Of a stretch of 64,000 nucleotides of DNA, positions 1 to 64,000 are shown piece by piece. The translations under genes and the position numbers were made by a program. Under the pieces are notes generated by a model that made no database searches, was not told the DNA's origin, and saw only the letters and a list, made by a program, of their open reading frames with translations. Every line of letters begins with the position of its first letter. Position 1 is the stretch's first letter. The DNA comes from Deltaproteobacteria bacterium (GTDB taxonomy: Bacteria; Desulfobacterota; Desulfomonilia; UBA1062): the NCBI GenBank assembly GCA_017992605.1, contig JAGOOG010000002.1:1-64000 (forward strand), in the 5' to 3' direction.

Positions 1-2
1 TA

Positions 3-506
3 CCTGGCAGGCTCTATGCCGGTGCATACCCCGGGGATCCGGATGCAAAGATCATGGAGAAGAAGCTCGCAGCGCTGCTCGACTGCGGAATCTGCCGTGT
101 GGTGAACCTCATGGAGGCCCGGGAGGTGGATCACAACGGCAGGCACTTCCTGGAGTACAGCGAGAAGCTCACTTCTCTGGCCCTCCAGCGCGGTGTGGAG
201 GCATGCATGGTGAGGTTTCCCATCAAGGATGTGAGCATACCTTCCATGGCGCTCATGAAGGACATACTGGACGCCATCGATGCGAACATCGCCCAGGGAA
301 AACCCACCTATGTCCACTGCTGGGGAGGCAAGGGCAGGACCGGCACCGTCGTGGGGTGTTATCTCGCACGGCATGGAATCGCCCTGGGAAATGAAGCCCT
401 CAGGATGATAGAATGGCTCCGCCAATATGACCCGAAGTCAGGTGAACCCTCGCCGGAGACCAGGGAACAGAGGCACATGGTCGTTACATGGAAAAAAGGA
501 GAGTGA
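3..506 (+). CDS. Dual-specificity/tyrosine phosphatase-like protein, 5' end outside window
   Basis: The signature CX5R phosphate-binding loop is seen as HCWGGKGRTGT; counting from the ATG at 54, the nucleophile is Cys89 and the loop arginine is Arg95. The frame stays open to the window edge, and the codons before that ATG read RLYAGAYPGDPDAKI, which fits the N-terminal beta strand of dual-specificity phosphatases. The true start therefore probably lies before position 1. The enzyme should be cytoplasmic and remove phosphate from protein or a small phosphorylated ligand; the substrate cannot be read from sequence. It lies 3 bp ahead of the next gene in an operon that ends in an ADP-ribosylglycohydrolase. 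Confidence 0.85.
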   Translation, partial: PGRLYAGAYPGDPDAKIMEKKLAALLDCGICRVVNLMEAREVDHNGRHFLEYSEKLTSLALQRGVEACMVRFPIKDVSIPSMALMKDILDAIDANIAQGKPTYVHCWGGKGRTGTVVGCYLARHGIALGNEALRMIEWLRQYDPKSGEPSPETREQRHMVVTWKKGE

Positions 507-509
507 TGG

Positions 510-941
510 ATGGGGCAGTTTGAGCAGACAGCACAGAGGCTGGCGGCAGTCATCGACGAGATGAGAAGCCAGGGGGGAATCACCGCGGACCAGATACCGG
601 AGATAATCGGCAAGACAACAGGAGAGACCGAGGGGTCAGTGAACTGCTATCCCGGCACTCCCGGGTTTGCCTGCTGCGATCTCGCCTTTTTCATTTCCCT
701 GAGCACGTCGGCATACACCAAGGGACGTGGCCACCTCTCCTGCAGGCAGGCAATGGAGAAGGTCGTCCAGCACATGCAGGGTGTCTGTTTCCAGAACACG
801 AGGTTTGCCGTGCTGATCACGGACAGCTGGGACCCTTCGGCCTACGACGACTGGAGATGGAACATCGAGAACATCAACAGGCATGCCGGTGTCGAAGTGT
901 ACCTTATTTCAGGACGCACGGTTTCCCGCATCTCCATATGA
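510..941 (+). CDS. Unrecognised 143-residue protein
   Basis: I do not recognise this protein. It has no signal peptide or membrane segment. Four cysteines fall between residues 46 and 78, including an adjacent pair (FACCDL). The C-terminal third (AVLITDSWDP then VEVYLISG) looks like alternating beta strands and helices, as in a Rossmann-like or nuclease-like fold, but no catalytic motif is clear. The start at 510 follows an AAAAGGAGAG ribosome site that overlaps the end of the phosphatase gene, so the two are probably co-transcribed. Confidence 0.7.
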   Translation: MGQFEQTAQRLAAVIDEMRSQGGITADQIPEIIGKTTGETEGSVNCYPGTPGFACCDLAFFISLSTSAYTKGRGHLSCRQAMEKVVQHMQGVCFQNTRFAVLITDSWDPSAYDDWRWNIENINRHAGVEVYLISGRTVSRISI

Positions 942-1021
942 TGGAGAAAAACCCATGACATTCCGCCTTATGGAACCCTGGTGTGGTATATGAGTGTAAA
1001 TCCAAGGCGAGGAGATGCAGC

Positions 1022-1717
1022 ATGAAGGATTTTGCACTGTTCAAGATGAAGAAGGGCTTCTATGAACACTGGGGGATTCCGGAGATACACTTCCCGGTGC
1101 CGGTGGAAGAGATGGAGCGGCTTTCGACGACAGGGAACATTGAATTCCCCATGCTCCTCTACTGGCTCCAGGAGTACAGCACGCACAACCCGGACAAGTG
1201 GCTCGACATCGAGGAGGCCATGGGCCGTCTTGCCGAGCTGCTCGCGCCCGAGGACGACCGGGACACGGTCCCGGTGGAGGGCGACACGTGGTATTTCCAG
1301 CTGTCCCCGGTGGACCTGGGCGGGGAGATCGTCACGATCCAGCGCCAGGAACAGCTCCTGGCAGCCATGCAGCCCCTCGATGACGGCCGCCTCAAGGTGA
1401 GCGTCTACCGGCCGCTCGACGCGAAGGCCTGCCAGTACCTCGTGAGCCTGGGGGCCAGGCCGCACCCGGAGCACGGCATCAACATGAGGGAGAACAACTG
1501 GGAGTATGCGCTGGACAGCTCGGCCACCATGGGCAACATGTATGCCTCCGAGCGCGGGGAGTCGTACCTGTCCTACTGGGAGCATGGCATCGGGCTCAAA
1601 TCCGACAAGTCACCTGTAACTGGCTGGGTTGACATGCGTACCTTGAGGCCCATGCCTGTGAACGTTACGGCCGTGCAGGTGGGTGTGTGGTACATGAACA
1701 GCGGCGGGGAGCTGTGA
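1022..1717 (+). CDS. Unrecognised 231-residue protein coupled to ADP-ribosylglycohydrolase
   Basis: I do not recognise this protein. It is soluble, acidic and rich in aromatic residues, with no signal peptide. The start at 1022 (MKDFALF) is chosen over an upstream in-frame GTG/ATG because GAGGAG lies about 8 bp before it. Its stop codon overlaps the start of the ADP-ribosylglycohydrolase gene (TGATG), so the two are probably translationally coupled. A role in the same signalling or modification pathway is inference from this coupling only. Confidence 0.7.
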   Translation: MKDFALFKMKKGFYEHWGIPEIHFPVPVEEMERLSTTGNIEFPMLLYWLQEYSTHNPDKWLDIEEAMGRLAELLAPEDDRDTVPVEGDTWYFQLSPVDLGGEIVTIQRQEQLLAAMQPLDDGRLKVSVYRPLDAKACQYLVSLGARPHPEHGINMRENNWEYALDSSATMGNMYASERGESYLSYWEHGIGLKSDKSPVTGWVDMRTLRPMPVNVTAVQVGVWYMNSGGEL

Positions 1718-2604
1718 TGGATCTGGTCGACCGGTATACGGGCTGTCTCCTTGGTCTGGCCTGTGGTGACGCAGTGGGCACGACCCTGGAGTTCAAGCCG
1801 AGGGGGTCGTTCGAGCCCATAACCGACATGGTGGGTGGAGGCCCCTTCAACCTGGAAGCAGGCCAGTGGACCGACGACACCTCCATGGCACTGTGCCTGG
1901 CAGAGAGCCTCATCGAAAAGAAGGGCTTCGAGCCCCTGGACCAGATGGAGCGGTACGTGAGGTGGTACAGAACAGGGTATCTCAGCAGCACTGGAGTGTG
2001 CTTCGACATCGGAGGAACGACGGCCTCTGCGCTGAGGAGGTTCGAGAAGACCCACGATCCCTTTTCCGGCCCCACTGACAGCCACAGTGCTGGGAACGGG
2101 TCACTTATGCGCCTGGCGCCTGTGCCTTTGTTTTTCTTCCCGGACAGGGATGCCATGATCTTCTATGCAGGCGAGAGCTCCAGGACTACCCACGGAGCAC
2201 AGGTGTGCATTGATGCATGCCGGCTCTTTGCCTCGATCCTGTACAATGCCCTGTCAGGCATGGACAAGGAGCGTGTGCTGTTCGATCACGATGAAGCTAT
2301 CGTGGAGTCGCCGGCTATCAGGGAGACTCTCAAGGGTTCATACAAAGGAAAAAAAGAAAATCAGATTCAGGGAATCGGTTATGTGGTGAAGAGCCTGGAG
2401 GCGGCGTTATGGTGTTTCTACGAGACTGAGACATTCAAAGAGGCGCTATTAAGAGCTGCCAATCTCGGAGATGATGCAGATACCACCACAGCGATCTGTG
2501 GGCAGGTGGCAGGAGCGTATTATGGTATTCATTCGATTCCTTGCGAATGGTTGGGAAAAATATCCTTAAATCCACATATATTCAGGTTCATGAAGCGTCT
2601 CTAG
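1717..2604 (+). CDS. ADP-ribosylglycohydrolase family protein
   Basis: Family hallmarks in order are GLACGDAVGTTLEF near the N terminus, QWTDDTSMAL (Thr-Asp-Asp metal ligands), GNGSLMR, and near the C terminus ANLGDDADTTTAICGQ, which carries the second Asp pair binding the dinuclear Mg centre. The family (DraG/ARH) removes ADP-ribose from arginine or other acceptors on proteins, nucleic acids or small molecules. The length of 295 residues is normal. The start at 1717 overlaps the upstream stop. Base composition becomes clearly AT-richer from about 2290 to the end. It is the last gene of the operon before the accessory block. Confidence 0.93.
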   Translation: MDLVDRYTGCLLGLACGDAVGTTLEFKPRGSFEPITDMVGGGPFNLEAGQWTDDTSMALCLAESLIEKKGFEPLDQMERYVRWYRTGYLSSTGVCFDIGGTTASALRRFEKTHDPFSGPTDSHSAGNGSLMRLAPVPLFFFPDRDAMIFYAGESSRTTHGAQVCIDACRLFASILYNALSGMDKERVLFDHDEAIVESPAIRETLKGSYKGKKENQIQGIGYVVKSLEAALWCFYETETFKEALLRAANLGDDADTTTAICGQVAGAYYGIHSIPCEWLGKISLNPHIFRFMKRL

Positions 2605-2981
2605 GATGGCAAGTCGTAGAAGATAACATAATGACTTTAAATGAGAACTAAATTGTGCTAAACAATTTCAGGGTATTGAGCATTTTATTCGACATTATAA
2701 TAGGTGTTGGGGGCACAATAGGGTTTTCCTAAAGGGAACTGTCTTTTGTTTCAATGCGCATGTTTTCGATGCTTGTTCTCTCTGGATAAACAACATATGA
2801 ATAGTTTAAAATCTATACCACATAAAGGGGCTTTTGCGATTCTCCGAAACAGCAGGAGTATTGTATCCTCTATGCAGCTCTCAGAAAGCCATCATAGAGT
2901 GTGTGTGTACATATTTTCCATCGAATACACCAACGTGAGCCTATCATATATTCGCACGGGTGCACTTCACTTCTGAAAACC
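2605..2981. other. Intergenic AT-rich region at the left border of the accessory block
   Basis: This 377-bp stretch lies between the ADP-ribosylglycohydrolase gene and the first gene of the BREX-like operon. It is AT-rich and must contain the operon promoter. I could not pick one -35/-10 pair with confidence. A 76-codon open frame at 2746-2976 has no recognisable product and no good ribosome site, so I do not call it a gene. No duplicated piece of the tRNA-Ala 3' end was found here that would mark an attachment site. Confidence 0.5.
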
Positions 2982-3740
2982 ATGGATAAACAATTTTCAA
3001 CAATCGGATACGGATTCCTTTTGGAAGAGACTCTCATGCTGCTCGACGTTGCACTGGAGAGCAATGACGCGCAAGCTGTGCGTGGCTCCTGTATCCAACG
3101 TTGGCCCCAGAAGTCTGAATCCAACAAGGAAAAACTGTGGCAACACATGAAATATCGCTTCCTGGAAATCGAGAACAACTCGATCAAAAACACTTCATTC
3201 CTGAAGATGTTTCGAAAGATTCGCAGCAATGATGAAGCGGTTCAGGATCTGGTGTTTTTCCAGCTATGCATCACTACTCCGATTCTTTTTGAAACTCTTT
3301 CACTTTTAGTTACAGACAGCTTCCTGAATACCGGTGAGGCCGTTTTCTCGCGCTACCATCTTGACCAGCTCCTGGAGCGTAAATACGAACGAATGCCTCA
3401 GTCGACTCGAGATCGAGTGCGGTCGATCCTCGTTAAAGCTGGACGCCTGAAACTTTTAAAATCCAATTACTCAGTGACGACCTATTGCCCGACTGAGGCT
3501 GTACTTGGTTATGCTCTGTATCATGACGCATTTATAAACGGCTGGCGGGCACCATCAACGGCAACTGTGATCAACGAGGGGACTATAGCCCCAATCTTCA
3601 TGTGCAACCGCGCCTTACTGATTGCTGGAGTGAACAAACTTGCAACCAAGGGACATTGCGAATATCACCGGCACGGAAGCACGGATCAAGTACAACTTTT
3701 TCATCAATCGCTGGAGGAATACGTCGATGCCTGGAGATAA
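2982..3740 (+). CDS. BrxA-like (DUF1819-type) protein of BREX-like operon
   Basis: The 252-residue product is the first gene of the operon. The call is a tentative BrxA-like one. It rests on its size, its position beside a BrxF-like ATPase, and a run typical of this group: an N-terminal segment on making a regulator of phage-resistance loci, then SRYHLDQLL and STRDRVRSILVKAGRL, a helix-rich DNA-binding-type region. BrxA proteins are small helical DNA-binding partners in BREX. The start at 2982 (MDKQFST) is preferred over an upstream in-frame GTG/ATG without ribosome site. The gene overlaps the next one by 14 bp. A search against DUF1819 would settle the name. Confidence 0.6.
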   Translation: MDKQFSTIGYGFLLEETLMLLDVALESNDAQAVRGSCIQRWPQKSESNKEKLWQHMKYRFLEIENNSIKNTSFLKMFRKIRSNDEAVQDLVFFQLCITTPILFETLSLLVTDSFLNTGEAVFSRYHLDQLLERKYERMPQSTRDRVRSILVKAGRLKLLKSNYSVTTYCPTEAVLGYALYHDAFINGWRAPSTATVINEGTIAPIFMCNRALLIAGVNKLATKGHCEYHRHGSTDQVQLFHQSLEEYVDAWR

Positions 3741-4266
3741 CAAAACAACTCCAGCTCAAGCCAAGGCGCTTAATGAGCTTATAGGACTGGTAGGCCAGAG
3801 CCATGTTGGCGGACGAACCCTGTGCTGCCTTATTGGTGGACAAGGTACTGGGAAAACATGGCTTGCGGAACACATGTCGACGCGGAGCGAATTTGGGCAG
3901 GTCCGCTATGTGAGTGTGAATGACATCATTCTCGACCTGCTGGCCAAAGACCCTATGTTTGCCGGGGTGTTTGATTTCAATGCAATGACAATCGCGACGG
4001 ATCTTAAACGCTATGGGAACAGACTCCGGAATGCGATTCACGACCTTGTTGCCGAACAGCTTTTGCCAGAGGGATTGACCATTCTCGATCACCTGGAACT
4101 TGTTTTTACGCTTGGCATGGACCCAATGACCACCTGGTACAACGATGCCGTGGGGAAAAGAAGAATTTTACTGGTGCTAACCGGGCGAATGGCTGGTCAG
4201 CAATGCCGATGTGGGCAGTATACCCTGACTCGCGGTGATCAGCCAATTGTAGAGATGGAGGCCTGA
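3727..4266 (+). CDS. BrxF-like small P-loop ATPase
   Basis: A 179-residue P-loop protein with Walker A GGQGTGKT at residues 37-44, followed by LTILDHLELVF as a probable Walker B strand and LLVLTGR near the C terminus. Size, order (after BrxA-like, before the giant ATPase) and motif spacing match BrxF of type 3 BREX. The start at 3727 is used because GGAGGAA lies 9 bp upstream; an in-frame GTG/ATG further upstream at 3640 would overlap the previous gene by 100 bp. It is likely an accessory ATPase of the defence complex. The assignment is by family pattern and context, not by a search. Confidence 0.65.
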   Translation: MPGDNKTTPAQAKALNELIGLVGQSHVGGRTLCCLIGGQGTGKTWLAEHMSTRSEFGQVRYVSVNDIILDLLAKDPMFAGVFDFNAMTIATDLKRYGNRLRNAIHDLVAEQLLPEGLTILDHLELVFTLGMDPMTTWYNDAVGKRRILLVLTGRMAGQQCRCGQYTLTRGDQPIVEMEA

Positions 4267-4267
4267 T

Positions 4268-7200
4268 ATGCCACTCATGAAGGAAATATTTGATTTCACG
4301 CCTGTCAGTAGTTGGGTTGAGAACTTCAACGAGTCAACTCTCAACTCAGCCAGCCGGACACGGATTTTCGAAAGCTTTGTAATGTTGCCCGAGGTTGAGG
4401 AGTCGGCTCGAATCATCCTTGATCGAATTTATCGTAAGCAAGGGCGAGGCTTTTTTATCACAGGTCTTTATGGTTCAGGAAAAACAATCTTTATGGCGTG
4501 GCTTTCTGCCATCTTTACAGAACCCACATTGCGGAAACAATATCTGGATAGAAAGCCAGAATGGAAAATTGATGAGCTCGCATCTAGAAATTTTCTCACG
4601 ATAAACTTTACAGCAATTGAGAATCAGGATCTTACTCTCGAAGAGATGGTCTGGCAGGCGGTAACAAAGAGATTGAGGTCACTCAGCCCTCCAGTAAATG
4701 CTACCCTATCGAATACAGAAGCTTATTTAGATCAATTTAGCCTTCTCTCAGAAGGAATCAAAGGTGATATTGAAAACTGGCTGATCGAAAATCGTGGCGG
4801 TTTGGATCTTGTTAAACTATCAAACTATGATGCCGAGTATCAAAAAGACAAGATTGCTGAGGCCGCTGCTTCTTTGGGTATTGCGATAGAAGACGATCGC
4901 ACAACAACAGTCGAGAAGGTAAAAAAGCTAGTCGAAATAGCCAAGGAAAGAGGTCATGATGGTGTTCTTGTATTTATTGATGAGTTGTACCTGCATTTGA
5001 TCCAGAGTGATGAACACTTCAATAGGGGCACTGCATTCCTGGGACAACTGGCGGAGGCCGGACTAGCTGGTGATCAACCATTCTGGATCTTCGGCGCGGT
5101 ACAGGAAGAAATTCAGGCCATCGCTCGGCAGGCGGGACGCAATTATGACGCAGAACTGATGGGCAAGTTGTCCGGTCAATCAGGACGCTTCCAGTCCATT
5201 AATATCCCGGTCACACAATTTCATCGTATCTACAATCACCGGCTGTTCCGAGAAAACTCAAAATGTGTTCATAAGCTGGCCGATTTATTCAAAGCGGAGA
5301 TCCAACCTCATTTCCGGGGAACCTTTGCCGACTTCCTGAAACGATACTTCCGCGAGCGCGAACCCATCACTGACGAGGCAAAACACTTTGCTGACGTTTA
5401 TCCGATGCACCCCTTCGGGCTGTACTGCCTCACTGCGATTACCAATCGGGGCGGAAGATCCCGTGGTGCACTCGGATTTGTCCAAGAGTTCATTGAAAGA
5501 CGCCTGCAGGAAACCAGCGATTGGAAGCGTATAGCAGTGCTCGACGATGTGTTCGACTATGAGGACCTGCGCAACAAGATCATCCAGGACGATCCCGAAA
5601 TGATCAAGTATTATGGAATGTTCGAGCGATTCTGTAGCACGGCCAGAGATGAAGTCCTTGCCCGAGCTCCTTATCGACAGTGGCCAGAAAAGGAACATGC
5701 CTTTGCCAAAGATGCTGGTGAACGCCTGATTAAAGCCCTGATCGTCCTTTCCATGGTCAAGGAGGAGCTACCCGTTTCCAAACTGAACGATGCGCTCTTG
5801 CTTCGCTGGCCCGGCAAAGAAAGTGATCCTGCTGGCAGCGATCAGGAAACGGTCCGAATCCTAGAAAAGATCGCCCAAACATTCTCGTCCCTTCGTCAGA
5901 AGGGTAGTGGAGAAAATTTGAGCTTCTTCCTTTCCGTCGAAGGTGATGGGGGAGAACGCGAAGAGCTGTTGGTTGAAGTCGAGCGGGTTAAGAATGGCTT
6001 CGCACCAAACATTCAAGCAGAAAGTGCGTACCGCTCCCATCTTGAACTGTTCCTCCGATTTCCAGGCAGCCCATTAGGTGGAACAGTACCACCGCAGCAT
6101 GGGTTCTCAACCCAGGTGGATTTGGATTGGCAACGAACACGTCGCTCCATAGACTATAGGCTCGAATCCGTAACAACGCTCACCAACGATCATGCAGTTA
6201 TCGGTTTCATCAAAGACGTACCTGCCGCCAAGGCGTTACATCTGGTAGTGCTCTATCCCTCTGCCTCTCCGCTTGATGTTGAAATGGATGTGGTCCGTCA
6301 TGGCAACGGACGAACCCTTGTATGGTTACCGGCCACATTGCCTACACAAGATATTGATGAGCTCAAGCGCAGCATGGCCTTGGTGAAGCTCTTTGGTGAT
6401 TACCAGTCGCAGGTTAACGCAGGCGGCGCACCACAATCTGTCCGTCGTAAACTGGAGTTACTGGGGGAATGGATTGACCTACCCGCCGGAACCAAATCGG
6501 CCCAACCGACTCGCAAGGCCACGGAGATTTTACTCGAGTCCTTTGTGAACGGTGAAATCCGTCAATGGAATCCCAAGGATCAAGTATGGGGAATACTCTG
6601 TGAGCCCGCTGAACTGCTTTCCCTCTACCAGAGCATTCCGCAAAGTGAACGTTCTCTGGAGCGGTTCCTGGAAAAGATCACCACCAAGGCATTGAATAAG
6701 GTATTCCACCTTCACCCGGATTTCCGTGAAGTCTATTCTTTTAGCGCAGACTTAAGTCCAGTATTGAGGAGGCGAGTACTGGAAGCCATATGGAAAGGAC
6801 GAGTGACTGATGGAAACGGTACTGCCAAGGGCGACCTTGAAAAATACCTGGCACCACTAAGTCTTCTCAACACCAGCGTGCCAGGGGAGGTATCGGTCAC
6901 ACTAGCGGCCAGCAGCGTGGAAGCCTTCAAGAAGGCGAAGGAGCGAATTAGGGACAATATCCGCAAGGCGAACCCGCCTGCTACCAACATCGTGGAAACA
7001 CGCAAACGGCTCAAAACCACAGATTTGGGGTTGACTGATACCTGGGTGGATATCCTAATCACGTTGCTCATCAGTACTGGAGAACTCAGCGGCTTCACCA
7101 TTCACGGCAAGACGGTCTCTCAGGATGACCGCACCGGTAGCAGCCCGGTTGACTGGCTCCAGGAACTGGATGAGCTCCGCCTAGGGACGCGGCCGGATGA

Positions 7201-8446
7201 AATCCTTTGGCATGACCTGACCGAGTCGCTTAACGCCCTTGGCCTCTGGAAAGAAGGCTCCGGGTACAGCCCGGCAGCTGCAGAGCGTCTTCTTGACCTT
7301 TTGAAAGTTACGGAAACCCATGCCCAGCACGAGTTCCGCCAGGCCGAACAGGCATTGCAAACTTGGCCTGGAGCGTCGGTTCCCGATGCCATTTCCGAGT
7401 GGGCAGACATCTTTGCACTTCCCGAAGATGGAAAAGAAAGCCGAATTGCCTGTTATACCTCTGTACGAGGTGCCTTGCGCGATATGCTGGGGCTCGCTGA
7501 GGACGATGACATCGCGTCTGCCAATCGTTACACCTGTGTCGAAGAGTTTGCGCACCGCGTGCGCGAAGCCCGCGATTTTCTGGATCGCATTTCCGAACTG
7601 GCTAGCATCACCGGCAAACTGCGTGAACTCAAAGCGCTTGGAGTGCCACCCGCCATTGCAAAGCCATGCCATGACCTGCTTGACAGTATTGAAGCCTATG
7701 TCAAATCCTCTGGCGTTTCAGGGGAAATGAGCCATATCACTGCCGAATGGAAAGATCTGCATGAGCTTTATCTCAACCAGTACCTGAGCGAACACGCTGG
7801 CCTGCATACAGATCTGAAAGGTCTCCGTGACGCTGTGATCAACAGCCCAAGCTATCAAGTACTGAAGGATCTCTCAATAGTAGAAGGACTGAGCGCCCAT
7901 TTCAGTCCCACCTTTATCGAATCCCAATTGACTGATCTGTTAACCCAGGTCGGCGTCCAGCAAGTTTGCGACAAGATTCTGGATGAGGTGAAAAGCGACC
8001 TATCCCATAGCTGGGTATGTTCCGCCTGCGGCTACAAGCCCGGCAAGCGGCTGGAACTCAAGTCGGACCATTTCCTGAAGTTGGTTGAACGCGGTATTAA
8101 GGAATATCTGGATCACATTAGGGGCTGTGAGGCCGAACTCCGGGATTACGTCATTGACACACCCGCAGCAAACCCCTTGCTGGGTCTGCTCAGCGATCCG
8201 GCAGAGCCAGACGCTGTCGATGCGCTGAAAGACACCACCCTGCGCCAACACCTGGCGGAGGCGCTGGCCGAGGCGGAAGCGGAAAAAATCAAAATTGATG
8301 AGTTGCTGGATAATTTGAAGCCTAAACTGCTTGGATTCTATAAAACTGGCGAAGATGATTTCAGCAAAAGATTTGCAGATACTGTGCGTGAGGAATTGGC
8401 ACCGTATCGTACGAAAGCTTCGGATAAACCATGGAAAGTAGAATAG
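4268..8446 (+). CDS. Large PglY/BrxC-type (DUF6079-like) ATPase
   Basis: A 1392-residue protein whose N terminus carries the Walker A motif GLYGSGKT (residues 66-73), preceded by a segment resembling the 'TR.F..F' region of PglY/BrxC proteins. A Walker B-like strand VLVFIDELYLHL follows at about residue 237-248. The remainder is long and helical, with one CxxC (VCSACGY) near residue 1247. BrxC/PglY are giant ATPases essential for BREX activity, thought to act with PglZ and the methylase. The start is preceded by GGAGG inside the end of the BrxF-like gene, 1 bp apart. The length is typical for the family (about 1200-1400). Confidence 0.8.
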   Translation: MPLMKEIFDFTPVSSWVENFNESTLNSASRTRIFESFVMLPEVEESARIILDRIYRKQGRGFFITGLYGSGKTIFMAWLSAIFTEPTLRKQYLDRKPEWKIDELASRNFLTINFTAIENQDLTLEEMVWQAVTKRLRSLSPPVNATLSNTEAYLDQFSLLSEGIKGDIENWLIENRGGLDLVKLSNYDAEYQKDKIAEAAASLGIAIEDDRTTTVEKVKKLVEIAKERGHDGVLVFIDELYLHLIQSDEHFNRGTAFLGQLAEAGLAGDQPFWIFGAVQEEIQAIARQAGRNYDAELMGKLSGQSGRFQSINIPVTQFHRIYNHRLFRENSKCVHKLADLFKAEIQPHFRGTFADFLKRYFREREPITDEAKHFADVYPMHPFGLYCLTAITNRGGRSRGALGFVQEFIERRLQETSDWKRIAVLDDVFDYEDLRNKIIQDDPEMIKYYGMFERFCSTARDEVLARAPYRQWPEKEHAFAKDAGERLIKALIVLSMVKEELPVSKLNDALLLRWPGKESDPAGSDQETVRILEKIAQTFSSLRQKGSGENLSFFLSVEGDGGEREELLVEVERVKNGFAPNIQAESAYRSHLELFLRFPGSPLGGTVPPQHGFSTQVDLDWQRTRRSIDYRLESVTTLTNDHAVIGFIKDVPAAKALHLVVLYPSASPLDVEMDVVRHGNGRTLVWLPATLPTQDIDELKRSMALVKLFGDYQSQVNAGGAPQSVRRKLELLGEWIDLPAGTKSAQPTRKATEILLESFVNGEIRQWNPKDQVWGILCEPAELLSLYQSIPQSERSLERFLEKITTKALNKVFHLHPDFREVYSFSADLSPVLRRRVLEAIWKGRVTDGNGTAKGDLEKYLAPLSLLNTSVPGEVSVTLAASSVEAFKKAKERIRDNIRKANPPATNIVETRKRLKTTDLGLTDTWVDILITLLISTGELSGFTIHGKTVSQDDRTGSSPVDWLQELDELRLGTRPDEILWHDLTESLNALGLWKEGSGYSPAAAERLLDLLKVTETHAQHEFRQAEQALQTWPGASVPDAISEWADIFALPEDGKESRIACYTSVRGALRDMLGLAEDDDIASANRYTCVEEFAHRVREARDFLDRISELASITGKLRELKALGVPPAIAKPCHDLLDSIEAYVKSSGVSGEMSHITAEWKDLHELYLNQYLSEHAGLHTDLKGLRDAVINSPSYQVLKDLSIVEGLSAHFSPTFIESQLTDLLTQVGVQQVCDKILDEVKSDLSHSWVCSACGYKPGKRLELKSDHFLKLVERGIKEYLDHIRGCEAELRDYVIDTPAANPLLGLLSDPAEPDAVDALKDTTLRQHLAEALAEAEAEKIKIDELLDNLKPKLLGFYKTGEDDFSKRFADTVREELAPYRTKASDKPWKVE

Positions 8447-8448
8447 AC

Positions 8449-8613
8449 ATGCTTAATTCTGAAAATAGGGATCAACTCCAGCCGCGCCTGCTTATCTTCT
8501 TCAAGGTTGAGCAACGCGAATTTGAGCAGTATGTGCAGGGCGCACTAGGTGAACTGCTGAAAAAATCGGTTCGGGAGAAGAACAGTCTTGGAAGGTGGAG
8601 TAATTGCACATGA
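8449..8613 (+). CDS. Small 54-residue protein between BrxC-like ATPase and HsdS
   Basis: This short frame begins 2 bp after the large ATPase gene and ends in an ATGA overlap with hsdS, the same coupling used elsewhere in this operon. The product is charged and helical (FFKVEQREFEQYVQGALGE). I do not recognise it. It could be a genuine small subunit, or a remnant of a gene shortened during assembly of the hybrid operon. An in-frame ATG also exists at 8431. The ribosome site is weak. Evidence is positional only. Confidence 0.4.
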   Translation: MLNSENRDQLQPRLLIFFKVEQREFEQYVQGALGELLKKSVREKNSLGRWSNCT

Positions 8614-10091
8614 AGATTCTCTGGGAAAGCCCATTAATTTTTGAAGGTAGTCCAGACATTGAGCCTCTGTCGGTAAGGTTAAGGGTAGCTCTTCATGAAG
8701 CATCTTGTGAAATTGATAAGTTTGGGGATCAAATAGAGACAACCGCTGATCTGGTTGGTGACGCAAAGAAGATACGTCATGGGATTGCTGTTCTTGGCCC
8801 AGAAGTCGAGGATGGCGTACCGGTAATCTCCATTTCGGCAATTACAGATAGCCATAGTATTGACTTTGACAAGTTGCGTTTCGTAGGACTTGATGTTGCT
8901 GATGCGCATCCTCATACCAAATTGTATGGGGGCGAAGTCATTATCTCAGTCAAGGGGACTCTAGGAAAAACTGCAGTTGTTCCCTATGAATTGGCAGGCG
9001 GAAATATTACACGGGAAGTTGCTATGTTCCCTGTCACTAATGAGGTTGACGCGAAATTCTTATTACTTGTTCTAAATTCGAAGATTGGCCGTTCACAGAT
9101 GACAGTAAGAAGTTTCGGAGAAGTCGTCGCCGAATCAATAGTTGGCTCCGCGATCACATTGCCTGAATTGCGTGAACTGAAGGTTCCGAAATTTTCACGA
9201 GATGAGAAGGAGACGGTAATACAAAGATTTAAAGAAATTGAATCTTTTTCTAAGGCAATCAGTGCGAAGGCACTAGATATCAAGGCACTCAGAGAAAAAT
9301 ACATAGACTCGATTCTGGATATAATAGCAAAAGAAATTGGAGTAGCAAAATTCCCAACACCTTGGTTTGGAAGATTTTATCTTCAACCATCAAATTCCAG
9401 CATTGAACGTTTGGATGTCTTAGGTGCAAACACAAAATTTGAAGATGATTGTATCAAGTGCGGGGAATTTGGGCCTCTATCAGAGATTTGTGATGTCTCG
9501 GGCTCGAATGAACAAATTCCCCTCGGAACACAAAAATACATTGCCATTGAAGGCCTTCCAGGAAACTATTGGGGTGAGATTGAAATCCCGGAAATAGAGG
9601 TTGACAAGCAAACAGGTAGAACCCATTTTTTTGCCGGAGATATTGCTTGGGCTCACCTCAAACCATCTATCCTTCAAGGCAAGGTGTTTATAACTCTTGA
9701 GGAATGTTGGGGTTCTCATCATTTCTTAAAAGTTTCAACTTCAGAATTGGATGAAGACACAAGAGTCATCATTTGGGCCTATCTAAAAACCAGTCCAATA
9801 AAAAGACATCTCGCCAATAAATGTACTGGGAAAAGCGAAAGCCAAAAAGACATCAGCGATAAGGCGCTGGGGGCTCTTCCATTCCCGAAGCTAACTTCTA
9901 AGCAGATAAAAAAGGTAGCCAAATCCATTCGTGACATCATTGATGGTTCACACGCTTTTGAATCGCAGGAGAACGACCTTAATAAAAAGGCAGAATGTCT
10001 GTTGGAAAAGGCTTGTTCCAATATACGCGACTTACTTGTTGAGGATCATTTCAGATCATTGCTGGCAGAAGCAAAGGAGACACTGCAATGA
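8610..10091 (+). CDS. hsdS: Type I specificity subunit (HsdS-like)
   Basis: The 493-residue product shows two target-recognition halves. The first has the layout VPVISISAIT, GGEVIISVKGTLGKTAVVP, DAKFLLLVLNS then LPELRELKVP. The second half repeats it as TQKYIAIEGLP, FAGDIAWAHLKPS, TRVIIWAYLKTSPIK and ALGALPFPK. Helical spacers around residues 205-240 and at the C terminus fit the conserved coiled coils that dock on HsdM. The start at 8610 has GGTGGAG 9 bp upstream; a TTG at 8604 is less likely. The protein should choose the asymmetric bipartite sequence methylated by the HsdM encoded two genes downstream. No HsdR is encoded in the window. Confidence 0.88.
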   Translation: MKILWESPLIFEGSPDIEPLSVRLRVALHEASCEIDKFGDQIETTADLVGDAKKIRHGIAVLGPEVEDGVPVISISAITDSHSIDFDKLRFVGLDVADAHPHTKLYGGEVIISVKGTLGKTAVVPYELAGGNITREVAMFPVTNEVDAKFLLLVLNSKIGRSQMTVRSFGEVVAESIVGSAITLPELRELKVPKFSRDEKETVIQRFKEIESFSKAISAKALDIKALREKYIDSILDIIAKEIGVAKFPTPWFGRFYLQPSNSSIERLDVLGANTKFEDDCIKCGEFGPLSEICDVSGSNEQIPLGTQKYIAIEGLPGNYWGEIEIPEIEVDKQTGRTHFFAGDIAWAHLKPSILQGKVFITLEECWGSHHFLKVSTSELDEDTRVIIWAYLKTSPIKRHLANKCTGKSESQKDISDKALGALPFPKLTSKQIKKVAKSIRDIIDGSHAFESQENDLNKKAECLLEKACSNIRDLLVEDHFRSLLAEAKETLQ

Positions 10092-12574
10092 CCGCCATGG
10101 AACATGCATTGGCTGGCATGTGGCACAGCCGTGAGAAGCAGAAGTTGCCCTATCTGCTGGTCAATGACGTACGTGGCTATTTTTCCGAAGCGCCTGCCGA
10201 ACTTCAGGTCGATGCCCAATCCATCCCTGTGCATGTCTGCGCCAATGAGATTTCCATGCGCCGCCATACTGAGCACGAGCGTCAGCAGCCGAATCCTTCT
10301 GCCCGCATCATCATCTCACGTCAGCAGCTTCAGCCGGATCATCTGCCGGACCTGCAGGCTCGTTCCAGTATGTCACCCCGCACCGTAACGGGATGTGACA
10401 TTGCCAAGGCACTTGGTGTGAAGAACCCCCGAGCCTTGCTCGACAGGCTTCCCATTCCAGCTTTCTGGAACCTAGCCCCGTATCTGCAGCATCTAGGGAT
10501 TTACAGTCTGGAGCGTGTGGTGCTCGCCTCGTTGCTGAACGACCCCAGCGTATTATCTGCGGGCTGGGAGCCGGATCGGATTCTCGACAAACTTTGGTAC
10601 GAGGATGCGTTGACGCGGGTACGCGAGGTGCTGAGCTCAGTCGATGTGGATGAACGCCTGGCGCTGGAGCAGGAATTCCTGGACGTTGTCCGTACCTGGC
10701 TCGATACACCTCGTTTCGCCCTGGTCGAAGCCGCTGTACTGGAAAGCGATCCTCCGCCCGTTCTACCCATCTGTCTGCTCGCCTCCATCCTTGATGGCTG
10801 GAAGATGCTTAAACCGGGACGGATGCGTGCTTTCCTCGAAGGCAGTGAGTTGGGAGATCTATTTGTTGACGTGCTGAAGGACGAGCAAAGCTTGAATGGG
10901 CTTGCCGAATGGGGCCGTCGAATCACCCTCAAAGACGATGAACCCTGCAAACAGGCACTTAACTACCTGCAGCACGAAGTTTTCCCCAAACATCCCAGCG
11001 CCGTAACGGAGTCCTTGGCGACTGTGGTCAAAGGGGTTGGCGGCAAAGGCTCGGAGCGTCTGCTGAATCAGCTTATCCAAGTCCTGGAGGCCGATGGCGG
11101 CATCCTCGCCCAGGGCCTGACGGTGACACTCCACGCACTGCTAGATGTGGTGGTCAACGGCGAGCGAGCCGACACACTCCCGCTGGAGAAGGCCACCTGC
11201 AAGCTGACTGATGTTTTGGAAAAGCCGGATGCCCCTGAGTGGGAAGATTTGCTCGAAGCTCTGCGTCGACATCAGGCTCGCGAGCAGTATGAGGACCATG
11301 TATCACTGCTGGAGGCGATGGTCACCATTCACCGGCTCACGGGCAAGGCCGAGGCAGCGGTAAAGAATCTTGCCAGTCTGGATTGGAAGGCCTGGCTAAC
11401 CTTAGTGGATTCGGTGTATCTGCCACTCTCAACAATGGCGCTGGAGGCGGACTGGCGGTCCACCCAGTTGCCGGAAAAGGTCAATGTCTTTCGTATCACC
11501 CAGCGGGCCAAAAAGGCCTGCGATGCGATTCGTGTTGCCTGGGCGGATTTCTATGTTCAGCCAAGCTATGGCCTGCCGAAGTGGCTGAATGAGCGTCACT
11601 TCGCGGCTGGTACCAGTAGGCCGTGGTTGAATAGCGATGTCATGGAATTCGCCGTCAAGCCGTTGCTGCAGGATTCAGAGATCAAGCAGGTTTATCTGCT
11701 GGTTTTTGATGGGATGAGTGTGGCCAACTGGACATTGCTTCGTGACCGCTTCCTGATGGTGCAGGGGCGCGAGCTGTTTCGCCCTTACCAATCGCTGGGG
11801 CCTGAGTTCCGTGCCCTCACCTATATTCCCAGCATTACCGAATATTGCCGACAAGCCATTTTTGCAGGAGCACCCCCAGCGGAATTCCGAAGCTGGCCAT
11901 ATGGGACCAGTGAACCTCATCTGCTTGAACGCTGCCTTGCCAATCTGGGGCTTTCGCCATCCTCCTGGTGGGATAAGGATAATAACTATCTCTGTTACAA
12001 CGAGAAAGATGCCAACGCTGACACCCTCAACAGGAAAATGCGCGATCTCGTCGATTCCCCCAGCCGTTTCAAAGCGGTGGTATTCAATCTGCAGGACAGG
12101 CTTCTGCAAAAGGGTATGTCGAGCCTTCAGGAAATCATGCTGGCTTATGTGAAGGAGGTAGCGCTGCCGCACCTGCGAAGAATCTCTTCTCAGGACAAGA
12201 CGGCTGTCGTGATCACGGCTGATCACGGATTTACCTGGTACAATACCCAGTATGTGATAGACGATTTGAAATCAGACAGCGGACCGGGAAGGGATGTCTT
12301 CATAAGTAATCGTTGTCTTGAATATAAAACAAAGAAACGTACTGCAGTTGGTCCAGCAGATGTAAAGCGGATCGAACCATTAGCCACTTATGGACTGCCA
12401 TCCAACCATGATGCCGTCGAGGTGACCATTGGGCACGACAGTTATGGTTGGCCTGGAGCCAAACAGACATCAACAGGCAACCCATACAAGGTTCAGGGCA
12501 ACGACCATGGCGGATTGACTCCGGAAGAAACAGTCATCCCGATTGCGGTGTACATAACACGAGGGGGAAGATAA
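10088..12574 (+). CDS. pglZ: PglZ-domain protein (alkaline phosphatase superfamily) of BREX-like system
   Basis: An 828-residue protein with a C-terminal PglZ domain. The first metal-binding strand is YLLVFDGMS near residue 535-543, the second is VITADHGFTW near 708-717, and near the C terminus is NDHGGLTPEETVIP (about 803-816). These are the Asp/His sites of the alkaline phosphatase fold. PglZ is the one protein common to all BREX and Pgl systems. The start overlaps the hsdS stop (ATGA) and has AAGGAG 7 bp upstream. The N-terminal 500 residues are helical and may bind the other subunits. Placing pglZ between hsdS and hsdM is unusual. Confidence 0.88.
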   Translation: MTAMEHALAGMWHSREKQKLPYLLVNDVRGYFSEAPAELQVDAQSIPVHVCANEISMRRHTEHERQQPNPSARIIISRQQLQPDHLPDLQARSSMSPRTVTGCDIAKALGVKNPRALLDRLPIPAFWNLAPYLQHLGIYSLERVVLASLLNDPSVLSAGWEPDRILDKLWYEDALTRVREVLSSVDVDERLALEQEFLDVVRTWLDTPRFALVEAAVLESDPPPVLPICLLASILDGWKMLKPGRMRAFLEGSELGDLFVDVLKDEQSLNGLAEWGRRITLKDDEPCKQALNYLQHEVFPKHPSAVTESLATVVKGVGGKGSERLLNQLIQVLEADGGILAQGLTVTLHALLDVVVNGERADTLPLEKATCKLTDVLEKPDAPEWEDLLEALRRHQAREQYEDHVSLLEAMVTIHRLTGKAEAAVKNLASLDWKAWLTLVDSVYLPLSTMALEADWRSTQLPEKVNVFRITQRAKKACDAIRVAWADFYVQPSYGLPKWLNERHFAAGTSRPWLNSDVMEFAVKPLLQDSEIKQVYLLVFDGMSVANWTLLRDRFLMVQGRELFRPYQSLGPEFRALTYIPSITEYCRQAIFAGAPPAEFRSWPYGTSEPHLLERCLANLGLSPSSWWDKDNNYLCYNEKDANADTLNRKMRDLVDSPSRFKAVVFNLQDRLLQKGMSSLQEIMLAYVKEVALPHLRRISSQDKTAVVITADHGFTWYNTQYVIDDLKSDSGPGRDVFISNRCLEYKTKKRTAVGPADVKRIEPLATYGLPSNHDAVEVTIGHDSYGWPGAKQTSTGNPYKVQGNDHGGLTPEETVIPIAVYITRGGR

Positions 12575-12577
12575 TTC

Positions 12578-14395
12578 ATGGCAACTCTTGATCAATTCAG
12601 AGAATTTCTGGTCTCAAACCTGGGCTTTAAAGCCCACCAAATCAATGACGGTGACGGTTCTGGCGTTGCCACAACGGTTGAAGGTCTGGAAGAAAGAGCA
12701 GCGTTCCTGGTTTCAACCAGCGTCGGCAACTGTTACGCCGCCTTCAAGCATGAAGGTTCAGCTACACTGAGCGAATCCGAGGCCAACCGATATAAAGCCC
12801 TCAGTATTCTCATGCCAAATGGTCCGGCAGCCTATTGTGTCATCGAGGTGGCTGGCCACTTGCGGATCTATCTCGTAGAAAAAGGGAATGAGATCCACGA
12901 CGAAATGAAGGACTGGGACGACGTTCGCAATGCCGAAGACATGGTGCGCGAATTCAAGTCAGAATTGGTAAGGGGCCTGCAACAATGGGCACAAAAAACA
13001 CTCCATACGGAAAACAGCCTCTCCCGCTTCGTGCAGCTCATGAAGGGTTGCTGGCAGGATATCTGGGACATCGAGAACAAACGCAATGACTGGATCTTCG
13101 ACGAGTTCACACGTTTTCTGTTTATCAAACTCAATGAAGATGCAAAGCCCAGCGGAAGTTTCACAACCGTAAAATTGAAGTCGTATTGCGAACAGAACAA
13201 TCACATGGGCGACAAGGCCGCCCAGAACTTCATCAACAATCTGTTTGATGACCTGAAAGGGCACCATCCCGAAGTATTTACCGATGAGAATGAACGGGTT
13301 CTCAGCAAGGCGGCAACCATTGAACGGGTCATTACCCGTCTTGAAGGGATCAACCTGAAAGATACTCAAGGAGATGTATTGGGCCGTGCCTTCGAAATCA
13401 TGCTGTCCGATACCTTCAAAGGTAAAGACCTGGGGCAGTTCTTTACCCCGCGGGAAATCGTCGCATTCATGCTGGACCTGGCTCGGGACAATCCCAATGG
13501 CCCGGCCTTGGACATCGAAAAAAGCGAGCATTTTCTGGATGCCTGCGCAGGGTCAGGTGGTTTCCTGATCGCCACTTACGAGGACGTGTACAAGCACGCA
13601 CTCGGGGGCGGCGTTGAGCCGCGCAAGAAGGAACAGCTTCTGAAACGCCTCGGCCAGGAAACATTTTTCGCCTGCGAGATAGAAGAGAAAGCGGCTCGTC
13701 TCGGAAAGCTGAACATGATCGTTCACGCAGTAAACGCGCAGAACGCTCAGTGGCTTCATCAGAACTACCTCTACAACGAGGAATACGGGGGGTTGAAGCC
13801 TTCAATCGAATATGAGGTCGACTTCGGCGATGGTAAGAAGAAGCGTCGGATAGGACCAGACAGCATAGACTTGGTGCTGACTAATCCGCCATTCGGTAAG
13901 TCCGTCAAAACCGAGGGAATTCTTCTTGATTATCAATTCGGGCATGAGGTCAAGGTCTTTAAGTCCAAAGGCCGTCCGCCGGAGAAGCGCCCCAAAAACA
14001 GCCAGGACAGCGAAGTCCTTTTCATTGAGCATTATCTTCGTGTGTTGAAGCCTGGGGGCAAACTGCTCATCGTTCTTCCCGACGGTGTGTTGTCGAACGC
14101 CACAGCGAAGCCCGTTCGGGATTATATGCGGGAGCACGCCATCATCAAGGCCGTGATTTCTCTGCCAAGCGAAACTTTCGCGTCAACCGGAACCTCTATT
14201 CCGACCAATGTGGTATATCTGCAGAAGAAGCGCCCGGGAGATGTTCAGGGCGACATCTTCATGGCGCGGGCTGACTACGTCGGCCGCAGAGCCAATGGCG
14301 ATCCGCTCAAGGAAAACGATCTGCCGTTCATTCTTGAAAAATTCTGTGAATGGCAAGCGGGAACGCTCGAACTGCCCGAGGAGGACAAAGAGTGA
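12578..14395 (+). CDS. hsdM: Type I N6-adenine DNA methyltransferase (HsdM-like)
   Basis: A 605-residue gamma-class adenine methylase. Motif X/I region: LGQFFTPREIVAFMLDLA and FLDACAGSGGFLIATYE (around residues 285-330). Motif IV: LVLTNPPFGKSV (NPPF near residue 436). Further blocks LPDGVLSNATAKPVRDYM and PSETFASTGTSIPTNVVYL are typical of HsdM. The first 110 residues are an extra N-terminal domain (VSTSVGNCYAAFKHEG) resembling the nuclease-like or sensor domains sometimes fused to such methylases, but I see no active site. The start has GGGGGAAG upstream and lies 3 bp after pglZ. In BREX-type defence this enzyme would mark self DNA. Confidence 0.92.
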   Translation: MATLDQFREFLVSNLGFKAHQINDGDGSGVATTVEGLEERAAFLVSTSVGNCYAAFKHEGSATLSESEANRYKALSILMPNGPAAYCVIEVAGHLRIYLVEKGNEIHDEMKDWDDVRNAEDMVREFKSELVRGLQQWAQKTLHTENSLSRFVQLMKGCWQDIWDIENKRNDWIFDEFTRFLFIKLNEDAKPSGSFTTVKLKSYCEQNNHMGDKAAQNFINNLFDDLKGHHPEVFTDENERVLSKAATIERVITRLEGINLKDTQGDVLGRAFEIMLSDTFKGKDLGQFFTPREIVAFMLDLARDNPNGPALDIEKSEHFLDACAGSGGFLIATYEDVYKHALGGGVEPRKKEQLLKRLGQETFFACEIEEKAARLGKLNMIVHAVNAQNAQWLHQNYLYNEEYGGLKPSIEYEVDFGDGKKKRRIGPDSIDLVLTNPPFGKSVKTEGILLDYQFGHEVKVFKSKGRPPEKRPKNSQDSEVLFIEHYLRVLKPGGKLLIVLPDGVLSNATAKPVRDYMREHAIIKAVISLPSETFASTGTSIPTNVVYLQKKRPGDVQGDIFMARADYVGRRANGDPLKENDLPFILEKFCEWQAGTLELPEEDKE

Positions 14396-16365
14396 GCGAG
14401 CTGTATATAGGAAAACATCTCGATCCCCATGGGATGCTTGGTGAGTTGTACCGTCATAAGCTTAGTGACCTGATCACTCACACCTTCATTTGCGGTGGCT
14501 CAGGCTCAGGTAAAACGGTAATGGGTAAAGCCATCATTGAGGAAGCTGCCCTTAAGGGGATTCCCTCAATAATCGTGGATCTCAAGGGCGATTTATCTTC
14601 CTTGGCGCTTGCTTTTGGCGAGTTAGCTGCACCCGCCATCGCTCCATGGATTGAAGTTGAAGACAAATCAACGCTTGGCCGTGCCGCCCTGGCTGAAGCC
14701 AATTCCTTCCGGAAGCGCTTATGGGATTGGGGGTTGGCTGAAACCAATGTGCGCGAGTTTGCAAACCTGGTTGCAGTAGAGATCTTTACTCCTCGCAGCG
14801 AACTCGGCCGACGTGTATCTATTCCTCTCATTTCATCACCTCCTCCAGACATCAATATGCTTTTTGAAGAGGACCCTGATACAGCCTCGGTCATGGTGAC
14901 AAGCATGGCGGAAGCACTAGTACGCAGGGTGATCCCGACAGGGCAGAGGGACCGGGAAACGGATTTTGTCACAGCCCTCATTGAGCACGCCTGGCGCACA
15001 GGCATTGATCTGACCGGTGAGGCCGGTCTTGGGCAATTGGTATCGATGATTCTGGAGCCGCCCTTTGCCACCATTGGCGTGCTGGGAATAGATGACCATA
15101 TTCCCGAGAACCGGCGTCAAAAACTCGCACAAGCTGTGAACGGCCAACTCGTTGGTGCTGCAGCCAACTGGGTCCGAGGTGAAGAGATGAGCATCGACAA
15201 GTTGGCGGGAACCAACCGTGTCGATGGCAAAACACAGATCAGCGTAATCAATCTATCGCATATTCCCGACTTCGAAGACCAAAGCTTCGTCGTTGCCCAA
15301 ATCGCCTTTGCCATCAACGCCTGGATGAGGAAACAGGGCAGTGCTCCAGGAGGAAATAGACCCCGCTTATTGTTCTTTCTGGATGAGATCGGCGGTGGTG
15401 GGGGGAAGACTGCTTTCTATCCCACTTACCCCTACATATCTACTTGCAAACCCGCGCTGAATATACTGGTTAAACAAGGACGCGCCTTTGGTGTCGGGTG
15501 CATCCTGGCAACACAGAACCCCGGGGATATTGATTATAAAGGCCTTTCAAACTGTGCCACCTGGATCGTTGGCAAACTGCAAACCAAAAGAGATCGGGAC
15601 AAGGTTCGTGAGGGGCTGACTGATGCAGAATTTTCACCATCCGATTTGGCCAAGAAAATAGCTCGCCCCAAGACGGGCGAGTTCATGCTCATGAACAAGG
15701 AAGGCGATGTCCATTTCATCAAAGAACGCTGGCTCCTGACCTATCACTGTACGCTGAGCCCAGAGCAGCTTCGCCGTTATAAAGCCAAGGTGCTTGCCCC
15801 GTATGAGGGATCACTAAACACAGATATAGCTTTTGATGATTTTGAAGTGACAGCCACCTCAAACGAACAGGAAGAGATTCTATCGCTTTGGAATGATACC
15901 AAGGATGCTATTGGTAAAGCTTGTAACCTGCTTGAAAAGATCCTCAATCTCGACACCGCCTCTGAGAAAGCACGACTTTGGATATCTATCCTACGTGACC
16001 CAGACGGATTCAACCGCCGCCTTCAGGATGCCCAAAGCCAGCTTGCCGAGTATGCTAAAGTGGCTTCCCTCCCTGAGGACACCATAACCCAAGAGCCCAG
16101 CGGTTTGATGAAATTGCTCTCTGAAAAGAAGAGTGCGAGCCAAGGACCATCATTCAACGATTCTCGAGCGATGCCGAGCCCTTCTTCGGCAAAGCCACTG
16201 GGTGATAGTGTGCTTGTTGAGGATGATGGCAGCGTGATCTATAAGGGCCGAAAATTTCAGCTTTACCGGAGATATGCTGGCAAATCAGTAACTTTCATAG
16301 AGCAGAATGGTGAGTTGCTGTTCACAATTGAGGGTAAAGTTTTATCAAAGAAATATATTTTATAG
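14392..16365 (+). CDS. HerA/FtsK-like (DUF853/DUF87-type) ATPase
   Basis: A 657-residue ATPase. Walker A is GGSGSGKT at residues 35-42, followed by IIVDLKGDLSSLAL; Walker B is LLFFLDEIGGGG near residue 325-335; the arginine/sensor region is ILATQNPGDIDYKGLSNC. This is the HerA/DUF853 pattern of hexameric DNA translocases. The start is the GTG at 14392, which overlaps the hsdM stop and has AGGAGG 9 bp upstream. An in-frame codon at 14350 would overlap hsdM by 46 bp without need. It closes the operon and takes the place held by helicases such as BrxHII in type 3 BREX. Confidence 0.85.
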   Translation: MSELYIGKHLDPHGMLGELYRHKLSDLITHTFICGGSGSGKTVMGKAIIEEAALKGIPSIIVDLKGDLSSLALAFGELAAPAIAPWIEVEDKSTLGRAALAEANSFRKRLWDWGLAETNVREFANLVAVEIFTPRSELGRRVSIPLISSPPPDINMLFEEDPDTASVMVTSMAEALVRRVIPTGQRDRETDFVTALIEHAWRTGIDLTGEAGLGQLVSMILEPPFATIGVLGIDDHIPENRRQKLAQAVNGQLVGAAANWVRGEEMSIDKLAGTNRVDGKTQISVINLSHIPDFEDQSFVVAQIAFAINAWMRKQGSAPGGNRPRLLFFLDEIGGGGGKTAFYPTYPYISTCKPALNILVKQGRAFGVGCILATQNPGDIDYKGLSNCATWIVGKLQTKRDRDKVREGLTDAEFSPSDLAKKIARPKTGEFMLMNKEGDVHFIKERWLLTYHCTLSPEQLRRYKAKVLAPYEGSLNTDIAFDDFEVTATSNEQEEILSLWNDTKDAIGKACNLLEKILNLDTASEKARLWISILRDPDGFNRRLQDAQSQLAEYAKVASLPEDTITQEPSGLMKLLSEKKSASQGPSFNDSRAMPSPSSAKPLGDSVLVEDDGSVIYKGRKFQLYRRYAGKSVTFIEQNGELLFTIEGKVLSKKYIL

Positions 16366-16441
16366 AAATCTAATCTAATTATATTGAGTTGTGGATTGCA
16401 TAATCGGGATTTGTAATAAAGGTCTTAGCTGAGATTGCCTC

Positions 16442-17239
16442 TCATTCAACCTTTGTCAATCCGTAACAATATTTGCATGCATGCCCACACCTCGGTCTAT
16501 ACCACCCAATGTCCCAGATGGCGTCTCGGCAATGACCAGTCGGTTTCTTCATTTTCTGATAATGTTCAACAACCGAATCATCCTTCTCAGGATGCAATTC
16601 CGCGTACCATTGCATATCAACACAACGCAGTCGATGATAGTTCTTCATTTTACATATAGACATATGCATGCCAAGTGATTGAGCTATGGCATCAACTTTT
16701 TGGGCAAACAAAATCCTTTTATCTCGATTGATCAGGTCCGGTACTATCTGTGAATTACCATAGGGGATGTAGAATGTGAGGATTGACTTTTTTATACCTT
16801 CCATTGCAACCGGTGTTGCAATGGATTCAAATAGCTCCAAAGAAAAGTTGCTCAACCCCTCCCAGGACAAAATTGGAGAGAAGCACCACATTATGCGACG
16901 GGGGTCACCTATATAATCTACTAATTCTTCGACCCTATTCATAAGCAACTTATGGTTTGGAACTCTTGGTTCTAGTCTCGTTCCACCGAGGCCAGTAATT
17001 GTTAGATTCATACAGACCTGATCACACCTTTTCACTACATCGCTTAGTCCCTGATGGTCGAGGAGAGGTCTGAAATCTTTCGTTGAAAGCAAAAGGGTAT
17101 GAACTCTTTCTGGTTCCAATCCTCTCGTAGTCGGAAGCTGACCAGTAAGCGCAGCAAGCAGACGATCGGGATCACAGGCAAGCATGTCAGTTCTTCGGCT
17201 TGCACTGACTACATATTTCCTTCTTGCTTTATCAGCCAT
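16442..17239 (-). CDS. DUF1848 family protein in retron operon
   Basis: The N terminus carries the family signature VSASRRTDMLAC, followed by a TIM-barrel-like series (VCMNLTITGLGG, RRIMWCFSPILSW) and a C-terminal cysteine cluster CRDAIWD then CGHACKYCYG. The Cys spacing suggests an iron-sulfur or zinc site; DUF1848 is often discussed as radical-SAM-like, but no function is established to my knowledge. Its start overlaps the methyltransferase stop by 8 bp, so it is the third gene of the retron operon. It converges on the HerA-like gene with a 76-bp AT-rich gap. A role as retron effector or accessory is inference. Confidence 0.8.
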   Translation of the reverse strand: MADKARRKYVVSASRRTDMLACDPDRLLAALTGQLPTTRGLEPERVHTLLLSTKDFRPLLDHQGLSDVVKRCDQVCMNLTITGLGGTRLEPRVPNHKLLMNRVEELVDYIGDPRRIMWCFSPILSWEGLSNFSLELFESIATPVAMEGIKKSILTFYIPYGNSQIVPDLINRDKRILFAQKVDAIAQSLGMHMSICKMKNYHRLRCVDMQWYAELHPEKDDSVVEHYQKMKKPTGHCRDAIWDIGWYRPRCGHACKYCYGLTKVE

Positions 17240-18125
17240 TGACCTTCGGTTTGCGATACTTCACATATTCACACATTATCTGAGGACGATGACGTATAGG
17301 TCTTTCCAAAGATTCAAGCGCCTTCTGAATAAACTTCTCCTCAGTTTCATATCCGATAAAATGACGACCAAGGGCCTTTGCAGCTCGAGCCGTTGTTCCG
17401 ATACCCATGAATGGATCGAGGACCGTCTCTCCAGGTAAGGAAAAGAGTTGTATCAAACGGCTTGGGACTTCAAGAGGGAAAGGGCATGGATGGTCCGGAT
17501 TGTTCCCTTTGTATGGAGGTGGGACATGCCAAACATTGTTGGCGGTTTCCCGAACAAAGTAATCATCTACCTCAACTCTATATCTCTTTTCCCCAAAACG
17601 TCCAAGATTCTTGGTAAATGGTTTTGATGGTTTTTTCCGAAAGACCAGAAGATATTCTGTCCTGACGTTGGGCGTGAAATTGCCTGGATAGGGCCTCTGT
17701 ATGAAATTCCTCGCCCTTGTTCTTCCACCTGACACCTTATGCCAGACGATCTCAAAGCAGAATGAAAAACCTATCTTCTCAAGTATGCCCACCGCATGAA
17801 AAGGTATGGGGTATGCCTTGCTGCCTTTTGCCATTGTAGCAAGATTTACGATGCAATACCTGCCTGGCCTGAGAACTCGGAAGCATTCACGATGCCACCG
17901 ACCAAGATCATCTAGAAAAGCCTCATAGGGATGATCTTGTCGCCACAGGTAATCATCGCCTCTATTGAAGGCAGTGTAATCAATAAAAGTCCAATAAGGA
18001 GGCCCTGATATAATGAGATCTATGGAATCGACCGGCAACTCATCCATGTAGGAACAATCTTTACAATAAATAACATCCTTCTCTATCATGGGCATTTCAG
18101 GTGCTTTATCTAGAACGAGAGCCAT
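17232..18125 (-). CDS. Beta-class DNA methyltransferase (SGPPY type) in retron operon
   Basis: A 297-residue enzyme. Catalytic motif IV is DLIISGPPYW (residues 36-45). After a variable target region come NPDHPCPFPLEVPSRLI and motif I, VLDPFMGIGTTARAAKALG, then FIGYE. The order IV before I and the (S/T)xPPY(W) form point to an N4-cytosine or N6-adenine methylase without a separate specificity subunit. The ATG lies 6 bp after the reverse transcriptase stop, which implies one transcript. There is no neighbouring restriction endonuclease. It could methylate msDNA, host DNA or phage DNA; the sequence alone does not decide. Confidence 0.9.
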   Translation of the reverse strand: MALVLDKAPEMPMIEKDVIYCKDCSYMDELPVDSIDLIISGPPYWTFIDYTAFNRGDDYLWRQDHPYEAFLDDLGRWHRECFRVLRPGRYCIVNLATMAKGSKAYPIPFHAVGILEKIGFSFCFEIVWHKVSGGRTRARNFIQRPYPGNFTPNVRTEYLLVFRKKPSKPFTKNLGRFGEKRYRVEVDDYFVRETANNVWHVPPPYKGNNPDHPCPFPLEVPSRLIQLFSLPGETVLDPFMGIGTTARAAKALGRHFIGYETEEKFIQKALESLERPIRHRPQIMCEYVKYRKPKVNG

Positions 18126-18131
18126 GTTTCT

Positions 18132-19487
18132 TCATTGAGGTAAACTGTTGAACAATGCCTGACCCAAATCAGGATGAACTGATTTGATGAAGTTGATATG
18201 TCCTGTCAAAGATTCAAGGCTCATTGGCTCGCCTTTCCATGTAGCCTCCTTGCCCTGGTTAACATGGTGCAGCGCAGCTCGTATCCTCCTCCGGATAACA
18301 CGCGGAACAGAAACTCTATCATTTACTGTGAGTCCGGTAACTTCTTGACGGGCTCCCCTTCTATGTATACGGAGTTTCGGAAGTGCCAGAGCAAATCCTT
18401 CCTCTTCAACGATTTTTCTTATGAGTGCAATGTATTTAGTTATTGATTCAGGGCCACTTATTGTAAGGTCATCAGCATACCGGGAATAGTCAGCCCCAAT
18501 TGTATTCGATAAACCTGAGAGGCGATAATCGAGTCGAATGCATGCAATATTAGCAAGCATGGGACTCGTCGGGGCACCCTGAGGAAGACGGCCATTGAAA
18601 GAGGAAAGGGCTGTCAGGAAACTCGCTTCCTCATTTTTATATCCGAATGATCTGTATATGCCAAATACTCGTGCAGCACTTATTGTGGGGAAAAAATCTT
18701 TGATGTCCAGGTTAACAACTACAGCCTTCCCGACATGAGGCTTAGCATTACTCACAATGGAATGAGCCCTTCTGAAGCCATGACAAGAATCGTGCAATCG
18801 TACATCTGACGTCAACTTTTCAAGGATGGCTTTCTGCGCAAGTTTCAGGGCTGGTTTGGGTGCCTCTATCTTTCTTTTTCCACCAGATCTCTTGGGGATC
18901 TCAAAGGTGTCATAGAGGTCATCGAAAGTATTGTTCCGATACCAATGGCCCAGAACAAACTGCGCAGTATTCTCCTTGAGCTCCTTTAGTATAGAAAACC
19001 TCTCTTTTAACAAATCCCATGGAGATATCTTTTGAGCGACCCAAGTTTGCCCTGCTCTGTCATTATCTGCCAGTAATTCTTGATCCCGCTTGGTTTGTTT
19101 CTCCTGTATCCTTTTATAGTGCTTCGTTTGCGAATAGAGGCCTTTACATACCTGGCCAAGGGAGTCCTTCCTTCTTGACCTCCGTAGAACATATCCAGTG
19201 AGTGTAGCATCTTCTTTCCTAAGAAGTTGTTCATATGATGAAGACCGACTTAAAAGCCCCTTCACGTAGAGAGGAAGGACTATTGATGCTGCCTTTCCGC
19301 CTAATTTTCTGACAATCTCCCGTGAGCACATATTGCGGAGTTTACGATCCCAATGCTTGAGCCCTTTTTTTAAGATGGGAAGTGCTTCTTCAACGGGGAG
19401 TTTGGACACCCTTTTAACAGCAGAATATCGTTTCTCAGCAACAGCTCCAAACATATCTGACGCATTGTTGTTTGCTTTCTTTGTCAC
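18132..19487 (-). CDS. Retron-type reverse transcriptase with N-terminal extension
   Basis: The RT core covers roughly residues 190-440. Motifs: IPKRSGGKRKIEAP (196-209), NAKPH at 247-251 (the retron NAxxH motif), LDIKDFF (260-266), GRLPQGAPTSP (299-309), catalytic YADD (337-340) and EVTGL at 382-386 (the retron VTG motif that recognises the msr). There is no intron maturase or HNH domain. The first 150 or so residues are an extension; residues 30-80 (EEALPILKKGLKHWDRKLR and on) look like HEAT-type helical repeats, and 100-145 is very basic. The start is GTG with CCGGAG upstream. The product should copy the adjacent msd into msDNA. Confidence 0.95.
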   Translation of the reverse strand: MTKKANNNASDMFGAVAEKRYSAVKRVSKLPVEEALPILKKGLKHWDRKLRNMCSREIVRKLGGKAASIVLPLYVKGLLSRSSSYEQLLRKEDATLTGYVLRRSRRKDSLGQVCKGLYSQTKHYKRIQEKQTKRDQELLADNDRAGQTWVAQKISPWDLLKERFSILKELKENTAQFVLGHWYRNNTFDDLYDTFEIPKRSGGKRKIEAPKPALKLAQKAILEKLTSDVRLHDSCHGFRRAHSIVSNAKPHVGKAVVVNLDIKDFFPTISAARVFGIYRSFGYKNEEASFLTALSSFNGRLPQGAPTSPMLANIACIRLDYRLSGLSNTIGADYSRYADDLTISGPESITKYIALIRKIVEEEGFALALPKLRIHRRGARQEVTGLTVNDRVSVPRVIRRRIRAALHHVNQGKEATWKGEPMSLESLTGHINFIKSVHPDLGQALFNSLPQ

Positions 19488-19512
19488 TTGTATCTCCGGA
19501 GGAGAAATAGAT

Positions 19513-19684
19513 AGAAGGACAGTCGGTCACCTTACTAAGCATTACTATGAATCGACACTGCCACATGAATCACCATGTGGCCGCAGGCCTGTGGTGACTC
19601 ATGCGGCATTGGCAGTATGTTCTGTAGATGCGGCAACCACGGCGAAACGCCGCGACGATCTAAGCATTTACCGACTGCCCTTCT
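19513..19684 (-). ncRNA. Retron msr-msd RNA
   Basis: Reading the minus strand, a1 at 19684-19670 pairs with a2 at 19527-19513 over 15 bp with one G-U wobble. After a five-base bulge, CUUA pairs with UAAG and is followed at once by a G (19660), the same context as the branch guanosine of retron Ec86 (CUUA-G). The msr then forms a 7-bp hairpin with a UUU loop (19654-19638). The msd forms a 16-bp stem, arms 19607-19592 and 19575-19560 with G-U pairs, capped by GGCC/GGCC around UGC. The unit ends 25 bp before the RT start. The structure is by hand folding. Confidence 0.9.
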
Positions 19685-19704
19685 TAACTGGATTTCTAGC
19701 AGGA

Positions 19705-19710
19705 ATTATA
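19705..19710 (-). promoter_or_regulatory. Probable -10 box of retron promoter
   Basis: A perfect TATAAT on the minus strand would place the transcript start about 14 bases before a1, as expected for a retron RNA. A matching -35 hexamer at 16-18 bp is poor. A TTTGTC/GACAAA inverted repeat lies just upstream (about 19722-19740) and could be an operator. Confidence 0.45.
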
Positions 19711-20093
19711 TGAAATATCAATTTGTCTTTATGGACAAACATCATATTTTGCGACATGCACTTGTCGCGATGACCTGATATCGCCCACAATATGTATTAT
19801 GATTGGTTTCTTATTTTAGCCGCTTCTTCATTGAATCGAAAAGGGCCAAGGAAATGATATATGGTAGGATACATACTAATCAGAATCAGTGATGTATAAT
19901 ATGGCAATGAATATTGTCGAGATTATTGCACGCAACTATGGATGATCTGGATCAGGATCCCCTCAGTCTCAGCTTACCGAGTGGCATCGTGATAAGGAGG
20001 GAGTAATTAAGGTCAAAGAAGACGAGTCTTGGTTTGAATGAGTTGATAAGGTATTATTATTGATTAATAGTTTACTGGTCATGAGGTGATGCT
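19711..20093. other. Divergent intergenic region between retron and metallopeptidase operon
   Basis: This AT-rich 380-bp region holds the divergent promoters of modules B and C. Visible short dyads are GCGACA/TGTCGC near 19751-19768 and AAGAC-GA-GTCTT near 20019-20030. No gene is supported. No terminator with a T-run was seen. Confidence 0.5.
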
Positions 20094-21233
20094 ATGACTG
20101 GACAATTGATGCTGTTTGATCAGGTCCCAACTCCAGAGGACGTTCTCTCAAAAAATCTGGAAATGAAACTTCATGGAAGGATTCTCTTCATCCTGAAGAA
20201 TCGGAATCAACCAGGGGCAGGTGAACTTCTCGAGATGATGGAAGACGATTTTGGTTGGAAAGTAAGGAGTGTATTTCTAACTGTTATTAAAGGTCTTCGC
20301 TCAGATCCGCACATCCCTGAATATCTTAGGGCATATGCCACGAACACTCTCAGTGACGATGAGGTGGAACAGGCTCTGCGGGGTAATGCCAAACCAAGTC
20401 AGGTGTTCAAAAGCACGGTAGATGACTTGTTCCGTAAAAGTATCCTGTACAGAAACTCAGATATGTACCAAGAGGCAATCAGTTTCATAGCGAGGTTCAA
20501 GGAATATGCCCCGTATAACAATATGCTGGTGAAAATCCAGAACCCGAGCTGTGGTTTCTATGCCACTGAGAAAGACTGGTTCAAAAGGTTCGGAAGGATT
20601 ATCAAAGAGGACGCCCAGCCAATGCTCATACTGGCTCCTAAGCATCCAGTGCTCCTGGTCTATGATCTTGATTCAACTGAAGGACCCTCTTTACCAGACA
20701 AGCTCGAACTCTTTGCGAAAGCATCTGGGGACTGGGATCCAGGTGTGTTCAGTCTCACCTTGGACAATGTCGAGAGAGATAAGATATTGGTCCAATTCAA
20801 AGAGCTCTCCTCTACACATGGTGGATTTGCTACCACAAGGCTCCGTGATGGAAACAACAAAATGAGGATCGTCATACATCAGGGCCTTGATGATAGGAGC
20901 AAATATGCAGTTCTCTGTCATGAACTGGCCCACATATACCTTGGTCACCTAGGCAGCGATGAGGATGGTTGGTGGCCTTACCGTATCAATCTGGACAAGA
21001 GATCAATCGAGATAGAGGCGGAAGCAACTGCTTACATTGTGGCCACACGTGTTGGCTTGCTGACCTCTTCTCACGCATACATTTCCACATATCTGAAAGA
21101 TTCAAAAGTTCCAGAAGCAGTGAGCATTGAGTTGATATCAAAGGTTGCTGGAAGGATTGAAGAAATGGGGGGGCGTAGACTACCTGCAAGAAAAAGCTCA
21201 AAGAGGATATTACATGGCCCAGATAACAGGTAG
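20094..21233 (+). CDS. ArdC/ImmA-like zinc metallopeptidase
   Basis: A 379-residue protein. The centre (AYNNMLVKIQNPS-like YAPYNNMLVKIQNP, then FYATEKDWFKRFGRIIKEDAQP) matches the ssDNA-binding N-terminal domain of ArdC antirestriction proteins. The C-terminal part has a zincin motif CHELAHIYLGH (HExxH at 276-280) and a downstream acidic helix IEIEAEATAYIVA, as in ImmA/IrrE peptidases. The start has GAGGTGATGCT before it. It heads an operon with a giant GHKL ATPase and an SNF2 helicase. In other systems such peptidases cleave repressors or phage proteins; here that is inference. It is transcribed away from the retron. Confidence 0.8.
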   Translation: MTGQLMLFDQVPTPEDVLSKNLEMKLHGRILFILKNRNQPGAGELLEMMEDDFGWKVRSVFLTVIKGLRSDPHIPEYLRAYATNTLSDDEVEQALRGNAKPSQVFKSTVDDLFRKSILYRNSDMYQEAISFIARFKEYAPYNNMLVKIQNPSCGFYATEKDWFKRFGRIIKEDAQPMLILAPKHPVLLVYDLDSTEGPSLPDKLELFAKASGDWDPGVFSLTLDNVERDKILVQFKELSSTHGGFATTRLRDGNNKMRIVIHQGLDDRSKYAVLCHELAHIYLGHLGSDEDGWWPYRINLDKRSIEIEAEATAYIVATRVGLLTSSHAYISTYLKDSKVPEAVSIELISKVAGRIEEMGGRRLPARKSSKRILHGPDNR

Positions 21234-21299
21234 ACCAGATTATGCGCTCAAACAGATTCTTAGGTGCAGCTTGGATTGATATAATTATATCTGAATAAT

Positions 21300-24200
21300 A
21301 TGGAAGATTATAAAATTCCATCCGATAAAATCGATCGTAGTCCAAATTCTCGTATAGTTCGTAGTGCCATCGATGAAGTCAAGGCTATTCGGACGCTCCT
21401 AGAAGACAGCTACAAAGATTTCGGAGGCGGGAGAACTTTACTACGCGAGCTTGTACAGAACGCTGATGATGCAGAGGCAGAACGACTTGTTTTTGCCATT
21501 GTCGAAAATGGATTGCCGGATGCACAGAACAGCCTGCTCCGAGGTCCTGCCTTGCTCGTGGCAAACACCGGGCCTTTCCCAGCCAGGGATCGAGGTGCCC
21601 TCCACCAGGCTCTGGGAGGTTCAAAGGCTGAGGATGCTGACAAAGTTGGCAGGTTCGGCATCGGTCTTAAAAGCGTGTTCCACATATGTGAAGCAATTGT
21701 CTACATAGGTGCTGATAAAGATACTGTACGTCCTGGTGCCCTGAATCCATGGGCAGGAACGGGCGCTTCTGGTGATGCTGATCCTCTGCATCCAGATTGG
21801 GACAGTGTAAGCGATGCTGACATGAAGTGTCTCCTGGATGTTGCAAATAAATTGTTAGAAAAGTTCAGAGATGGATTGCTTCTTTGGGTTCCTTTGCGCC
21901 AAGCTTCCCATTTGGATCGAGCACAAGGCCAACAGTATGGTCTCGGATCAGCCTGCCCAAGTCCGCATGAAATCGCTGCTTGGTTTAGGCGGTCAACATC
22001 ACTTGCTCTTCTGCTCGCGCAGTGTGGGCATGTTGTATCGATTGAGGCTTACCTTGCACCAGATATTTATTCGCTGGAGGGACGTAAACGTCTGGTCCGT
22101 GTTGCTCGGCCAGGATTTCAAAGCCTTGGATGGATAGGCCGATATGAAAATGATCTTGATGAAGTGGAGAGGACCTTCGAAGGCCGAATAGAGGATGACA
22201 ACAAAGGCTGGTCAGCCTATGGAATTGAAGTTCTCGGTCTCGACAGCTTGAGGCGGCTTCGCATCGAACCAGAGTGGCCAAAGGAACCCCATTGGCAGAA
22301 CGGCAAATGTGACTGGATACCCCGCAAAGCACTTTCACACGCTGCAATCACGGTTCTCCAACCTTCAGAAGCTTCTTCTGACTTATGTGGTGCATATTTG
22401 CGGTGGGCAGTGTTTCTCCCACTAAATGATGACCCGATTCCCCAGAAAAGCTCTCTTGTAGAGTCAGTGGGTAACTGTGGAGAACCTGGTACCTGGGATA
22501 TTGTGATGCATGGATATTTCTGGCCGTCTCATGACCGGAGATCCATACCAGGTGTAACAGGCAACGATACAAGTGAAGGGGATGCGCGGATCCGATGGAA
22601 CAGAGCAGTTCGTGACGAAATGCTCCTCCCCCTCTTGCCGAAAGCACTGGCACATGCTGTGAAGGGAATCCCTGAAGCAGCTGCACGATCGTTGCTGCGG
22701 GCAATTACTTGTTCTCAAATAGTTCGTGGACATCTCTCTGAGATTACACGTCTGAACATACTCCTTCCAAAGATTGCTGAGAATGGGGTGCAATGGGAGG
22801 TACATTCTACAAACGAGTCACAAGTTCTCTCCATACCAGCGTGGAATGATGCACCAGACAGTGTTCGTGAGCAATTCGTGTCAAAGGTCAGAACGCTTAC
22901 GAACGGCTTCCTATTTATTGATGGAGATGCTCCAAGAATAGGCGGGGATGAGGGAGAATGGCCCCATGAGTCGATCCGATGCATATTGGAATGCATCTCC
23001 TCTAAGGAATTCCGAACATGTATGGCGCTCTCATGGTTAGAAATATTGCTCACGAAACTGTTGAGTTCCCGAGAGGACACATCGAATGATCGGGCATCTG
23101 TCGTTGCGACATGGTTTGCTGAAAGAATCGGTGAAGGGATCCTCTCAACGTCTAAACTTGGGACCTCCCAAGAAGAGCGAGAGGACATGCGTGCCGCATG
23201 GCTGAGGGTTTTCGCCAAGCTCCCCAAGAACTGGTTAGTGCTGTCACCAGTGGATGCGCAGAATGCAGTTGTTGAGCTTGCTAAAGAGGGCATCATTGGA
23301 CCCGGGCTGCTGACAATTCCCTTTGGTCGCTCTACAGGTCAAGAGTGGACACCAACGCCGGATCCAGAGAGGCTCGACAGTGCTCTCCAAAAACTCGGGA
23401 ATTATCTCAGAGATGATAGAGATTCGTCACAGAGGTTATATCAATCTCGGCTGTTACTGGCAGAGACCCTTCTCTCTGTCCGACAAGACACTCCCTTAAG
23501 TGAAGAGTTGGTTTCTCTGCCGCTACTGCGTGCAAAGAGGATGCCTGACGACAAGGACGAAGCATGGTCCATGGATGAATTGTACCGTCGAGCTCAGCAG
23601 ATTCAGGTGTTTGCAAGGCCGACTTTGGAAGATAATCCTGTGGCCTATGAGATACCATATGATCCGAAACAAGCTGTGCTTGACCTTGCAAAAGCACTTG
23701 ACGAAGATGTGTGGCTTGTCGACAGTTCTCTGGCCTCGATTGCAAATTTAACATTACCAACGTCAGAAGCTCTGGCAAAAGCTGTGCTGGTAAAGACGGT
23801 TATCAAATCAAAGTCTTCTGATCGCAAAGATCTTGTTCAACGACTGGCGAAATCAGAGGATGTTGTTTTGCCGGTCATCCATCAAGCGATAACATCTCTG
23901 CTTACAGGACGAGTACCGAAACAGGGTTATGAGAAGGACCTCTACTATGTCCGTAGTCAAGACTACAACAGGTTAGATAACACCTTGGTACTAAGGGTAC
24001 TCCTCAAGCTTCTTGGAAGACCTTGGCGTGAGGTTGATGCCGGATTAGTTGAACCCATTCGGCACTCCCTTGTTGATGCCCTCCATATCAAGGCCGTTGA
24101 TCCCGGAATACTCCATGAGCTCCTCCAGAAGTGTATCGATGAGTCGGTTGGATGGACTGATCTCGAAACAGGTGAAGTGATCCAGCTCCTCCGTCGACTG

Positions 24201-27200
24201 CACAGTGCTACGCCACCATATAGAGATCGTTGGCGACAGATGCCCCTCCATAGGGGTGTTGGTGGGAGCAGGGGGAGTTTCAACGAGCATGCCCTCAAGG
24301 CCGTCGGCGGATTGGCATTACCCCGTGAGCTTGAGTCTGAGATCCGCTTACTTGAGCCCGACAAAGAAGTTGAAGATCTCTATCGGGACGTTCCTTCGCT
24401 AGATCCTGAGGGAGTTCTTCATGCAATGCTTGTGAGTCAGCGGCCGTATCGTTTTGCCAAAGATATTGTAAAATCTCTCCGCCCGAGCACTGATGTCCAC
24501 CTACCTCGAAATACCGATATAGGTGCTCTTCTGAAGAGTGCAAAGTGGCTTCCCTTGAAAGGATCTGAATCAGGTGTTTCACCGAATACAGTGCTGCTGC
24601 TCTCAGAAGATCTTCAGATTGTTGTGTCTCCCCTTGCAAGGGCTGGCGCTCTAGGCAGTTATCGATTAAGTGAGGATGTTGACCCTGAGGTCTGGTCATT
24701 CTCAGAAGATATTATCCGAAAGATTCTTGGGGAGCCAGGAGTCTCACGTCAGATACATAATCTAGCCAAGGCTCTTGACACCACTCTGGCCCCAGATGTC
24801 GATGATGGGGCATACATCCTGCTTCCAGACCCCGAGCTGATCACTGCCTCTCTGATTTCAGAAGTAATGCAATCCTCTCTTGCAGATGCCCATGCGGGAT
24901 GGGCACTCGTGCGTTCTGCAATCAATGCTGCCGGTATTGACCATCTCAAACTGTCAGACACTTCATCCTCTCAGACGCAGAGTGCGGTTGTCAGTCTTGC
25001 ACGATCACTTTGTGGCCCAATGCCACCTGAGCGTCAAATCTCTTCTCTCATGACACTCGCTGCCAGCCGACCACCAAAAGACTCCTCTGCTGGTATCGTG
25101 TTCAGTGCATTCATGGAAGCCTTTGTACGTACCCCAAGATTCTATGAACAGATCTTACCTAACATCGAACTGCCGACGCAGGATGGGCAATGGCACCATA
25201 CACGGGATATTGCACGATCTTCTTCAGGTGTTTCAAGACGACATCGCCTTCTTCAGGACCTTCGTCTTACCCTTGGACTTGACAAGGACGAACCAATACA
25301 TGGGGAGTCCTCAACAACCAGTGTCGGATCTGGAACTGTGGACACTCTGAACAAATACTTCGATCCCTGGGCAGACAGAATACCCGAGGCTGCTGTGGGG
25401 GCTTTCATAGGATTGCTCGGCAATGGATTACGCGAAGCCATATTGGAGCTTGCTCAAGATTGGATTAGCGAAGATGTCAGTGTGGAGAGGATGCGCCAAG
25501 AACTCTATGGAGAAGATAAACAGGATCCCTGTGCAGATGTTCGAGTCTCCGTGCTGAATCGTATAGCACAAGGCCAGAAGGTGGAAGCACTTAATCTCCT
25601 TGACGAGCGTGTAGTAATGGATGCCGGTTTGGATAGCAACACGATTTTTGCCGTAGACCCTATACGTCGTTCATCAAATCTAGGTGTGTTCTGGGAGATA
25701 ACTCTCCGGGATGTTAATCCCAGCAGTAAGACAGCACACGAACTCATTGCGCTTCTCGGAGGGACTGTAGAGTGGTGGGCCGTTAAGGTGCTTCGGATAG
25801 ATATTCAAGCTGTTCGCTCTTGGTGGTCACGGTGGGGGACTGGGTCCCAGGCTCAGGTTGGACCAGTACAGGCCTCCATCCTTGCACATTTGCCATTGAC
25901 ACTACACCAGCTTGATGTGAGCGAATGCGCGTCACTGCAGGAAGCACTGCGAAACGCCCAACGAGCACAACGCAGGAGAGAGCAAGCACCAGCTGCACAG
26001 ATAAGGGAAGCAAATGAGATCGAGAGAAAGGTCCTCGACCAGCTAGCTTCGCTGATCCGGGACAACCAGGAGCACCAGCGATTTATCTGGATGCGTGTCC
26101 AGTCACTCATAAAACGGTACGGTTATAGAGAAGACAGCATCCTGCTCGAGTTGGCACAGAATGCAGATGATGCCCTTTCACAGTCAGCTGAAATGGAAAG
26201 AAGTGAACTGCCAGATGCTCCCCGACGACTGATTATTCGCACCTCTCAGCAAAGCGATGTGCCAACAATCGATGTTATCCACTATGGTCGGCCCATCAAC
26301 GAAACAGGTGGCGCTGCTTTTCCTGAGGGACAAACAAGACAGTGGGATCAGGACCTCTATTTCATGATGCTCCTGAACCTCAGCGGAAAACCTGGAGAGG
26401 TATCGGGACAGAGTGCCGTTGCATCTACGACAGGACGATTCGGGCTTGGTTTTAAATCAGTGCATCTTGTCTCAGAGAAGCCATCAGTTGTCAGTGGTTT
26501 TCTGGCTTTCTCAATTGCTGGTGGATTGCTACCCATTGAGCAACCGACTCCACAAGATCCAGATTTAGTTCCGGTGGAGGGTCACCAGGCAACGAGGATC
26601 AGGCTTCCTCTACGAAGTGATGTTGATGTACCTGACCTGATTGACAAGATGTTCAAAAGATTTTCTTATGCTCGGGTCTTGCTTCCAGCTTTTGCTAGAG
26701 AGATTCGTGAAATCATAGTCGAAGGTGGTCCATCCGCAGGAGTCAGTTCATTTGATGGAAAGAATATCCCTGGTGCTCCCGGTTGGACGATTGCTAGTAA
26801 TACAGTAGGGATACCAGGAAAAGGCCAGTGGCGTCTTCTGCGGTTCCGCCCTGCAGATGTTGGAATCGGACGAGGAACTGAAGCACTTGTCGTGGGGATC
26901 AGGGATGGAGAACCTCAAAACTTCCCATCAGAGATCCCATTTCTCTGGAATGTAGCACCTACTAGTGAAGGCTGGGGTTGTGGGTACGCTGTAAACGGAC
27001 CGTTCAAGCTTGATCCAGGAAGAACCCATGTTTCTCTTGATGACCCTTCTACACTCAGCGTGGTGAACCTGCTTGGGGAGTCCCTTGGCCGCGGTCTGAT
27101 TGAACTGCATGACACGCTTATGAAAAGATCAGCCACTCTCCCTGACGGATTGCCCTCCCAGGAAAATGTCGAAGGATTCATCTCTTCGCTTTGGAAGGTA

Positions 27201-28994
27201 CTTGCCTCTGGCATCGACAATAATGATGCGCTGCGCAATACATTGCTTCGTTGCCTCCAAGGCTCTGGCCGTGGGATCTCTGCATGGATGTCCTCCCGAT
27301 CTGTAGTGCCCTCGGGTCTCCCGGTGCTTTTTTCTCCCCGTCTTCCAGCTCTTGACCCCACAACACCAATAGAGGTTGCTGCGGGTGGCCTCAATAAAGG
27401 CTCTCTTTGTGAAGCCTTAGCACAGATTGATGACATCAAGATCATCGCACAGCGACATCTCGTTGTTTCACTGGAAATTGCGGGACTCCTCCGCCCTCTA
27501 CTAGACAGAAGACTCCGTGAGATCAAACCGTCCGATTTACTCCATGAACTCGCTCAGGTCTGGGGTCATGTTTTAACACCTGAGAGGTTACATGCTCTCC
27601 GTCCTCTCTGTGAGGACGACATCTGGCAGGAAACAAGGGATAATGATCAGAGGTCATTGTGGAGTGCTCGTTTTGTAGCCCGATCAAAATCCTGCAACAA
27701 CACCCCGTTGAAGAAACTGCTCCTCCCACGAAATCTCACCATTAAAGTGGCTGATTCGGATGTGGATGAGGAACTGCGCAGGTCCGCCTTTGCACCTGAT
27801 GAGGCACTCCTTGAAGAGGATTACATAGGTGTTTCTGAAGATGTGACAATGTTCCTCCGGCTCAGAGAGCGTCATGAGATCGATGCCTCTATGTTAGCTT
27901 CATGGTATTATGACATTATACCTGATCTTCGTCCCGCTGCTCTCAGATATCTGCTGCGTGGAAGGCTTCAGAACGAAGTCCTGGAACGTCTCATACCCAA
28001 AAAGGGAAGGCCTTTATGGCTTGAAGATTATGAAGCAGTGAGACTCATTATTAAACATCTCGGAGAGGATCAGTGGAGGTCTGACAGGCTTCTCGCAACA
28101 CTCTTTCCGAATCGATTCAGAGACACACAAGAAACAGTCGACATAGAAGAACCCTACCCGGAACACAAGCGGCAAAGATTCTTTGAACTTCTTAAAAAAT
28201 GGTGGGATGACCCAGCAGTAAGAAGAGATGTCATAGACTCATATGAGAAAAAGGCATGGCCAGCCTGGCTTAGAGAAGCTGACATAGCGGGTGCCCTTCG
28301 ATCCGAATCAAGGGATCACTGGCTTGGAGTTCTGGTTCTCGGTGCCTGCCGAAGCCTCGGAAGGTTCCACGCTGGGCACCACCGCAGTTTTCTGGAGAAG
28401 GCTCATAGTGAAGGCTGGTGGGATGTCTTCAAGAACCCTGAGGACAGGGAAGCGTGGATGGATATTCTCCGAACATGGCAAGATACAGCTGTGTCCGACC
28501 TCTCCTATCAGAGCTGGATGTCACTTTTTCCTGCCATTTATCAGCTCAGCCGTTATCTTGAGAAGTATCGAAGGCTGCTTCTCTCTGCAGTAAGAAGACC
28601 AGTTGAAATGTTCAAAATAGAATACATACTCGCACCGCGGATTGACGAGGCACTTTCTGGAACGGGTTATCATTTCGATGCCCCTCCTGCGCCGCTGAAC
28701 ATGGGGCTTCACTGGGTACTGCGAGAGCTTATACGTTTTGGTTTGATTGATGGTGATCACATCTATGCCTACTGCTGGGTGCCATCGGAGCAAGTACTCT
28801 CCTTCCTAGGTCCATTGGGATTATCAGTTCAAGATAACAGCATGTCAAATCCAGACAAGTCGAAGGCAATATTTGAATTCCTCGCCACCCAGATGGGAAC
28901 TGAGAAACCACATCTTCACAAGGCATTCGATATTCCAATACGTCACATTGATGAGAATCCGAGTCTTCGAAAACAACTCGGTTTGGAGGAATAA
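21300..28994 (+). CDS. Giant protein with two sacsin-like GHKL ATPase domains
   Basis: A 2564-residue protein. The first GHKL (Hsp90-like) domain shows LLRELVQNADDAEA (about 47-60), LLVANTGPF and VGRFGIGLKSVFHICE (about 116-131). A second copy begins near residue 1600 with ILLELAQNADDAL and has TGRFGLGFKSVHLVSEKPS near 1712. This N-box/G2 pairing is typical of sacsin and NO VEIN-type repeats. The intervening 1400 and final 700 residues are helical with no motif I can name. The ATG at 21300 lacks a clear ribosome site. Its stop overlaps the next start (TAATG), and the gene GC is lower than in the core genome. Confidence 0.85.
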   Translation: MEDYKIPSDKIDRSPNSRIVRSAIDEVKAIRTLLEDSYKDFGGGRTLLRELVQNADDAEAERLVFAIVENGLPDAQNSLLRGPALLVANTGPFPARDRGALHQALGGSKAEDADKVGRFGIGLKSVFHICEAIVYIGADKDTVRPGALNPWAGTGASGDADPLHPDWDSVSDADMKCLLDVANKLLEKFRDGLLLWVPLRQASHLDRAQGQQYGLGSACPSPHEIAAWFRRSTSLALLLAQCGHVVSIEAYLAPDIYSLEGRKRLVRVARPGFQSLGWIGRYENDLDEVERTFEGRIEDDNKGWSAYGIEVLGLDSLRRLRIEPEWPKEPHWQNGKCDWIPRKALSHAAITVLQPSEASSDLCGAYLRWAVFLPLNDDPIPQKSSLVESVGNCGEPGTWDIVMHGYFWPSHDRRSIPGVTGNDTSEGDARIRWNRAVRDEMLLPLLPKALAHAVKGIPEAAARSLLRAITCSQIVRGHLSEITRLNILLPKIAENGVQWEVHSTNESQVLSIPAWNDAPDSVREQFVSKVRTLTNGFLFIDGDAPRIGGDEGEWPHESIRCILECISSKEFRTCMALSWLEILLTKLLSSREDTSNDRASVVATWFAERIGEGILSTSKLGTSQEEREDMRAAWLRVFAKLPKNWLVLSPVDAQNAVVELAKEGIIGPGLLTIPFGRSTGQEWTPTPDPERLDSALQKLGNYLRDDRDSSQRLYQSRLLLAETLLSVRQDTPLSEELVSLPLLRAKRMPDDKDEAWSMDELYRRAQQIQVFARPTLEDNPVAYEIPYDPKQAVLDLAKALDEDVWLVDSSLASIANLTLPTSEALAKAVLVKTVIKSKSSDRKDLVQRLAKSEDVVLPVIHQAITSLLTGRVPKQGYEKDLYYVRSQDYNRLDNTLVLRVLLKLLGRPWREVDAGLVEPIRHSLVDALHIKAVDPGILHELLQKCIDESVGWTDLETGEVIQLLRRLHSATPPYRDRWRQMPLHRGVGGSRGSFNEHALKAVGGLALPRELESEIRLLEPDKEVEDLYRDVPSLDPEGVLHAMLVSQRPYRFAKDIVKSLRPSTDVHLPRNTDIGALLKSAKWLPLKGSESGVSPNTVLLLSEDLQIVVSPLARAGALGSYRLSEDVDPEVWSFSEDIIRKILGEPGVSRQIHNLAKALDTTLAPDVDDGAYILLPDPELITASLISEVMQSSLADAHAGWALVRSAINAAGIDHLKLSDTSSSQTQSAVVSLARSLCGPMPPERQISSLMTLAASRPPKDSSAGIVFSAFMEAFVRTPRFYEQILPNIELPTQDGQWHHTRDIARSSSGVSRRHRLLQDLRLTLGLDKDEPIHGESSTTSVGSGTVDTLNKYFDPWADRIPEAAVGAFIGLLGNGLREAILELAQDWISEDVSVERMRQELYGEDKQDPCADVRVSVLNRIAQGQKVEALNLLDERVVMDAGLDSNTIFAVDPIRRSSNLGVFWEITLRDVNPSSKTAHELIALLGGTVEWWAVKVLRIDIQAVRSWWSRWGTGSQAQVGPVQASILAHLPLTLHQLDVSECASLQEALRNAQRAQRRREQAPAAQIREANEIERKVLDQLASLIRDNQEHQRFIWMRVQSLIKRYGYREDSILLELAQNADDALSQSAEMERSELPDAPRRLIIRTSQQSDVPTIDVIHYGRPINETGGAAFPEGQTRQWDQDLYFMMLLNLSGKPGEVSGQSAVASTTGRFGLGFKSVHLVSEKPSVVSGFLAFSIAGGLLPIEQPTPQDPDLVPVEGHQATRIRLPLRSDVDVPDLIDKMFKRFSYARVLLPAFAREIREIIVEGGPSAGVSSFDGKNIPGAPGWTIASNTVGIPGKGQWRLLRFRPADVGIGRGTEALVVGIRDGEPQNFPSEIPFLWNVAPTSEGWGCGYAVNGPFKLDPGRTHVSLDDPSTLSVVNLLGESLGRGLIELHDTLMKRSATLPDGLPSQENVEGFISSLWKVLASGIDNNDALRNTLLRCLQGSGRGISAWMSSRSVVPSGLPVLFSPRLPALDPTTPIEVAAGGLNKGSLCEALAQIDDIKIIAQRHLVVSLEIAGLLRPLLDRRLREIKPSDLLHELAQVWGHVLTPERLHALRPLCEDDIWQETRDNDQRSLWSARFVARSKSCNNTPLKKLLLPRNLTIKVADSDVDEELRRSAFAPDEALLEEDYIGVSEDVTMFLRLRERHEIDASMLASWYYDIIPDLRPAALRYLLRGRLQNEVLERLIPKKGRPLWLEDYEAVRLIIKHLGEDQWRSDRLLATLFPNRFRDTQETVDIEEPYPEHKRQRFFELLKKWWDDPAVRRDVIDSYEKKAWPAWLREADIAGALRSESRDHWLGVLVLGACRSLGRFHAGHHRSFLEKAHSEGWWDVFKNPEDREAWMDILRTWQDTAVSDLSYQSWMSLFPAIYQLSRYLEKYRRLLLSAVRRPVEMFKIEYILAPRIDEALSGTGYHFDAPPAPLNMGLHWVLRELIRFGLIDGDHIYAYCWVPSEQVLSFLGPLGLSVQDNSMSNPDKSKAIFEFLATQMGTEKPHLHKAFDIPIRHIDENPSLRKQLGLEE

Positions 28995-31681
28995 TGTCTC
29001 AGTTCAAGAAAGATGCTGTTGTAGTTCACTTCAAATTCGGACGTGGACGAGTACGTATGGATGATGGTGCGAGCGTTCTCGTCAGATTCGAGCACGGACT
29101 TGAGGAATGCCTCCCCAGTGACCTTGAGTTGATTGAAAGCCTCGGAGAACGAGCAATAGAGGCGAAGTTTGACCCGGCGCTCAATGTGGTCACACGTATC
29201 CTGAGCAACTGTATCCTGTCAGTGAACGATGCCTGGGGGGTGTTTTCCCGCTCAAGAATAAATCTTCTTCCCCATCAGCTGTGGGTCTGCAAGCGAGTTT
29301 TGGAGTCATGGCCAACACGATGGATAGTGGCTGACGATGTGGGGCTTGGTAAGACTATCGAGGCAGGACTAATCCTGACACCATTGCTTACCTCCGGTCG
29401 CGTAAAACGCCTTCTGATTCTTGCCCCAGCAAGTCTGGTGGAACAGTGGCAGGTACGTCTCAGGGAAATGTTTGACATCCGGATTCCAATATACGCACCG
29501 AACATTGATACGGAGAACTCTGATTATTGGAACACTCACGACAAGGTTGTTGCTTCAGCACACACAGTGAGATTGGATACTGGTGGTAGATGGGATCGAC
29601 TCATTGATTCAAAGCCATGGGACATGGTGCTTGTTGATGAAGCTCATCACTTGAATGTGGATGAGGAACGTGGACGCACCCTATCTTTTGAACTGGTGGA
29701 AAACCTCCAGGTGCGTGGGCGTGTTTACTCCATGGTGTTCTTTACGGGAACGCCCCACCGTGGAAAAGACTATGGATTCCTACATTTGTTAAAGCTGCTT
29801 CGCCCAGATGACTTTGACCCAATGGAGCCTTTGGAAACACAGGTGCGAAAGCTGCGAACAGTAATGATTCGAAACAACAAGAGTCGGGTTACTGACATGA
29901 AGGGTAGGCCTATATTCACACCTGTACGCCAGCATCGTGAGACATACTCCTACACACCGGAGGAGGCGAGATTCTATGCCAAGCTTACGGAGTTCATTGC
30001 TACAGGTAAGGCATATGCGGCCGGCCTCGGCCAGCAACAACGACGGATGGCAATTCTGGTGCTGATAACAATGCAGAAGCTGGCCTCGAGCTCTGTTGCG
30101 GCCGTGCGACGTGCGATTGCAAAACGCCTGGAGCGGCTCAAAAAAGCAAAAGAAAAAATGGATATCTCAGCCCCAGACTTGGCACGCATTAACGCGCTGC
30201 TTGCTGAGGATGACCCCGCGAACCTTGATGAGCTTTCCCGCCTGGAGGAGCGAGTAGCAGAAAACCTCGGGGATGTCATTCACCTCAACCCGAATGAGAT
30301 CCCTGCTCTTGAGGAATTACTTGATGCCGCGGATGAAGTTGTCCGTGAGACCAAGATTCAGCGTATCCTCGAGGTGGTGGATGAAGCATTCTCCGATCGC
30401 TCAGTCCTTTTCTTCACAGAGTACAAGGCAACACAAGCTTTACTCATGAGCGCACTCAATTCGAAATATGGTGACGGTTGTGTGACATTCATTAATGGGG
30501 ACGGATTCATCGAGGAAGTCAAAAAGGCTAATGGGGATGTTCACACACAAAAAGAAGACCGACGAAGAGCAGCGGCCCATTTCAATCGTGGAGACGTCCG
30601 CTTCCTTGTCTCCACAGAGGCAGCAGGCGAGGGAGTGGATCTTCAGGAGAGCTGCAGCTCGTTAATTCACGTTGACCTACCTTGGAACCCAATGAGACTG
30701 CACCAGCGGGTAGGTCGTCTAAGCCGCTACGGACAGACTAAACCAGTCGATGTCATCACGGTCCGTAATCCAGAAACCGTGGAAAGCCGAATCTGGGAAT
30801 GTCTTGATCAGAAACTCGATCGAATCACCCTTGCATTCCAGGGGGCAATGGATGATCCCGAAGACATGCGCCAACTTGTGATAGGAATGGCATCACCAAG
30901 GATGTTTACCAATATTTTTGCCGATGCCGACCCGGAGCTTCGAGGCCAGAGGCTTGAGCAGTGGTTTGATTCCAAGACAGCAACATTCGGCGGAAACGAT
31001 GCAGTTGGAGTCGTTCGAAACCTGATCGGCAATGTAGCACGATTCGACTTTGGTGAGGTTGCTGATCAGATACCCATGGTTGACCTTCACGACTTGATCC
31101 CCTTCTTTAAGGCGATCTTTGCTGTCCTTGGCAAGCGACCTAATCAGGTTGACGATGTGCGCCTGAATTTTAAGACGCCTCAACAATGGACGAGCGACTT
31201 TACAATAGCCGAACGATACGACCTCCTCTTTGCCCGCGAACCTCGACCCAAAGAAGGTGAGGACATCGCAGGTGTGGGTCTGAAAATTGTTGACCTGGCC
31301 ATTCAATCCGCCATCAATCTTCGTGACATGCTTGGATTTGTGGGTGAATTGGATGGTCCCATAGTTGTCTTTGCTTTACGTGATCGTATAACCGGTTCAG
31401 AGGGTGCAGTTCGAACAGTGATAGTCGGGGTACAGAAGTGTAAAGACAATGCTTGGAAAATGCTTAAGGATTGGGAGCTGATCAAGATTCTTAATCCACT
31501 TGCAGATAAACCGAGGAGCCAGGTGCTTGGGGTTGAGGCGCAAATGGTGCAAGAGATCACACATTTGCTCAACGAGGCCCAACATCACCTCGAATCGCAT
31601 ATGGAGGAACTAGATTTACCTTTCCGACTGCCAGCAATAGATAGTCTTGCCTGCTTGTTAACAGATGAGCATGGAGCATAA
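28994..31681 (+). CDS. RapA/HepA-like SNF2 helicase
   Basis: An 895-residue Snf2-family ATPase. It begins with a small beta domain (VVVHFKFGRGRVRMDDG) like the N-terminal region of RapA-type proteins. Helicase motifs: I, DDVGLGKTIEAG (114-125); Ia, LILAPASLVEQW; II, VLVDEAHH (near 212-219); III, FFTGTPHRG; V/VI, STEAAGEGVDLQ and HQRVGRLSRYGQ. A C-terminal accessory region of about 270 residues follows. The start has GGAGGAATA upstream and overlaps the stop of the GHKL gene. Such translocases in defence islands usually pump on duplex DNA for a partner nuclease, but no nuclease domain was seen in this operon. Confidence 0.92.
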   Translation: MSQFKKDAVVVHFKFGRGRVRMDDGASVLVRFEHGLEECLPSDLELIESLGERAIEAKFDPALNVVTRILSNCILSVNDAWGVFSRSRINLLPHQLWVCKRVLESWPTRWIVADDVGLGKTIEAGLILTPLLTSGRVKRLLILAPASLVEQWQVRLREMFDIRIPIYAPNIDTENSDYWNTHDKVVASAHTVRLDTGGRWDRLIDSKPWDMVLVDEAHHLNVDEERGRTLSFELVENLQVRGRVYSMVFFTGTPHRGKDYGFLHLLKLLRPDDFDPMEPLETQVRKLRTVMIRNNKSRVTDMKGRPIFTPVRQHRETYSYTPEEARFYAKLTEFIATGKAYAAGLGQQQRRMAILVLITMQKLASSSVAAVRRAIAKRLERLKKAKEKMDISAPDLARINALLAEDDPANLDELSRLEERVAENLGDVIHLNPNEIPALEELLDAADEVVRETKIQRILEVVDEAFSDRSVLFFTEYKATQALLMSALNSKYGDGCVTFINGDGFIEEVKKANGDVHTQKEDRRRAAAHFNRGDVRFLVSTEAAGEGVDLQESCSSLIHVDLPWNPMRLHQRVGRLSRYGQTKPVDVITVRNPETVESRIWECLDQKLDRITLAFQGAMDDPEDMRQLVIGMASPRMFTNIFADADPELRGQRLEQWFDSKTATFGGNDAVGVVRNLIGNVARFDFGEVADQIPMVDLHDLIPFFKAIFAVLGKRPNQVDDVRLNFKTPQQWTSDFTIAERYDLLFAREPRPKEGEDIAGVGLKIVDLAIQSAINLRDMLGFVGELDGPIVVFALRDRITGSEGAVRTVIVGVQKCKDNAWKMLKDWELIKILNPLADKPRSQVLGVEAQMVQEITHLLNEAQHHLESHMEELDLPFRLPAIDSLACLLTDEHGA

Positions 31682-31722
31682 TATAGTTTATGGGTATCTT
31701 AACTGGCTTAAGAGTGTAGTAC

Positions 31723-32103
31723 CTACTCCCTGTCCTGCCCTGTCAGTACATACTCGAAATGGTCACACTCGGCAGCTATACGACGGATGTACAGGCAGAA
31801 TTCGTCCGCATCCAGACCTGTTTTGGGAACCCACGACTCCCCGACCAGGCGCCCTCTGCTGTCTATGCGAAATCCGACAAGCTGGGCCGCCCTATTCCTT
31901 TTCCATGCCTGCAGCGAGATGTCGTTGATCTTCTCCAATGCCTTGGGGCGGGCCACCACGGCAGTGAATTCATAGGAGTCGCCCTGATCACGGACAAGTA
32001 TGCGGTGTCTCCTCCCATTGGACAGTTCAACCATCACACCCTTTTCATCGATGGCAATGGACTCAGCTCCCTGGCACATCCTGGCCCACTCACTCATTGT
32101 CAT
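31723..32103 (-). CDS. Unrecognised 126-residue protein at end of PLD-helicase operon
   Basis: I do not recognise this protein. It is a soluble alpha/beta chain: an N-terminal helix, then two strands (GVMVELSNGRRHRILVRD, YEFTAVVAR), and a C-terminal half with VGFRIDSRGRLVGESW and a helix (DADEFCLYIRRIAAEC). The shape recalls small chaperone or YbjN-like folds, without proof. It overlaps the helicase stop by 14 bp and has AGGAGGG just before the ATG at 32103, so it belongs to the operon. It converges on the SNF2 gene of module C with a 41-bp gap. Confidence 0.7.
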   Translation of the reverse strand: MTMSEWARMCQGAESIAIDEKGVMVELSNGRRHRILVRDQGDSYEFTAVVARPKALEKINDISLQAWKRNRAAQLVGFRIDSRGRLVGESWVPKTGLDADEFCLYIRRIAAECDHFEYVLTGQDRE

Positions 32104-35100
32104 GGTTGCCCTCCTGCCCGAGGTCTTCGCTGAACACCTTCATGCCCCTGTCTTCACCAGGAAGGTGGGTGTCCTCCAATATATCCGCCTGTTCGGTAAC
32201 CCGCCGGATGAGCATGGTCACTCGCGCGGTGTCATAGCGAGCATCCCGAAGCATGACATCGTCCTCGACCGTGAGGTCATAGGACTTCTCGTCCCGGCCC
32301 ATGAGAGCACCGAGCCTCACCCGTCGGGTTGCAACGCTTTCGCTGATCTGTTCCATCGTTCTTTCAGGGTCAACCAGCCCGACCGGGCTGATGCAACGTA
32401 TCACGAGGAATTCCCCCTCTGACCGGAGCAACAGAGCAAACGGCTGGCCCCGTCCTGTGGCAAGCCTGACCGTGCCGAGCAGAATGCCGTTTCCTGTGGA
32501 GGGTTCCCATTTGATGTCGATGCCATCATAGTGACCATCAATGAGCGCATGAAATCGTTTCAGCGTTCTGTCGATATCCTCCTTTCCCACAGCGAGCCTG
32601 GTCCTGCTCCCCTTCAAGGCCCAGAGGGGTATAGGGAAAGCGCTCTTCAGAGGTTCCCTGATCACTTCGGGTATGCGCCTTCCCTGTATGAGCTCCCTTA
32701 CGACGTCAATGTGCCTCTCGTCCCGCTGATGGATGGTCAGGTCCTCGTGCATGAGCCGCAGGAAGGTGTTCATCCTTTCCAGCACCCGCTGGACCTGGAG
32801 GATCTCAACGGTGTCCTCGAGGTAGGGGAAGTACACCTGCAGCAGGTCTTCTCCACCAGGCATTTCGGAAAGAACCGACAGACGCCTGTCGGTCTGGGAA
32901 CGGACACGGTCGATGCGGCCTATGCGCTGCTCCATGGAAGATGGTGTCCAGGAGATACCGTAATGGTGGACAGAGGAGCAGAAGGTGTGGAGGTCTTCCC
33001 CTTCCTGAAGCATGTCGGTCGTGATCAGCACGAGCGGGTATCCCGGCATGCGGAACTGCTGGACAACGGTCTTCCGGTCCTTGGTGCTGCCGGTGACGCC
33101 GGCAACGACCTGCCTGCGAAACAGTAACTGCACTTTTCTGGGCACTTCGACAAGGGGCCCAGAGCTAATCTCATGAAGGTTCACGTCCCTGATGAGGTCA
33201 TAGTTTACCCCGATGGCTGCCAGTTCATCGAACGCACCCCACTCACGCTCAAGTGGCGATATGCGCCGTTGTCTGTCCAGCAGGTCCAGGTATTCCTGGA
33301 TTCTCTTCAGATCAAGGCTCTCATTCTCTTCCGAAGCCGTTTCCAGGGTTTTGTGGTCCAGGCTGCCTATGCGCTGGATGGTGAGCGCGTACATGTCAAT
33401 GAACGCATGTCCGAGGCGTGCGGCGGACGCGAGCAGCTGGGCGCGGAGTTCCTGTTCCCGGAAGTGTTCGCGCCAGGTCCCGGCCGCCGGTTCCGGCCAG
33501 ATCTTTTCACGGAGCAGCGCCCAATCGGGCTGACGGAGCTCGGTGAAGAACGTGGGCCGTTCGAGCCATTCGCTCACATCGGGGGCCTCTGAAGCATGAG
33601 GCTTCTTTTGGGATGATTTATACCGCTCGTGCCATATGATGCCCGCATACTCCCCAATCTCTCCGTGAAGGTCCTTGAGGATCTCCATGGCTGCTGCCTG
33701 GGCTGCCTCCATCCGGTCTGCACCGGCTAGTCTTCTGGCCTGGCTCAGGTACTTTGCAGCGCAATGGCGGACCTCTTCCCTGGCTGTGGATGGATCTACC
33801 CCCATGACATCTGCCAGAGCATTCAGCACCGATCCGGGCCTCGCACCGAGGAGTGCCATGGTGTGGTTGTCCTCGAAAAAGGTCGCGTAGGCTGTTCCCC
33901 GCTGAATGAAACGCCGCTGTATGTTCGCGCCGCTGATGACCCCCGGGGGCCCGTCTCCCCGGAAGAACCAGGCAAAGAACGTGTCCGTGCCACCACGATC
34001 CTTCATCGTACCGTCATCATCCATGTCCTGATCTTCCGGCTGGGCGATGTCGTCGCTGCTCTCATCCAGGACTGTTTTTTTCTCTGCACGGTACTGCTCG
34101 ACGAGGCGGTCGAACCGTGCATACACGCCCTCGGGTAGTCTTTCCCTGAGACTCCGGATGAGCCAGTCATCGTAGCGTTCGTCGAGCTTGCGCTTGAGTT
34201 CCTTGACCGAGGCCACCCGCCGGACAAACAAGAGGCTCTTTGTTCCAGTCACCCATGACCTGGAAAGTCCCTCCACGACCGCGTCCATCTTCGGGTGGGG
34301 CATCTCCCTGCCGAACCGGTTCCTGTAGTCGCGGGTGATCCGGTTTACATCGTGTACATCGATGCCCTCCCGCTCACTCAGGTCTTCTGTCTGTTCCAGG
34401 TCATCGAACACATTTTCCTGCTCATCGGTTTCGCTCTTCACACGTGCCGTCTCGAGGAAGCTCTCGAATGACGCCAGCATGCCGATCTGGAACGACCTGT
34501 TGAACTTCTCGGACCCGAGCAGCTCTGCCACCTTCTTCTGCACGAGGGCAACAACCAGGCGCTGCCTGTCATCCTCGACACGGATAGGGTCGTCGTGGGA
34601 GTGGAGCCCCCCCCTTCGCCACTCCCTGCGGTACTGGTTCTTGGTCAGCTCTGTGCCTGCGACTGTGACGGTCGTGACACGACGGATGAGAAACTCGGCT
34701 ACCAACCTCTTTTTCTCCACTTCGGGGATGTCATCCCTGCGCAGGTCTTCAAAGACTGTGCCGTGGCCGAACACGTCGAGCTGGTTCCAGATGTGGAGGT
34801 ATGACTCTTCAAGGGGTGTGGCCGAAAGGAACAGCACCCGCTTCGCCCTGGGTCCATAATTTCCCAGGACGCACTGGCAGTCATTCCCGTATGGGTGACC
34901 AAAGGCATGGGCTATGACGATGTTTCTCGAAGCGGTCGATTTCAGGCCATGCTTGAGGTTGTGCCCTTCGTCCACAATGACCAGATCAAATTCCGGCATG
35001 GCACAGCATATCGCCTGGGCTACCCTTGTCTTGAACTCACTCTTTTTCCTCAAGTCAAAGAACTTGTCAGGGAGCCAGGGCAGTTCTTTCCTGAGGTCGT

Positions 35101-35578
35101 CACGGAGCCGATACCAGCTCTCCACTGTCGAACCGAGAGAAAGGCTGAAGCTCGACAGCCTCAGGAAGAAGTCACGTCGTGGGTCTACGGACACCTCCCG
35201 CACGAATTCCATGAGACTGTCGCATGCCTTCATGGGCCTTGCAGGCCGATGGTCAATGGATACGACGCGGAGGTCCGGGTAACGCACGTTGTGGCGGGCA
35301 AAGTTGGTGAGCTCCTTGATCCACTTTTTCTGGATGTTCTCCCTGGGTGCTATCACAAGAACCCGGAAATCCGGCTGGTAGTGGCGGAACAGGGCAAGGG
35401 CGCCGAGGGCGACATAGGTCTTGCCCATCCCGACTTCATCGGCGAGATATGCGACACGGTGCTTCCTGAGGATGTTGTGAACCGCAACTGCACCGGCAAG
35501 CTGTTCCCGGGCTCGGGGACCATGGCCGATGCGGGCCCCGAAGTCCAGAAGCTGTTCCGCCGTGTGTACATCGATCAT
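32090..35578 (-). CDS. SNF2-type DEAD/DEAH helicase of PLD operon
   Basis: An 1162-residue superfamily 2 helicase. Motif I is DEVGMGKTYVALG (47-59), Ia is VLVIAPRENIQKKWIKEL, II is LVIVDEGHNLKHG (DEGH near 203-206), III is LFLSATPLEESYLH. The C-terminal RecA-like lobe has TTDMLQEGEDLHTF and SMEQRIGRIDRVRSQ. A long charged insertion separates the lobes. The ATG at 35578 overlaps the stop of the PLD gene (ATGA), so it is preferred to an in-frame GTG/ATG 45 bp upstream. With the PLD partner it probably forms a translocase-nuclease pair, which is inference from the gene order. Confidence 0.9.
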   Translation of the reverse strand: MIDVHTAEQLLDFGARIGHGPRAREQLAGAVAVHNILRKHRVAYLADEVGMGKTYVALGALALFRHYQPDFRVLVIAPRENIQKKWIKELTNFARHNVRYPDLRVVSIDHRPARPMKACDSLMEFVREVSVDPRRDFFLRLSSFSLSLGSTVESWYRLRDDLRKELPWLPDKFFDLRKKSEFKTRVAQAICCAMPEFDLVIVDEGHNLKHGLKSTASRNIVIAHAFGHPYGNDCQCVLGNYGPRAKRVLFLSATPLEESYLHIWNQLDVFGHGTVFEDLRRDDIPEVEKKRLVAEFLIRRVTTVTVAGTELTKNQYRREWRRGGLHSHDDPIRVEDDRQRLVVALVQKKVAELLGSEKFNRSFQIGMLASFESFLETARVKSETDEQENVFDDLEQTEDLSEREGIDVHDVNRITRDYRNRFGREMPHPKMDAVVEGLSRSWVTGTKSLLFVRRVASVKELKRKLDERYDDWLIRSLRERLPEGVYARFDRLVEQYRAEKKTVLDESSDDIAQPEDQDMDDDGTMKDRGGTDTFFAWFFRGDGPPGVISGANIQRRFIQRGTAYATFFEDNHTMALLGARPGSVLNALADVMGVDPSTAREEVRHCAAKYLSQARRLAGADRMEAAQAAAMEILKDLHGEIGEYAGIIWHERYKSSQKKPHASEAPDVSEWLERPTFFTELRQPDWALLREKIWPEPAAGTWREHFREQELRAQLLASAARLGHAFIDMYALTIQRIGSLDHKTLETASEENESLDLKRIQEYLDLLDRQRRISPLEREWGAFDELAAIGVNYDLIRDVNLHEISSGPLVEVPRKVQLLFRRQVVAGVTGSTKDRKTVVQQFRMPGYPLVLITTDMLQEGEDLHTFCSSVHHYGISWTPSSMEQRIGRIDRVRSQTDRRLSVLSEMPGGEDLLQVYFPYLEDTVEILQVQRVLERMNTFLRLMHEDLTIHQRDERHIDVVRELIQGRRIPEVIREPLKSAFPIPLWALKGSRTRLAVGKEDIDRTLKRFHALIDGHYDGIDIKWEPSTGNGILLGTVRLATGRGQPFALLLRSEGEFLVIRCISPVGLVDPERTMEQISESVATRRVRLGALMGRDEKSYDLTVEDDVMLRDARYDTARVTMLIRRVTEQADILEDTHLPGEDRGMKVFSEDLGQEGNHDNE

Positions 35579-37620
35579 GATGGTTCCCCCCTGTCCATGC
35601 CTGATGCTCGCCGCAGGAACCATTTGTCAAACCATTCGAGGAAGGCAGGCATCTCCCCGGGGTTGCGGGCAACAATCTGTTCACGTATCCTGCCGGCTTC
35701 ATCGAGTTGAGCGCGAAGCTGCTTCCAGTCCTCTCCATGATCCTGCCAGAAGTCGCTGAACTCCCTTTTGAGACCGCTCAGAAGCTGTCTGGCGCACAGG
35801 AAGATCACGTAATGCTCGACAATATCGCCCTTTCCGTCAGCGCCCTCTCTCAGCACTCTGGATAGGAAACTGCCCAGGGAGTCATACTTCTGGCCGAAGA
35901 TAAGATAGGTCGCTTCATTCCTCCTGTCGTTCTCGAGGGCATCACGCACCTTTCGATCAAGGCAGCCGAATGCGTGGAAAATGCCAGCAAAGCGGTCGAA
36001 CAGGGTATCGTGGTCCTCCACGAGAGGAAGTATCGTGACCAGGGCTTCCCCCTCACCCTCCAGGGCGGTCTGGGGTGCCCTGTGTTCCAGGAACGCGGCA
36101 CGCTGCTCTACCGTCAGGAGCGACCAGTATCTGAGGATTTCCGCAGGGGTGAGATCAAACAGGATGGACGGCCGGTGTGACATGCCTTCCTCCTGCACGA
36201 GAAGGAGCCCGGGGCTGTCACCGTCTTCGTACACAATGAGCATTGACGTGGAGATGAGAACCTTCCCGAGTTCTGCAGAAATATCCGGATCAAGGGTTTC
36301 CCATTCCATGGGGGGCAGGGTGTCCAGCTCGAAGAGGGGTACCCCCTGGTGTTCGACCCTCAGGCGAGGAGATGGTGCTTCATCATCCCAGTAGGCCTCG
36401 GCCGAAGACGTGTTCCATCGGTAGAGGAGGGACAGCCTTGTCCCTCCCAGAGCGCTTCCCTCGTCTTCACGGGAATGCTCGAACTTCACAGGATGAGAGT
36501 CATGAACCTTCAGCCACCATTCAGGTCTCCGTGGCGGGTCGGTCTGGACAAGGAACCCTGTCTCCAGGTTGCCGCCTTTCTTGTGAGCAGCTTTGGTGAG
36601 GTTCACCGAGCCGACGAACATGATCTCCTTCTTGGGGTGCTGTTTAAAGAACCGGTAGACCTTTGCATGGACAAAGCGTTCTTTGACATCCTTGCGTTTG
36701 CCCCGCTGAAGGATGTCCCTGGGGAGGCTGCCCCAACTCACCCGAGGCTGCTCACGGATCCACTCGAAGATCTCCTCCGAGCACCCGGTTTCACCGTCAT
36801 CTTTCAGTGGCAGCAGAACACGAACCTCTCTCGGGCTGAAAGACCTCATGAGGTCACGTAGCGGTATGGATTCAGGCCCTGCATCAAAGTAGGGAGAGAT
36901 GATTTCAAGATACATGTCATTCAGATCACTGCCTGCCGTGTTGCGAAGGAATTCAATGAAGCCTGCCTGGCCGTGGAAAAAGTGTGTGTTCAGGAACCCT
37001 TCAGATTTCTTACGTGGCTTCTGTTCCGTTTCACGGAGAAAGTGCATGATGGAATCGATGGCCTCATGGCCTCCGGCGGCCCGATCGCCTGAGAGCACTT
37101 TCAGTTTGTCAAGGTAGTCCAGGAGGTCGTCACGGATCCTTGTGGAATCTCCTTCCTGTATCTCCTCGGTGTGACAGACCTCGACGTTCTCCCACCACCC
37201 GGCCCTGGTGATATTGGCAGACATGCACCCAGCTATGAGTGCACGAGCCCTGTGGCCGTCCTCATCAGGCTCCTTCTCCTCCACAAGGGCGAAGACGTTC
37301 TTGGGGTGGAAAATGAACCCATTCTGAAATCTGACAGCACACCGCCTGATATCGAGTTTTGCAGAATCTCCCGATTCGAGCCCGTTCTGATCATAGTAGA
37401 CTGCCACACCCACCGGGATTTCCCGCATGGCATCCTCGAGCTGAACAAGCCTGATCTTCGACGCGTGGCTCAATGATATGTCTAGGAAAACTGGAAGCAC
37501 TTCCTGCTCAAAAAAAGCAGGGTCGAACCTGTAGGTGACGAACACGGCAGAGACGAGACGCCTGTCTCCCAGCTGTTCCTGAAAGTGCTCCGAGAGTATG
37601 GATCGAGGGATCTCTGCCAT
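35575..37620 (-). CDS. Phospholipase D-type nuclease with two HKD motifs
   Basis: A 681-residue protein with two PLD half-sites. The first is FHPKN (His105, Lys107) with GCMSANITRAGWWENVEV about 25 residues later. The second is VHAKVYRF (His318, Lys320) with MFVGSVNLTKAA (337-342) and a downstream acidic NLETGF. The spacing H-x-K then (G)SxN is that of PLD-family nucleases such as BfiI and NgoFVII rather than lipid-cleaving enzymes. The C-terminal 300 residues are of unknown function. It starts 3 bp after the unknown first gene and overlaps the helicase gene. No signal peptide is seen, so it should act in the cytoplasm. Confidence 0.85.
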   Translation of the reverse strand: MAEIPRSILSEHFQEQLGDRRLVSAVFVTYRFDPAFFEQEVLPVFLDISLSHASKIRLVQLEDAMREIPVGVAVYYDQNGLESGDSAKLDIRRCAVRFQNGFIFHPKNVFALVEEKEPDEDGHRARALIAGCMSANITRAGWWENVEVCHTEEIQEGDSTRIRDDLLDYLDKLKVLSGDRAAGGHEAIDSIMHFLRETEQKPRKKSEGFLNTHFFHGQAGFIEFLRNTAGSDLNDMYLEIISPYFDAGPESIPLRDLMRSFSPREVRVLLPLKDDGETGCSEEIFEWIREQPRVSWGSLPRDILQRGKRKDVKERFVHAKVYRFFKQHPKKEIMFVGSVNLTKAAHKKGGNLETGFLVQTDPPRRPEWWLKVHDSHPVKFEHSREDEGSALGGTRLSLLYRWNTSSAEAYWDDEAPSPRLRVEHQGVPLFELDTLPPMEWETLDPDISAELGKVLISTSMLIVYEDGDSPGLLLVQEEGMSHRPSILFDLTPAEILRYWSLLTVEQRAAFLEHRAPQTALEGEGEALVTILPLVEDHDTLFDRFAGIFHAFGCLDRKVRDALENDRRNEATYLIFGQKYDSLGSFLSRVLREGADGKGDIVEHYVIFLCARQLLSGLKREFSDFWQDHGEDWKQLRAQLDEAGRIREQIVARNPGEMPAFLEWFDKWFLRRASGMDRGEPS

Positions 37621-37623
37621 GCC

Positions 37624-38931
37624 TTATCCCCTCAGAGCGGAAGCGATGGATCTCATCGCGTCGATGAAGTAGGGGTTCCACCAGTATTCAGGCAGAGCTT
37701 CAGCTTCAGGTAGCGTAATCGTTTGCTCGTCTCTGAAACGGACCTGGATCTTCCCGTCTTTCAGCTCAGCCCAGGGTGCAGCTCCTGAACGCGCCTTCAT
37801 GACGGCAGTGTTCTGCTCGAGCAGAAGGTTGAGAGCGCGCGCATAATCGCCCTGTGCCATGGCGATGCCAGTTTTCAGCCAGCGACTGTAGCCCTCGGTA
37901 TCTCCCGATACTGTGGCAAGTTCACCCTGGAGATCACGGATCCTTTCGATATCTATGGTTTTGTTGAGGGATGTGCCCCAGTGCTTTCGGACTTGGCCTG
38001 AAACGTCGTCGATGGATTGGCCGTCTTTTCCCAGGAGGAAGTCGAAGAGGGCCGCAGCAGGGGCGAGGAGCATCTCGCAGGTGCGTATACGCTCGAGCCT
38101 GTCGGCCACGTGAAGACCGACATCTCCCTTGTCCCTGCAGAGCTTGGCCAGGTGGCGCATTCTCGAGGGTGAGAGTTCCCAGTCATCGTCATCCAGGGTC
38201 TGTTCTATGGCCGAAGCGAGCACGGCCTGGTTCCCATGCGTCCTGTCTGATGCCCCCCCGAGAAGGAGATGGAACCTGAGGGCATCCCTTTCTCCCGGTC
38301 TCATTCGCTTCTTGAGAATTTTTCCCACAGCTTTGAGGATTTCATCATCCTTGTCGAGCGTCACTTCAGGCCTGGCCAACAGCTTCACGAAACGGTCTGC
38401 GTTGCGGAACCCTGCTGAGGTGAAAAGGGGCAGGTAGATCTTCTCCACGATTTCACGGCCAGGGGGTGTCAATCGCGGCGGGTTCCCTTGGACCAGACCG
38501 GAGGACCTTGAAGGCACGGTATACAGGCCCCACAGGCCGTACATCTTCTGGTTGCCAAGGATCTGGTCCCTCGGGTCCTTGCTGAGGCGGACCCGCCTGT
38601 TGTTGAGGGCATTCTTCCGGGCCCTCTCTGTTCCTCGAAAGGCCCAGTCCTCGTTCTCTATCCCGCGCGCATAGGCAGCCAACTGCTCCCATTTCAGAAA
38701 GACAGCCAGGTCGTCCTCGGGTCCGCCGTCTTCAGTTACCCGTTCGGCGAAATGATAGCCAAGGAGCAGTACCGTGAAGTCGCGCACCGAGTTGCTGACC
38801 GTGGTGAGGTTTCCCACGACATGCCTCGCAAACCGTGTCCAGATGGGCTGGATACCCAGGGGATCGAGGGAGCCCTTGATTGCGGCTCGTGTGTCAAGAT
38901 CAGTGAGAAACGGCCCTGTCATGAGATTCAT
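37624..38931 (-). CDS. Unrecognised 435-residue protein, first gene of PLD-helicase operon
   Basis: I cannot name a family. The protein is soluble and mostly helical. A stretch that looks conserved in character is QILGNQKMYGLWGLYTVPSR followed by RLTPPGREIVEK, which resembles a winged-helix or specificity-type region. The last 100 residues hold an acidic segment and WWNPYFIDAMR. It starts the operon; PLD follows after 3 bp. Two ATGs compete (38931 and 38922); the second has slightly better ribosome-site spacing. It could be the target-recognition part of the PLD-helicase machine, which is inference only. Confidence 0.75.
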   Translation of the reverse strand: MNLMTGPFLTDLDTRAAIKGSLDPLGIQPIWTRFARHVVGNLTTVSNSVRDFTVLLLGYHFAERVTEDGGPEDDLAVFLKWEQLAAYARGIENEDWAFRGTERARKNALNNRRVRLSKDPRDQILGNQKMYGLWGLYTVPSRSSGLVQGNPPRLTPPGREIVEKIYLPLFTSAGFRNADRFVKLLARPEVTLDKDDEILKAVGKILKKRMRPGERDALRFHLLLGGASDRTHGNQAVLASAIEQTLDDDDWELSPSRMRHLAKLCRDKGDVGLHVADRLERIRTCEMLLAPAAALFDFLLGKDGQSIDDVSGQVRKHWGTSLNKTIDIERIRDLQGELATVSGDTEGYSRWLKTGIAMAQGDYARALNLLLEQNTAVMKARSGAAPWAELKDGKIQVRFRDEQTITLPEAEALPEYWWNPYFIDAMRSIASALRG

Positions 38932-39163
38932 TCCAACAATCAGTCAACGTTGAGAATATCTTTTATACACGGATACATATAATGGATTAGAATAGGACAA
39001 ATTACAAAAGAAATCAATAAGCTATAATAATATTTAACGTCAGGTGCTGCTGTAGAACTAACTTTTTACATGTAAAAAGGCCGACCTCAAAACGTTCTGG
39101 AAAAATATGGGGGCTGATCTCTTTGGGGTGGAGTAGCCTCTAGATAAAATTATTGAATAACAT
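38932..39163. other. AT-rich promoter region of PLD-helicase operon
   Basis: This 232-bp stretch separates the toxin gene stop from the start of the PLD-helicase operon, both on the minus strand. It contains a perfect 18-bp palindrome and several AT-rich hexamers that could serve as -10 boxes. No gene is supported. Confidence 0.5.
39062..39079. promoter_or_regulatory. Perfect 18-bp palindrome, possible operator
   Basis: CTTTTTACATGTAAAAAG is a perfect dyad about 130 bp upstream of the first gene of the PLD-helicase operon and 85 bp downstream of the toxin stop. It could bind a dimeric regulator, or act as a terminator hairpin for the toxin operon, but no T-run follows on that strand beyond the arm itself. 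Confidence 0.4.
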
Positions 39164-39499
39164 CTAATTATTTAATATTTCCACTAATTTTCTAATAACT
39201 TCATCAGATTTTGTACTTTTAATAGTCCCAGCTGATCTCAAGACAATATTCCCATCCGCAGTAAACAGTTTATTGGGTCGAATATAGCTTGTACTTATTG
39301 GTAGTGAACCTGATGAGAAATCGCTTGATTGCAGAGACACTGAATAGGTGTCTCTAGGGGGTTGGCTTGTAATCTGACAAAGGATAAAGTCATCGCCGCT
39401 TAAGTTGGCAACTACAAGAGCAGGTCTTCTTTTAGCTCCCGAGAAATTTGAAAAAGGAAAAGGTACTATTACGACTTCCCCTTTCACAAAAGCCGCCAA
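39164..39499 (-). CDS. PemK/MazF-type toxin
   Basis: The 111-residue product starts with VKGEVVIVPFPFSNFSGAKRRPALVVAN, the PemK/MazF fold signature (G-(D/E)-(I/V)-V and KRRPALVV). It continues with FILCQITSQP, the usual second strand. MazF-type toxins cut mRNA at short sequences. The length is normal. It overlaps the upstream partner gene by 16 bp, the standard coupling of antitoxin then toxin. Regulation would be by the antitoxin-toxin complex on its own promoter. Confidence 0.92.
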   Translation of the reverse strand: MAAFVKGEVVIVPFPFSNFSGAKRRPALVVANLSGDDFILCQITSQPPRDTYSVSLQSSDFSSGSLPISTSYIRPNKLFTADGNIVLRSAGTIKSTKSDEVIRKLVEILNN

Positions 39500-39768
39500 G
39501 CTTCATCCTCCTCAGCGCTCATCCAATCATCTTTAAGAGCAGATTCGCTCATAATTGCAGTTTCAATCCCAATCCCGATCCATTCTTGAGACTGTATCAG
39601 AACATAGATCAGGTCTGAACTTGATGAGTCACTCAAGAAGTACTGTTGAGCCGCATATGGCTTGCGACTTTTCATCATCTGACATTCCATTGCATCCTCA
39701 GGTTTGAAATACTTCGCATGGAGGAAGGGCGTTGTCTTTGCTTCACAGTAATTAGCTATGAAAGTCAT
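39484..39768 (-). CDS. Probable antitoxin partner of PemK/MazF toxin
   Basis: A 94-residue protein directly before the toxin gene, overlapping it by 16 bp. Its C-terminal end DDWMSAEEDEAWRLL matches the acidic toxin-binding tail often seen in antitoxins of this toxin branch. The N-terminal 70 residues do not look like a ribbon-helix-helix or AbrB DNA-binding domain, and two methionines at 27-32 (DAMECQMMKSRK) give alternative, shorter starts. The true gene may therefore be shorter. The antitoxin role is inferred from position and tail. Confidence 0.65.
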   Translation of the reverse strand: MTFIANYCEAKTTPFLHAKYFKPEDAMECQMMKSRKPYAAQQYFLSDSSSSDLIYVLIQSQEWIGIGIETAIMSESALKDDWMSAEEDEAWRLL

Positions 39769-39770
39769 GA

Positions 39771-40145
39771 CTACTTCTCTCCCTTTTGTTTGACATTGTC
39801 CTGCTCAAGAGCCATTTTCTCAGCTGAGCTAATTTGATCCTGCAGCCATGCGCATATTCTTTTCGCCGAATCAACGTTCAGAACTACTCCAGTGTTGATG
39901 TACCTAACAATGCTTGATTTCTGGTCCTCCGGTTCTCTTGCTATTTCATGTAATATATTACCTGAGCCATCCGTTTCATATGTTATAGACACAGGCAATG
40001 GGTGCCGTTCTAGATAAAAATTGATGATTATCTCTCCAGTGGGGCACACCCCACCGTATGCACCATTTGCAGGAAATGGATTATAGTCATCCGAAAAGAT
40101 GTACTTGAATTTCAAGGTGTTAGGTAATTTTTTTTCTTCGCTCAT
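39771..40145 (-). CDS. Small DUF3467-like protein
   Basis: A 124-residue acidic protein. The segment ANGAYGGVCPTGEIIINFYLERHPLP followed by a closing RYINTGVVLNVDSAKRICAWLQDQI has the strand-then-helix layout of DUF3467 proteins, but the match is loose. It is 2 bp upstream of the antitoxin gene, on the same strand, so it may be part of the toxin-antitoxin operon. Function is unknown. Confidence 0.6.
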   Translation of the reverse strand: MSEEKKLPNTLKFKYIFSDDYNPFPANGAYGGVCPTGEIIINFYLERHPLPVSITYETDGSGNILHEIAREPEDQKSSIVRYINTGVVLNVDSAKRICAWLQDQISSAEKMALEQDNVKQKGEK

Positions 40146-40416
40146 TGGCCTGTTTCTACTTATTCAATTTCAATTAACGTTCGGCAAATAAAGGCTTATA
40201 CTTAAATAGCGCCCCAGCACACCCTTGATAATTTCATAATAGGTGCAATTGCCTCTGAGTCAACCCTACCACCCTCTGAGTGAATGGCTATTCATTGCTT
40301 AATTGTTACCAGATGTCAAGGACTCTGATCAGGACTGATGGTTCGGGTTGGGAATTTACTGCCCATTTACTGCCCTGGAAAATAGGGGTTTTTGGGGTCT
40401 AACTATTTGATATTAT
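40146..40416. other. Intergenic region between accessory block and tRNA-Ala
   Basis: This 271-bp stretch has no supported gene. It holds the promoter of the small DUF3467-like gene and a tandem 11-bp repeat next to the tRNA 3' end. It is where an integrated element would be expected to end, but no integrase is present. Confidence 0.5.
40354..40375. repeat. Tandem 11-bp direct repeat beside tRNA 3' end
   Basis: ATTTACTGCCC occurs twice, back to back (40354-40364 and 40365-40375), 41 bp from the encoded CCA end of tRNA-Ala. Tandem short repeats next to a tRNA 3' end are common as arm-binding sites of tyrosine integrases. Here that is inference, since no integrase is encoded nearby. Confidence 0.6.
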
Positions 40417-40491
40417 TGGTGGAGGTGGAGGGATTTGAACCCTCGACCCTCGCATTGCGAACGCGATGCTCTCCCACTGAGCTACACCCCC
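40417..40491 (-). tRNA. tRNA-Ala (anticodon CGC)
   Basis: On the minus strand, the acceptor arm GGGGGTG pairs with CACCTCC and is followed by an encoded ACCA end. The D arm is GCTC/GAGC. The anticodon stem TCGCG/TGCGA (one G-U pair) closes the loop TTCGCAA with anticodon CGC. The T arm is GAGGG-TTCGAAT-CCCTC. All arms fold without mismatch. The 3' end faces the accessory block, the usual orientation for integration at a tRNA. Confidence 0.97.
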
Positions 40492-40510
40492 ACAAGGTTC
40501 TCTCTGTGTA

Positions 40511-43171
40511 CTAGATGGCAGTCCCTTCGTCAAGGCTCTGGTTTTCCATTTTCTCATACTCTTCGAGCAGCTTCCGGGCCAGTTTCATGGCGTCCTTGAA
40601 GTCCTTTATCTCGCCGTTGAGCCCCTTGTCGCGGATCAGACGCAGCGCATTCCCGAGCCTCCTTCCCTTGCGGTATCCCAGGCCGATGAGATCCTTGCCC
40701 GTGACCGGAGGCCTGTAGGCGCGCCAGGTGGTGATGAAGGAGGATATCAGCTCCTTGATCTCGGGGCTCTTGGTCTTGGACATGGCATAGAGCACCTCTT
40801 CGAGTCTGGCCTTTTCGAGGATCTTCACCGCGGTGGCGGGCGTCTTCCTCTCCGCGGTCGACAGGTCCCGGAGCACGGCGTTCACCCTGGACCTGGCGGT
40901 CAGGATGTTCCGCACGTTCTCGTCGGTCAGGCCCAGTCGCTGGCATATGGCGATGATCCTCTTGGGCTTCATCTGCTCCACCATGGCGAGCAGGTAGATG
41001 AACCACGACCGGTACTGTTCGTGGGTGTAGAGCAGGTTGAACCAGGAGATGGTCTCCCTGACCCGTGTGAAATCCTCGCGGATGCCCGTGTTCAGGATAA
41101 TGTCGGGATGGATGGCCTCCAGCACCTCCAGTTCCTTGAGCCTCTCCAGGCTCGGTAGAGGGTCCTCCTCGGAGAGGACCTGGCGGATCTCATGGGAGAT
41201 GCGCCTGCCCGGGATGCTGCTCAGGAGGCCTGACCTCACCGCCGCATGTACGAGCGAGAGCGTCTGCTTGCCCAGGGTGAACCCGTAGCGCTTCTCGAAA
41301 CGCACGGCCCGCAGAATCCGCGACGGGTCCTCCACGAAGCTCAGGGCATGGAGCACACGAATGCGCTTTTCCTTGATGTCCCGCTGTGCGCCGAAGAAGT
41401 CGATGAGCTCCCCGAAGCGCTGGGGCGTCAGGCATATCGCCATGGTGTTGATGGTGAAGTCCCGCCGGTAGAGATCGAGCTTCAGGGTGGACTGCTCCAC
41501 GATGGGATATCCGCCCGGGTGCTTGTAGTACTCCGTCCGCGCCGTGGCTACGTCGATGTGGGTGCCGTCCTTGAGCGTGATGACCGCAGTCTTGTACTTC
41601 TCGTGCACCGCACAGCGCCCCCCCACGGAAGGGGCGAAGGCCTTGGCGAAGGCAATGCCGTCGCCCTCCACCACGAGGTCGATGTCCAGGTTGTCGATGC
41701 GCATGACCATGTCGCGCACGATCCCCCCCACGAGGAATATGTTGTACCCCATGGATGCCGCGAGGGCGCCTCCCTGGTGGAGCATCATGATGATGTGTCG
41801 GGGCATCCGCTCCTCCAGCAGCGACTGGACGTTCTTCTTCTGAGTGGCCCGGTAGTCCACCCCCTCGGCCCGCGCCATCTTCTCGTGCATGACCCGCATG
41901 AGGTCGGTCCGGGTGATGACGCCCATGGCCCTGCCACTTTCCACCACGGGAAGGAGCCGCTGGCCGCCTTCGATGATGAGTGTGCGGATCTCGCCCACCG
42001 GCGCTTCGGGCCTGATGAACTGGATGTCGCGGATCATGTAGTCCTTCACCCTGGCATCGCCCAGACCATGCCCCTGGGCCCTGCTCACCACCTGCCGCGT
42101 GACCATGCCCACGGCCCTGCCGTCTCTGGACTGGACGACCGCCGCGTTGATGCTGTAGCGGTTCAGGGTCTCGGCCGCCTCGTCGATGGTGGCATCCATC
42201 TTCAGGGTTATGACCGGGAAGGTCATGATGTCCCGGGCAGTGACACGGGGCCGGGTCTCCTTCTTGATGATATTGACGAGCATCGATTCGATGCTGTCCA
42301 GCGAACGGTCCCTGATGGATGCCGCCGCCGCGGTGGAGTGCCCGCCGCCACCGAACCTGGCCGCCACCTCCGCCGCATTGACCTGGGGCACCGTGCTGCG
42401 CGCCACGAGGTAGATCCGCTCCGCCATGAGTCCGACAGCGAACGTGGCGTCCACCTCGAACATACCCCTGAGCTTGTGCACGAGCATGGCAAAGTCTTCC
42501 ACATAGGCAGTGGACTCGGACCTGGTGATCAGCACGTCGATGCCGCCCACGTGGAAGATGTAGGCATTCTTGATGAGTTGATCCAGAATATCCACCTGCT
42601 CGGGACTGAGTTCCCGGGCCAGGGTATGGGACACGGCCTTCATGTCTGCGCCCCAGCTCAGCAGGTCCGCCAGGGCCATGCAGTCCTCGGGGCGGGTGGA
42701 GGGGAACAGGAGCGAGCCCGTGTCCTCGAAGATGCCCATGGCCAGGATGGTGGCCTCCTCGGGTGTGGGCGTAATACCTTCCCTCTTGAGGATCTCGATC
42801 ATCAGGGCACTGTTGGACCCGTACTCCCTGCTGAACTCGATGGCCTCTGTAATGTCGTCGGTGGAAGGGGGGTGGTGGTCGTAGACGATCACCTCGACGC
42901 CGACTTTGCCGACGAGTCCGGCAAAGTCGCCGATGCGCGAAAGCTGCCGGGTATCCACGATGATGAGCCGCTTCACCCGGTTCACCTCGATTGCCTTGAG
43001 CTTCCGGATGGCCCCGGTCACCTCAGGGGATGCCTGGGCCAGGTAGTCCCTCAGGTTTTTTTCCTGAGCCCCGGGAAAGACCATGACGGCGTCCTCGTAG
43101 AGTTTTCTGGCAGCAAGCATGGAGGCGAATGCGTCGAAATCAGCCTGGATATGGGAGGTGATGACCTCCAT
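40511..43171 (-). CDS. DHH phosphoesterase, CBS pair and tRNA nucleotidyltransferase fusion
   Basis: An 886-residue three-part protein. The N terminus is a DHH/DHHA1 phosphoesterase (HIQADFDAFAS, VIVYDHHPPS, and FGGGGHSTAAAA near 275). Two CBS repeats follow (ITLKMDATIDEAAETLNRY and a second ending LLPVVESGRAMGVITRTDL). The C-terminal half is a class II poly(A)/CCA polymerase with GGIVRDMVMRIDNLDIDLVVEGDG-type catalytic region (the DxD is DID) and RRDFTINTMA. Such fusions are known as A-adding or CCA-adding enzymes in deltaproteobacteria and Aquificae. It acts in tRNA 3'-end maturation or repair. It follows xerD by 3 bp. Confidence 0.9.
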   Translation of the reverse strand: MEVITSHIQADFDAFASMLAARKLYEDAVMVFPGAQEKNLRDYLAQASPEVTGAIRKLKAIEVNRVKRLIIVDTRQLSRIGDFAGLVGKVGVEVIVYDHHPPSTDDITEAIEFSREYGSNSALMIEILKREGITPTPEEATILAMGIFEDTGSLLFPSTRPEDCMALADLLSWGADMKAVSHTLARELSPEQVDILDQLIKNAYIFHVGGIDVLITRSESTAYVEDFAMLVHKLRGMFEVDATFAVGLMAERIYLVARSTVPQVNAAEVAARFGGGGHSTAAAASIRDRSLDSIESMLVNIIKKETRPRVTARDIMTFPVITLKMDATIDEAAETLNRYSINAAVVQSRDGRAVGMVTRQVVSRAQGHGLGDARVKDYMIRDIQFIRPEAPVGEIRTLIIEGGQRLLPVVESGRAMGVITRTDLMRVMHEKMARAEGVDYRATQKKNVQSLLEERMPRHIIMMLHQGGALAASMGYNIFLVGGIVRDMVMRIDNLDIDLVVEGDGIAFAKAFAPSVGGRCAVHEKYKTAVITLKDGTHIDVATARTEYYKHPGGYPIVEQSTLKLDLYRRDFTINTMAICLTPQRFGELIDFFGAQRDIKEKRIRVLHALSFVEDPSRILRAVRFEKRYGFTLGKQTLSLVHAAVRSGLLSSIPGRRISHEIRQVLSEEDPLPSLERLKELEVLEAIHPDIILNTGIREDFTRVRETISWFNLLYTHEQYRSWFIYLLAMVEQMKPKRIIAICQRLGLTDENVRNILTARSRVNAVLRDLSTAERKTPATAVKILEKARLEEVLYAMSKTKSPEIKELISSFITTWRAYRPPVTGKDLIGLGYRKGRRLGNALRLIRDKGLNGEIKDFKDAMKLARKLLEEYEKMENQSLDEGTAI

Positions 43172-43174
43172 CGT

Positions 43175-44059
43175 CTACCCCCTCGGATGGTACCGCTCGT
43201 GGATCTCCTTGAGCCTGCCGGCGGAGACATGCGTGTAGATCTGGGTGGTGGAGATATCCGCATGACCGAGCATCATCTGCACCGACCGCAGGTCTGCGCC
43301 TCCCATGAGCAGGTGGGTGGCGAAGGAGTGCCTGAGCATGTGGGGTGATATCCTCTTGTGTATTCCCGCTGCTGCGGCATACCGCCTGATAGCATGCCAG
43401 AAGTTCTGCCTCGTCATGGCGCCCCCCCTCCGGGAGCAGAACAGGACGTCGGTGGGTTTCTTCACCAGGTACGGTCGAGCATCCTCCAGATACTCCTTCA
43501 GCCGGTGCCGTGCGCTCTCGCCCATGGGGACCACGCGTTCCTTGTCGCCCTTTCCCCTGCAGACCAGGTACCCCACGTGCAGGTTGAGGTGGTGGAGCTT
43601 CAGTCCCGTGAGTTCGCTCACCCTCAGTCCGGTGGCATAGAGGACTTCCAGCATTGCCCTGTCCCTGACGCCAACGGGCGTCCCGGGATCGGGGCTCGCT
43701 ATGAGCCGCTCCACCTCTTCCCTGCTCAGGATCTCGGGGAGATAGCTGCCGCGCTTCGGGGAAGCCAGGTCACGGGTGGGATCCGATGCGATGGCCTCCT
43801 CCTCGATGAGGAACCGGTAGAACTGCCTGATGGTGGAGAGTCTGCGGCTGATGCTCGTGGTCTTGAGCTTCCGGCTTCTGCAGTGGGAGGCGTAGTCCTC
43901 GAGGACCGCTCCGTCGACGCCGAGTTCCGTGACACCCCTGCCGTCGAGAAAGGTCGCGTAATCCTCGAGGTCGCCCGCATAGGCGGCCAGGGTGTTCTCA
44001 GGGGATGACCGCTCGGCGACGAGGTACTCCAGGAAGGAGTCGATCAGCGCCCGGTTCAT
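43175..44059 (-). CDS. xerD: Tyrosine recombinase XerD
   Basis: A 294-residue site-specific recombinase of normal XerC/D length. An N-terminal SAM-like core-binding domain (residues 1-90) precedes the catalytic domain. Catalytic residues visible are the Arg of ATGLRVSELTGL, the Lys in CRGKGDKERVVP, HMLRHSFATHLL (His-x-x-Arg), GHADISTTQIYTH (His and the nucleophile Tyr). Fit is closest to XerD by the overall motif wording. It resolves chromosome dimers with XerC at dif. It overlaps the SPOR gene stop (ATGA). It sits on the core side of the tRNA, so I do not take it as the integrase of the accessory block. Confidence 0.9.
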   Translation of the reverse strand: MNRALIDSFLEYLVAERSSPENTLAAYAGDLEDYATFLDGRGVTELGVDGAVLEDYASHCRSRKLKTTSISRRLSTIRQFYRFLIEEEAIASDPTRDLASPKRGSYLPEILSREEVERLIASPDPGTPVGVRDRAMLEVLYATGLRVSELTGLKLHHLNLHVGYLVCRGKGDKERVVPMGESARHRLKEYLEDARPYLVKKPTDVLFCSRRGGAMTRQNFWHAIRRYAAAAGIHKRISPHMLRHSFATHLLMGGADLRSVQMMLGHADISTTQIYTHVSAGRLKEIHERYHPRG

Positions 44060-44742
44060 CTCTTGGCGATCTTCGGCTGCAGACCCAGGGCGACGAAGTC
44101 TTCGAGGGCCGGCCCGGCGCTCTTCTGGCCGGGGTATGCCCCCGAGAGCAGGCGGAAGACCGAGTCGGCTTCCCTCATGATGTAGGTGACCACGCCCTTT
44201 TCCCGCAACCGCCCGGCTTCCCCTGCAGCGCCCTGTTCATCGCGGAAGACGCCGAGCTCTATGGTATAGGGCACGGCAGATCCGATGAAGGATTCCGCAT
44301 CGATGACACCCCGTGCCATGAGGTCGTTCATGCGCGCCGTTGCGGCGCCCTTGCTCGTGAAGTTTCCATAATCGACCCGGTACCAGATCCCGGTTGCGCC
44401 CAGGTCGATCTTGGTGATGAACACCGGCTTGAGGTCGCGGGACTGCCTCTTCTGATGATTCAGTGCGTCCTTCTTGCTCTGCCAGGAAGATATGTGAATG
44501 GTGTAGGGATAGAACTCGGTCTTCTTGTACTGGGGAGCCGACTCTTCGGGTTTCTTGACTGGTTGTGCCTGATCGGGCACAGGGGCTACGGGGGTCATCT
44601 CGTCGGGTGGAACCGGGAGGCTCTCTCCGGGAAGCTGGCTGCGGTCGATCTGCTCTTCCACCACATTGCTCAACCCGTAGTCGGCCCACACGGGCATGGA
44701 TACCAGGCAGAACCATGCCACCAGTAACGAGAGGCGCCTCAC
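44056..44742 (-). CDS. Secreted SPOR-domain protein
   Basis: A 228-residue protein with a signal peptide (basic MRRLS, hydrophobic core LLVAWFCLV, cleavage near VWA-DYG). A proline-rich linker is followed by two SPOR-like halves (YPYTIHISSWQSKKDALNH and VPYTIELGVFRDEQGAAGEAGRLREKG), which bind septal glycan stripped of stem peptides. It starts with GTG, supported by AGGAGGAAGTA just before it, and overlaps the amidase stop. Its place after an amidase gene suggests a shared role in septal cell-wall splitting. Confidence 0.82.
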   Translation of the reverse strand: MRRLSLLVAWFCLVSMPVWADYGLSNVVEEQIDRSQLPGESLPVPPDEMTPVAPVPDQAQPVKKPEESAPQYKKTEFYPYTIHISSWQSKKDALNHQKRQSRDLKPVFITKIDLGATGIWYRVDYGNFTSKGAATARMNDLMARGVIDAESFIGSAVPYTIELGVFRDEQGAAGEAGRLREKGVVTYIMREADSVFRLLSGAYPGQKSAGPALEDFVALGLQPKIAKR

Positions 44743-46481
44743 TACTTCCTCCTCATATATGCATAGGTGGTGTTCATTATATACTTGTTGATACCCTTTG
44801 CAATACCGTCAATGAGGGTGCTCTGGTGGGATTCACACTGCAGGAGCGACGCCTCGGTCCCGTTCGTTATGAAGCCGAGCTCGCACAGGATGGAGGGCAT
44901 CTGGGCACCGAGCAGGACATAGAACGGCGCCTGCTTGACCCCGAGGTCCTTGCCCTGATACCCGGTGTTGAGGACCGAGGACATGACGCACTTGTGCACG
45001 GAGCTTGCAAACCGGGAGGATTCGTTGATCTTGGAATTGAGCATGAGGTCGTTGATGATGAGCTGCAGATCGCTGATGGACTTGCTCGTGGTGGCGTTCT
45101 CGCGGGCGGCCACCTCGATGGCCGAGGCATCGGTGGTCAGGTTGAGGAAGTAGGTCTCAATGCCCTGCAGCCCCTTGTTGTTGTGCGCATTGATATGGAT
45201 GGAAACGAACAGGTCGGCCCGCTTCTTGTTGGCAAAGGCGGTCCTCTCCTCCAGGGTGAGGAAGACATCGCTGTCCCTGGTCATGAAAACCTCGAATCCC
45301 TCGAGCCTCAGCCTCCTGGCCAGTGCCTTGCCGATGCCCAGCACCAGATCCTTCTCGAGGACGCCCCCCGGTCCGACGGCACCGGGATCCTTTCCCCCGT
45401 GCCCCGGGTCGATGACGATCCTGGAGACCTTGAGCGAGAGCTGTGTCGCAATGGACGGCACGTCATCCTCCATCTGCGACTTGGACCACTTGGGCACCTT
45501 CTTGAAGCCGTTGCCGGTCTCATTCCTGGATATGCCGCCGCTGTTCGCGCTTGACGGTTCATGGGCGATCACCGGCGAGGCGCCATCCTTGATGATGTCC
45601 ACCACCAGCCGGTTCGGGCCTGCCAGGGGGAAGGCACGGTAGGAGATCTTCTGGGCGAGGTCCAGCACGATCCTCACCTTGGTGCTCTGGTACTGGGAAA
45701 CCCTGATGTTGGTGAGGATGCCGTCGTTCACCCTGTTCATGCCGGGCAGACCCCGGGACACCTTTGCGTTGTCGAGCTCGATCACCACCCGGTCCGGCCT
45801 GTCGGCCTTGGGGTCCGCTGGCAGGGTAAAGGTCTTGAATCCGATGTTTTCGTCGAGGTCCACCACGACCCGGGTATAGTCCTTGTCGGACCATTGACGG
45901 ACCGTCTTCACATCGCCAAGACCCGTTTTCGCATCCCCGGTGATGGTCTTCTTCTCGATGTTCAGAGAATTCATCTGCTCACGGGCGAGCTGGGCCATGT
46001 CACCCTTCGGAAAATCCTTTATGACCTTCTGGTACAAGGTGTACGCCTTCTGGGGGGAACTCAGCCCTTCCTGATAGATGCGGGCTGAATGGTAGATGGC
46101 GTCATCGGCAAGGGAACTCGACGGGTACGACTCCGTCACGGTCATGTAGGCCTCGATGGCACGCTCGAGGTCCCTGGGATTGGAGGAGTACCCGTGCAGC
46201 CCCTCATAGAGCTTGCCCACCTTGAACCAGGACCTGGGTGCGTAGTTCGAACGGGGGTACTGCTTGCCCACGTTCTGATACTTGTGGATGACCGCCATCC
46301 AGCTCACCCGATCCTTTTTCTTGTCCAGATCACGGAGGAGCTCAACGGATGCCGCGCTCGCGCTCTGGTAGGCCTGGGCGGCACTGGATGCGGCATGGAG
46401 CGGCAATGAGACCGCACACATACAGGAGATTATCAGGAGTGTGCGAAGGACAGACCCTCGTTTTCGTCCGATGTAATCCAT
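44742..46481 (-). CDS. N-acetylmuramoyl-L-alanine amidase with TPR-like and AMIN domains
   Basis: A 579-residue secreted amidase. Signal peptide near the N terminus (KRGSVLRTLLIISCMCAVSLPLHA). Then helical TPR/YfgC-like repeats (to about residue 190), an AMIN domain (KDYTRVVVDLDENIGF and RIVLDLAQKISYRAF), and a C-terminal Amidase_3 domain with zinc ligands in IVIDPGHGGKDPGAVG, E of VLEKDLVL, and FVSIHINAHNN, plus the catalytic Glu of SILCELGFITN. It cleaves the amide bond between MurNAc and L-Ala. The start at 46481 is chosen for AAGGACGTA before it; another ATG lies at 46505, inside a repeat. Confidence 0.88.
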   Translation of the reverse strand: MDYIGRKRGSVLRTLLIISCMCAVSLPLHAASSAAQAYQSASAASVELLRDLDKKKDRVSWMAVIHKYQNVGKQYPRSNYAPRSWFKVGKLYEGLHGYSSNPRDLERAIEAYMTVTESYPSSSLADDAIYHSARIYQEGLSSPQKAYTLYQKVIKDFPKGDMAQLAREQMNSLNIEKKTITGDAKTGLGDVKTVRQWSDKDYTRVVVDLDENIGFKTFTLPADPKADRPDRVVIELDNAKVSRGLPGMNRVNDGILTNIRVSQYQSTKVRIVLDLAQKISYRAFPLAGPNRLVVDIIKDGASPVIAHEPSSANSGGISRNETGNGFKKVPKWSKSQMEDDVPSIATQLSLKVSRIVIDPGHGGKDPGAVGPGGVLEKDLVLGIGKALARRLRLEGFEVFMTRDSDVFLTLEERTAFANKKRADLFVSIHINAHNNKGLQGIETYFLNLTTDASAIEVAARENATTSKSISDLQLIINDLMLNSKINESSRFASSVHKCVMSSVLNTGYQGKDLGVKQAPFYVLLGAQMPSILCELGFITNGTEASLLQCESHQSTLIDGIAKGINKYIMNTTYAYMRRK

Positions 46482-46508
46482 TACGTCCTTGAGCAAGTAA
46501 TCCATTAC
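46473..46508. promoter_or_regulatory. Paired dyad GTAATCCATTAC at amidase start
   Basis: The dyad GTAAT-CC-ATTAC occurs at 46473-46484 and again at 46497-46508, 24 bp apart, both inside a 14-bp direct repeat that also contains the two candidate ATG codons of the amidase gene. The arrangement looks like a pair of operator sites, or a recent tandem duplication of the start region. Confidence 0.45.
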
Positions 46509-46547
46509 GTTGTGTGGTTGCGCCTCTTCGATCGCGCTGTAAGGCAA

Positions 46548-47336
46548 CTATCGGACAGATGACCTGGAAATCTTAACACTTGTTTTATCCTGCAGGGAAT
46601 GTATCCTCAGGAGTCCCTTGAGAATCAGTGTCTCGTCGAAGATGTACGATTTCGGCAGATCATCCCTCACCGTGCCTGACGGTCCCCCAGTCACTACAAC
46701 CACCGGTTCAGTCTTCGTCCTGCCCGCCACCATCTCCACCACCTTCATGATCATTGCCGCATGGCCCGTGACGACCCCGGAGCGGACACACGAAACGGTA
46801 TCCGTCCCGATGAGGGCCCCTGCCGTGAAATCGCCGATCCTGGGCAGTTGTGGTGCCGCGGCCAGGAGTCCCTCATAGGCACTCCTGATGCCCGGAGCGA
46901 TCATGCCCCCCCGGAAGGCGCCCTGCGCGGTGACATAGTCGATGGTGGTGGCGGTCCCCATGTCGATGATCACCACGGACCTGCCCTTCTCACCATGGAG
47001 GTGGTACGCCGCTGCGGCACAGACCAGCCGGTCGACGCCCAGGGTATCCTTCGAGTCATAGATGACCTCTATACCCATGGGCGTGTTCACGTCCACGACC
47101 AGGGGAGGGGGTCCTCCCGCAGCCACAAGCTCCCTGACGATGGTCTGCGCCGCCTGCCTGCGCACACTCACCATGACGGCTTCATCGGGCAGCCTCCTTC
47201 TCATCCCTGCAGCGAGGGACAGGAAGGCGTCGCTCTCGATGCAGTCCTGCGTCGACAAACGCAGGACCTCCTGCAACGTCCCGCCTTCAAAGATCCCGGT
47301 TGTTATATGGGTGTTGCCCACATCGATGGCAAGCAT
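46548..47336 (-). CDS. coaX: Type III pantothenate kinase
   Basis: A 262-residue ASKHA-fold kinase that phosphorylates pantothenate in coenzyme A synthesis. Motifs: phosphate loop MLAIDVGNTHITTGIF at the N terminus, the central GVDRLVCAAAAYH, and VVIIDMGTATTIDYVTAQGAFRGGMIAPG, all of which are family hallmarks of CoaX. Length is typical. The start has GAGG about 7 bp upstream. It precedes the amidase on the same strand, separated by 66 bp that contain the paired dyad. Confidence 0.95.
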   Translation of the reverse strand: MLAIDVGNTHITTGIFEGGTLQEVLRLSTQDCIESDAFLSLAAGMRRRLPDEAVMVSVRRQAAQTIVRELVAAGGPPPLVVDVNTPMGIEVIYDSKDTLGVDRLVCAAAAYHLHGEKGRSVVIIDMGTATTIDYVTAQGAFRGGMIAPGIRSAYEGLLAAAPQLPRIGDFTAGALIGTDTVSCVRSGVVTGHAAMIMKVVEMVAGRTKTEPVVVVTGGPSGTVRDDLPKSYIFDETLILKGLLRIHSLQDKTSVKISRSSVR

Positions 47337-47418
47337 AGCCTCTGTCTAGAACTTATTTCCCGGGGGATCAAGCCCTTTCTGGCCTTATGGCACGCGGTTC
47401 CGCACCAGGAGCCGATGC

Positions 47419-48198
47419 CTATGGTGTCTGTATTTCGGCTACCGCCCTGATCCATCCTGCGCTTGCCCCCTTGATCTTGATCGGGAAGCAGTAGAAGGTG
47501 AAGCCCGTGGCAGGGAGCCTGTCCAGGTTGGTGAGCTTCTCGATCTGGAAATAGCCCTTCTCGATGCCGGCGAAGTGGCCTTCCCAGATGAGGGAGGGGT
47601 CATTCGTGTGCTCGAAGTCAGCGGCCTGAAAGGGCAGGGGCCTGTCCCAGCTCCACGCATCGGTGCCGACGACGTGTACGCCCTGGTCAACGAGCCACAG
47701 CGTGGCGGCTCTGCCGAATCCGCAGCCCTTGACCAGGTAGTCCGAGGTGCCCCAGAACAGTGCTGCACCTGTCTGGGCGAGGAAGATGTCCCCTTCCCCG
47801 AGGGTATGGCCGATGGCATCGAGCTCTGCCATGATGTCTTCCGGGGTGATGTTGTAGCCGTCGGCTTTTGACGAGAAGTCAATCTTCACGCCGTTGCCCA
47901 CGGACCACTCCAGAGGGAACTGGTCGATGGTGAGCGCTGGATTTCCCTTGTCCTGGGTGGGGTGATAGTGCCAGGGGGCGTCCATGTGGGTGCCGGCGTG
48001 CGTCGAGAGCTCCAGTATCTCCAGGGCCCAGCCCTGTCCACCGGGCAGGTCCTGTTCCGTGATCCCCGGATAGAAGAGCTTCATGGTCTCCGCACCGATC
48101 CTGTGGTCGAGGTAGGTGATCTTGGGTATCATCATGGGCGGGTCGCTGGGCAAGCCGGCTTCGATGGCGATGGAGAGGTCGATGAAGGTCCTGGGCAT
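47419..48198 (-). CDS. Cyclase family protein (kynurenine formamidase-like hydrolase)
   Basis: A 259-residue metal hydrolase. The signature HAGTHMDAPWHY (near residue 86-97) is the HxGTHxDxPxH metal-binding motif of the cyclase/kynurenine formamidase superfamily, and the terminal DLSIAIEAGLPSDP is the family start. Substrate cannot be read from sequence; family members act on N-formylkynurenine, isatin or polyketide-type amides or lactones. The ATG follows a strong ribosome site AAGGAGGAAATTCC. It is divergent from ybaB. Confidence 0.85.
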   Translation of the reverse strand: MPRTFIDLSIAIEAGLPSDPPMMIPKITYLDHRIGAETMKLFYPGITEQDLPGGQGWALEILELSTHAGTHMDAPWHYHPTQDKGNPALTIDQFPLEWSVGNGVKIDFSSKADGYNITPEDIMAELDAIGHTLGEGDIFLAQTGAALFWGTSDYLVKGCGFGRAATLWLVDQGVHVVGTDAWSWDRPLPFQAADFEHTNDPSLIWEGHFAGIEKGYFQIEKLTNLDRLPATGFTFYCFPIKIKGASAGWIRAVAEIQTP

Positions 48199-48354
48199 GG
48201 AATTTCCTCCTTACATGCAGGATGCACAGACGATACGCACGGCATTGAGGCATGTCAAGGGAGCCTGAGTATTATTCAGTGGTCTTTCCCTTACCTGGAC
48301 TTGAAGCTTGTCCCGACTTCTTCCGGTTTTCCATATATCACCCCCACGCCCTCC

Positions 48355-48383
48355 TTGACAGTACAGGTCCTTTGCGGTTTACT
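48355..48383 (+). promoter_or_regulatory. Possible promoter of ybaB-recR
   Basis: A perfect -35 hexamer TTGACA (48355-48360) is followed after 17 bp by TTTACT (48378-48383), a weak -10. The start point would fall at about the ATG at 48392, giving a leaderless or nearly leaderless message. That fits the lack of a ribosome site before ybaB, but the -10 match is poor. Confidence 0.35.
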
Positions 48384-48391
48384 TGCACCCC

Positions 48392-48709
48392 ATGGAACCC
48401 GATTTCAAGGATATCCTCAGGCAGGCAGGGAAACTCCAGGAACGCATCAGGGAGATTCAGGAAAAGCTCTCGCACAAGACCGTGACCGTGGACACCGGCG
48501 GAGGCATGGTGACCGTGACGGTCAGCGGCAGGCAGGAGATCTTCTCCATCAAGCTGGACCCGCTGTGCGTGGATCCCCGGGACATCCCGATGCTGGAGGA
48601 CCTCGTCCTGACCGCCGTTAACCAGGGAATGCGCAGGTCCCGGGAGCTTGCCGCCGAAGAGATGAAACAGATCACCGGGGGACTTCCTCTACCCTTCACC
48701 TTCACCTGA
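48392..48709 (+). CDS. YbaB/EbfC nucleoid-associated protein
   Basis: A 105-residue YbaB/EbfC protein: MEPDFKDILRQAGKLQERIREIQEKL helix, then a beta-rich core (GGGMVTVTVSGRQEIFSIKLDPLC) and a C-terminal helix with an AMRRSRELAAEEM-like run. The family binds DNA as a dimer. It lies 1 bp upstream of recR, the usual ybaB-recR pairing; dnaX, often next to them, is not present. The start at 48392 is chosen over an in-frame TTG 9 bp earlier. Confidence 0.92.
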   Translation: MEPDFKDILRQAGKLQERIREIQEKLSHKTVTVDTGGGMVTVTVSGRQEIFSIKLDPLCVDPRDIPMLEDLVLTAVNQGMRRSRELAAEEMKQITGGLPLPFTFT

Positions 48710-48710
48710 C

Positions 48711-49325
48711 ATGGACCCTTACCCCAAGCCCCTTCGAGCCCTCATCAGCACACTCAAGCGCCTGCCCGGCATCGGAGAGAAGACCGCCACCAGGCTTGCA
48801 CTGTACATCCTGGCCGACCGGGGGGCGCTTTCAGAGGAGCTTGCCGCCACCCTGAAGACCGTCAGGGAACAGATCCGGCTCTGCCCGACCTGCTTCAACC
48901 TCACGGATCGGGCCAGGTGCAGCATCTGCACCAATCCCTCCCGGGACCAGTCCCAGATATGCGTGGTGGAGGAACCCAGCGATGTCCTGGCCCTTGAGTC
49001 GGCCCATACCTACAAGGGGTTGTACCATGTCCTGCACGGGCTCATTTCGCCCCTGGCAGGCATCGGCCCGGATGATCTCCGTATCGCCGAGCTCATGGAA
49101 AGGCTCAGGCGGCCCGGCGTCGCCGAGGTGATCGTGGCGACGAACCCTTCCGTTGAGGGTGAGGGCACTTTCCACTACATCAGCAAGCTGATCGCCGATG
49201 CGGGCCTGAACGTGGCGGTCAGCAGGATCGCTTCCGGCATACCCATGGGAGGGGAGCTGAAGTACATGGATCAGGTGACGCTGGCCAGCGCCCTGCGCTA
49301 TCGCCGGACCGTCAAAGACAGCTGA
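48711..49325 (+). CDS. recR: Recombination mediator RecR
   Basis: A 204-residue RecR of normal length. It has an N-terminal helix-hairpin-helix (LKRLPGIGEKTATRLALYIL), a zinc finger with CPTCFNLTDRARCSICTN (four cysteines), a Toprim domain (ICVVEEPSDVLALE and IVATNPSVEGEGTFHYI) and a C-terminal VSRIASGIPMGGELKYMDQVTLASALRYRR Walker B-like region. It helps RecO load RecA at single-strand gaps. Cotranscribed with ybaB. Confidence 0.97.
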   Translation: MDPYPKPLRALISTLKRLPGIGEKTATRLALYILADRGALSEELAATLKTVREQIRLCPTCFNLTDRARCSICTNPSRDQSQICVVEEPSDVLALESAHTYKGLYHVLHGLISPLAGIGPDDLRIAELMERLRRPGVAEVIVATNPSVEGEGTFHYISKLIADAGLNVAVSRIASGIPMGGELKYMDQVTLASALRYRRTVKDS

Positions 49326-49338
49326 AGAGGAGCGGCAC

Positions 49339-50625
49339 ATGAGCAGATTCGCCGTGCAGGGAGGGTATGTCATCAAGACGGGCAACGATATCCTCAAGGA
49401 CCACTACGTCATCGTCGAGGACTCGACCGTTGCGGGCTTCTCCCCTGAACTGCCCGAGGACATCGCTGAGGTGATCGGAGGCCCCCATGACATCGTCATG
49501 CCCGGGCTCATCAACACCCATACCCATGCCTCCATGACGCTCTTCAGGGGCATCGCCGACGACCTTCCCCTGATGACCTGGCTCCAGGACCATATCTTCC
49601 CCGCCGAGGCCAAGCACGTGAACCGTGAATTCGTCTACATAGGCTCCCTGCTGGCGGCCTGGGAGATGACACGCTCCGGTACCACGTCCTTCTGCGACGG
49701 GTATTTCTATGAAGACGAGGTGGGGAGGGCTGCCAAGGAGGTGGGCATCAGGGCATGGATCGGAGAGGGGATACTCCAGTTCCCCACCCCTTCGCTGCCG
49801 GATCCCTCGCGAACCATCGAGCACAACAGGCGGTTCATCGAGCGCTGGAAGGCTGACCGTCTCGTGCGTCCCACGGTCTTTCCCCATGCGGCCTATACCT
49901 GCACCACCCGGATCCTCGAGGATGCCTACGCCCTGGCCGAGGAATACGACCTCATCTTCCAGATTCACCTGAGCGAGACCGCCTCCGAGGTCGAGCAGAT
50001 ACGCAAGGACCACAACATGACACCGGTGGAATACCTGGATTCCCTCGGATGCCTGAGCCGCCGGACCCTGGCTGCCCACTGCGTGGTGCTGGACGATGCC
50101 GAGATCGAGGTGCTGGCGTCCAGGAAGGTGTCGGTGTCTCACAACGCGGAGAGCAACATGAAGCTCGCATCCGGCATAGCGCCGGTCCCCAAGATGATCA
50201 GGGCGGGGATCAACGTGTCCGTCGGTACCGACGGGTGTGCCAGCAACAACAACCTCGATATCATCAGCGAGATCTCCACCGTGGCCAAGCTGCACAAGAT
50301 CTCCTCCATGGACCCCACGGTCCTCGACGAGTGCACGGCCCTGGCCCTGGTGACGGAAAACGGCGCCCGGGCACTGGGCTTTTCCGGGGGAAGACTGGAA
50401 CGGGGGCTGCCAGCGGACATCACCGTGCTCGATGGCAGGGCGCCTAACATGGTCCCGGTGCACAATCCCGTCTCCCACGTTATCTATGCGGCCACGGGCG
50501 GCAACGTGAAGGACGTGATCATCGACGGCCGTGTCGTGGTGAAGAACTACGCGTCCCTCACCGTGGACGAGGATGCGCTCATCAGGGAATGCCGCGCCAT
50601 CCAGGAACACATCAGCAGGGGGTGA
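49339..50625 (+). CDS. Amidohydrolase, MTA/SAH deaminase-like
   Basis: A 428-residue TRZ/ATZ-type amidohydrolase. Zinc and catalytic residues: HTHASMTLFRGIADDLPLMTWL near residue 60-80, IHLSETASEVEQI near 213, AHCVVLDDAEI near 245, and VGTDGCASNNNLDI near 294. The wording is that of 5-methylthioadenosine/S-adenosylhomocysteine deaminase (MtaD), though other deaminases share it. AGAGGAG lies before the ATG, 13 bp after recR, so it may be cotranscribed with recR. Confidence 0.88.
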   Translation: MSRFAVQGGYVIKTGNDILKDHYVIVEDSTVAGFSPELPEDIAEVIGGPHDIVMPGLINTHTHASMTLFRGIADDLPLMTWLQDHIFPAEAKHVNREFVYIGSLLAAWEMTRSGTTSFCDGYFYEDEVGRAAKEVGIRAWIGEGILQFPTPSLPDPSRTIEHNRRFIERWKADRLVRPTVFPHAAYTCTTRILEDAYALAEEYDLIFQIHLSETASEVEQIRKDHNMTPVEYLDSLGCLSRRTLAAHCVVLDDAEIEVLASRKVSVSHNAESNMKLASGIAPVPKMIRAGINVSVGTDGCASNNNLDIISEISTVAKLHKISSMDPTVLDECTALALVTENGARALGFSGGRLERGLPADITVLDGRAPNMVPVHNPVSHVIYAATGGNVKDVIIDGRVVVKNYASLTVDEDALIRECRAIQEHISRG

Positions 50626-50715
50626 GGCGTCCGCCCCGGAAATATATACCTGCCACCGGGAAGTCTTTTCCTTTCCCCGATACAGAAACCGCCTGAATTA
50701 CTGGGTCTTATACCC

Positions 50716-50732
50716 TTGGCAGGGTCCTTGCT
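50716..50732 (+). promoter_or_regulatory. Sigma-54 promoter upstream of flgL
   Basis: TTGGCAGGGTCCTTGCT matches the sigma-54 consensus, with GG at 50718-50719 and GC at 50730-50731, exactly 12 bp apart. The expected start point is about 50742, 33 bp before the flgL start. Sigma-54 control of hook-associated genes is common in polar-flagellated proteobacteria. Confidence 0.82.
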
Positions 50733-50774
50733 GCGTATAAAGAGTGAAAATACTTCTGCCGATAAGGATGGTGT

Positions 50775-51776
50775 ATGAAGGTCAGCAATAGATTTCTCTA
50801 CTATCAGCTCGTGAAGGACCTCAACCAGAACACGGAGAAGCTGTTCAGGCTGAACAACCAGATTTCCTCGGGAAGGCGGGTCGAGAAGCCGTCCGATGAC
50901 CCCATCGGCCTGTCCAGCGTGCTCATCTACCGGACCGAGCTGAATTCGTTCACCCAGTATAAGAAGTCCATCGATTACGGCTCCGGATGGCTCAACAGGG
51001 TGGATTCCATCCTCCAGGACACGGACGACCTTCTGGCACGGGCGCGTGAGCTTGCGGTCCAGGCGTCCTCTGCCACCGCCACAGAGAACACCAGGTCGGG
51101 TGCGGCCGAGGAGATCAAGGAGATCAGGTCCATGGTCCTGTCCAATGCCAACGCCAAATTCGGAAACAAATTCATGTTCGGCGGCACCATGACCCAGACC
51201 CGACCTTTCCTGTGGGTGGAAGCCGCTCGGCTAGGCGCCGACGTTGCCACTGTCAGCGACCTGCCGGCTTCGCCGGCCGAAGGCGATGCCGCGATGGTGA
51301 CCGACCAGAACATGGTCTACGTGTATACGGACGGGGAATGGAGACCGGTCTATCAGGGCAATGGATCCACCTTCTCCATGCAGATCGGCAAGGAGAACAG
51401 TGCCCAGATCAACATTCCTGGCAACGAAGTCTTCATGGACCAGCAAGGAGATATATTCATGACGCTCTTGAGGCTCGAAAGGGCACTGCGTTCCAATGAC
51501 GCCGATGCTATACGCGATGAGCTCTCATCGCTGGAGGATGCAGGCACGATCGTCTCGAACAACCTCGCGAAGATCGGTGCCCGGGTAAACAAGCTCGAGC
51601 ACACCATGGCGGTCATCGAGCGCTCCGACGTCGACACCAGGGAAATGGTCTCCACCATCGAGGATCTCGATTATGCCGAGGCCATCACGCAGCTGCAGAA
51701 TCAGCAGACCATCTACGAGGCCGCCTTGAAAAGTGCCTCTTTGATCACTAGTCTCAGTCTTGTAGACTTCATCTAG
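50775..51776 (+). CDS. flgL: Flagellar hook-associated protein FlgL (HAP3)
   Basis: A 333-residue junction protein between hook and filament. The N terminus (MKVSNRFLYYQLVKDLNQNTEKLFRLNNQISSG and RVEKPSDDPIG) and C terminus (MVSTIEDLDYAEAITQLQNQQTIYEAALK) are the coiled-coil ends shared with flagellin. The variable middle is small. AAGGATGG precedes the ATG. It is followed 11 bp later by fliW and driven by the sigma-54 site upstream. Confidence 0.95.
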   Translation: MKVSNRFLYYQLVKDLNQNTEKLFRLNNQISSGRRVEKPSDDPIGLSSVLIYRTELNSFTQYKKSIDYGSGWLNRVDSILQDTDDLLARARELAVQASSATATENTRSGAAEEIKEIRSMVLSNANAKFGNKFMFGGTMTQTRPFLWVEAARLGADVATVSDLPASPAEGDAAMVTDQNMVYVYTDGEWRPVYQGNGSTFSMQIGKENSAQINIPGNEVFMDQQGDIFMTLLRLERALRSNDADAIRDELSSLEDAGTIVSNNLAKIGARVNKLEHTMAVIERSDVDTREMVSTIEDLDYAEAITQLQNQQTIYEAALKSASLITSLSLVDFI

Positions 51777-51787
51777 GGGGAACGGTC

Positions 51788-52231
51788 TTGGAGATCAACA
51801 CGCTCAGGTTCGGCACGTTAACGGTCCAGGAAGACAAGGTCATCACCTTCCCGCGGGGGATCCTCGGGTTCGCCAGGAACAAGCGCTATGTCCTGTTCCC
51901 GCACAGTGAGGGCTCGCCGTTCTTCTGGCTCCAGAGCGTGGAGGACGGAGGCCTGGCATTTGTGGTCATGAATCCTCAGCTCGTCAAGGCCGATTATTTC
52001 GTTGATGCGGACGAGAACGCCCTGAGCGAGCTCGAGGTGAAAAAGGAAGACAGCCTTGAAGTAGTCTGCATCGTCACCATCCCGCACAACGATCCCAAAC
52101 GCATGACCATCAATCTGCTGGGGCCCATCGTCATCAACACCCGGAACCAGTGCGCCGTCCAGCTCATCTGCGACAAGCCGAACTATTCACACCGCCATCC
52201 GCTGATCGGGGAGCAACCGACACAGCAGTGA
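51788..52231 (+). CDS. fliW: Flagellar assembly factor FliW
   Basis: A 147-residue FliW. Typical segments are FPRGILGFARNKRYVLFPH near the N terminus, SPFFWLQSVEDGGLAFVVMNP and VVCIVTIPHND, plus LLGPIVINTRNQCAVQLI. FliW binds flagellin and antagonises CsrA by an allosteric mechanism. It begins with TTG, with AGGGGGAACGG before it. No csrA gene follows, although the pair is often adjacent. Confidence 0.95.
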   Translation: MEINTLRFGTLTVQEDKVITFPRGILGFARNKRYVLFPHSEGSPFFWLQSVEDGGLAFVVMNPQLVKADYFVDADENALSELEVKKEDSLEVVCIVTIPHNDPKRMTINLLGPIVINTRNQCAVQLICDKPNYSHRHPLIGEQPTQQ

Positions 52232-52269
52232 CGGGAAGCGCCGGCATCATCACCGCTCACTGCTTCCCG
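52224..52269. terminator. Possible bidirectional hairpin between fliW and small membrane protein
   Basis: Two overlapping stems are possible: AGCAGTGA/TCACTGCT (52224-52231 and 52257-52264) or CGGGAAGC/GCTTCCCG (52232-52239 and 52262-52269). They cannot form together. Convergent genes end here, so a shared terminator is plausible, but there is no long T-run. Confidence 0.35.
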
Positions 52270-52565
52270 CTCTTCTTGTTCGCTTTCACCTCGTTCTTCA
52301 GGGCCTTTTTGAGGAGCTTCTGCTCATCCCTGGACATGACCTCTCCCGGAACCGCCCCTTGCCCGCTCACGGACTTCGTCTCTGCCGGCCCCTGCCTGAC
52401 CGACTGACCAGGCAGGGCGGGCCCTGGGGCATCCTCCTCCTTCTTCCTCTGGAACAGCGAGATCACCAGTTTACCGAGAAATTTCCCGAAAAAACCGATG
52501 AATCCGGCGAGAAAGACCAGCAACACCCATTTTAAAATTTCCGGTGCGCTCATCTGATCGAACAT
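52257..52565 (-). CDS. Small single-pass membrane protein
   Basis: A 102-residue protein with one N-terminal membrane helix (ILKWVLLVFLAGFIGFFGKFLG) followed by basic residues (QRKKEED), a proline- and glycine-rich spacer and a charged helical tail (RDEQKLLKKALKNEVKANKK). It is not recognised; the tail may face the cytoplasm. Either of two ATGs (52565 or 52553) may be used and neither has a good ribosome site. It converges on fliW. Confidence 0.65.
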   Translation of the reverse strand: MFDQMSAPEILKWVLLVFLAGFIGFFGKFLGKLVISLFQRKKEEDAPGPALPGQSVRQGPAETKSVSGQGAVPGEVMSRDEQKLLKKALKNEVKANKKSGKQ

Positions 52566-52649
52566 ACGGGTATTGTAATAGAGTCTGCCCGGTCATGCAA
52601 TGGCCGGCACGAACCGGCAAAACCCTGCCGTCAGGACCCCCCCTTTCCC

Positions 52650-53231
52650 TTGACTCGACTGCTCACCAGGCACTATACAGGACCCGTGGACAGTGCATAC
52701 CGGAACATACTTTCCTTCGTGGCACAGGGCACCAACAGCGGCAAGACCACCGTGCTCGAGAAGGTCATCGAAGAGCTCACCCGCAGAGGCAGGAAGGTAA
52801 CCGCTGTCAAGCACGGGCTCCACATGCACTACGCCGACAAACCGGGGAAGGACACCCAGCGGTTTGCCAGCAGGGGGGCAGGCAGGATCGTGCTCTTCGC
52901 CCCCGAAGGCATCCTCATGTACGAGAATGCACCACCCTCCCTCGACTACCTCTGCAGCGTGGCCGCCACAGGAGTGGATATCGTCCTCGTTGAAGGATTC
53001 AAGAGTGGCCCGTTCAAGAAGATCGAGGTCTTCAACGACACGATCTACGACAGGCCGCTCTGCCTTGAAAGTCCCTCAGAGGACTACATCGCCCTCGTCA
53101 GCAACGCGCCAATGGAGACGGGCATCCCGAATTTCCTCTTCCATGACATCGACGGCCTGTGCACCTTCATAGAGGAAAGCGCTGGTCTTTCCGGAACAAC
53201 GGCAAGGGGCACGGAGCACTTCGCGCCCTGA
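52650..53231 (+). CDS. mobB: Molybdopterin-guanine dinucleotide biosynthesis protein MobB
   Basis: A P-loop protein of about 180-193 residues. The Walker A loop is AQGTNSGKTTVLEKVIEEL, followed by GRKVTAVKHGLH, DTQRFASRGAGRIVLFAPEG and DIVLVEGFKSGPFKKIEV, all typical of MobB. It assists guanylylation of molybdopterin for molybdo- or tungsto-enzymes. The start is uncertain: TTG at 52650, or GTG at 52686 with AGGA close before it. Confidence 0.9.
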   Translation: MTRLLTRHYTGPVDSAYRNILSFVAQGTNSGKTTVLEKVIEELTRRGRKVTAVKHGLHMHYADKPGKDTQRFASRGAGRIVLFAPEGILMYENAPPSLDYLCSVAATGVDIVLVEGFKSGPFKKIEVFNDTIYDRPLCLESPSEDYIALVSNAPMETGIPNFLFHDIDGLCTFIEESAGLSGTTARGTEHFAP

Positions 53232-53297
53232 ATCCGGGCCGGTTCCCCGCAATCGTCACTTTCATACCGTATCGATCTATGCTAAAGGCACTGGTCT

Positions 53298-54452
53298 ATG
53301 CTCATCGTACGGCTCAAGCCCGGAAAAGAAGGGCCTCTTCTGCAGGGCCACCCGTGGGTCTATTCGGGTGCCGTGGACAAGGTCCAGGGCGAGCCGGAAA
53401 TGGAACGGCTCTGCAGGGTGCTCAATGCCCGCGGCCAGTTCGTCTGCCAGGGCATGTACAACCCGGTTTCGCAGCTTGCCGTGCGCGTGCTGACCATGGG
53501 CAAGGAGGTCATCGACAGGTCCTTCTTTCATTCGCGGATCAAACGGGCTGTTGCCCTGAGAAATGCCGTCATGCCCGGGGATACGACCTGCTGCAGGCTC
53601 ATCAATGCCGAGGGAGACCTTCTTCCCGGCCTGGTGGTGGACCGCTACAACGACATCCTCGTGATGCAGGTCATCACGCCAGGCGTGGATGACATCAAGG
53701 GCGATATCGTTGATTGCCTCCGTTCAGAGCTTCCGTCATGCGTCATATTCGAACGCTCCGATACCAGGACACGTTCCAACGAGGGATACCGCCCCGAGAC
53801 CGGACCTATCTACGGGACTTTCGAGACCGAGGACCTCAGGGTAAGAGAGCATGGGATCGAGTTCGCCGTAGACATCCTCACCGGCGACAAGACAGGCTTC
53901 TACCTGGAGCACCGGGATACCAGGCGGCGCATCATGGCCTATGCAGGTGGCCGGGACGTCCTGGACCTCTTCTCCTACACCGGCTCCTTCTCGGTCTGCG
54001 CGCTCAAGGCGGGGGCGTCGTCGGTGACGTCCATTGATTCTTCCGCCCCTGCCCAGGTTCAGCTCAAGCGAAACATGGAGTTGAACAGGATCAAGCCATT
54101 CACCTGGCGCCATCACAAGGACGATGCCGCGCGGTTCCTGGGCGACGACAAGGCCTTCTATGACTTGGTGCTCTGCGACGCACCGGCCTTCGGCAACGAG
54201 TACGAGGAGCACAGCAGAACCCTGCAGCTTGCCGTGGCCCGCGTCAAGCCCGGGGGCATCCTCTTCGCCCTGGCGCCGGTCACCAGTCAGTTCAACACCG
54301 GGGACCTGCTCAAGGCCATCCACCGTGCCGCCCATGGCAACTCGCGCACGGCCAAAGTTCTGGAGCCGCTCTCCCAGTCCGCAGACTTCCCCTTCCTGCC
54401 AGCCCACCCGCAGGGCATGCACCAGGCCGGGTTCATCGTGTACGTGGAGTAG
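53298..54452 (+). CDS. rlmI: RlmI-like 23S rRNA cytosine-5 methyltransferase
   Basis: A 384-residue class I SAM methyltransferase with an N-terminal PUA domain (LKPGKEGPLLQGHPWVYSGAV), an EEHD-like central region and the Rossmann motif VLDLFSYTGSFSVCALKAGA near residue 218. The catalytic segment YDLVLCDAPAFG holds the D-x-P motif. The family methylates cytosine in 23S rRNA (RlmI) or close relatives; which site is inference. It is convergent with the HIT gene, separated by a long inverted repeat. Confidence 0.88.
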   Translation: MLIVRLKPGKEGPLLQGHPWVYSGAVDKVQGEPEMERLCRVLNARGQFVCQGMYNPVSQLAVRVLTMGKEVIDRSFFHSRIKRAVALRNAVMPGDTTCCRLINAEGDLLPGLVVDRYNDILVMQVITPGVDDIKGDIVDCLRSELPSCVIFERSDTRTRSNEGYRPETGPIYGTFETEDLRVREHGIEFAVDILTGDKTGFYLEHRDTRRRIMAYAGGRDVLDLFSYTGSFSVCALKAGASSVTSIDSSAPAQVQLKRNMELNRIKPFTWRHHKDDAARFLGDDKAFYDLVLCDAPAFGNEYEEHSRTLQLAVARVKPGGILFALAPVTSQFNTGDLLKAIHRAAHGNSRTAKVLEPLSQSADFPFLPAHPQGMHQAGFIVYVE

Positions 54453-54487
54453 TTTGCCGTCAGACTGTCCATAAGGAAAAACCTTAG

Positions 54488-54560
54488 CCTGCCCAATCCG
54501 TGCATCTCGCTCGCACCCATACTATACTGTGTCATGAGCGAGATGCATGGATTGGGCAGG
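54488..54560. repeat. Long inverted repeat between convergent genes
   Basis: The arms at 54488-54512 and 54536-54560 are 25 bp with one mismatch and a 23-bp spacer. Weaker complementarity continues outward for another 13 bp or so on each side. It could be a bidirectional terminator for rlmI and HIT, or a small palindromic mobile repeat. No T-run is present. Confidence 0.75.
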
Positions 54561-54596
54561 CCAGGATTTCTCCCGACCATTGTTCCTCAGTGCCCC

Positions 54597-54932
54597 TCAC
54601 CCCATCCTGCTCTCGAGCAGCCTCCCGCCGAGTACGTGCAGGTGCAGGTGCATGACGATCTGGGTACCGTCAGGCCCGCAGTTCACCGTTATGCGGTAGC
54701 CCGATGTGTCGATGCCCCTGGTCCTGGCGATCTCCTGTACCGCCTTGAGCATCGCGAACCAGATATCCCTGTCGTCGAGGTCATTGAGCGTTGAATAGTG
54801 CCTCTTCGGCACCACGACCACATGCACCGGGGCCAGAGGCTGGATGTCGTTGAAGGCGTAGACGAGATCATCCTCGTAGATCTTGGTGGAAGGAATGTCG
54901 CCTGCGACGATCTTGCAGAAGATACAGTCCAT
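54597..54932 (-). CDS. HIT family nucleotide-binding protein
   Basis: A 111-residue histidine-triad protein. The N-terminal CIFCKIVAGDIPS zinc/start motif and the active-site HLHLHVLGG (His-x-His-x-His) near the C terminus are diagnostic of the HinT branch, which hydrolyses nucleoside phosphoramidates. The start at 54932 has GGGGGATCAC before it; a longer frame upstream is out of family. It is the last gene of the minus-strand operon. Confidence 0.94.
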   Translation of the reverse strand: MDCIFCKIVAGDIPSTKIYEDDLVYAFNDIQPLAPVHVVVVPKRHYSTLNDLDDRDIWFAMLKAVQEIARTRGIDTSGYRITVNCGPDGTQIVMHLHLHVLGGRLLESRMG

Positions 54933-54993
54933 GTGATCCCCCCCTGTTCTCTTGGAGTGTCTTGTTTCGATCAGGGTTTCTTCCCTGTCCATA

Positions 54994-55722
54994 TCACGAT
55001 TCCGACTCCTGGGACAGTCGGACGGCCTCGCGTACGTCCACTCGGCCCTCGTAGACGGCCTTGCCCACGATGGCACCGAAAAGCCCCTTGACCGCCAGCA
55101 GGGCACGGATGTCATCCATGCAACTCACTCCGCCGGAAGCCACAACCGGCGTCTTCACCTCTCTGGTGAGTGCTGCGGTGGCCTCGATGTTGGGGCCGGT
55201 GAGCATACCGTCCCGGGAGATATCGGTGTACACGATGAAGGCGGGGTTGCATCGTTCGTAGAAATGAGCAAGCTCGAAGGCTGTCTGTTCCGTGACCTCT
55301 TTCCATCCCTGCACCGCCACCTTGCCGTGAAGGGCGTCGATCCCGATTCCCACACGCCCCGGGAACGCCTCCAGGATGGCCGCCGCTGTGTCCGGATCCC
55401 GGGCCGTCACGGTGCCCAGAATGACGGAACTCACGCCGAGGTCGAAGGCCCGGGAGGCATCCTCCGCGGTGCGGATCCCGCCTCCCAGCTCCACCTCCAC
55501 CTCCACCGCGGAGCAGATTGCCGCGATGGCCTGCACGTTCATGCCCTTACCCGCGACTGAACCGTCCAGGTCCACCACGTGAATGCGGCCTGCACCGGCA
55601 TCCTGAAAGGACCTGGCCATATCGGCAGGGTTCGAGCTGTATACCGTCACCTCGTCGAACCTGCCTTTCTTCAGCCTGACCACCCGCCCCTCGTGCAGAT
55701 CGATGGCCGGAATGATGATCAT
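54994..55722 (-). CDS. hisA: HisA phosphoribosylformimino-5-aminoimidazole carboxamide ribotide isomerase
   Basis: A 242-residue (beta/alpha)8 isomerase of histidine biosynthesis. MIIIPAIDLHEGRVVRL opens with the catalytic Asp, VDLDGSVAG and VELGGGIRT follow, and the second half has YTDISRDGMLTGPN with the second catalytic Asp. GGAGGTGCTGGC precedes the ATG, which overlaps the stop of the upstream small gene. The step is the Amadori-type isomerisation after HisI/E. Confidence 0.97.
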   Translation of the reverse strand: MIIIPAIDLHEGRVVRLKKGRFDEVTVYSSNPADMARSFQDAGAGRIHVVDLDGSVAGKGMNVQAIAAICSAVEVEVELGGGIRTAEDASRAFDLGVSSVILGTVTARDPDTAAAILEAFPGRVGIGIDALHGKVAVQGWKEVTEQTAFELAHFYERCNPAFIVYTDISRDGMLTGPNIEATAALTREVKTPVVASGGVSCMDDIRALLAVKGLFGAIVGKAVYEGRVDVREAVRLSQESES

Positions 55723-55976
55723 GCCAGCACCTCCACGTAGGTCCTCACCCACCAGCTCTTGAAAAGGGTAGAGTATCTCAAGAGGTACACGTTCCTATCC
55801 GAAGCTTCGACCTTGTAGTACTCGTCGGGGAAAAAGCTCGGGTCCTGGTAGGCCTCGCTCCAGCGCTCGAGGACGGCCTCGATCTCGAGGCCCCTGCCTT
55901 CGAACTCGAACCAGACCGGCTGCCCGGGGTGTCTGCTGCTGTCGAAGGTCTTCACCCGGGTGTGCCGGAATCTCAT
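55719..55976 (-). CDS. Small 85-residue protein coupled between hisB and hisA
   Basis: Translation starts inside the hisB stop (ATGA overlap) and ends inside the hisA start, so it is coupled to both. The product has alternating strands and aromatic residues (PVWFEFEGRGLEIEAV, YYKVEASDRNVYLLRY, WWVRTYVEV). It resembles the DUF6504 type by the order of aromatic and Arg residues, but this is a loose visual match. A role in histidine synthesis is not shown. The longer open frame in this phase is a shadow of hisB. Confidence 0.72.
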   Translation of the reverse strand: MRFRHTRVKTFDSSRHPGQPVWFEFEGRGLEIEAVLERWSEAYQDPSFFPDEYYKVEASDRNVYLLRYSTLFKSWWVRTYVEVLA

Positions 55977-56551
55977 AGGTGGGCTTTGGTGGATGGGATA
56001 TCGGTCCCGGTCACGGCCACTGCCTCTTTCAGCGCGCGGGCAAAGGCCTTGAAGCACGCCTCTGCCAGGTGGTGGCCGTTTCCCGAGGCATAGACGGTCA
56101 TGTGCATGGTGATGCCCGCGTTGAAGGCCAGGGCCCGGAAGAACTCGGGGACCAGCTCCAGATCGAGATCTCCGGCCTTTCCATGAAAGACCTCCCCGCC
56201 GTGGACGATGAAGAAGGGCCTGCCCGATAGGTCTATGCACGCCTCCACCAAGGCCTCGTCCATGGGCACCTTGGCCAGTCCGTACCGGGTGATGCCGCGC
56301 TTCTCTCCCAGGGCACCCTTGATGGCCTTGCCCAGTACGATGCCGATATCCTCGACGGTGTGGTGCAGGTCCACGTGCACGTCCCCGGCAGCGTCTATCC
56401 TGAGGCCGAGCCCCGCGTGCTTTGCCAGGGCATCGAGCATGTGGGTGAGGAATCCAGACGGGATGTTCAGGACGAACTCTCCGCCCTCGAGGCAGATGCT
56501 CACCGAGATCTGGGTCTCCTTGGTCTTCCGGGTAATCGTGGCCTCTCTCAT
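55973..56551 (-). CDS. hisB: HisB imidazoleglycerol-phosphate dehydratase
   Basis: A 192-residue monofunctional IGPD. Manganese ligands lie in the two repeats: HHTVEDIGIVLG and GNGHHLAEACFKAFARAL; FLTHMLDALAKH is the first His motif. No phosphatase domain is fused, as usual outside enterobacteria. It overlaps alaS by ATGA and the downstream small gene in the same way. Confidence 0.97.
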   Translation of the reverse strand: MREATITRKTKETQISVSICLEGGEFVLNIPSGFLTHMLDALAKHAGLGLRIDAAGDVHVDLHHTVEDIGIVLGKAIKGALGEKRGITRYGLAKVPMDEALVEACIDLSGRPFFIVHGGEVFHGKAGDLDLELVPEFFRALAFNAGITMHMTVYASGNGHHLAEACFKAFARALKEAVAVTGTDIPSTKAHL

Positions 56552-59196
56552 TGGCGAACCCCCGTGGATTCCTTGACTATCTGAATGACGGTATCGATCG
56601 AGCCTGCATCGGCGCCGCCCTGGGCAAACAGCGCCTTGCCGCCACCCCGGCCGCCGACTTCATCCATGGCCTTCTTCATGATCTTGCCGGCATCATAGGT
56701 CTTCGCGGCATCGGCGGTCGCCATGGTCATGAAGGTGGCCTTCTCGTCGCTGGGCGTATAGAGGAACACGATCCCGGACTTGATGCGCTCCTTCAGCCGG
56801 TCCCCGACCTCGCGCATCTGGGCGATATCAGCGTTCTCCACCTTCTTGACGATTATCTTGAACGGACCAGACGTATACTCCTTCTCGTCCTCGTCGGCCC
56901 CCGCCCCGGTGGCGAGCCTGATATGGAGATCCCTGATGGCGTTCTCCTGCTCCCTGACCCGAGCCTGAAGGCCGGCGACGCGATCTCCGATCTCTGCGGG
57001 CGCACACTTGAGCCGGTCAGCCAGACCCGTGACGAGTCTGGACAGAGACCTGAGGTGCTCCAGGGACCTGACCCCCGCGATGGCCTCGATCCTGCGCAGC
57101 CCGGCAGACACGCTCGATTCCGAGACGACCTTCACCAGGCCGATCTGGCCGGTGGAGGAGCAGTGGGTGCCGCCGCAGAGTTCCATGGACACGTCTCCCA
57201 TGGACACCACCCGCACGTCGTCTGCATACTTTTCGGTGAAGAGCGCCATGGCGCCCCGCCCCATGGCCTCCTCCTTGGACAGGATCTCGGTCCTGACAGG
57301 CAGGTTTTCCAGCACGAACTGGTTCACGATGGCCTCGATCCTGTCGAGTTCCTCGGCAGACACCGCTGCGAAATGGGTGAAGTCGAACCTGAGCCTGGCC
57401 TCGTTGACCAGGGACCCCGACTGGTGCACATGGTCGCCCAAAACGTCCCGTAATGCCCGCTGGAGCAGGTGCGTGGCGCTGTGGTGGCGCATGATGCTCT
57501 TGCGCCTGCCTGCATCGACCACCAGTTTCACTGCATCTCCCGTGGCCAGACTTCCCGAGAGGATCCGCACGCGGTGTACGATCACGTCGTGTTCCGTCCT
57601 GGTGGTGTCGAGAACCTCCGCCTTGCCCTGGGCCGAGAAAATGGTCCCGGTATCGCCTACCTGGCCGCCCGATTCCCCGTAGAAGGCTGTCACATCGGTG
57701 ACGACGAGGACCTCCTGCCCTTCCAGGGCCACATCGACGGCCTCGAGCTTTCCGTCCTCGTCCCTGACCTGCATCTCGAGGACATTCGCGTCGGTCTCCG
57801 TGGTATCGTAACCCACAAACCTGACATTGGCCGCTGAGGATCCCCAGGATCCCTGCCCGGCGGCAGAAGCGCCGAAGGCAGACGCACCCCTGGCCTTTTC
57901 CCGCTGCAGCTCCATGTGGGCCTCGAACCCTTCCGTGTCGATACCGAAGCCTGCCTTGCGGGCGATGTCCTCGGTGAGGTCCACCGGAAATCCGAAGGTG
58001 TCGTAGAGGACGAAGACGTCCTGGCCCGTCATGAGGGACCGGCCCTGCGCCTTCAAGCCGGCGAGGATCTCGTCGAGGAGGCTCAGACCACGATCCAGCG
58101 TCTTGAGGAATCGGTCCTCCTCGTTGGCAATGACCTTGTCGATGAAGTCCCTCCTGGCCACCAGGTCGGGATACACATCCCCCATTTCGCTGATCACCTT
58201 CATGGCAACCTTGTGGAGGAAGGCGTTATCCATGCCCAGGAGTTTACCGTGGCGGGCGGCCCTGCGGATGATGCGCCTGAGCACATAGCCGCGCCCTTCA
58301 TTGGACGGCAGGACACCGTCCCCCACCAGGAACGCGCCCGCCCGGGCATGGTCAGCGATGACGCGGATGGAAACGTCCATGTCGCCGTCGGCCCCGTACC
58401 CCTTGCCTGCCAGATCCCCGATATACCTGATCAGCGGCTGGAACAGGTCGGTATCGTAGTTGCTGGTGACGCCCTGGAGCACGGCGGTTATGCGCTCCAG
58501 GCCCATACCTGTATCGATGTTGGGGGCCGGAAGCGGGGTCAGGGTGCCGGCCGAGTCGCGGTTGAACTGCATGAACACGAGGTTCCAGATCTCCAGGTAC
58601 CGGTCGCAGTCACACTCGCCCGCCCTGCATTCAGGCCTGCCGCACCCCACGGTCGGGCCCTGGTCGAGGATGATCTCCGAGCACGGTCCACAGGGCCCGG
58701 TGTCCCCCATGGCCCAGAAATTGTCCTTGTCTCCGAGCCTGAGGATGCGGTCTGTGCTGACCCCGACCTGCTTGTTCCAGATCTCGTAGGCCTCGTCGTC
58801 GGTATGGTGGACGCTCACATACAGCCGGGACGGATCGATACCCATCCGCTTCACCAGGAGGTCCCAGGCATATTCGATTGCCCCCTGCTTGAAGTAGTCG
58901 CCGAAGGAGAAGTTGCCGAGCATCTCGAAAAAAGTGTGGTGTCGGGCGGTCCTTCCGACGTTCTCCAGGTCGTTGTGCTTGCCGCCTGCCCTGACGCACT
59001 TCTGGGAGGTCGTGGCCCTGGTGTACGGCCTCTTCTCGGTTCCCAGAAAGGTCGACTTGAACTGCACCATGCCCGCATTGGTGAAGAGCAGGGTGGGGTC
59101 GTCGCCCGGCACCAGCGAGGAACTAGCGACCCTGGCGTGTCCCTTTTCCTGGAAATACTCCAAAAACATGCTGCGAATCTCAGAACCCTTCTTCAT
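56548..59196 (-). CDS. alaS: Alanyl-tRNA synthetase
   Basis: An 882-residue full-length AlaRS. The class II catalytic domain begins with MKKGSEIRSMFLEYFQEKGH; DDPTLLFTNAGMVQFK is the motif 2 region. The editing domain shows HHSATHLLQRAL (zinc ligands) and MELCGGTHCSSTG. A C-terminal helical/DHHA1 domain (GRGGGKALFAQGG) ends the protein. The start overlaps the recX stop (ATGA). It is thus in one operon with recA, pilT and recX, unusual for an essential synthetase. Confidence 0.98.
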   Translation of the reverse strand: MKKGSEIRSMFLEYFQEKGHARVASSSLVPGDDPTLLFTNAGMVQFKSTFLGTEKRPYTRATTSQKCVRAGGKHNDLENVGRTARHHTFFEMLGNFSFGDYFKQGAIEYAWDLLVKRMGIDPSRLYVSVHHTDDEAYEIWNKQVGVSTDRILRLGDKDNFWAMGDTGPCGPCSEIILDQGPTVGCGRPECRAGECDCDRYLEIWNLVFMQFNRDSAGTLTPLPAPNIDTGMGLERITAVLQGVTSNYDTDLFQPLIRYIGDLAGKGYGADGDMDVSIRVIADHARAGAFLVGDGVLPSNEGRGYVLRRIIRRAARHGKLLGMDNAFLHKVAMKVISEMGDVYPDLVARRDFIDKVIANEEDRFLKTLDRGLSLLDEILAGLKAQGRSLMTGQDVFVLYDTFGFPVDLTEDIARKAGFGIDTEGFEAHMELQREKARGASAFGASAAGQGSWGSSAANVRFVGYDTTETDANVLEMQVRDEDGKLEAVDVALEGQEVLVVTDVTAFYGESGGQVGDTGTIFSAQGKAEVLDTTRTEHDVIVHRVRILSGSLATGDAVKLVVDAGRRKSIMRHHSATHLLQRALRDVLGDHVHQSGSLVNEARLRFDFTHFAAVSAEELDRIEAIVNQFVLENLPVRTEILSKEEAMGRGAMALFTEKYADDVRVVSMGDVSMELCGGTHCSSTGQIGLVKVVSESSVSAGLRRIEAIAGVRSLEHLRSLSRLVTGLADRLKCAPAEIGDRVAGLQARVREQENAIRDLHIRLATGAGADEDEKEYTSGPFKIIVKKVENADIAQMREVGDRLKERIKSGIVFLYTPSDEKATFMTMATADAAKTYDAGKIMKKAMDEVGGRGGGKALFAQGGADAGSIDTVIQIVKESTGVRQ

Positions 59197-59605
59197 GTTT
59201 CCACTCCGCCCGTGATATCCAAGATGAGATCGATGGGGAACCCCCTACCTGCGAGGAACCGGACCAGCTTCACCCGGGGCAGGGTATCCCTCTTCTCGAC
59301 CAAGTTCTTCAGCCTCGCTCGCTCGCTTAGCTCTACCGGCAAGGCGGCCAGGGCGTCAAGGACCGTTTTTTCAGGCAGCCCGAGCCCTTCGAGAAAAACC
59401 CTGATGGCGTAATCCCCGTATCCCCTCTCGGCCATGAGCACGGCACGGCGCTTTGCATACCCGGCATCGTCAAGGTACCCGAGCTCGCCGATCCTGGCCA
59501 TGGCGGCCTCGATCACCTCGCAGGAGGCACCCCTGCGCTCGAGTTTTTTTTTAGCTCGAAGGAAGACACGGCCCTGCGGGAGATGACCCCCAGCGCATAG
59601 CGCAC
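59193..59605 (-). CDS. recX: RecX regulatory protein, reading frame broken at an A9 run
   Basis: The downstream frame (from 59516) is RecX-like: IGELGYLDDAGYAKRRAV, then ERGYGDYAIRVFLEGLG and VKLVRFLAGRGFPID. Its usual N-terminal domain is present just upstream but in another frame (VRYALGVISRRAVSSFELK), and the two are joined at nine A residues on the coding strand (59544-59552). One extra base there would restore a normal RecX from a GTG near 59605. This could be a sequencing or assembly error, a real mutation, or slippage on the A run. RecX inhibits RecA filaments. It lies between pilT and alaS, and overlaps the alaS start. Confidence 0.8.
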
Positions 59606-59609
59606 GGCA

Positions 59610-60791
59610 TCACTCGATGTCGCGATACTTGCCTTCCTGGAAGATGGTCGCCTTTCCCGTTCCATCGCCTGTCTCTTCCGGCTCCTCTTTCTCGAACTGG
59701 TCCCACTTGCTGTCCGACGTCCCCCGGATCCCCTTCATGCGCAGGGCGAAATCGTTGGGGTTGGTGGCGTTGCGCATGGCCTCGTGGTAGCTGACCTTGC
59801 CGTCCTTGACGAGGCCCATGAGGGACTGGTCAAAGGTCTGCATGCCGTAGGATATGGTCCCGTCCGCTATGGCATCGGCGATCTCCCCTGTCCTGTTCTC
59901 GTCGATGATGCACTCGCGGACCATGGCCGTGGAGACCAGGATCTCTGCTGCGGGGATCACTCCCTGGCCGTCTATCTTGGGCAGCAGCCTCTGGGATATG
60001 GCGGCCTTGAGCACGCCCGCCAGCTGGAGCCGGATCTGGAGGTGCTGGTGGGGCGGGTACTGGGAGACGATGCGCATGATGGTCTCCTTGGCGTCCAGCG
60101 TGTGCAGGGTGGAGAAGACCAAGTGGCCTGTCTCCGCCGCGGTCAGGGCGATGTCGATGGTCTCGCGGTCGCGCATCTCGCCGACCAGGATCACGTCCGG
60201 GTCCTGCCTGAGCGCCGCCCTGAGCGCAGCGGCGAAAGAGTTCGTATCCGAACCCACCTCGCGCTGGTTGATGATGGACTTCCGGTCACGATGGAGGAAC
60301 TCGATGGGGTCCTCGATGGTGATGACGTGGCAGTTCCGGTTGGCGTTGATGTGGTCCACCATGGCTGCCAGGGTGGTGGACTTGCCCGATCCCGTGGTGC
60401 CGGTGACCAGGATAAGCCCCTTGCGCTCCAGGGCGATCTTCTTGAGCACCTCGGGCATGTTCAGGTCATCCAGCTGGGGAGGATCGGTGGGCACGATCCT
60501 GAACACCATGCCGAAGCTGCCCCTCTGCTTGAAACAGTTGACCCTGAACCGGGCCACGCCCGAGAGGCTGTGGGCGAAGTCGATCTCGTTGGTGGTCTCG
60601 AACTTGGCCTGCTGGTACTGGTTCATGAGGGAGTAGGCCACCGCGTAGATGTCCTCGTTGGTCAGCTTGTTCTGGTCCCTCAGGGGGATCAGTGCACCGA
60701 ACCTGCGAACAACCGGCGGCAGGCCGATCTTCAGGTGCACGTCCGACGCCGTGATCTCCACCGCATGCTTCAGAATCGGGTTTATGTCCAT
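59610..60791 (-). CDS. pilT: Type IV pilus retraction ATPase PilT
   Basis: A 393-residue secretion ATPase. Motifs: Walker A VTGTTGSGKSTTLAAMVDHIN, Asp box ITIEDPIEFLH, Walker B DPDVILVGEMRDRETI and His box TAAETGHLVFSTLHTLDA, together with the C-terminal region. It powers pilus retraction for twitching. The start has CAGGAGAG before it. Its stop is adjacent to the recX region, and it sits between recA and recX. Confidence 0.97.
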   Translation of the reverse strand: MDINPILKHAVEITASDVHLKIGLPPVVRRFGALIPLRDQNKLTNEDIYAVAYSLMNQYQQAKFETTNEIDFAHSLSGVARFRVNCFKQRGSFGMVFRIVPTDPPQLDDLNMPEVLKKIALERKGLILVTGTTGSGKSTTLAAMVDHINANRNCHVITIEDPIEFLHRDRKSIINQREVGSDTNSFAAALRAALRQDPDVILVGEMRDRETIDIALTAAETGHLVFSTLHTLDAKETIMRIVSQYPPHQHLQIRLQLAGVLKAAISQRLLPKIDGQGVIPAAEILVSTAMVRECIIDENRTGEIADAIADGTISYGMQTFDQSLMGLVKDGKVSYHEAMRNATNPNDFALRMKGIRGTSDSKWDQFEKEEPEETGDGTGKATIFQEGKYRDIE

Positions 60792-60803
60792 GGGTCTCTC
60801 CTG

Positions 60804-61826
60804 TTATTCAGGCTGCCCCACGCCGAGACGGGCCGCGAAGGTCTTCTTCACGGCATCGTAAATCTCCTCGTAGACCTCGGGGTGCTCCCTGAGGTACGTC
60901 TTGGCCGCCTCTCTGCCCTGGCCCAGCCTCTGTTTGTTGTATGTGTACCATGCTCCTGCCTTCTCGATGATGTTCTTATCGGATTGGCTGGCCACATCCA
61001 ATAATTCTCCGTATCGGGAGATACCCTCTCCGAACATGATATCGAATTCGACCTCTCTGAAAGGCGGGGCGAGCTTGTTCTTGACCACCTTCACACGGGT
61101 CCGGTTCCCGACGACCTTGTCCCCGTCCTTTATGGGGCCTGCGTTCTTGATCTGCATCCGCACGCTCGCGTAGAACTTCAGGGCATTGCCCCCCGTGGTG
61201 GTCTCGGGATTGCCGTAGAGTACCCCGATCTTCTGCCTGGTCTGGTTGATGAACACGGCAGTGGTCTTTGTCTTGCTGATGGCCCCGGAAAGCTTCCGCA
61301 GGGCCTGGGACATGAGGCGGGCCTGCAGTCCCATGTGGGCGTCGCCCATGTCGCCCTCGATCTCGGCGCGGGGGACGAGCGCCGCCACCGAATCGATCAC
61401 CACGATGTCCACGGCATTGGACCGCACCAGGGTCTCGGCTATGTCCAGGGCCTGCTCGCCCGAGTCGGGCTGGGAGACCAGGAGATCGTCGATGTTGACC
61501 CCGAGCTTCTGTGCATAGCTCACATCCAGGGCGTGCTCGGCGTCTATGAACGCGGCGACCCCGCCTGCCACCTGGGTGGATGCGATGCAGTGCAGGGACA
61601 GCGTGGTCTTCCCGGACGACTCCGCACCGTAGATCTCGGTCACCCTGCCCCGGGGTATTCCCCCGATGGCCAGCGCCTCGTAGTCGAGCAGGAGCGATCC
61701 GGTGGAGATGACAGGGATCCCCTTGCCTATGGCATCCGAGCCCAAGCGCATGATGGACCCCTTGCCGAATGACCGCTCTATCTTGGTGATGGCATCTTCC
61801 AATGCCCTCTTCCTGCCTTCTTCCAT
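60804..61826 (-). CDS. recA: Recombinase RecA
   Basis: A 340-residue RecA. Motifs: GKGSIMRLG near the N terminus, Walker [20 protein letters not shown], the [20 protein letters not shown] region with loop L1, [33 protein letters not shown] (loop L2) and a C-terminal domain. AAGGAGGAGG lies before the ATG at 61826; an upstream in-frame extension is out of family. It starts 14 bp after thpR, so it has no separate intergenic control region. Central to recombination and SOS. Confidence 0.98.
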
Positions 61827-61839
61827 GCTATCCTCCTCC

Positions 61840-62382
61840 TTAGCTTCCCAGGCTGCTTCTGTGGAGTACGGTATACTGAGCGCCGCCGGGTGATAGTACG
61901 CTACGATACAACAAGACCTCCGATGCCATGAACATACCAGATACCGAACCGATACCAAGGTCTACCACAGTCGGTGTCTTTAGTCTACCCAGGGTGATGT
62001 GCCCGGAAAAAGGACTGCGCTCTTCGGCAATACCATACTTCGCGCACGCCCTGTCGATGGATCGGGCCAGGGCGGCAAGCTCGGCGACATCGCCCTCCAG
62101 GCCGATCCAGACGACCCGGGGCCGTTTCATGCCGGGGAAGGCACCAAAGCTCGCAAGGGAGAGCTGCAGGGGGCGGGATGTTCCGCCCACCCTGTCGAGG
62201 TCCGCCGAAAGCGGGGCCACGATATCCTCGGGGATCTCGCCGAGGAACTTCAGCGTGATGTGGAGGCCCTCGGGCTTCACCCAGCGGACGGCACGGTTCC
62301 TTTCCCGGAGCGCGGCTACGGCCGTATCGATGGAGGCCTTGATGTCATCAGGAAGGGCTATGGCGATGAATGTCCTGATCAT
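61840..62382 (-). CDS. thpR: RNA 2',3'-cyclic phosphodiesterase
   Basis: A 180-residue 2H phosphoesterase with both HxT motifs: [11 protein letters not shown] (residues ~46-56) and GHITLGRLK (near 130). The N-terminal [14 protein letters not shown] is the family start. ThpR (LigT) acts on 2',3'-cyclic ends of RNA. It overlaps the end of cinA by 35 bp and precedes recA closely. Confidence 0.92.
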
Positions 62383-63442
62383 GGATACGGTTTCTTAGCA
62401 TAAACATCGCCGCCTTGGCACTGACCATCTTGTTCCCGTCGCGGTCGAAGGAGAACCTGAACTGCCGCGCCTCGACATTGTCCTGGGTGCCCACGCATAT
62501 CCACACCGTACCCACGGGTTTCTCGGGTGTCCCGCCATCCGGGCCTGCGATGCCGGTGGTGGCCATGCCCACGTCAGCACCGGTGAGCTCCAGCACCCCC
62601 CTGAGCATGGCCTGGGCCACCTGCTCGCTCACCGCACCGTATCTCTCGAGATCGGTTCTGTCGACTCCGAGGACCCCGGTCTTGACCTCGTTGGCGTAGG
62701 AGACCACGGATCCCAGAAAATAGTCCGAGCTTCCGGGGACCTGGGTGATAAGGTGGGATATGAGCCCGCCCGTGCAGGACTCGGCCGCGGCGCAGGTGAG
62801 GCACCTCTTCTTCAACAGGGCCCCGAAGGTTGACGAGAGATCTTTCCCCTCCAGGGCATGCCTGCCCAGCATGGACCGGATCGTGTCTTCGAGATGCGCA
62901 GGCACCACCAGGGCGATCTCCTTGTCCCTGGGGAGGAACCCGCAGATTTCCGCCAAGACCCCGATGCGCCGGGCGACCTCCGCTTCCCGCAGGCCGAAGA
63001 CCGGGACCTCCACCGTGGCTGGCTGCACGGATCCGGTTCCCTCCAGCACGGCGGGGAACATTGCCAGGGCCTCACTCGGCACGCCGGGCAGGAACACGAC
63101 ACGGCAGCCCTCGAACCCGAGGTCGATACCCGGAGCGGAACCCACGGGATTCCTGATGGAACCCTGGGACTGCGGGGGTCTGAGGTCTTTGAGCCTGTCA
63201 AGTGCTGCATGGGTGGTGTCGTCCGGCGTCAGGCCGAGCCCGCCGGTGACCACCACGAGGTCCGTGCCGTCCATGACATCCAGGACCGCTGTGCAGAGCT
63301 TTTCGGGTTCATCCGATATCACCCGGATCTCGCGCACCACGATGCCGCGGGCGGTGAGCCGGGCGGCACATGGCAGGATGAGGGCATCCTGCCGCCTGCC
63401 CGTGATGATTTCACTGCCGGTGACGATGATCGCGGCCTTCAT
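62348..63442 (-). CDS. cinA: CinA family protein
   Basis: A 364-residue protein with both CinA domains: an N-terminal MoCF-like domain (AAIIVTGSEIITGRRQDA, DLVVVTGGLGLTPDDTT) and a C-terminal CinA domain (TCAAAESCTGGLISHLITQVPGSS, ATTGIAGPDGG). CinA/PncC-type activity is deamidation of NMN and ADP-ribose pyrophosphatase, roles in NAD salvage; which applies here is inference. The start at 63442 is the ATG overlapping the pgpA stop (ATGA); a longer start at 63451 is possible. Confidence 0.9.
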   Translation of the reverse strand: MKAAIIVTGSEIITGRRQDALILPCAARLTARGIVVREIRVISDEPEKLCTAVLDVMDGTDLVVVTGGLGLTPDDTTHAALDRLKDLRPPQSQGSIRNPVGSAPGIDLGFEGCRVVFLPGVPSEALAMFPAVLEGTGSVQPATVEVPVFGLREAEVARRIGVLAEICGFLPRDKEIALVVPAHLEDTIRSMLGRHALEGKDLSSTFGALLKKRCLTCAAAESCTGGLISHLITQVPGSSDYFLGSVVSYANEVKTGVLGVDRTDLERYGAVSEQVAQAMLRGVLELTGADVGMATTGIAGPDGGTPEKPVGTVWICVGTQDNVEARQFRFSFDRDGNKMVSAKAAMFMLRNRIHDQDIHRHSPS

Positions 63443-63897
63443 GAAAGCCATCCGGTCCTGCGGATCACCCACAGCACCAGGGCCGCCATGACGCCGGCGG
63501 CGACGTCATCGGCCATGATACCGAACCCACCCTTGACGTTTTTGTCCAGGGTGCCCACCGGCGGCGGCTTGATGATGTCGAAGAGTCTGAACAGGGCCGC
63601 CCCCAGGGCGATCTCCTTCATCCCTGCCGGCCTCTCCACGAGGGTGACCAGCAGGCCGCAGACCTCGTCGATGACCACCCGGGACGGGTCCTTTCCCCAT
63701 TCCTTCTCCACCACGCCCGATGCCACGACACCCGCGACGAAGAGCTTGCCGATGATTCCGACATACAGAGGCAAGGATAGCCTGCGTACGAGAAGATAGA
63801 GCGGTATCGTCGCGATGGTTGCGAAAGTGCCGGGTGCCTTGGGGAAATACCCGGCACCGAAAAAGGTGGCTATGGATCGTGCTGCAAACCCGGCCAT
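63439..63897 (-). CDS. pgpA: Phosphatidylglycerophosphatase A
   Basis: A 152-residue membrane protein. The family motif FGAGYFPKAPGTFATIATIPLYLLVR, VVIDEVCGLLVTLV and the closing FRLFDIIKPPPVG with DNVKGGFGIMADD are PgpA hallmarks. It dephosphorylates phosphatidylglycerophosphate. Several hydrophobic segments are visible. It is the upstream end of the operon within the window. Confidence 0.94.
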   Translation of the reverse strand: MAGFAARSIATFFGAGYFPKAPGTFATIATIPLYLLVRRLSLPLYVGIIGKLFVAGVVASGVVEKEWGKDPSRVVIDEVCGLLVTLVERPAGMKEIALGAALFRLFDIIKPPPVGTLDKNVKGGFGIMADDVAAGVMAALVLWVIRRTGWLS

Positions 63898-63908
63898 CGG
63901 GACGACCG

Positions 63909-64000
63909 TCAGCGCTTCGCCGCGATGTGCATGATGCGGTCGATTCTCTTGGCCAGACTCCCCTTGGAAATGAAGGCCTCCATATCCCTGAGAAGGCCCT
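63909..64000 (-). CDS. C-terminal fragment of an unknown gene at window edge
   Basis: A frame open to the window edge ends at 63909-63911 and reads LLRDMEAFISKGSLAKRI then DRIMHIAAKR at its C terminus. It is 11 bp upstream of pgpA and on the same strand, so likely the preceding gene of the same operon. Too short to identify. Confidence 0.55.
   Translation of the reverse strand, partial: GLLRDMEAFISKGSLAKRIDRIMHIAAKR

Follow-up and report, generated by a model that had tools for sequence, protein, structure and literature searches.

A retron RNA and reverse transcriptase in an apparent operon with methyltransferase-like and DUF1848 genes

The msr-msd RNA and its reverse transcriptase

The window analyzed here, a 64,000-nt stretch of a Deltaproteobacteria bacterium contig (JAGOOG010000002.1, positions 1 to 64,000), holds on its minus strand an msr-msd RNA (19513-19684), recognized by sequence reading and folding, followed by genes encoding a reverse transcriptase (RT; 18132-19487), a beta-class N6/N4 DNA methyltransferase-like protein (17232-18125), and a diverged DUF1848 protein (16442-17239). 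The end of the a2 arm of the RNA lies 25 nt from the RT gene, the gap between the RT and methyltransferase genes is 6 nt, and the methyltransferase and DUF1848 genes overlap by 8 bp. No Rfam family covers the msr-msd region, the sole Rfam match in the window being one tRNA.

Read on the minus strand, the elements follow in the order a1, TTAG with the predicted branch guanosine G19660, msr hairpin, msd hairpin, a2, and RT gene. The a1 arm, AGAAGGGCAGTCGGT (19670-19684), forms the 5′ end of msr and pairs with the a2 arm, ACCGACTGTCCTTCT (19513-19527), in a stem of 14 Watson-Crick pairs and one G-U pair, which was identified by reading and folding the sequence and by scoring shuffled stems. An earlier note on this DNA had proposed this 15-bp duplex with the same bounds, which proved right to the base. 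When helices were scored under retron-like constraints, with a2 required to end shortly before the RT, the a1/a2 helix reached 36.5, beyond the maximum of 31.5 among 300 shuffles. Likewise, the minimum free energy (MFE) of 191 nt of the RNA was -82.5 kcal/mol, compared with -53.8 ± 4.2 kcal/mol for dinucleotide shuffles (z = -6.9; 0 of 200).

The predicted branch guanosine (19660), which our reading of the sequence places where the earlier note had put it, sits in the context CTTA-G-ATC, not at the end of a1 but 9 nt inside it. This context is shared with homologues (AGAT/CAGA) and with the known TAGC and CAGA contexts (PMC6868368). Its description as Ec86-like was only half right: CTTAG is common to Retron-Eco1 (Ec86) and the window and fits the common TAGC context, but the next base differs (TAGC in Ec86, TAGA here), and the A that follows the branch G here is the one seen in the CAGA context of Retron-Eco2 (PMC6868368). 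The two hairpins were also recovered as proposed. The msr hairpin (19638-19654), CGCGGCG-TTT-CGCCGTG, has 7 bp and a UUU loop closed by a G-C pair. In the msd hairpin (19560-19607), read from the sequence and the fold, GCCGCATGAGTCACCA (19607-19592) pairs with TGGTGATTCATGTGGC (19575-19560) over 16 bp, or 17 bp in the MFE structure, with GGCC-TGC-GGCC at the apex. A direct repeat, AATGCTTAG, occurs on the minus strand at 19660-19668, ending at the branch G, and at 19535-19543, between the msd hairpin and a2.

Several possible control elements flank the RNA. Downstream, a predicted hairpin, TCTCC-TCC-GGAGA (19493-19505, minus strand), encloses the RT Shine-Dalgarno sequence and may affect RT translation. 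Upstream, TATAAT (19705-19710, minus strand), about 20 nt before a1, could be a -10 element, but it has no good -35 element, and a promoter consensus scan was not significant. A dyad on the minus strand, TTTGTC-N6-GACAAA (19722-19739), covers the expected -35 region, and a second, GCGACA-N6-TGTCGC, was read at 19751-19768. Both have TGTC/GACA half-sites and lie upstream of the presumed RNA promoter, where they may serve as operator sites.

The RT gene (18132-19487, minus strand), characterized through motifs, profiles, structure searches, and a tree, begins with GTG, has GGAG 6 nt upstream, and encodes 451 amino acids. Its core (residues 186 to 451) contains NAKPH (region X), YADD, and VTG (region Y), which include the retron NAxxH and VTG motifs reported earlier. 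The best matches of the RT are retron RTs in PADLOC and NCBIfam; the nearest solved RTs by sequence in the PDB are Ec86, the closest at 150 bits, and Ec67, while the nearest folds are those of Eco2, Ec86, Eco7, and Ec83. With RT profiles, solved structures, motifs, the stem, the branch-G context, and hairpins in the right order beside the RT all in agreement, the retron arrangement described in the earlier note is upheld, and it is well supported at the sequence level that this locus is a genuine bacterial retron.

The earlier note mentioned neither the two partner genes nor the N-terminal extension of the RT (residues 1 to 185; 18933-19487, minus strand). Domain searches of this extension returned no match in Pfam or the PDB, no relative of it was present in 117 RT loci, and a structure model of low-to-middling confidence renders it as consecutive helices. 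The Ec86 RT has no such extension; in Ec86, as here, the partner is a separate gene rather than a fusion. The Ec86 partner is a nucleoside deoxyribosyltransferase-like effector. The all-helical stretch of some 185 extra residues could itself be the effector, the downstream genes being regulators or unrelated cargo, and PADLOC lists RTs with fused Toprim, TIR, and protease effectors. However, the effectors in those profiles are enzymes and lie C-terminal of the RT, while the stretch found here resembles HEAT-type helices without a catalytic signature. We regard this reading as rather doubtful, although the N-terminal helices are the main alternative to DUF1848 as effector.

Recurrence of the RNA and placement of the RT

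RT homologues were collected from same-phylum genomes, plasmids, GTDB contigs, and viral contigs. A stem resembling a1/a2 occupied the corresponding position in 26 of the 50 nonredundant RT loci, where about one was expected; to be counted, a2 had to lie no more than 45 nt from an RT start and the helix had to score above all 40 shuffles of its own sequence. Since the letters of the stem differ between homologue groups, pairing has been retained despite sequence change. The earlier note had proposed looking for compensatory changes among homologues in both a1/a2 and the msd stem. For a1/a2, stems of unrelated sequence do recur at the same position, while no close or alignable relative of the msd hairpin was found among the gathered homologues, between which alignment was possible for just the msr hairpin and the positions of the stem.

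The msr hairpin supplied covariation. Thirteen distinct loci were compared, and in most of them an AGAT/CAGA-like branch context is followed by a triloop hairpin with a closing G-C pair. In an ungapped alignment of the hairpin from these loci, all 91 of 91 cells were paired, with two-sided changes at six of the seven pairs; this percentage is inflated because the best triloop hairpin was chosen for each locus and loci without a good one were omitted. The covariation score was 0.861, compared with 0.273 for shuffled alignments and at most 0.18 when the partners were slid. The most similar RNA, that of locus L043, has the same order as in the window (a1, TTAG, a 7-bp triloop hairpin, and AGTAATG just before a2), and the two msd stems have unrelated sequences.

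We asked whether the RT belongs to an ordinary type XIII retron whose usual partners were lost or moved, leaving the downstream genes as bystanders. The ARM-repeat and WHSWIM proteins form the type XIII partner set, and the retron types named here follow PADLOC. RT_XIII is indeed the top PADLOC profile (323.8 bits), a long N-terminal region precedes the RT core both here and in the type XIII loci L024, L002, and L001, and the msr hairpin core of L024, whose type XIII RT scores 584 bits and is preceded by a SWIM-like C-C-C-H motif, is identical to that of the window (GGCG-UUU-CGCC). True type XIII RTs, however, score 525 to 584 bits along the profile, while the window RT matches it in the core only. 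The same holds for a Priestia RT that belongs to a non-XIII retron, has HNH and ATPase genes as neighbors, and reaches 326 bits, as much as the window RT. Moreover, in a tree of 49 rows the type XIII RTs form a clade with support of 95/90, and the window RT branches deeply and alone outside it. The RT sits in a tight operon with other genes; its only other near neighbor is a divergent gene for an M78 peptidase, and no gene with a SWIM motif, WHSWIM or otherwise, adjoins it. On tree placement, profile coverage, and the missing WHSWIM/ARM-repeat partners, we reject type XIII membership, and an ordinary type XIII origin with displaced partners is quite unlikely.

A survey of the same class found a comparable RT, a remote one, in 1 of 41 other genomes. 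We take the RT to belong to an isolated retron lineage. In a separate locus from Eubacteriaceae (L036:1300-1600), a type XIII-like RT gene starts right where a SWIM-motif gene ends; no RNA would fit between the two, so the msr-msd of that retron must lie elsewhere.

Partner genes and their setting

The methyltransferase-like protein (17232-18125, minus strand), assigned by profiles, homologue comparison, and PDB searches, is nearest in the PDB to 2zie. Its SAM-binding motif, DPFMGIGT, is intact. Motif IV reads GPPY, compared with SPPY in 19 of 19 homologues, and does not conform to the (D/N/S)PP(Y/F/W) of active methyltransferases; the first residue of this motif is held to be catalytic in the family. 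We considered that the enzyme might nonetheless be active and keep the msDNA methylated as a safe state, so that loss of methylation would free DUF1848. The intact SAM-binding motif, the GANTC- and CATG-type sites contained in the msd hairpin, and the importance of RT-DNA methylation in other retrons (PMC12548924) are compatible with such a role, but given the change at the motif IV position an active methylase in this role is unlikely. The same change, and the singleton status of the RT in its class, might instead point to a relic, an RNA and RT persisting in a defence island after the system has died. Against this stand three tightly spaced open frames, a good ribosome-binding site, an intact YADD motif, and a very stable RNA, and we consider a dead system very unlikely.

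The third gene (16442-17239, minus strand) was assigned by profiles, homologue comparison, and a structure model. Its product passes the PF08902 gathering cutoff (91.3 bits versus 30.5) and ends in CGHACKYC, a CX3CX2C motif common to close relatives, while cysteines of a preceding CS...QR...CGC stretch are lost. The model is a partial alpha/beta barrel of low-to-middling confidence, for which the top PDB fold match, among other barrels, is the radical SAM maturase SkfB (TM 0.40). Regarding membership in the radical SAM proteins, CX3CX2C is present but C-terminal, and the barrel match reaches only TM 0.40. The protein is also of the same Pfam family as the PADLOC profile RTasDUF1848 (candidate DRT-associated DUF1848). 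We rejected it as a specific member of that group, since solitary DUF1848 proteins of its relatives score 153 to 169 bits and the window protein 94 bits.

A second operon of RT, methyltransferase, and DUF1848 genes was not found among the RT, methyltransferase, and DUF1848 loci, plasmids, and viral contigs searched; no RT lay beside any methyltransferase locus examined, and none adjoined relatives of DUF1848. Partners farther away could be missed at loci from whole genomes, which span about 1.5 kb to either side. Having been found once in everything searched, the association of the three genes rests on one genome. Among the papers searched, none dealt with a retron-methyltransferase operon, DUF1848, or WHSWIM.

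The operon has 44% GC in a region of roughly 44 to 59% GC, compared with about 60% in the adjacent backbone, and it lies between a BREX/MADS-like cluster at 4268-16365 (plus strand) and the genes at 20094-31681. The first of these comprises BrxC-like, type I specificity/mad5-like, PglZ-like, MAD2-like methyltransferase, and HerA-like genes, a mixed BREX/MADS defence system. The second includes the M78 peptidase, a 2,564-residue sacsin-like ATPase with TmtA matches, and a DrmD helicase (958 bits), giving BREX/DISARM-like surroundings; the M78 peptidase also has a weak match to the final part of a profile for type III-A RT fusions. The setting is a defence island, which is consistent with an anti-phage role but is no proof of one. 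Near the GC shift are a tRNA gene (40420-40491), which may mark the island edge, and a tyrosine recombinase gene (43175-44059), which lies in backbone-like GC.

A proposed mechanism

In a retron, the RT copies an RNA template from its own locus into a small branched molecule of RNA and DNA joined by a 2′-5′ bond (msDNA), most often to protect the cell from viruses. In known retrons, the RT primes on the branch G and copies the msd, and the complex of RT and msDNA restrains an effector until infection (PMC6868368; PMC12548924). By analogy, a single transcript, perhaps beginning 14 nt before a1, would carry the msr-msd, the RT gene, and the two downstream genes. The RNA would fold on the a1/a2 stem, the C-terminal region of the RT would bind the triloop msr hairpin, and, with the 2′-OH of G19660 as primer, the RT would reverse transcribe the msd into a hairpin DNA of some 70 to 90 nt, the ends of which are estimates. 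As other retrons do, the particle of RT and msDNA would then restrain a toxic partner, releasing it once a phage had changed or destroyed the particle. Such a partner is most likely encoded in the operon. We put the probability that this is a retron making msDNA and working with at least one operon partner at about 0.75. Of its parts, msDNA synthesis at this locus is almost certain by analogy with studied retrons, and a role in defence is probable.

The division of labor between the two partners is a more tentative matter. The methyltransferase-like protein would probably sense by binding DNA and not act as a methylase, and the DUF1848 protein, of iron-sulfur type, is the likeliest effector; the scheme in which DUF1848 is the effector and the methyltransferase reads the state of DNA falls somewhat short of even odds. 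Both proteins may dock on the helices at the N terminus of the RT. In at least some retrons, methylation of the RT-DNA is a reported trigger, which makes a methylase-like partner plausible, and in Retron-Sda1 the usual retron effector is replaced by another system, which gives a precedent for new partners of a retron RT (PMC12548924). The fullest form of the scheme, a new retron type in which RT-msDNA controls both a catalytically silent methyltransferase, reading msDNA or phage DNA, and an iron-sulfur, radical-SAM-like DUF1848 effector, each docked on the RT helices, is possible but doubtful.

The locus adds one more member to the retrons, and its operon is a new combination of partners, so far known from one genome. 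Its predicted msDNA is concrete and comes from a lone branch in the tree of retron RTs, and the suggested partner proteins are not listed in the retron profiles searched. A retron with its own methylase-like protein, altered in its active site, would allow direct study of methylation sensing, and if DUF1848 is the effector, iron-sulfur or radical chemistry could enter retron defence.

The nearest RTs from the same phylum, those of L006, L007, and L043, match the window RT at 41 to 44% in the core. They differ from it in a shorter, unrelated N terminus and in their nucleosidase-like partner. At each of these loci (L006:725-2646, L007:964-3172, and L043:1141-3188), an MTA/SAH-nucleosidase-like gene, whose product is hydrophobic over an N-terminal stretch, directly follows the retron RT gene. 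A candidate a1/a2 stem is also present at each locus, and the grouping of the three RTs is supported at 94/87. These loci may represent retrons with a nucleosidase effector.
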